Virus record (IMG/VR): IMGVR_UViG_3300044530_000541
Span: 1-21,094 of that record
DNA: 21,094 nt
Source: a virus
Direction: 5' to 3' (one strand)
In this document: piece after piece, positions 1-21,094 of the stretch
How the letters are laid out: each line of letters begins with the position of its first letter
Position numbering within the stretch: position 1 is the stretch's first letter
The notes under the pieces: model-generated
What the model was told of the DNA's origin: nothing
The model's database searches: none
What the model saw: only the letters and a program-made list of their open reading frames with translations
Made by a program: the position numbers and the translations under genes

Positions 1-134
1 CTTGCTCTTGCTCTTGCTTCGCTCTTGCTCTTGCTTCGCTCTTGCTCTTGCTCTTGCTCTTGCTCTTGCTCTTGCTCTTGCTCTTGCTCTTGCTCTTGCT
101 TCGCTCTTGCTCTTGCTCTTGCTCTTGCTCTTGC
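1..134. repeat. CTTGCT hexanucleotide tandem array with 5-base variant units
   Basis: The first 134 bases are made almost entirely of CTTGCT units (AGCAAG on the other strand). Three 5-base variants, TCGCT, interrupt it at 19-23, 36-40 and 101-105, leaving blocks of 3, 2, 10 and nearly 5 full units. The array starts at base 1, so its true left end is not visible. Each 5-base variant shifts the reading frame, yet no frame on either strand contains a stop inside the array, so it could be the end of a coding region or a non-coding repeat. I see no start codon with a good ribosome binding site that would make it a gene here. Confidence 0.95.
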
Positions 135-325
135 AAGGCAATCAAACAGCGAATTTTTAGCACGGAATTGACAGGATAATCACCTAGAATAGGGGAAATT
201 TTTTTTTATGGGGGCGCGATACTCCACATCGACACACCCACACCACTTTCCAAGTTCCACTTGACAAACACCTCAACATATGCTACCTTCCACGCAACTT
301 ACCCACCTAACCTACCCAAAATTAT
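135..325 (+). other. Gene-free leader region before the phosphoesterase
   Basis: No convincing ORF is present between the repeat array and the ATG at 326. The region has a T run at about 199-207. From about 221 it is strikingly poor in G on the + strand and rich in A and C, ending in several CCYACC-like stretches just before the ATG. A TTGACA at 168-173 followed by TAGAAT at 185-190 has only 11 bases between the two, too short for a normal sigma-70 promoter. A better promoter is at 261-289. Confidence 0.6.
261..289 (+). promoter_or_regulatory. Putative promoter P1, TTGACA-N14-TGC-TACCTT
   Basis: A perfect -35 hexamer TTGACA (261-266) is followed by a 17-base spacer ending in TGC (281-283, extended -10) and a weak -10 TACCTT (284-289). 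The expected transcription start is near 296, giving a leader of about 30 bases to the phosphoesterase ATG at 326. The layout matches the promoters at 1551, 4576 and 7176, which raises confidence despite the poor -10. Confidence 0.5.
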
Positions 326-1378
326 ATGCGTGAAAACCTAATTGAACAACTGATTTCCTTAAATTTAAAGTCAGCCACCCGCAATGCAGTCCGCAAGCAT
401 ATCTCAGAATACGATTACCTACGTGAGTTTGGCACGTTCACCGAGTTCAAACGCCAAGCTGGGCTACTCAACTTGAAATCTCACAACAAGTATAGCAATG
501 CTGTTGCTAACAACGCTACGACTACTACCAAAACAGCCACCAAAATCACCTCAGAAATTAAGTCCTATAATACAATTAACACCTATGAACGTCCTCACGC
601 TGAGCGTTTTCAAACAATTGTGATAGGCTCAGACTACCACTCACATGACCACTGCCCATTCACTAGAGCTTTATTCATTGACAGCATTGCCCGTATTCAA
701 CCCAATACTGTAGTCCTATTAGGTGATTTCTTTGATTGCTACGAGTTCAGCAGCTATACTAAAGACCCACGCAAGCTAGACCTTGTGGGTGAATTTGCAT
801 GTATTCACAAACTCTTAGCTGACATACGCCAAGCTGCTCCAGATTGCGAAATCGACTTCATTGCAGGCAACCACGAGCATCGCATACTCAAGCACATTGC
901 CAACGAAGCTCCATTTGTGCAGCAGTTATTATCTGACGTACATGGCTTCTCATTTGGCAAGTTACTAGGATTTGATGACAACGAAATCAATTTCATTTGC
1001 AAAGGCGACCTATTCGCACATACCAACAGTGCAATTAAACGTGAGGTTAAACAAAATTACCTAATCAAACACGAAGCCTTAATGTTTAACCATTTCCCAG
1101 ATGGACGCAACTACGGCATTCCTGGACTAAACGGTCATCACCATTCTTATCATAGTACTCACCAGTACAACATTACTTACGGTCCTTATAGCTGGGTACA
1201 ACTAGGCAGTATGTGCATACGTGACGCAAGTTACTGCGATGGTCTAAAATGGACTACAGGATTTATGATTGCACATGTGGACACGCATACTAAGGCATCT
1301 GTCTTTGAGTATATCGACACAACAAGCGACCATGCTGTAATTGGCGGTCAGTTCTATACTCGTGATATGTGGGGTTAA
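326..1378 (+). CDS. Calcineurin-like metallophosphoesterase
   Basis: The protein is 350 residues and has the metal-binding signature of the calcineurin-like phosphoesterase superfamily: D-x-H at 103-105 (SDYHSHDH), GDxxD at 133-137, GNHEH at 181-185, a histidine at 256 (FNH) and GHHH at 270-273. Members hydrolyse phosphomonoesters or diesters using two metal ions; the substrate cannot be told from sequence. Residues 1-55 form a separate helical, basic segment containing FGTFTEFKRQAGL, which I associate with phage phosphoesterases and which may bind nucleic acid (inference). A Thr/Asn-rich linker (about 57-80) joins the two parts. No Shine-Dalgarno sequence precedes the ATG; the leader is A/C-rich, so translation may start by another route. 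It lies upstream of the endonuclease and terminase genes and is probably transcribed from P1. A role in DNA processing near packaging is a guess from position only. Confidence 0.9.
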   Translation: MRENLIEQLISLNLKSATRNAVRKHISEYDYLREFGTFTEFKRQAGLLNLKSHNKYSNAVANNATTTTKTATKITSEIKSYNTINTYERPHAERFQTIVIGSDYHSHDHCPFTRALFIDSIARIQPNTVVLLGDFFDCYEFSSYTKDPRKLDLVGEFACIHKLLADIRQAAPDCEIDFIAGNHEHRILKHIANEAPFVQQLLSDVHGFSFGKLLGFDDNEINFICKGDLFAHTNSAIKREVKQNYLIKHEALMFNHFPDGRNYGIPGLNGHHHSYHSTHQYNITYGPYSWVQLGSMCIRDASYCDGLKWTTGFMIAHVDTHTKASVFEYIDTTSDHAVIGGQFYTRDMWG

Positions 1379-1379
1379 T

Positions 1380-1568
1380 GTGCCTACAGCCAACGAACTA
1401 TACCTAGCTAGGCTAAGTGGCAATTTAAGCTACCCAAACGTATTTAGCCAGCTAGTTAGCACACCCGTGTACCCACCTTACCTATTGTACACTAATGAGC
1501 AACAATACTATCAGCACATGTACGTTCCTGAGCAACAAAACAACCAACACTTGACAAACCCACAATAA
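1380..1568 (+). CDS. Doubtful small ORF, Tyr/Gln/Asn/Pro-rich
   Basis: An open frame follows the phosphoesterase stop. A GTG at 1380 lies one base after the TAA and would give 62 residues; an ATG at 1341 inside the phosphoesterase gene would give 75. The product is rich in Tyr, Gln, Asn and Pro, has no recognisable domain, and has no ribosome binding site worth naming. The same stretch holds an imperfect inverted repeat (1404-1416 with 1444-1455), and its 3' end contains the -35 of promoter P2. It could be a small phage protein or simply a non-coding structured spacer. Confidence 0.3.
   Translation: MPTANELYLARLSGNLSYPNVFSQLVSTPVYPPYLLYTNEQQYYQHMYVPEQQNNQHLTNPQ
1404..1455 (+). repeat. Imperfect inverted repeat (stem-loop) after the phosphoesterase
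   Basis: CTAGCTAGGCTAA at 1404-1416 is complementary to TTAGCCAGCTAG at 1444-1455 with one base bulged, leaving a 27-base loop. There is no T run, so it does not look like an intrinsic terminator. It lies within the gap or doubtful ORF just after the phosphoesterase stop. Confidence 0.5.
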
Positions 1569-1579
1569 TGTGTTAGTCT
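1551..1579 (+). promoter_or_regulatory. Putative promoter P2 for the homing endonuclease
   Basis: TTGACA (1551-1556) is followed by 17 bases ending in TGT (1571-1573, extended -10) and TAGTCT (1574-1579). The expected start site near 1586 falls at the first base of the inverted repeat 1585-1642, so the transcript would begin with a stem-loop. The endonuclease ATG is at 1672. Confidence 0.55.
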
Positions 1580-1584
1580 ATCAA

Positions 1585-1642
1585 ATGACGGCTATGGTTT
1601 TGCAAGACCAGTGGTACAAGAGTGAGTACCCAGAGCCGTCAT
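1585..1642 (+). promoter_or_regulatory. Stem-loop at the 5' end of the endonuclease transcript
   Basis: ATGACGGCT (1585-1593) pairs perfectly with AGCCGTCAT (1634-1642). Nested inside is a second hairpin, GGTAC (1613-1617) with GTACC (1626-1630), closing an 8-base loop. The outer stem begins at the predicted start site of P2 and ends 21 bases before the endonuclease ribosome binding site at 1663. It has no following T run. Possible roles are stabilising the 5' end, tuning translation, or acting as a protein-binding site; homing endonuclease genes of other phages are known to have structured leaders that delay translation. Confidence 0.55.
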
Positions 1643-1662
1643 ATTATCACTCCCTAATACTC

Positions 1663-1666
1663 AAGG
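1663..1666 (+). promoter_or_regulatory. Ribosome binding site that fixes the endonuclease start
   Basis: AAGG lies five bases before the ATG at 1672. An in-frame GTG at 1570 would add 34 residues but has no such site, and those residues do not belong to the GIY-YIG fold, which begins almost at once after the ATG at 1672. Confidence 0.65.
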
Positions 1667-1671
1667 TACAA

Positions 1672-2646
1672 ATGAACAACTACTTAATATACAAACACAC
1701 TTCTCCATCTGGAAAAGCATATATTGGACAAACTAAAAACTACGAAAAACGCTGTGCTGCCCATAAAAGATTATCGAGTGGATGTCGCATATTTAGTCAT
1801 GCTATACAACACTACGGTTGGGATACTTTTAGCCATGAAATATTATACGATAATCTAACAATAGAACAAGCTAACGAACTTGAAGCTATGTGCATTTTAG
1901 AACACAACAGTTTATCACCAAATGGATATAATCTAAGAACAGGTGGTGATAACGAAACAGTATCTGATGAAACACGTAACAAACAACGTGAAGCTCAGTT
2001 AGGAATGAAACATTCTGCTGAAAGAAATGCTAAGAAATCAAAATATTTGACTGGAAGAAAACACTCACCAGAAAGAATAAATAAAGTAACCATAGCCAAT
2101 ACAGGTAAAAAACGTACAGCAGAACAAATAGAACGTATTGCTGCAACTAAACGTGGTGTGAAACAATCAGCTGAACATATTGAACTCCGTGCATCAAAAA
2201 TTCGTGGAGTCAAAAAATCACCAGAACACATTGAAAAAGTACGTTTAGTTAATATAGGCAAAGTGGTATCTGAAGAAACTAGAAAACGACAACGTGAAGC
2301 GCAATTGGGTAAAACAAGGTCACAAGAAGCTATCGCTAAAATAGCAACGGCTTTGCGTGGAAGAACTAGACCAAAAGAACTTATTGATAGTATGGCTTAT
2401 ACTAGAAACAAAAATATTTTTATAAAAGAATTTGCTTTATACAACATCAATATAAAACATTTGACTGATAACGAAATTGGAACAACTGTGCTTACTGGAT
2501 TATTAAATGTAAATAGAAGTGTGATAAACGATAGAATTAAAGCAAATAAATTTCTAAATGCATATTTTAAACATCCTGCTTGGCACATCCCATTACAAGA
2601 TATTCACGATTATTACATAAACGGCTCAATTTTATATGGCTTATGA
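1672..2646 (+). CDS. GIY-YIG homing endonuclease with NUMOD3 repeats
   Basis: The protein is 324 residues. The N-terminal nuclease domain (about 1-95) shows the GIY-YIG family pattern: YLIY at 4-7, AYIG at 16-19, a candidate catalytic arginine at 27, a glutamate in ELEAMCILE (about 69-77) and GYN at 85-87. Residues about 97-242 are a chain of short NUMOD3-type DNA-binding motifs (recurring G[MRV]KxSxEHIxK), followed by a helix-turn-helix-like end (TVLTGLLNVNRSVINDRIK, about 272-290). Such enzymes cut a specific DNA site and spread their own gene by recombination. It is free-standing here, placed between the phosphoesterase and terL, and overlaps terL by 11 bases. By eye it is richer in AT than terL, which fits a late arrival. 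Its target is probably in a related phage lacking the insert, perhaps near terL (inference). Confidence 0.92.
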   Translation: MNNYLIYKHTSPSGKAYIGQTKNYEKRCAAHKRLSSGCRIFSHAIQHYGWDTFSHEILYDNLTIEQANELEAMCILEHNSLSPNGYNLRTGGDNETVSDETRNKQREAQLGMKHSAERNAKKSKYLTGRKHSPERINKVTIANTGKKRTAEQIERIAATKRGVKQSAEHIELRASKIRGVKKSPEHIEKVRLVNIGKVVSEETRKRQREAQLGKTRSQEAIAKIATALRGRTRPKELIDSMAYTRNKNIFIKEFALYNINIKHLTDNEIGTTVLTGLLNVNRSVINDRIKANKFLNAYFKHPAWHIPLQDIHDYYINGSILYGL

Positions 2647-4174
2647 TTATAACCTAAAAACCAATCGTAAAATCATTTGGCAACCAAATCCAGGTAGCCA
2701 AGCACTTGCAATGAGCGCACCAGCAAATCTCATACTATATCATGGGACGAGAGGAAACGGCAAAACGGACGTACAGCTAATGCGCTTTCGTGCAGGAGTT
2801 GGCCAGGGATATGGTCGCCATTTTCGGGGGCTGTGTACAGACGTTCAGCTGAGTTCGCTCGATGATATTATTTCAAAAAGTAAAAAATACTTCTATCAAT
2901 TCAACGATGGTGCGCGGTTTTTATCAAGTAAGGGGGAAAATCGCTGGGTATGGCCTACTGGTGAGGAATTATTATTTCGTGCTGTAGATGATGTGACATC
3001 CTACGAAAAACTTCATGGGTCAGAATTTGCATATATTGCGATAAACGAAGCAAGCAAGTCGCCAGACAGTACGGTACTAGACCTATTAATGTCGCTTAAT
3101 CGAACATCATTTGTCCCAGAAGACCACCCATTGCCCGATGGTAGCCTACTGCCTGAACTCAAACTAACAATTTTTTTGACCACAAATCCATCTGGAATAG
3201 GGCGTAATTGGCTGAAGAAACGCTTTATTGACCAATCAGCTCCGGGTGAGATACTCAAAAAACATATAGCTATCTTCAATCCAAGAACCCAAGAAGATGA
3301 AATAATTACCAAGACGCAATGTCATATTTTCGGTTCATGGCGCGAAAATACCAAACTCTCAGCCGATTATGTCGCGGACCTCGCACAGATAACTGACCCA
3401 GTTAAGCGTAAAGCGTGGCTATTAGGTGATTGGGATGCAGGTTGTGAAGGTGGTATGTTTGATGACCTATGGCAATCAGATGTGCATATTATTAAGCCAT
3501 TTAACATACCACATAGCGGCTTTATAGACCGTTGCTTTGACTGGGGTAGCTCCGCACCCTTTTCCATAGCGTGGTACTGGAATTCAGATGGTTGTGATGT
3601 GACATTGTCGGATGGTCGAACAATAAGCACCATACGTGGTGACATATTCCGCATAGCCGAATGGTATGGTGCAGTAGAAGGTCAACCTACTAAGGGGTTA
3701 ATGATGCTTAATGCTGAAATAACCAAAGGCATCGTAGAACGTGAGATAGCTATGGGCATATATGGTCGCGTCAAACCAGGTGCAGCCGATAACTCAATCT
3801 GGGATGTTAAATCAGGTGCTTCTATTGCGGCAGATATGCTTAAACCAGTTCGCTTAGACGATGGCAAGACATATGCAGGGGTAACATGGCGCAGGTCAGA
3901 TAAATCACCAGGTTCGCGTACAGGGGGTTGGCAATCAGTACGTAAGTACCTATCTGGGGCAGTTCGACCATTAGGTTCAGTACGTGAGTTTCCAGGTTTA
4001 TTCATATTTAATACCTGCAAAGATTTTATTGAAATCTTCCCTACTTTGTCACGCGACAAAGATAACATGGACGACATAGACACAAGAGGATGTGACCATC
4101 AAGCCGATGAGTTACGTTATAAGATACTTTCAACCGCAACGGGTTCACGTTCTGGTAAAACTAAGGGGGTATGA
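2636..4174 (+). CDS. terL: Terminase large subunit (DNA packaging ATPase/nuclease)
   Basis: This 512-residue protein is the motor that drives phage DNA into the prohead and cuts it. The ATPase half has a Walker A loop GTRGNGKT at 37-44, a Walker B-like strand YIAINE at 133-138 (Asn in place of the usual first Asp, Glu138 kept), and a coupling motif TTNPSG at 182-187. The RNase H-like nuclease half has Asp302 in CFDWGSSAPF, Asp385 in GAADNSIWD, and Asp487/Asp491 in CDHQADELRY, the expected acidic triad. Length is normal for the family. The ATG lies inside the end of the endonuclease gene with no strong Shine-Dalgarno sequence, so translation may be coupled to that gene. No small terminase subunit is seen nearby. 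Confidence 0.96.
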   Translation: MAYDYNLKTNRKIIWQPNPGSQALAMSAPANLILYHGTRGNGKTDVQLMRFRAGVGQGYGRHFRGLCTDVQLSSLDDIISKSKKYFYQFNDGARFLSSKGENRWVWPTGEELLFRAVDDVTSYEKLHGSEFAYIAINEASKSPDSTVLDLLMSLNRTSFVPEDHPLPDGSLLPELKLTIFLTTNPSGIGRNWLKKRFIDQSAPGEILKKHIAIFNPRTQEDEIITKTQCHIFGSWRENTKLSADYVADLAQITDPVKRKAWLLGDWDAGCEGGMFDDLWQSDVHIIKPFNIPHSGFIDRCFDWGSSAPFSIAWYWNSDGCDVTLSDGRTISTIRGDIFRIAEWYGAVEGQPTKGLMMLNAEITKGIVEREIAMGIYGRVKPGAADNSIWDVKSGASIAADMLKPVRLDDGKTYAGVTWRRSDKSPGSRTGGWQSVRKYLSGAVRPLGSVREFPGLFIFNTCKDFIEIFPTLSRDKDNMDDIDTRGCDHQADELRYKILSTATGSRSGKTKGV

Positions 4175-4175
4175 C

Positions 4176-4412
4176 ATGGGTAAGATAGTACCATTCAAAA
4201 CAGCAAGTAACATTGCAAACGAGTTATCGCCAAATGACGTATTAGAAGAATCTAAAGACCAATTCAAAGAAATCCTTATTTTAGGGTATGACGTAGAAGG
4301 TTATTTAGATATACGTTCATCTAGCAATCTAAGCCATTCAGATATATCATGGTTAATCGACCTATTTAAGCAAAAGTTATTAAATGGCGATTTCATGGGT
4401 GATGACGAATAA
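4176..4412 (+). CDS. Small conserved-looking phage protein, 78 residues
   Basis: The start at 4176 is chosen because GGGGG at 4165-4169 (within AAGGGGG) stands six bases upstream and the ATG follows the terL stop by one base; a longer in-frame start at 4092 would overlap terL by 83 bases. The product is acidic and short, with a central pattern ILGYDVEGYLDIRSS followed by an amphipathic helix SDISWLIDLFKQKLL. I recall small phage proteins with a similar 'GYD-G-L-vrSS ... WLL' layout but cannot give a function. It sits between terminase and portal. Confidence 0.75.
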   Translation: MGKIVPFKTASNIANELSPNDVLEESKDQFKEILILGYDVEGYLDIRSSSNLSHSDISWLIDLFKQKLLNGDFMGDDE

Positions 4413-4433
4413 TTTAACTAACTGAGATTTCAC

Positions 4434-4592
4434 ATGAGTAACAAAGATAAAGTATTACGCAAAGGCATTAAATCAGATGATTTTTATCACGACAAATTGT
4501 CAGATAATAACAATAAACGTAAACAGTCTTCACCAAGAGACATGCCTTCTCAAAAAAAGAATTTTAACTATGATGTTGACAATAGCAAATGA
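4434..4592 (+). CDS. Small basic hydrophilic protein, 52 residues
   Basis: An ATG at 4434 opens a frame of 52 codons ending in TGA at 4590-4592. The product begins MSNKDKVLRKGIK and is very rich in Lys, Asn, Asp and Ser with no hydrophobic core, so it is probably disordered. There is only a weak GAG-like ribosome binding site. It contains a run of seven A at 4552-4558; removing one A would join it to a frame of about 34 more codons that ends at the portal start codon. The -35 of promoter P3 overlaps its 3' end. No function is recognised. Confidence 0.45.
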   Translation: MSNKDKVLRKGIKSDDFYHDKLSDNNNKRKQSSPRDMPSQKKNFNYDVDNSK

Positions 4593-4604
4593 ATGTGATA
4601 TAAG
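4576..4604 (+). promoter_or_regulatory. Putative promoter P3 for the portal operon
   Basis: This is the best-matching promoter in the window: TTGACA (4576-4581), a 17-base spacer ending in TGA (4596-4598, extended -10) and TATAAG (4599-4604, five of six consensus bases). The start site would be near 4611, giving a leader of about 50 bases to the portal ATG at 4662. It would drive portal, scaffold and the 24-residue peptide up to the terminator at 7136. Confidence 0.65.
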
Positions 4605-4661
4605 TATTTATTATCGCATAATTTTGGCTAAGCAACGTTATCTACACTGGAAATCATATAA

Positions 4662-6230
4662 ATGATAAACAATAAACATCCGCAGTATGCTGAGCATATT
4701 TATGACTGGACACTCATGCGTGACTGTTATAAAGGCGAGAGAGCTGTAAAAGACAAAAACACAATTTATTTGCCAGCTACACATGGTCAAGAATTAGATG
4801 GCATGGGCGTTGGCGAAGATGGATACAAATCCTATAGTGCATACAAGACACGGGCTATATTTCCTGGGTTTGTGTACACTGCCGTTGAGTCCTATTTAGG
4901 ACTATTGCATACAAAACCTACCGTAATTACCCTGCCACCAGAGATGGAGTATCTCCATACTAAAGCAACTATTACTGGTGAGGACTTAATTACTGTACTA
5001 CGCAAGATTCAAACTGAGCAACTAATTACTGGTCGCATTGGTGCATTAATGGACTTACGTGAAGAAGAATTGATACCTCAGCCATATATTGCGCTATATC
5101 ATGCAGAACGTATCATTAATTGGGATGACAATGACCCAACAGCGGGTCTAAATGCACTCAATATGGTTGTTCTTGACGAATCTCGTATGGTAAGGTCATC
5201 TGATTTTGTATGGCGTACAGCCTTAAAGTATCGCATACTAACATTAGGTAATCTATTTGCCAATGAACCAAACAATGCTAATTATGTATATCAACAGTCA
5301 TTAGTAGATTTAACTACTGCTGGTGGTACAGAGAATACAAATTATGACGATTTCATCACACCTGTCATTAGAAATAATCCATTACAAGAAATTCCGTTTG
5401 TGTTTATTAACTCTAAAGACACAGCAACTATGCCAGATGTGCCACCATTGTTGTCACTTTCTACATTGTGCTTAGCTATTTATCGCGCAGAAGCAGATTA
5501 TCGTCATACACTATATATGCAAGGACAAGATACGCTTGTTATTATTGCAGGCTCTAGTGACCCAGATGATGAAACTCGTGTAGGTGCTGGTTCTAAGATT
5601 GAAGTTGGCATGGGTGGTGACGCTAAATACATTGGCGTATCATCAGGTGGTTTGACAGAAATGCGTAGTTCTTTAGAGAATGACCGAGTATCAGCTCAAG
5701 CAATGTCTGGTCAATTGGCATCTAACAAAGGCTCACAAGAATCTGGTGACGCATTGCGCTTAAGAATGGCGAGTCAAACAGCTAATCTGACACAAGTTGC
5801 AATTGCATCGTGCTATGGCTTAGAACGCTTACTTAAAATTACTGCACGTTGGATGAACTTAGACGACAGCTTAGTCACTGTGACACCTAACTTGCAATTT
5901 GCTGACAACCGCATGACAGGTCAAGACTTTGTACAATTGATGCAAGCTAAATCAATGGGATTACCGCTTAGTGATGAATCATTGCATAGTCTAATGCAAG
6001 CACAGAATTTAACCGCTATGCATTATGACGAAGAAGCTAAATTGTCTATAGAAGAATTTACTAAGATGAAAGAGCTTACTGTTAAGTTAATGCCTAAGCC
6101 AGTAGCTCCTGTAGGCAACCCGCAGGGTAATGACCAGCAAGGCAACCCGCAAGAGCCAAATGCAACTAAGCCACAAGATACCGCAAAACAACCGCCTAAA
6201 GGCAAACAAACTAACCAACCTAACCAATAG
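4662..6230 (+). CDS. Portal protein
   Basis: At 522 residues, this is the expected portal: the twelve-subunit ring at one capsid vertex through which DNA enters and leaves. Support comes from position (after terL, before scaffold and capsid), length, and a sequence style I associate with the DUF4055 portal family: an N-terminal HPQYAEHIYDWTLMRDCYKG (about 6-25), YLPATHGQ (about 38-45), a hydrophobic FVYTAVESYLGLL segment, and a helical stretch rich in Met/Gln/Ala around 340-400. The last 45 residues are low-complexity Pro/Gln/Asn/Lys, probably a flexible tail. The ATG overlaps the stop of a short upstream frame (ATGA), and no strong Shine-Dalgarno sequence is present. The family assignment is from memory and was not searched. 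Confidence 0.85.
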   Translation: MINNKHPQYAEHIYDWTLMRDCYKGERAVKDKNTIYLPATHGQELDGMGVGEDGYKSYSAYKTRAIFPGFVYTAVESYLGLLHTKPTVITLPPEMEYLHTKATITGEDLITVLRKIQTEQLITGRIGALMDLREEELIPQPYIALYHAERIINWDDNDPTAGLNALNMVVLDESRMVRSSDFVWRTALKYRILTLGNLFANEPNNANYVYQQSLVDLTTAGGTENTNYDDFITPVIRNNPLQEIPFVFINSKDTATMPDVPPLLSLSTLCLAIYRAEADYRHTLYMQGQDTLVIIAGSSDPDDETRVGAGSKIEVGMGGDAKYIGVSSGGLTEMRSSLENDRVSAQAMSGQLASNKGSQESGDALRLRMASQTANLTQVAIASCYGLERLLKITARWMNLDDSLVTVTPNLQFADNRMTGQDFVQLMQAKSMGLPLSDESLHSLMQAQNLTAMHYDEEAKLSIEEFTKMKELTVKLMPKPVAPVGNPQGNDQQGNPQEPNATKPQDTAKQPPKGKQTNQPNQ

Positions 6231-6239
6231 AGAAAAATC

Positions 6240-7025
6240 ATGGAATTAAATATTTTCGAAGATGACATTTTGCATTTAGACCCTGTTTTGCAATCACTTT
6301 ATAGTGAAGACAATGGCAAGTTTAAATTAACCGCTGTTAAAGATATGAAGACAACAGCCGACATCGCTGCTCTGCAAAATGCATTAGCTATGGAACGTAA
6401 TGACCATAAAGTAGCCAAAGAACAAATTTCAGCATACAAAGCATTTGGTGATACTGAAACTATTGCTCAACAGTTGTCACGTATTGCTGAACTTGAAGCT
6501 GGTGCAGGTAAACCAGATGAAGATAAAATTAATGCTGTAGCTGCAGCTCGTGTGAATACACTTGTTAAGCCACTTGAAGTTGAACGTAATCAACTGCAAC
6601 AACAGATAACTGAATATACACAAGTTATTGAAGGTTACAAAGTAAGTGAAAACAGACGTGTAATCAAAGACAGTGTTACCGAAGCTATCGGCAAAGCAAA
6701 ACTCGACCCAACTTATTCAGAACATGTGCATTTGCTTGCAGAAAAGATTTTTACTATTGATGATATGCAACGTCCAGTAACAAAAGACAACGTAGGTTGT
6801 ACTCCATTTATTGACCCAACCGTGTGGCTTTCAGAAATGCAAGCTAAATATCCATACTGGTGGGGTAAATCAGCAGGTGGCGGTGCGCCAGGTTCGAATG
6901 GCGGTATGTCTAATGCAGACAATCCATTCAGCAAAAATTCTTGGAATTTAACCAAGCAGGGTGAACTCTTTAGAGAGAATCCACAACGCGCTGAGCAGCT
7001 TAGACAAATGGCTGCTCGGTCTTAA
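6240..7025 (+). CDS. Scaffold-like prohead assembly protein
   Basis: This 261-residue protein lies between portal and major capsid genes, where the scaffold is usually found. Residues about 35-150 are highly charged and predicted by eye to be long helix or coiled coil (EQISAYKAFG, LEVERNQLQQQITEY). The C-terminal third has a compact part with YPYWWGK, a Gly-rich linker (about 212-226) and a final NPFSKNSWNLTKQGEL ... NPQRAEQL segment, which I associate with phage scaffold or minor capsid assembly proteins. Scaffolds guide coat assembly and then leave. No protease is visible in the window. The ATG follows the portal stop by nine bases with only a weak AGAG site. Confidence 0.7.
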   Translation: MELNIFEDDILHLDPVLQSLYSEDNGKFKLTAVKDMKTTADIAALQNALAMERNDHKVAKEQISAYKAFGDTETIAQQLSRIAELEAGAGKPDEDKINAVAAARVNTLVKPLEVERNQLQQQITEYTQVIEGYKVSENRRVIKDSVTEAIGKAKLDPTYSEHVHLLAEKIFTIDDMQRPVTKDNVGCTPFIDPTVWLSEMQAKYPYWWGKSAGGGAPGSNGGMSNADNPFSKNSWNLTKQGELFRENPQRAEQLRQMAARS

Positions 7026-7050
7026 TCTTATCGTAACGGAGAATTATAAA

Positions 7051-7125
7051 ATGGCAAAAGCAAAAGCAGCACCAGGAAAAAAACCTAAAGCACCAATGAA
7101 ACCGGGTAAATATAAAATCTGTTAA
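7051..7125 (+). CDS. 24-residue Lys/Ala/Pro-rich basic peptide
   Basis: ATG at 7051 opens 24 codons ending in TAA at 7123-7125; GGAG at 7038-7041 is a good ribosome binding site nine bases upstream. The product (MAKAKAAPGKKPKAPMKPGK then YKIC) carries eight lysines, no acidic residues, and ends in Cys. It is the last gene before a strong intrinsic terminator and just ahead of the capsid gene. Its composition recalls nucleic-acid-binding histone tails or the basic tails of capsid-associated proteins. The start signal makes translation plausible; the function is unknown. Confidence 0.55.
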   Translation: MAKAKAAPGKKPKAPMKPGKYKIC

Positions 7126-7135
7126 GTAATATCAT

Positions 7136-7163
7136 ACCCTAGTTTAAAAGCTAGGGTTTTTTG
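7136..7163 (+). terminator. Intrinsic terminator ahead of the capsid gene
   Basis: ACCCTAG (7136-7142) pairs with CTAGGGT (7151-7157); two further pairs (one G-U) leave a TAAA tetraloop. The stem is followed directly by a run of T to 7162. This closes the portal-scaffold transcript and separates it from the capsid promoter 13 bases later. Confidence 0.9.
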
Positions 7164-7175
7164 TTTAGTAATCTA

Positions 7176-7204
7176 TTGACAATTTATAAATAGTATGCTA
7201 GACT
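7176..7204 (+). promoter_or_regulatory. Putative promoter P4 for the major capsid operon
   Basis: TTGACA (7176-7181), a 17-base spacer ending in TGC (7196-7198, extended -10) and TAGACT (7199-7204). It lies between a terminator and the capsid gene, the best possible context. The start site would be near 7211, leaving a leader of about 100 bases before the capsid ATG. Confidence 0.75.
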
Positions 7205-7224
7205 GGTAGTATATAGTAATCGGC

Positions 7225-7278
7225 ATGGGTCAATTACAAAAAATTAAAATTCCTACTCATGGGAGGTGGAAGTTATAA
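7225..7278 (+). CDS. Possible 17-residue leader ORF upstream of the capsid gene
   Basis: Within the capsid leader an ATG at 7225 reads MGQLQKIKIPTHGRWKL and stops at 7276-7278. It is basic but has no convincing ribosome binding site. CATGGG occurs twice in this leader (7224 and 7258), once over this start codon. The ORF could be a short regulatory leader peptide or chance. Confidence 0.2.
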   Translation: MGQLQKIKIPTHGRWKL

Positions 7279-7310
7279 CATTCAACTCATTATATAAAAG
7301 GAAGTAAACA

Positions 7311-8456
7311 ATGGCAACTTTTACAAATACATTAAGTTCATTGATTGTACCAGAGGTATTCAACCCTTATGTACAACAATTAACACAAGAAAAATCACGT
7401 TTAATTAATTCAGCTGTTATCGCCCGTGACCCATTATTGGATGCGTTCTTGGCTGGTGGCGGTATGACAACCAACATCCCATCATTCAAAGATTTGTCAA
7501 GTGCTGACGCTGAATCTGTTTCAGATGGTACAACTAATACAATCACTGCACCTACAACTGGTCAGTCTGCATCGCTTGAAACTCAAATTCGTTTGTCACG
7601 TAACAAATCATGGCGTTCATTTGACTTAGAACGCGACTTAGCTGGTGCTGACCCAATGGCATCTATCGCTAACCGTGTATCTGAATACTGGGCTAGACGT
7701 TTGCAAGCAGCCTTCATTAGTACTATGAAAGGTGTATTCGCTAACAATTCTTTAGCAACACCTGGTGGTGGCGCAGCTCAATATGACTTAACACGCGACA
7801 TCGCATGGTCAAATGGTGCTACACAAACTGTAGCTAATGCTTATTCAATCGGTACAAGTACGTTCTCAGCTTCTGCGTTTATTGATGCAGCGTTGACAAT
7901 GGGTGATTCATTAGAAAACTTAAGCACATTATTCGTACATTCAGTTGTTTATGCACGTATGTTGAAAAATGACTTAATTGAATTTGTTGCTAACACACCT
8001 GTTGGTACTGGTTTAGCTGGTGGTCTTTTAGATTCACAAGCAAGTACACGTATCCCTACATTCATGGGTCGTGAAGTTATCGTTGACGATTCTATGCCTG
8101 TTGTTCAAGCTACTTCAGCTTCTGGTGTTCCAATTGCAGGTTCTTATGTTTATGAATCTTGGTTATTCGCTCGTGGTGCTGTACGTTTAGGTTTAGGCGC
8201 ACCAAAAATCCCAACAGAAACTATCCGTTTACCGGGTCTTGGTAATGGTGGTGGTGCTGAAGAACTTTACAACCGTGTTGAATGGTGTATTGCTCCTGTC
8301 GGTACTTCTTATGCTGGCGCAACTACTACAGGTGGCGGTCCATTAAATGGTAACGCAGCTACAGCTAATACTTTGGCTCATAGTGGTTCATGGTCACGCG
8401 CGTATGCAGAACGTAAACAAATTCCATTCGCTAGATTGTTAACACGCGAATCTTAA
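7311..8456 (+). CDS. Major capsid protein
   Basis: This 381-residue protein is the main shell subunit. Its start is fixed by AAGGAAG about eight bases upstream of the ATG. The sequence has features I associate with a siphovirus-type coat protein family: N-terminal LIVPEVFNPYVQQ (about 11-23), TTNIPSFKDLS (about 53-63), KSWRSFDLERDLAGADPM ... VSEYWARRLQAAFI (about 100-137), a GVFANN segment, and a late GREVIVDDSMP strand typical of HK97-fold coats. Further support is position after the scaffold, a dedicated promoter with a long leader, and a downstream hairpin. An HK97-like fold is inferred, not shown. The Gly/Ala/Thr-rich stretch near residues 335-355 may be a surface loop. Confidence 0.9.
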   Translation: MATFTNTLSSLIVPEVFNPYVQQLTQEKSRLINSAVIARDPLLDAFLAGGGMTTNIPSFKDLSSADAESVSDGTTNTITAPTTGQSASLETQIRLSRNKSWRSFDLERDLAGADPMASIANRVSEYWARRLQAAFISTMKGVFANNSLATPGGGAAQYDLTRDIAWSNGATQTVANAYSIGTSTFSASAFIDAALTMGDSLENLSTLFVHSVVYARMLKNDLIEFVANTPVGTGLAGGLLDSQASTRIPTFMGREVIVDDSMPVVQATSASGVPIAGSYVYESWLFARGAVRLGLGAPKIPTETIRLPGLGNGGGAEELYNRVEWCIAPVGTSYAGATTTGGGPLNGNAATANTLAHSGSWSRAYAERKQIPFARLLTRES

Positions 8457-8476
8457 TTCTTAATTAGGATTTAATA

Positions 8477-8504
8477 AGGAAGTCAGCTATGCAGTTGACT
8501 TCCT
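8477..8504 (+). promoter_or_regulatory. Strong stem-loop after the capsid gene
   Basis: AGGAAGTCA (8477-8485) pairs perfectly with TGACTTCCT (8496-8504); three more pairs inside (one G-U) leave a four-base loop. No T run follows, so full termination is unlikely; partial termination, RNA processing or 3'-end protection of the abundant capsid mRNA are possible. The left arm also holds an AGGAAG Shine-Dalgarno-like sequence six bases before an ATG at 8489 that opens only eight codons. Confidence 0.7.
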
Positions 8505-8533
8505 GCTATTACTAGATTGCAAAAGGAACAAAC

Positions 8534-9046
8534 ATGGCAACATTATTAGAAGTAATTAAAACATTAGACCCTAACGATGCTACATTGTGGACATCAGACG
8601 GTTTACCAAAATTAGATAAATTATCATTAGCTCTTGGCAGTAATGTTACTCGCACAGAAGTTAATGCTGTTGCATTTGGTTTAACAAAAGACAACGTAGC
8701 GACATGGGTTGCTCCACCAAGTAAAGAACCTGCTGTTGAAGCAGAAGCTCCAGTTAATGTTGAAACTACAAATGCTGAATTACTTAACGAAATTAAAGTA
8801 TTATCAGATAGTTATTCAGAAAAACGTGCAGCGTTATTAGAATTGCAAAAAGAATTAGATGTAGTTGCAACAGGTATTGCAGCAGCACATAGTAAAGTAG
8901 TTGAAGAATCAGACCCACACTTGTTTAACAAATCAATTCAAGGTATGTTCGCTTCAGAAGATTTAGCTCGTAAAGAAGGTATCTTAGCTTATGTCAATGA
9001 AATTGACCGTAGAAACAAACCTTACTCAGAGGTCACTACGTTATGA
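8534..9046 (+). CDS. Capsid-associated phage protein with an N-terminal 'WTSDGLP' domain
   Basis: The protein has 170 residues. Its N-terminal part (about 1-60: VIKTLDPNDATLWTSDGLPK ... VTRTEVNAVAFG) follows a pattern seen in phage proteins encoded next to capsid genes, in which LDP-x-D-x-x-W-T-x-D-G-x-P precedes a VTRxE segment. The middle is acidic (PAVEAEAPVNVE) and residues about 80-118 look like a coiled coil (LLNEIKVLSDSY ... LLELQKELDVV). AAAAGGAAC provides the ribosome binding site. It is the first gene after the capsid hairpin. A head completion or accessory role is inferred from position; no enzymatic motif is seen. Confidence 0.7.
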   Translation: MATLLEVIKTLDPNDATLWTSDGLPKLDKLSLALGSNVTRTEVNAVAFGLTKDNVATWVAPPSKEPAVEAEAPVNVETTNAELLNEIKVLSDSYSEKRAALLELQKELDVVATGIAAAHSKVVEESDPHLFNKSIQGMFASEDLARKEGILAYVNEIDRRNKPYSEVTTL

Positions 9047-9405
9047 GTTTGTTAAACGAGTATATGTTTGGCGATACCATCACATTAAGTGGTGGAGTTA
9101 ATTCATTCAAAAAAAATGAGAGCGTTACATTTGGCGCAGTAACAACGCCTTATCGTAGCACCTCGTTTAATGTAAAAAACTTAGCAACTATTACAGTACA
9201 TATTGTTGGCACAGCTTCTGTTAAAGTTATCAGCAATCCATTTGATACATTTAGTGGCAAGGACGTAGTTTTGCAAACCATCAGCACAGCAGGTGCTACA
9301 CAATACATAGTACAGTCTACAGCAACTGTATGCCTAGAAGTAACTTCTATGGCTTCTGGTGCAACAGTATCTGCCCGTATTGTTTATGAAGATGGTGTTG
9401 ACTAA
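9043..9405 (+). CDS. Beta-rich probable virion protein, 120 residues
   Basis: The ATG overlaps the previous stop by four bases (ATGA), a sign of translational coupling. The 120 residues are mostly alternating hydrophobic/polar beta-type sequence rich in Thr, Ser and Val (TITVHIVGTASVKVI, TVCLEVTSMASGATVS), ending in an acidic VYEDGVD. No family is recognised. The composition fits a small all-beta surface or decoration protein. Confidence in coding is high from the overlaps on both sides; function is unknown. Confidence 0.8.
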   Translation: MSLLNEYMFGDTITLSGGVNSFKKNESVTFGAVTTPYRSTSFNVKNLATITVHIVGTASVKVISNPFDTFSGKDVVLQTISTAGATQYIVQSTATVCLEVTSMASGATVSARIVYEDGVD

Positions 9406-9761
9406 TGGCTAAGTATTTGCCAGATATGAGAGCAGGTGATGACTATTCATTGAAATTAGTCGTTACTGATGTTGATGGCAATCCAGCTAACATAGCTGGT
9501 TATGTGTACACATTAAAATTTAAATCATCTTACGATACTGCAGAAAATGCTTTATTGTTCACTACTACTGCAGGAAGCAATGCTAATGATAACATAGCTA
9601 ACGGCTTATGTTACATAACTATTCCAGCAAGTGTTACAGCAGGTGTGACGCAAGGTGCTTATTTTTATGAAGTGGCTCAGCGGGTAGGCACAGCATTAAC
9701 AACTGTATTACCACCTGTTGCTGATTATAAAGACCGTATAAAAGTAGTACCTGGTTTATAA
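9405..9761 (+). CDS. BppU-N-like immunoglobulin-type beta protein
   Basis: This 118-residue protein shares its first base with the previous stop codon (TAATG). It begins MAKYLPDMRAGDDYSLKLVV and continues with VDGNPANIAGYVYTLKFKSS, a layout (PGDD-x-x-L ... D-x-D-G-x-P-x-x-x-x-G) I associate with the N-terminal beta-sandwich of phage baseplate upper proteins (BppU) and with head-decoration-like proteins. Residues 80-118 end in a YKDRIKVVPG strand. It probably forms a small beta-sandwich in the virion. Whether it sits on the head or on a fibre cannot be told. Confidence 0.75.
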   Translation: MAKYLPDMRAGDDYSLKLVVTDVDGNPANIAGYVYTLKFKSSYDTAENALLFTTTAGSNANDNIANGLCYITIPASVTAGVTQGAYFYEVAQRVGTALTTVLPPVADYKDRIKVVPGL

Positions 9762-10570
9762 TGGTTGATACTACTCTTGCTATAGTCAATGCACCTGCAC
9801 AAGCTATAAATGTGGCTCAAGTACTTGCTACGCCAATTAGCGTAACAGTACCAATGGCAGACAACACAACTATTAATGTATCACAAGTAATAACATCAGT
9901 CGTAGCGGCTATACCAGCAGGGATTCGCGGTGAAGGTTATGACAATATATTATCAGATACTAGCATTGCATTCAGCACAGGCTCTAAGGTAATCTCAGTT
10001 AATCGTATAGGTGCTTTTTTAGTAGGTATGCGTGTAAGACTAGCTAGTGGATTATCTTGGCAAGAAGGCATAATAACCGCACTGGATTATTTCAACAAAA
10101 CAATTACCGTCAATGTGTCATTAGTAAACGGCACTGGAACATATACTAACTGGCTAGTATCCGTAGCTGGTGAAAAAGGTGAACAAGGCTTACAAGGCTT
10201 ACAAGGCATTAAAGGTGACACTGGTACTAGCGCAGGTTCTGTTTTAACATTAACAGCTAATGCAGATTTCGGTGGCAATCGTGCAGTTATGATGACTTCT
10301 AATGGCTTGGCTTATGCCGACAACACTGTATTAACAAGCAACGTATTAGGTTTCACAGCAAGAGCTGCTGTTACTGGTGATTCTATGGATATAATCACCA
10401 TCAATGATTTATCTGGTTTTTCAAATTTAACCGTAGGCGGTGCAGTGTATCTGTCAACAAACGGTACAATTACACAAACAATCCCTACTGCGGGTTTATT
10501 GCAGACATTAGGTACGGCATTAAGTCCTACTAAAATCAATATAAAAATTCAACCCCCAATAGAGGTTTAG
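9761..10570 (+). CDS. Fibre protein with short collagen-like segment
   Basis: The 269-residue protein starts in a TAATG overlap. Residues 137-157 are seven uninterrupted Gly-X-Y triplets (GEKGEQGLQG, then GLQ, GIK, GDT, GTS), a collagen-like triple helix as found in phage trimeric fibres. The N-terminal 50 residues are Val/Ala/Ile-rich, followed by a beta domain (about 60-135). The C-terminal domain (about 160-269) closely resembles the C-terminal half of the next gene product: both end in a G-x-VYLST ... T-x-P-x-x-G-x-x-Q-x-x-G-x-A-x-S pattern followed by I-N-(I/V) and P-x-E. The protein is probably a trimeric head or tail fibre. Confidence 0.8.
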   Translation: MVDTTLAIVNAPAQAINVAQVLATPISVTVPMADNTTINVSQVITSVVAAIPAGIRGEGYDNILSDTSIAFSTGSKVISVNRIGAFLVGMRVRLASGLSWQEGIITALDYFNKTITVNVSLVNGTGTYTNWLVSVAGEKGEQGLQGLQGIKGDTGTSAGSVLTLTANADFGGNRAVMMTSNGLAYADNTVLTSNVLGFTARAAVTGDSMDIITINDLSGFSNLTVGGAVYLSTNGTITQTIPTAGLLQTLGTALSPTKINIKIQPPIEV

Positions 10571-10573
10571 ACA

Positions 10574-11080
10574 ATGCAAAAATTTATTACATTAGTTAAT
10601 GGTACTCAAAAATTAGTTGATGCTGGCGTAGACATATCTACTGGTGCAACTGATGCAGGTAAACCTGTAGTATTAAAATCAGACGGTACTATTCACGAAT
10701 CAATGATGCCCACTGGTATCGGTGCAGATATTAAAATTCTTATTGCGAGTGAAGCAATTGGTGCAGGCAAATTTGTAAACATTTATGACAACGCTACTGT
10801 AGCAACTGTAAGATTAGCAGATGCAACTACTGCAGGTAAACAAGCACATGGTTTTGTATTATCAGCTGTGACACAAGGTGGAAACGCTACTGTGTACTTT
10901 GAAGGTAATGACAATGCTATAACTGGTGCAACTGCAGGTAATGTTTATTTATCTACTACACCTGGTGGTTTTACAAGTACACCACCTTCAACTACAGGCA
11001 ACATTGTTCAAAAAGTCGGTGTAGCCACATCTGCAACAAGCATTAACGTAGAATTTGCTGAACCTATTGAGTTAGCATAA
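10574..11080 (+). CDS. Beta-rich virion protein, paralogue of the preceding fibre C-terminus
   Basis: At 168 residues, this protein lies four bases after the previous stop, with AGAGG upstream. The first 45 residues (MQKFITLVNGTQKLVDAG, DAGKPVVLKSDGTIHESMMP) form a small N-terminal part typical of phage fibre anchors. Residues about 55-168 align with the C-terminal domain of the upstream gene product (GNVYLSTTPGGFTSTPP ... GNIVQKVGVATSATSINVEF). The two genes therefore carry duplicated copies of one beta domain with different N-termini. No enzymatic motif is seen. Confidence 0.75.
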   Translation: MQKFITLVNGTQKLVDAGVDISTGATDAGKPVVLKSDGTIHESMMPTGIGADIKILIASEAIGAGKFVNIYDNATVATVRLADATTAGKQAHGFVLSAVTQGGNATVYFEGNDNAITGATAGNVYLSTTPGGFTSTPPSTTGNIVQKVGVATSATSINVEFAEPIELA

Positions 11081-11082
11081 TC

Positions 11083-11319
11083 ATGCGCCCACTTGTTATT
11101 GAAAACGGTAAAATTCGCCAACTGCGTGACACCGATACATTAACAGGTGTGCAACGATTCATTGAAGGTGAGAACGTCACATTTGCAGTTAATCCAGTTA
11201 ATGGAACAACTAGCATATCTGCTTCTGGTGGAAGTGCTGGTGGAACAACATATATAGACGGTGGCTTACCTTCAAGCAATTACGGTGGAATAGCTAACAT
11301 AGATGGAGGTGGTGTCTAA
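11083..11319 (+). CDS. Short fibre-associated protein, 78 residues
   Basis: The product starts MRPLVIENGKIRQLRDTDTL, which matches the start of the protein at 13489 (YPLVLNGTTIQELQTTDTI), and ends SSNYGGIANIDGGGV, a Gly-rich end I associate with small proteins in phage tail-fibre loci. The ATG is two bases after the previous stop and the gene's stop overlaps the next start (TAATG). It is probably a small structural or linker component of the fibre complex; the role is inferred from context. Confidence 0.7.
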   Translation: MRPLVIENGKIRQLRDTDTLTGVQRFIEGENVTFAVNPVNGTTSISASGGSAGGTTYIDGGLPSSNYGGIANIDGGGV

Positions 11320-11696
11320 TGTCAAGTAGAATACAACTTAGACGTGGATTATCTGCTGAATGGACGACAGCGAACCCGATTCTCGCTGAAGGTGAGATGG
11401 GTGTAGAACTAGATACCAAAAAATATAAAATTGGTGATGGCATTACTCAGTGGGTAACATTGCAATATTCAACAGGAACAAAAGCTGATATAGGTTTAGG
11501 TAATGTAGACAATACGTCTGATATGAATAAACCAATAAGCACAGCAGTACAAAATTATATAACTGACACTGGTGTATTATTGTCATACAAAGCAGATACT
11601 TCAAGTTTAGCTACTGTAGCTACAAGTGGCAATTATAACGATTTAATAAACAAACCACAATTGGCAGGAGCTAATTGGGAATTATTTAAAACATAA
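11319..11696 (+). CDS. Fibre protein with Mtd-N-type domain
   Basis: In this 125-residue protein, residues 1-50 (IQLRRGLSAEWTTANPILAE, then GEMGVELDTKKYKIGDGITQ) match the widespread phage fibre N-terminal domain named after the Bordetella phage major tropism determinant, in which a strand-rich fold trimerises and anchors a fibre. After it comes GLGNVDNTSDMNKPIS (about 59-74), a motif common in trimeric phage fibres, and a short GNYNDLINKPQ end. It has no large receptor-binding domain, so it may be a connector, a short fibre, or the remnant of a longer one. No reverse transcriptase or template repeat is visible, so the Mtd-N match is no evidence of a diversity-generating retroelement. Confidence 0.8.
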   Translation: MSSRIQLRRGLSAEWTTANPILAEGEMGVELDTKKYKIGDGITQWVTLQYSTGTKADIGLGNVDNTSDMNKPISTAVQNYITDTGVLLSYKADTSSLATVATSGNYNDLINKPQLAGANWELFKT

Positions 11697-11710
11697 TACA
11701 GGATACCAAC

Positions 11711-12679
11711 ATGGCGAATATAAATGACGTAACCAGCAACCTATCAATTCCAATTCCTAACGTTGGAAACCAAATCACATACGATATATCTAGATTGCGC
11801 GATGCGTTAAATGCCATTGATGGTTATCTAAATACACATACAACTAATATATCTACAAAAGAATCTTCAGTAAATAAAGGTGCTGCAAATGGTTACGCTC
11901 CTTTAGGTGCAGATTCAAAAGTTCCAGCTGTTAATTTACCGAGTTATGTAGATGACGTACTTGAAGCAGCAAATCAAGCTGCACTACCTACTACTGGTGA
12001 AACATCAAAGATTTATATCACACTTGATGACAATAAACAGTATCGTTGGTCAGGTAGTACTTATATTTGGATTAACGCTAATTCAGGAACAGCAGATGCA
12101 GCAACTAAGTTAGTCACAGGGCGTACTATCGCAACTACTGGTGATGCAACCTACAGCGTAACATTCGATGGCTCAACCAATGTGACAGCGGCTATTACAC
12201 TTGCTAACAGCGGCATTACCGCTGGTACAGTCAATAGTACAGCAACAGCTCTAACGCCTATTATATTTGATGCTAAAGGTCGTGCTACAGGCACAGGTGC
12301 TGCCGTTACAATTACACCTGCGTTCTCTAGTTTAACAAGTGTGCCTACTACAATTGCTGGCTATGGTATCACGAATGCTTATACTAAAACTGAAGTAGAT
12401 ACTGCGATTACAAATGGTACGCCATCGTTTAGCACATTAACAGGCAAACCAACTACGTTATCTGGCTACGGTATCACCGATGCTGTGACGACCACTACGT
12501 TTAGTACACACACAGGTGATGCTTCGTTACATTTAACATCAGCGCAAAATACATTGATTGATGCACTTACTGCATCTTCAACAGAAATCAATTACTTAGT
12601 AGGTGTGACTTCAGCAGTGCAAACACAATTAAATGCAAAGCTTACTAAATCTGGCGCAGTTTGGTCTGACTTCACTTAA
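11711..12679 (+). CDS. Tail-fibre-like protein A, 322 residues
   Basis: The N-terminus (about 8-42: SNLSIPIPNVGNQITYDIS then RLRDALNAID) is shared with the next gene product and looks like an attachment domain with a short helix. Residues about 60-135 contain the fibre motif GYAPLGADSKVPAVNLPSY and a segment ending KQYRWSGSTYIWI. Later parts carry repeats of a kind seen in phage fibres: GYGIT occurs at about 218 and 253, and STLTGKPTTLSGYGITDA around residue 241. AGGA upstream of the ATG is the ribosome binding site. The protein is probably a trimeric beta fibre. Confidence 0.8.
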   Translation: MANINDVTSNLSIPIPNVGNQITYDISRLRDALNAIDGYLNTHTTNISTKESSVNKGAANGYAPLGADSKVPAVNLPSYVDDVLEAANQAALPTTGETSKIYITLDDNKQYRWSGSTYIWINANSGTADAATKLVTGRTIATTGDATYSVTFDGSTNVTAAITLANSGITAGTVNSTATALTPIIFDAKGRATGTGAAVTITPAFSSLTSVPTTIAGYGITNAYTKTEVDTAITNGTPSFSTLTGKPTTLSGYGITDAVTTTTFSTHTGDASLHLTSAQNTLIDALTASSTEINYLVGVTSAVQTQLNAKLTKSGAVWSDFT

Positions 12680-12688
12680 GGTTAAATA

Positions 12689-13489
12689 ATGCCAAATACT
12701 AATACATTAACAACAAATTATTCGTTACCCGTTCCCGAATTAGGGAACGAGGTTACGTATGATATTCCAAGAATAAAAACAGCTTTACAGACTGTTGATA
12801 GTACTTTATTTGCCAAACAAGATACATTAGTATCTGCAGTTAATGTTAAAACAGTAAATGGCAATAGTTTATTAGGCAGTGGTGACATAACTATATCTGG
12901 CGGCAGCGGTGGTTCTGGTTTAACGCCTACGGCTATCAAAACTGCTAATTATACAGCAGCAGCAGCTGACTTAGTTAGATGCAATAGCACTGCAGGTACA
13001 TTTAGCGTCACGCTACCAGCTACACCGTCCGATGGTGCAATAGTTGCTGTGCTTGACATAGGTAATACTTTTAGCACAAACAATGTGACCGTTCTGCCAA
13101 ACACAGGCAAGACAATTGAATCAGACACGTCATTGATACTAGACATAACAGGCACGTATGTGTCATTTGTGTACAACTCGTCTGCCACCAATTGGCGTTT
13201 ACTTGAAACACCATCTGTGCCATTAGCATCTAACACTGCATTGGTTAACACAGGTGCTGTGACTAACATCAACGGCATATTATCAGGTGACGGCAGTGTA
13301 TTATCTGGTGTAACATTAAAAACAATAAACGGCAATGCACTAACAGGCAGTGGTGATATTACAGTAGCGGCTTCTTCAAAATTACAAATTATTGACAGAA
13401 CCGCTACACAAGTACTTATATCATTAGTAACAGGTGTATTACCTGTGCTTAACCGTTCAGGAACAACAATACAAGTAGGTGCAAACTAA
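12689..13489 (+). CDS. Tail-fibre-like protein B, 266 residues
   Basis: The N-terminal segment (SLPVPELGNEVTYDIPRIK then TALQTVD) parallels that of fibre A, indicating paralogy. VKTVNGNSLLGSGDI (about 53-67) recurs as LKTINGNALTGSGDI near residue 211 and again in the partial fibre at 19647. Between them, residues about 80-170 form a beta domain (AAAADLVRCNSTAGTFSVTL ... NWRL) that resembles one in the 19647 gene product. The stop overlaps the next start (TAATG). Host-surface binding is inferred from context. Confidence 0.8.
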   Translation: MPNTNTLTTNYSLPVPELGNEVTYDIPRIKTALQTVDSTLFAKQDTLVSAVNVKTVNGNSLLGSGDITISGGSGGSGLTPTAIKTANYTAAAADLVRCNSTAGTFSVTLPATPSDGAIVAVLDIGNTFSTNNVTVLPNTGKTIESDTSLILDITGTYVSFVYNSSATNWRLLETPSVPLASNTALVNTGAVTNINGILSGDGSVLSGVTLKTINGNALTGSGDITVAASSKLQIIDRTATQVLISLVTGVLPVLNRSGTTIQVGAN

Positions 13490-14118
13490 TGACAGCTAGA
13501 TACCCTTTAGTGCTTAATGGCACTACTATACAAGAATTACAAACTACTGACACTATAGCAGGACAAGCTGCTTCTGGTGCTAATAGTGATATTACTTCAT
13601 TAACAGCATTAACCACAGCATTATCAGTTCCTCAAGGTGGTTCAGGTGCTGATACATTAACTGGTATCTTGAAAGGCAATGGTGCATCTGCATTTACTGC
13701 AGTAACAGCTCCAACTGGAACAATTGTTGGTACAACTGATACTCAGACTTTAACTAACAAAACAATTACTGCATTAGGTTCTTATGAAACCAGAGTGGCA
13801 ATGGCTGCATTAGACATAGATTTGTCATTAGGTTCATACTTTACTAAGACCTTAACAGCAGGAGCTGCTACGTTTACTGTAAGTAATATTCCTGCCACTG
13901 GCGGTGTAGGTTCATTTATATTGGACTTAACTAATGCTGGCTTAGCAACTATTACATGGACATTGTCAGTAGCTGCTGGCGGTACATCAACAGTTAAATG
14001 GGTAAGCGGTACTGCTCCATCAAGTTTAACATCTTCTGGTAGAGATTCATTTGGTTTTTATACCTATGACGCTGGAGCAACTTGGACTGGATATGTAATC
14101 GGCAAGGACTTAAAATAA
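13489..14118 (+). CDS. Tail-fibre-like protein C, 209 residues
   Basis: The N-terminus YPLVLNGTTIQELQTTDTI parallels the 78-residue protein at 11083. The next section (SVPQGGSGADTLTGILKGNG, then TIVGTTDTQTLTNKTIT, about 46-94) is a fibre motif set common in phage. Residues about 105-209 form a beta sandwich-like end (TKTLTAGAATFTVSNIP ... WTGYVIGKDLK). It is flanked on both sides by TAATG overlaps, so it is translated together with fibre B and the LamG protein. Confidence 0.8.
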   Translation: MTARYPLVLNGTTIQELQTTDTIAGQAASGANSDITSLTALTTALSVPQGGSGADTLTGILKGNGASAFTAVTAPTGTIVGTTDTQTLTNKTITALGSYETRVAMAALDIDLSLGSYFTKTLTAGAATFTVSNIPATGGVGSFILDLTNAGLATITWTLSVAAGGTSTVKWVSGTAPSSLTSSGRDSFGFYTYDAGATWTGYVIGKDLK

Positions 14119-17100
14119 TGAGTAATCGCAAAATACTAAATGCAGCAGCAACTGGTGGCATTGGCTATTATCCAGTAGTAGGTGCTAGTGACCCATATTA
14201 CGACAATGTGTCATTACTGCTAAATGGCGATACTACGGTTGATGATAATTTTGCTAATGTATCGTTGTTATTAACTGGTAACGATTTGCTGGATAAGTCT
14301 AATAATAAATTAACTGTAACAGCTTATGGACAAGCTTCAGTCACTAGCGTTAAAAAACAATTTGGTACTGGAAGTTATTATTTTGATGGTAGTGGTGATT
14401 ATATTCGACCTGCTGCATCTGACACTTGTATGTTTGGTACTGGCGATTTTACAATAGAATTCTGGACATATCGTATTTCTGGTGGAGAATTTTTCGGTAA
14501 TGGTCCTGCTGGTGGTGGTTCATTTGGCTTAGGGTTAGGTGCTGCAAATGGCGATACAACTAAACTACAATGTGCTATCTATGGTTCTCCTGCTGCTAAT
14601 TTATCATGTGTAACTAATTTCCCTTCAAATCAATGGATTCATGTTGCTGTTACCCGTGCTAGTGGAACAACTAGAATATTTCTTAATGGTGTTAAAGATG
14701 CTGAAACTACAGCTGGCGGTGCAAACAACACCACAAATACGCCAAGTGTTGGCGAAGTATGGCTGGGTTCTGGTTCAACTTTAAACGGTTACATTGACGA
14801 CTTCCGCATAACCAAAGGTGTAGCTCGATACACTACTAATTTTACACCACCTACTGCGGCATTACCATCACATGAGATATTAGATAGTTCAGTTTATAGA
14901 TTACCTGTAACTGCTTACGGTAACGCAAGGATTAATACAGCTACTAAGAAGTATGGCACTGGTGCTATGTATTTTGATGGGAATGGGGATTATTTAACAT
15001 TACCAGCTAGTTCTAACTTAGATATAGGCGGTGGTGATTTTACTATTGAATTGTGGTGTTGGTACGCTGGAACTACATGGCCATCTAACAATGATTTATT
15101 AGGTACTGGTGGATACTATACTGCTGGTAAAAATGGTAATTGGGCATTTAGTATTCGTAATGCTACAGCAATAATGTTTGTTATTTACAATGGACAATCT
15201 GATACAACTGGTGGTGTTTACGATTTTACAGTACCTAACATATCTGTACAAAGCTGGCATCACATAGCTGTAACTAGGCTTAACGGGTTGGTTAATATTT
15301 GGGTGGATGGTGTTAAAAGTGTAACTAGTTTAACAAATAATACTGCAATTAGCGATGGTAGTGCTTCAGGTTTAAAAGTTGGAGGGTATATCTATCCAGC
15401 ATCACCAAATTATTTTTATGGTTACATAGATGACATCCGTATAACCAAAGGTTACGCACGTTACACAACCAACTTCACACCACCAACTACAGCATTACCA
15501 ACAACACCTCCAACTATCTTAGCTGACCCTTGGTGGGGCAATGTGTCATTGTTACTAGACGGTAACACAACTGACGCATACGACCCGTATTGGCAGAATG
15601 TGTCACTGATGTTAACTGGTGATGATTTTATTGATTGGTCTAATCAGCATAATGCTATTACAGTTGCTGGGAATACAAGTATTAATACAGTAACGAAGAA
15701 ATACGGCACAGGTGCTATGTATTTTGATGGCAGTGGGGATTATTTAAATTTGCCTATAACTTCAAAATTACTATTAGATGGCGACTTTACTATAGAAATG
15801 TGGATACAATTGCCGTTATCGGCAGCATTGACATATTATTTCTTGCTTGGTTTTTCGTCACCGAATAATTACATAGCCTTAAACAAAGCAGATGCAGCTA
15901 ATTATAAATTGGAATACTATGATGGTGGCAATGATATTTATTCAACTGTAACCTTACCTCTAAACTCTTTCGCACACGTTGCAATTGTAAAGAAAACAAA
16001 TATTATTACTTTATATGTTAATGGAGTTGGGTCATCATCAACGAATACTGGTGCTGTTACATGGGGTAGTGACTCGACTTCTATGTATGTCGGGAAAAGT
16101 TTAGCTTATCCAGGTTCGTGGGAACTGAGTGGTTACATAGACGACCTACGCATAACCAAAGGCATCGCTCGCTACACAGCAAACTTCACACCACCTATCG
16201 CAGCATTACCAGCATTTAAAATCCAAGACCGTACTCAGAATAACCTGACACTTACACCTTATGGCAATGTTCAACTTAGCACTGATGTTAAGAAGAATGG
16301 TACTGGTAGTATGTTCTTTGATGGTACTGGGGATTATTTATCTATTCCTATGAGTAGCAATTTACAATTAGGGTCAGGTCAATTTACTGTCGAATGCTGG
16401 TTTTATGCTAATAGTATTTCGGGTACTAATACTGCATTAATGGGTTGCTACCGAGTAACATCATATCCATCAAATACTGCAGGTTGGGATATTATATACC
16501 AAAGCAGCACTATTACATTTAGATGGGGTTCTCCTGCTTATAATGATATTGGTCAGATTGCTACTACTGCGAACCAATGGCATCACGTTGCTGTTGTAAA
16601 TGCTGGTTCAAATATTAAAATGTTTTTAGATGGTATTCAAGTAGCATCAATAACAACAAATGCTATCGTAACAGACAGCGCAGAATCCACATTGTGGATA
16701 GGATGGGCAGGTTCATTATCAGGAACAACGATTAACCCATTCAACGGCTACATCGACGACCTACGCATAACCAAAGGTTACGCACGATACACCCAAAACT
16801 TTACTCCACCTAGCCAGTCATTTGCTACTCAGTATATCTCAACAGGTTTTGACCCTAATTACGCTGACGTATCGTTGTTATTGACAGGTGAAGGGACTAA
16901 TGGTAGTACGACGTTTACGGATTTGAGTAGTAGTCCTAAGACTATAACAGCTTATGGTAATGCGCAGATTAGTACTGCACAGAAAAAGTATGGTACAGGT
17001 AGTATGTACTTTGATGGTAGTGGGGATTATGCAACGATTCCGTCCACAGCTACTGGGTTCAGTGGTGATTTTACAGTAGAAGGTTGGTGCTACTACAGTA

Positions 17101-18842
17101 ATACGACTGGGTATGCAACTATTTTTGATGCTAGAGCAGCAGGTACATATTCAGGAATTTTACTATATGTTAATGTTGGAACTAGTTCCATAAATGTAAC
17201 TGTCGGAGCTAGTACGGTTATTATAACTGGAGCTAACCCAGCAGCAAATATATGGTTTCATTTTGCATTATCCAGAAGTGGTACATCCATTTATTTGTTT
17301 ATTAATGGTTCACAAGTAGGTTCAACCGCAACTAATAGTACAGCATTTCCATCAAATACATTATATTTAGGTGCATTTCGTGAACCAACGCCAACCTTAA
17401 ATGGGTATATTGACGACCTAAGAATAACAAAAGGCATCGCTCGTTACACAACCAACTTCACACCACCAACCTACGCATTAGCTACTACAGCTGGTACACC
17501 ATTTGATGTTAATCGCAGTAGCACATCGTTATTGCTAAGAGGTAATGGCACGAATGGTAGCACATCGTTTACAGATGAATCGCCTAATAATTTGACTGTG
17601 ACTACTTATGGTCAAACTCAGATTAGTACAAGTGTTAAAAAGTATGGTACTGGTGCTATGTATTTTGATGGCAATAGTGATTATTTGAGTGTTTCAAATA
17701 GTGCTAATTTTGCGTTTGGAACTGGAGATTTTACTATTGAGTGTTGGGTTAATATTGCGTTGTTTTCGTCTAATCCGGTTATTATCGATACTAGAGCTAC
17801 TTCATCTTCTTCTGCTGGATTTGCACTATTCTTCGATACGTCAGGTAAGCTAAATCTATTTTTAGCCAATGCAACCCGAATATTAACATCATCAGCTTAT
17901 AGTTCAAATGTTTGGTATCATGTTGCTTTAGTGCAATCGTCATCTATAATTTCTTTATATGTAAACGGGATTGTTGCAGGTACATATACAAATTCTTATA
18001 CATTAACAGATACTCTATGTGCGATAGGCTCTCTTACTAGCTATGATGCTGGTTCAGTTTATAAAATGAATGGTTACATAGACGACCTAAGAATAACCAA
18101 AGGCTACGCACGATACACTGCTAACTTTACACCACCTACCTACGAAGACCCAACCGTAACTGGTACTCAGTATGATTATAATTATGCTCAGGTTAGTTTG
18201 TTGTTGAATGGTGATGGTACTAATGGAAGTACATCGTTTACGGATTTGAGTAGTAGTCCTAAGACTATTACAACTTACGGTAATGCTCAGATTAGTACTG
18301 GTACTAAGAAGTTTGGCACTGGTAGTATGTATTTTGACGGTAGTGGAGATTATATATCTACACCTAGTACATCAAATTTATCCTTTGGTTCTGGCAACTT
18401 TACTATTGAGGTTTGGGTTTACGCTAGTGGTTTAGGTTCTTATAACGCTGTATTTGCACAATGGCCTGACGATGGTGCTTCGTCAAATAACTCTTATGTT
18501 ATGGAATCAGTTGGGTCAAGTATGAATTTTTATTGTGCAGCTAGCGGTTCAGTAATATCTGCAACACTTGGAACGATTACAACGGGGTCGTGGATTTATT
18601 ACACAATTTGCAGAAGTGGAAATACTTTATATCCGTTTAAAAATGGGGTTTTAGGAACACCTGTATCAATTACTCAAACATTGAATAGTCCAACATCTAA
18701 TGTAACTGTTGGGGGTAATGTTGCAGGTGGTGGTTTTTGGAACGGTTACATCGACGACCTCCGTATCACCAAAGGCATTGCTCGCTACACAACTGATTTC
18801 ACACCACCAACAGCACCATTACCAACATCTGGAGGATATTAA
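14118..18842 (+). CDS. Giant LamG-repeat adhesin, seven lectin-like domains
   Basis: The start at 14118 overlaps the previous stop (TAATG) and gives 1574 residues; an upstream in-frame ATG at 14082 lies inside the previous gene. The protein is a chain of seven concanavalin A-like (LamG) domains of about 205-235 residues. Each has YGTGxMYFDGSGDY near its start, a GDFTIExW strand, a WxHVAxxR strand, and a closing GYIDDxRITKG ... ARYT-x-x-FTPP signature at residues 224, 435, 672, 877, 1096, 1319 and 1543. Such domains bind sugars or surfaces, so host adhesion is likely. Domains 2 and 4 lack the first strand NVSLLL, while an extra copy of it stands before domains 1 (residue 30) and 3 (residue 475). 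There is no signal peptide or membrane segment. The following gene looks like a fibre assembly chaperone. Confidence 0.9.
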   Translation: MSNRKILNAAATGGIGYYPVVGASDPYYDNVSLLLNGDTTVDDNFANVSLLLTGNDLLDKSNNKLTVTAYGQASVTSVKKQFGTGSYYFDGSGDYIRPAASDTCMFGTGDFTIEFWTYRISGGEFFGNGPAGGGSFGLGLGAANGDTTKLQCAIYGSPAANLSCVTNFPSNQWIHVAVTRASGTTRIFLNGVKDAETTAGGANNTTNTPSVGEVWLGSGSTLNGYIDDFRITKGVARYTTNFTPPTAALPSHEILDSSVYRLPVTAYGNARINTATKKYGTGAMYFDGNGDYLTLPASSNLDIGGGDFTIELWCWYAGTTWPSNNDLLGTGGYYTAGKNGNWAFSIRNATAIMFVIYNGQSDTTGGVYDFTVPNISVQSWHHIAVTRLNGLVNIWVDGVKSVTSLTNNTAISDGSASGLKVGGYIYPASPNYFYGYIDDIRITKGYARYTTNFTPPTTALPTTPPTILADPWWGNVSLLLDGNTTDAYDPYWQNVSLMLTGDDFIDWSNQHNAITVAGNTSINTVTKKYGTGAMYFDGSGDYLNLPITSKLLLDGDFTIEMWIQLPLSAALTYYFLLGFSSPNNYIALNKADAANYKLEYYDGGNDIYSTVTLPLNSFAHVAIVKKTNIITLYVNGVGSSSTNTGAVTWGSDSTSMYVGKSLAYPGSWELSGYIDDLRITKGIARYTANFTPPIAALPAFKIQDRTQNNLTLTPYGNVQLSTDVKKNGTGSMFFDGTGDYLSIPMSSNLQLGSGQFTVECWFYANSISGTNTALMGCYRVTSYPSNTAGWDIIYQSSTITFRWGSPAYNDIGQIATTANQWHHVAVVNAGSNIKMFLDGIQVASITTNAIVTDSAESTLWIGWAGSLSGTTINPFNGYIDDLRITKGYARYTQNFTPPSQSFATQYISTGFDPNYADVSLLLTGEGTNGSTTFTDLSSSPKTITAYGNAQISTAQKKYGTGSMYFDGSGDYATIPSTATGFSGDFTVEGWCYYSNTTGYATIFDARAAGTYSGILLYVNVGTSSINVTVGASTVIITGANPAANIWFHFALSRSGTSIYLFINGSQVGSTATNSTAFPSNTLYLGAFREPTPTLNGYIDDLRITKGIARYTTNFTPPTYALATTAGTPFDVNRSSTSLLLRGNGTNGSTSFTDESPNNLTVTTYGQTQISTSVKKYGTGAMYFDGNSDYLSVSNSANFAFGTGDFTIECWVNIALFSSNPVIIDTRATSSSSAGFALFFDTSGKLNLFLANATRILTSSAYSSNVWYHVALVQSSSIISLYVNGIVAGTYTNSYTLTDTLCAIGSLTSYDAGSVYKMNGYIDDLRITKGYARYTANFTPPTYEDPTVTGTQYDYNYAQVSLLLNGDGTNGSTSFTDLSSSPKTITTYGNAQISTGTKKFGTGSMYFDGSGDYISTPSTSNLSFGSGNFTIEVWVYASGLGSYNAVFAQWPDDGASSNNSYVMESVGSSMNFYCAASGSVISATLGTITTGSWIYYTICRSGNTLYPFKNGVLGTPVSITQTLNSPTSNVTVGGNVAGGGFWNGYIDDLRITKGIARYTTDFTPPTAPLPTSGGY
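16912..16945 (+). repeat. 34-base exact repeat in LamG domain 5, second copy in domain 7
   Basis: This 34-base block, beginning CGTTTACGGATTTGAG, is repeated base for base at 18235-18268. It encodes the start of domains 5 and 7 (FTDLSSSPKT). Flanking bases differ at many third positions, so identity over 34 bases suggests recent copying between the two domains. Confidence 0.85.
18235..18268 (+). repeat. Second copy of the 34-base exact repeat, LamG domain 7
   Basis: Identical to 16912-16945, offset by 1323 bases, which is close to the length of two LamG domains. It lies at the start of domain 7 in the same reading frame. Confidence 0.85.
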
Positions 18843-19282
18843 TGGACATTGCAATTATACAAGACGACCAAGTTGTTGAAATTGGTCACTACAAAAAACT
18901 CTTTCCTGCTACATCGTTTCCTACTACTGGACCAGATGCAGACTTCATGGCTGCTAACAATGTGCTTGGTGTGACTATTTGGAAAGCACATGACAGTACT
19001 ACTGAAAAGTTATCAACATGTGAGCCTTATATTGAAGACAACCAAGTCTTCACTGTAGAAGTATTACCAAAAACAGAAGATGACCTCGCTGCTGATACAT
19101 TGCAACTAGCGAATGATATACGTGCTAAACGCAATCAATTGCTGGTAGAATCAGATTGGACACAGATTCCTGATGTGCCATTAGACAAAGAAGCATGGGG
19201 TTTATATCGCCAAGCATTGCGTGATGTCACATTGCAAGATGGATTTCCACATGATGTAATCTTTCCAGATAAACCAGCATAA
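18842..19282 (+). CDS. Tail-fibre-assembly-chaperone-like protein
   Basis: The 146-residue protein starts in a TAATG overlap with GGAGG a few bases upstream, a strong ribosome binding site. The C-terminal half has the pattern RAKRNQLLVESDWTQIPDVP ... WGLYRQALRDVT ... FPHDVIFPDKP (about 93-145), which matches the C-terminal region of phage tail (fibre) assembly proteins: RNxLLxxSDWTQxPD, then W-x-x-YRQALRD, then FP-x-x-x-x-(W/F)P. The N-terminal half reads like a small beta part (MDIAIIQDDQVVEIGHYKKL). Such proteins help fold or attach large fibres. It sits directly after the LamG gene, so the LamG protein is its probable client (inference). Confidence 0.8.
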   Translation: MDIAIIQDDQVVEIGHYKKLFPATSFPTTGPDADFMAANNVLGVTIWKAHDSTTEKLSTCEPYIEDNQVFTVEVLPKTEDDLAADTLQLANDIRAKRNQLLVESDWTQIPDVPLDKEAWGLYRQALRDVTLQDGFPHDVIFPDKPA

Positions 19283-19289
19283 ATAAAAC

Positions 19290-19318
19290 TTTACTTTTTA
19301 TAAAAAATAATGTACAAT
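19290..19318 (+). promoter_or_regulatory. Possible weak promoter before the 97-residue gene
   Basis: TTTACT (19290-19295), 17 bases, then TACAAT (19313-19318). Both hexamers deviate from consensus, and the TG lies directly against the -10 instead of one base away, unlike P1-P4. It sits in the only sizeable gap of the fibre block, and the spacer contains a perfect AT palindrome (TTTTTATAAAAA). The predicted start site is just before the AAGGAAAA ribosome binding site at 19327. Confidence 0.4.
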
Positions 19319-19337
19319 ATTTATTTAAGGAAAATAT

Positions 19338-19631
19338 ATGGCTATTCAATTAGATTTAACAACAAGCAACTTTGGCGTACCATTTGCAGGTGCTTATTTT
19401 CGTATCGTGACAGCAAGTATCTCACGTCAAAGACAAGCAAACTTTTCAGTAATGATTGACGTAGTAGGTTATGCAACTGTGCCAAGTAATGATGACACAA
19501 AAGACATTGACTTCAGACGCTATCATGCACCATTGGCTGACGTAGAAGCACAAGCTGGCGATAACTTCTTAACTAAAGCTTACAACTGGGTAGCATTGCA
19601 ACCAGACATGCTTGGTTCAGTAGCAGTTTAA
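19338..19631 (+). CDS. Small phage protein of unknown function, 97 residues
   Basis: AAGG at 19327-19330 lies seven bases before the ATG. The product begins MAIQLDLTTSNFGVPFAGAY and has an alternating beta-like pattern, then a DFRRYHAPLADVEAQAGDN segment and a helical LTKAYNWVALQP end. I have an impression of similar small proteins in fibre regions of phages but cannot name a family. It lies between the chaperone-like gene and the YadA-like fibre, so an accessory virion role is possible. Confidence 0.7.
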   Translation: MAIQLDLTTSNFGVPFAGAYFRIVTASISRQRQANFSVMIDVVGYATVPSNDDTKDIDFRRYHAPLADVEAQAGDNFLTKAYNWVALQPDMLGSVAV

Positions 19632-19646
19632 CAATAAGGATACATT

Positions 19647-21094
19647 ATGGCAAAGAACTTATCATCAATATTACGCGGTACTAATTACGGAACATTGCCG
19701 ATAAGTTCTGGCGGTACAGGTGTGACAACAGCAGTAGCTGCTTTAACAGCACTTGGCGCACAAGCTATATTACCTGCAGCTAATGGTAGCGCAAATGGTT
19801 ACTTAACATCTACTGACTGGACTACATTTAATTCTAAACTAGATTCATATACGTTACCAACTGCTGGTGCATCTACATTAGGTGGTATTAAAGTCGGCAC
19901 TGGATTAACTATTGATGGCAATGGCATACTCACAACAACCAATAGTGGAACAGTAACTTCAGTAGCAGGCACTGCACCTATAGCTTCAAGTGGTGGAGCA
20001 ACACCTACTATTAGCATAGCCGCTGCCACTACATCAGTAAGTGGATATCTGACTTCTACAGATTGGAATACATTTAACTCTAAGCAAGCTGCGTTATCAA
20101 ATGCTAGTACATCAGTAAGTGGTATATTAACATCTACAGATTGGAATACATTTAACTCTAAACAAGCTGCTCTAGTATCTGCAACTAATATTAAATCAAT
20201 CAATGGTACTACGTTACTAGGTAGTGGTGATTTGGTTATTAGCAGTGGAGCAAGTGCTACTAAAACAATTGCCAATATAGCAGCTGCATACACGGTAGTA
20301 GCAGGTGACTTGGGTAAAATCATTAATTGTACCTCAGGTACTTTTACCATTAGCTTAACAGCCGCTGCTACTTTGGGTAGTGGGTTTACTTGTACTATTT
20401 GGAATACAAGTACTACTACAACGCACGTAATAACAATTAACCCTAATTTAGTTGAAACGATTGATGGTGCTGCTTCTATTGAGATTAGGACAAACTCAGG
20501 TGTTGATATTGTTTGTACTGGTAGTTCTTGGATTACATCACATAGAAAGAATATAGGTGGTATTTCTCAAAATATAGGTTTGTCATATGCATACGCAGAA
20601 GGTGACGTTTCTACTGCAATAGGTTCGGTAGCATATGCAACAGGTAGTGGTTCTATAGCTTTTGGAAATAATACTTTATCATCTAATAGTTATTCGGTAG
20701 CTATTGGCGCAGGCGCGAAATCTGGCGGAATAAGCAGTGTTGCTATAGGAAATAGTGTAGATGCGGCAAGTGGTTATTCAACCGCAATAGGTAATTATTC
20801 ACTTGGTAATTCTTCTGGCGCAAAAACCGCCACAGGCGCAGGAGCAATGGCACTAGGCGGTTCATACGCTTCTGGTCAAGATAGCTTTGCTGCGGCTGTT
20901 GCGAATAATACGAGTACCTATGGGGCAAACGGTAATAATTCTATTGCGATAGGTAAAAATGCCGCAACCAATGGTTATAATTCAATATCAATAGGTAATG
21001 CTGCACTTAATAATGGGTCAAATGGCATAGCTATTGGAAGTAGTTGTACTACATCTAATGGAGGTGTGTCAATTGGTTCTAGCAATAATGCCGT
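19647..21094 (+). CDS. Large fibre with YadA-type head repeats (3' end outside window)
   Basis: ATG at 19647 with AAGGA upstream opens a frame that stays open to the last base (482 codons plus two bases), so the gene is partial. The N-terminus reads SILRGTNYGTLPISSGGTGV. YLTSTDW or ILTSTDW followed by xTFNSK occurs at about residues 51, 133 and 159, the last two as a 78-base tandem duplication. IKSINGTTLLGSGDL (about 187-201) is shared with fibre B. A beta domain follows (about 210-305). From residue 313 onward come repeats of the trimeric autotransporter head type (AIG-x-x-A-x-A-x-G-x-x-SIAFG, SVAIG, STAIG, SIAIG, SISIG). These predict a left-handed beta-roll trimer, as in YadA, which binds surfaces. 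A likely receptor-binding fibre. Confidence 0.88.
   Translation, partial: MAKNLSSILRGTNYGTLPISSGGTGVTTAVAALTALGAQAILPAANGSANGYLTSTDWTTFNSKLDSYTLPTAGASTLGGIKVGTGLTIDGNGILTTTNSGTVTSVAGTAPIASSGGATPTISIAAATTSVSGYLTSTDWNTFNSKQAALSNASTSVSGILTSTDWNTFNSKQAALVSATNIKSINGTTLLGSGDLVISSGASATKTIANIAAAYTVVAGDLGKIINCTSGTFTISLTAAATLGSGFTCTIWNTSTTTTHVITINPNLVETIDGAASIEIRTNSGVDIVCTGSSWITSHRKNIGGISQNIGLSYAYAEGDVSTAIGSVAYATGSGSIAFGNNTLSSNSYSVAIGAGAKSGGISSVAIGNSVDAASGYSTAIGNYSLGNSSGAKTATGAGAMALGGSYASGQDSFAAAVANNTSTYGANGNNSIAIGKNAATNGYNSISIGNAALNNGSNGIAIGSSCTTSNGGVSIGSSNNA
20031..20186 (+). repeat. 78-base tandem duplication in the fibre gene
   Basis: Two adjacent 78-base units (20031-20108 and 20109-20186) both encode TSVSG(Y/I)LTSTDWNTFNSKQ. 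They share a 29-base identical core beginning TCTACAGATTGG; other differences are mostly at third codon positions. The length is a multiple of three, so the frame is kept. Confidence 0.85.

Follow-up and report, generated by a model that had tools for sequence, protein, structure and literature searches.

Probable host-type extended -10 promoters and a candidate antisense leader RNA ahead of a putative homing endonuclease gene in phage DNA

Results

The window, i.e., the whole 21,094-nucleotide stretch of viral DNA that was analysed, contains four sites that look like ordinary sigma-70 extended -10 promoters of the host type. One of them stands at a leader RNA whose loop can pair with two downstream sites and which probably lowers translation of a putative homing endonuclease in the manner of the phage C4 and P4 CI RNAs. 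Each of the four promoters would open one transcription unit of the phage, for which no phage-encoded RNA polymerase was detected. The following genes are referred to below:

326 to 1378, + strand: metallo-phosphoesterase (phrog_20266, E 8e-70; PF00149 22.2 bits, cut-off 21.5)
1672 to 2646, + strand: putative GIY-YIG and NUMOD3 homing endonuclease (phrog_314, E 2e-36), between P-terminase and terL
2636 to 4174, + strand: terminase large subunit (phrog_979, E 1e-18), its ATG overlapping the endonuclease end
4662 to 6230, + strand: portal protein (phrog_145, E 3e-100)
7311 to 8456, + strand: major head protein (phrog_247, E 5e-87)
14118 to 18842, + strand: lectin-like repeat ORF of 1574 aa with 7 Laminin_G_3 stretches

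No match emerged when the window was compared by megablast with 50,697 phage records. As to Queuovirinae/Nipunavirus-like membership, the window portal is 49% identical to that of Nipunavirus phages, and DoCa3 has a gene order similar to that of the window by the terL-portal-scaffold-capsid criterion, both comparisons to be read with the window as a possible fragment.

Promoter pattern in the window

A sequence-only reading had described TTGACA-N14-TGN-TA at four places, and all sites were found as described, down to the letters of the -10 boxes.

261 to 289, + strand: P-phosphoesterase, TTGACA-N14-TGC-TACCTT, ahead of the ATG at 326; slot common to G003, G005, G006 and G026, before phosphoesterase relatives
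1551 to 1579, + strand: P-terminase, TTGACA-N14-TGT-TAGTCT, formerly called the endonuclease promoter
4576 to 4604, + strand: P-portal, TTGACA-N14-TGA-TATAAG, final G conserved
7136 to 7162, + strand: intrinsic-terminator-like hairpin with T run, directly 5' of P-capsid, kept in L039 and L007
7176 to 7204, + strand: P-capsid, TTGACA-N14-TGC-TAGACT, with a leader of about 100 nt; slot common to G001, G005, G006 and G007
16881 to 16909, + strand: fifth match to the pattern, within a coding repeat of ORF 14118-18842, -10 without final T, judged chance

All five matches lie on the + strand, whereas 100 dinucleotide shuffles averaged 0.12 matches (largest value 2), which bears out the earlier view that the fixed geometry is improbable as chance; the pattern was formulated after the sites had been seen, though it is identical to the sigma-70 extended -10 consensus. 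When gaps of 9-21 were tried on both strands, the + strand gave matches at gap 14 only (5), and the - strand gave a single match, at gap 20. TTGACA alone is not enriched in the window (17 occurrences vs 18.4 expected), nor did a plain consensus scan without TGN show any excess (64 promoter-like sites vs 67.8 expected). Hence, the signal lies in the combination of boxes.

The sigma-70 extended -10 consensus has long been known and forms a textbook class with TRTGN, at which host holoenzyme initiates about 7 nt past the -10. N14 plus TGN equals the 17-base spacer of such a promoter. The sites thus have a TTGACA-like -35 box, a spacer within 16-18 nt and a TAnnnT -10, the portal site lacking the final T, and TGN directly precedes the -10, with TG itself present by selection. 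The term intergenic applies loosely, as the -35 at 1551 lies in the 3' end of a short ORF (1341-1568) and that at 4576 within the 3' end of a short listed ORF (4434-4592).

Promoter pattern in related contigs

Scanning the window together with 12 related contigs (13 contigs totalling 319,736 nt, near-duplicates present) gave 47 matches for N14, next to 2 for N13 and 10 for N15, 9 of the latter outside ORFs. For N14, the -10 lies outside ORFs called with a simple script in 38/47 cases, though coding calls covered 65-95% of each contig, and the scan of intergenic against coding matches thus favours the pattern. Across 31 records, 49 matches stand against 3 with the reversed pattern; 17 of the 31 records scanned had none. 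Letters that were not used for selection agree with the consensus as well: among the 42 unique sites within the 47 matches, the two positions before TG hold T in 36 and a purine in 40, giving TRTG, and the -10 ends in T in 33. In close relatives the boxes are kept and the spacers have diverged, and promoters occupy the same slots ahead of relatives that are 34-61% identical. At the level of sequence, the geometry and its conservation in relatives are plain. Such a site is lacking ahead of many related portals. Distant capsid relatives (56.5% GC) contain one N14 site in 640,323 nt, and hence the portal/capsid family as a whole does not share the design.

Chance, or an artefact of AT-rich DNA, would be compatible with the unremarkable TTGACA frequency and with one of the five window matches (16881) being coding. 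However, the excess over shuffles, the prominence of gap 14 across the 13 contigs and the agreement of the unselected letters make this explanation so improbable that we reject it.

The promoter type suggests that host polymerase would read the four sites. The earlier proposal of host sigma-70 transcription holds for the geometry and for its conservation before orthologous genes, and fails for the gene assigned to the site at 1551. In agreement with its claim that no phage polymerase is needed, neither T7-type RNA polymerase (PF00940; T7 as positive control was detected) nor Sigma70_r4 was found in any of 18 records, which may be fragments, the polymerase search extending to the T7 type only. 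A phage-made sigma factor, an activator or an unrecognised polymerase could still assist, with the portal TATAAG marking a late regulator. TATAAG is the portal -10 in 6/13 contigs, namely in every contig that has a pattern match no more than 500 nt from the portal, so the departure from the final T is conserved at this slot. The graded quality of the -10 boxes might, as suggested in the earlier reading, set relative expression. L024 keeps TATAAG together with TTTACA, and the records are incomplete; G020 has a site 585 nt upstream of the portal, with TAATAT as its -10. Against such a regulator, which we regard as unlikely, speak the boxes, which match the host sigma-70 consensus, and the two negative searches in the 18 records.

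Terminase promoter and endonuclease gene

The site at 1551 is better named the terminase promoter because its match in L008 directly precedes the terminase, the endonuclease gene being absent there between promoter and terL; in the window, endonuclease and leader lie between the two. The product of 1672-2646 is, from its sequence, a putative homing endonuclease with GIY-YIG catalytic domain and NUMOD motifs: NUMOD3 scores above its cut-off and PF01541 reaches 21.5 bits, just below 22.6. Its start at 1672 was set by a conserved MNNYL, and the frame is open from 1570. Four annotated phage records have a related endonuclease gene close behind its neighbour. A genome scan with the endonuclease alignment found 14 distant loci, all in MAGs and without a clue to the host.

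A leader RNA with two complementary sites

The following elements lie between P-terminase and the endonuclease start codon; in the window, nothing terminator-like is listed in the interval from leader to endonuclease:

1585 to 1642, + strand: three-way-junction leader RNA, with P1 1585-1592/1635-1642, P2 1595-1598/1607-1610 and P3 1611-1617/1626-1631
1618 to 1625, + strand: P3 loop, AAGAGTGA
1647 to 1652, + strand: site 1, TCACTC, complementary to the P3 loop GAGTGA (1620-1625)
1659 to 1662, + strand: site 2, ACTC, complementary to the same P3 loop and abutting the Shine-Dalgarno-like AAGG (1663-1666)

Since leader and endonuclease gene sit between P-terminase and terminase, the transcript is expected to begin near P1, and the distance between -10 and P1 would place its start approximately on the first base of the P1 stem. 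The leader fold has a z of -2.5. Its 24 pairs, the pairing of loop and site 1 included, are 100% paired in 5 distinct sequences, which are closely related, and 6 of the 24 show double changes, compared with 0-1 in slid controls. In L104, a G to T change in the loop is matched by C to A at both sites. The loop is complementary to downstream sites, the second of them at the ribosome-binding site, and both this pairing and its covariation are evident from the aligned sequences.

Two other accounts of this region bear on these data. The leader might be coding, with the endonuclease beginning at 1570 or 1585 and the stems incidental, since the frame is open through the leader in the window (ORF 1570-2646) and open also in L039. 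In L104 and L105, however, the open frame reaches back no further than 2444, a point 39 nt into the leader, and the RNA pairs are kept, which leaves a coding leader very improbable. Alternatively, the inverted repeats might be a DNA-level feature, e.g., an endonuclease target or part of an insertion site, and have no RNA role; the repeat does go with endonuclease genes at differing places (L008, L009, L104, L105). Yet compensatory changes maintain loop-site complementarity, the arrangement recurs with other letters, P1 lies at the predicted transcript start, and two RNAs of the set score above the int-alpA cut-off. We hold a pure DNA feature to be quite improbable.

Leaders of the same plan elsewhere

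Some other phage GIY-YIG genes are likewise preceded by leaders built on this plan, with different loops. A leader scan, designed after members had been seen and covering 60 loci with some near-duplicates left out, matched 13/60 GIY-YIG upstream regions vs 3/1200 shuffles; 47/60 regions, including L131, stayed under the mark, and 3 of the 13 matches are doubtful (L147, L152, L162). The distance from the end of a TAnnnT box to P1 is 4-7 nt in 12/13 members vs 399/5200 random positions, and TGN accompanies it in 10/13 vs 35/5200. The -35 is poor (2/6) in L124, L131, L135 and L144. With loops picked by eye in 9 members, 7 of which entered an exact permutation test, the members' own loop-site combinations matched better than re-paired ones: of 5040 permutations, the identity itself was the only one to reach the observed value. 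Single members are modest, with 1 to 186 of 2000 shuffles reaching the score (34 for the window).

A leader pattern scan of viral contigs yielded 8 stretches, of which those in L108 and L109, inside unrelated ORFs, were judged chance. When model R1 was run over 81 of the loci as sources, L110 (E 0.011) and L122 (E 0.48) were the sole finds under E 1 that had not been part of its input; L110, which has no -10 box before P1, was kept as a possible member. MAFFT misaligned P3 of the int-alpA-like set.

An Rfam search of the window and two leaders gave nothing credible, and the window RNA matches no family, C4 and int-alpA included. The C4 model (RF01695) matched 0/12 records at E <= 10, with none by cmscan either, and gave weak matches in 5/14 control genomes, none above the cut-off. 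The int-alpA model (RF02996) matched 4/44 records at E <= 10 and likewise gave weak matches in 7/14 control genomes, none above the cut-off. L131 and L192 reached 38.6 and 37.9 bits vs a cut-off of 35.8, and L144 (33.3 bits) and one 8.7-bit match fell below; among same-plan leaders before GIY-YIG genes, one lies above the cut-off.

Discussion

The P3 loop can pair with both sites ahead of the start codon of the endonuclease, and the second of these directly adjoins the Shine-Dalgarno sequence. By analogy with the C4 and P4 CI antisense RNAs, we infer that the leader RNA lowers endonuclease translation, and perhaps the coupled terminase expression too. The leader might instead act in cis only, forming a pseudoknot or switch to mask the ribosome-binding site, and not as a diffusible antisense RNA. 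Loop and sites do lie on one short transcript, with only 4 nt between P1 and site 1. On the other hand, one loop has two sites, and C4 RNA is processed according to the excerpted text of PMC5320573, both of which suggest pairing in trans; an exclusive cis action seems possible but somewhat doubtful.

More generally, and tentatively, we may speculate that some phage GIY-YIG genes travel with a portable cassette, a view for which the arguments seem to us nearly balanced. The cassette would consist of an extended -10 promoter and a C4/CI/int-alpA-type RNA, at whose first base the promoter fires; the variable P3 loop of this RNA would read two sites before the start codon, resulting in self-silencing with loop-coded specificity, as in P1 vs P7 C4, and here the terminase would come under the same RNA. 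A literature search for homing endonucleases with antisense, immunity or structured RNA found no title or abstract describing such a leader. The promoter pattern offers a simple rule by which transcription units can be located in these low-GC phages, and the loop-site code makes the leader RNA reading directly testable. If true, this reading would give a reason why an endonuclease gene is tolerated ahead of an essential packaging gene.

Comparison with known systems

The four promoters share TTGACA, the 17-base spacer, TRTGN and TAnnnT with sigma-70 extended -10 promoters and differ in nothing of kind; only the portal TATAAG departs from the final T. Like int-alpA RNA, the leader forms a three-way junction. 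The int-alpA consensus, as we read it, shows CCUU in the loop of P3, with AAGG downstream; in contrast to the window RNA, two RNAs of the set belong above its cut-off, and what follows downstream in the set is a GIY-YIG endonuclease gene or an ORF that looks helicase-like by eye. In the literature searched, int-alpA appears as a table entry and one sentence in the portion of PMC12370729 consulted. The leader resembles the P4 CI/seqA pair, in which a small RNA has its binding site close by on its own early transcript (PMC10111431, in excerpt), whereas CI works by early transcription termination. C4 of P1/P7 has three stems P1-P3 and loops pairing with target mRNA, one of them partly over the ribosome-binding site, as given in the part of PMC5320573 available. 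The window leader differs in using one loop for both sites, in a transcript that appears to start at P1 and so would not need the RNase P cut of C4, and in the gene controlled, here a putative homing endonuclease. If the proposed control is true, the immunity-type RNA of phages P1/P7 and satellite P4 would extend to mobile endonuclease genes.

Predicted promoter sites of the window and its relatives

The window spans one whole IMG/VR virus record (21,094 bases) and carries all of its 22 genes on the + strand according to a simple gene caller. They include those for a metallo-phosphoesterase, a GIY-YIG endonuclease, terminase, portal, scaffold, major head protein and tail assembly chaperone, and the portal is ~49% identical to Nipunavirus portals. 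The protein encoded at 14118-18842 has 1574 aa with seven Laminin_G_3 lectin-like stretches and is perhaps a host-recognition or decoration protein. At the contig end (1-134) lies a CTTGCT simple repeat, either genuine or an assembly artefact.

A sequence-only reading had proposed that four genes share the promoter design TTGACA-N14-TGN-TA and are transcribed by host sigma-70 polymerase without a phage polymerase. The relevant features are:

261, + strand: promoter site, phosphoesterase
1551, + strand: promoter site, terminase (endonuclease gene in between)
1585-1642, + strand: predicted leader RNA
1672-2646, + strand: GIY-YIG endonuclease gene
2636-4174, + strand: terL
4576, + strand: promoter site, portal
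7176, + strand: promoter site, capsid

The four sites have the proposed positions and geometry. In total, the pattern matched five times, always on the + strand, against 0.12 expected; four matches lie at gene boundaries and the fifth (16881) within a coding repeat. When gaps of 9-21 were tried on this strand, matches occurred at gap 14 only. Sigma-70 prefers a 17-base spacer, i.e., N14 plus TGN, and the fixed geometry is hence this preference rather than a special phage code.

Homology searches yielded 33 portal and 57 capsid loci. In 31 scanned records the pattern had 49 matches, compared with three for a reversed control pattern, and 17 of the 31 were free of it. The window and 12 relatives (319,736 nt; ORFs from a simple greedy script) contained 47 N14 matches, 38 of them with the -10 outside ORFs, so that the suggested comparison of intergenic and coding counts spoke for promoters. 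N13 gave two matches and the remaining gaps between 8 and 21 gave 0-5 each. N15 (18-base spacer) matched ten times; as nine of these lay outside ORFs, the promoter set extends beyond the strict pattern. At N22 there were likewise ten matches, four outside ORFs. The letters not selected for fit as well: of the 42 unique N14 sites, 40 had A or G immediately ahead of TG, 36 had T one position further upstream (TRTG), and 33 had a -10 ending in T.

Recurring gene slots of the pattern (G000, window; others, related contigs)
Phosphoesterase: G000, G003, G005, G006, G026
Portal, within 500 nt: G000, G001, G003, G004, G005, G006
Scaffold: G005, G006
Capsid: G000, G001, G005, G006, G007

Many related portals had no pattern site upstream, and distant capsid relatives (56.5% GC) had a single N14 site in 640,323 nt; both count against generality of the design. 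At 76 loci around GIY-YIG relatives (37.6% GC, some from related phages), N14 gave eight unique sites and other gaps 0-2, which is what a class of host promoters should show.

The portal -10 (4599-4604) is TATAAG, with G for the usual final T. It occurs in six of the 13 contigs, the same six that have the pattern within 500 nt of the portal, and its final G is kept among portals 54-92% identical. The portal of locus L024 has TATAAG too, but with TTTACA, and the G020 site, 585 nt upstream of the portal, has TAATAT. In the capsid 5' leader (7250-7297), a conserved stretch, CATGGG-G-TG-A followed by an AACT-like stretch, is also found in L039, L010, L011 and L012; it may be an RNA element or, from inspection by eye, an upstream ORF of 7-12 codons. 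Downstream of the capsid gene, before the next one, stands a strong 12-bp hairpin without T run (8477-8504; z -4.2 for the fold of 8450-8540), which could shield the end of the capsid mRNA.

Profile searches of 18 records found neither a T7-type polymerase (PF00940; T7 enzyme detected as positive control) nor Sigma70_r4. Transcription by the host enzyme is therefore likely.

The site at 1551 had been assigned to the endonuclease but is rather the predicted terminase promoter: its counterpart in L008 (TTGACA at 2602) opens directly onto the terminase at 2659. The endonuclease gene lies between promoter and terminase in the window, L009, L103, L104 and L105. L008 and L009 have an endonuclease gene with leader after the phosphoesterase gene. 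In L104 (1465-2213) and L105 (1645-2396), a further endonuclease gene directly follows the phosphoesterase promoter and so takes the place that phosphoesterase holds in the window.

A predicted leader RNA upstream of the endonuclease

The promoter reading of the four sites is ordinary; the interesting part is the leader RNA. The 1585-1642 transcript is predicted to fold into a three-way junction (stems P1, P2 and P3; fold z -2.5). All 24 pairs form in five distinct, closely related sequences, and six are changed on both sides, compared with none or one when partners were slid by 1 to 3 columns. The P3 loop GAGTGA (1620-1625) can pair with TCACTC (site 1, 1647-1652) and with ACTC (site 2, 1659-1662). 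Site 2 adjoins AAGG (1663-1666), upstream of the endonuclease ATG (1672). In L104, a loop G to T change is compensated by C to A at both sites. The endonuclease frame is open throughout the window leader, but that of L104 and L105 does not open until 2444, within the leader.

Leaders of the same plan with other letters were read upstream of GIY-YIG relatives in L122, L124, L126, L131, L135 and L144, and in L110 before a different gene. With loops chosen by eye, loop-site fit averaged 10.7 for own and 4.2 for swapped partners, and among 5040 permutations of seven members the identity alone reached the observed fit. Single members were weaker (score reached by 1 to 186 of 2000 shuffles). A scan of GIY-YIG upstream regions, designed after members were known, scored at least 19 in 13 of 60 compared with 3 of 1200 mononucleotide shuffles; it missed L131, and its positives comprise five of window type and three doubtful ones (L147, L152, L162).

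All 13 members except L110 have a TAnnnT box whose end lies 4-7 nt upstream of P1, ten having TGN as well; random positions in the same loci gave 399 and 35 of 5200, respectively. These -10-like boxes make P1 the probable start of the RNA. The window, L009, L104, L105 and L122 have TTGACA as their -35, which matches at just 2/6 in L124, L131, L135 and L144. The arrangement is not general, since gene spacing leaves no intergenic room for a leader in the annotated phages MK21, PhiCrAssBcn18, Octan and MIZ4, whose distant relatives of the endonuclease have upstream gaps below 55 nt or overlap the preceding gene.

Comparison with known RNAs

The window RNA matched neither the int-alpA (RF02996) nor the C4 (RF01695) Rfam model. 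L131 and L192 exceeded the int-alpA cut-off; L144, at 33.3 bits, stayed under it. In L192 (G014, a relative of the window phage), the int-alpA RNA (1502-1613) directly precedes an ORF that looks helicase-like by eye, and the RNA class thus seems not to be limited to endonucleases.

If the P3 loop paired with site 2, the Shine-Dalgarno sequence of the endonuclease would be blocked, and site 1 would aid capture. Terminase translation could be coupled to that of the endonuclease, because terL starts at 2636, inside the endonuclease gene end (2646). The window prediction listed no terminator-like site between leader and endonuclease, and the putative control is therefore more likely at translation. 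In this the leader would differ from P4 CI, which, according to PMC10111431, causes early termination of transcription by binding to seqA close by. C4 of P1/P7 is described in PMC5320573 as a three-stem RNA excised by RNase P; its loops pair with the mRNA that it targets, and one of them partly covers the ribosome-binding site. By analogy, we think that the leader may act like C4 or P4 CI.
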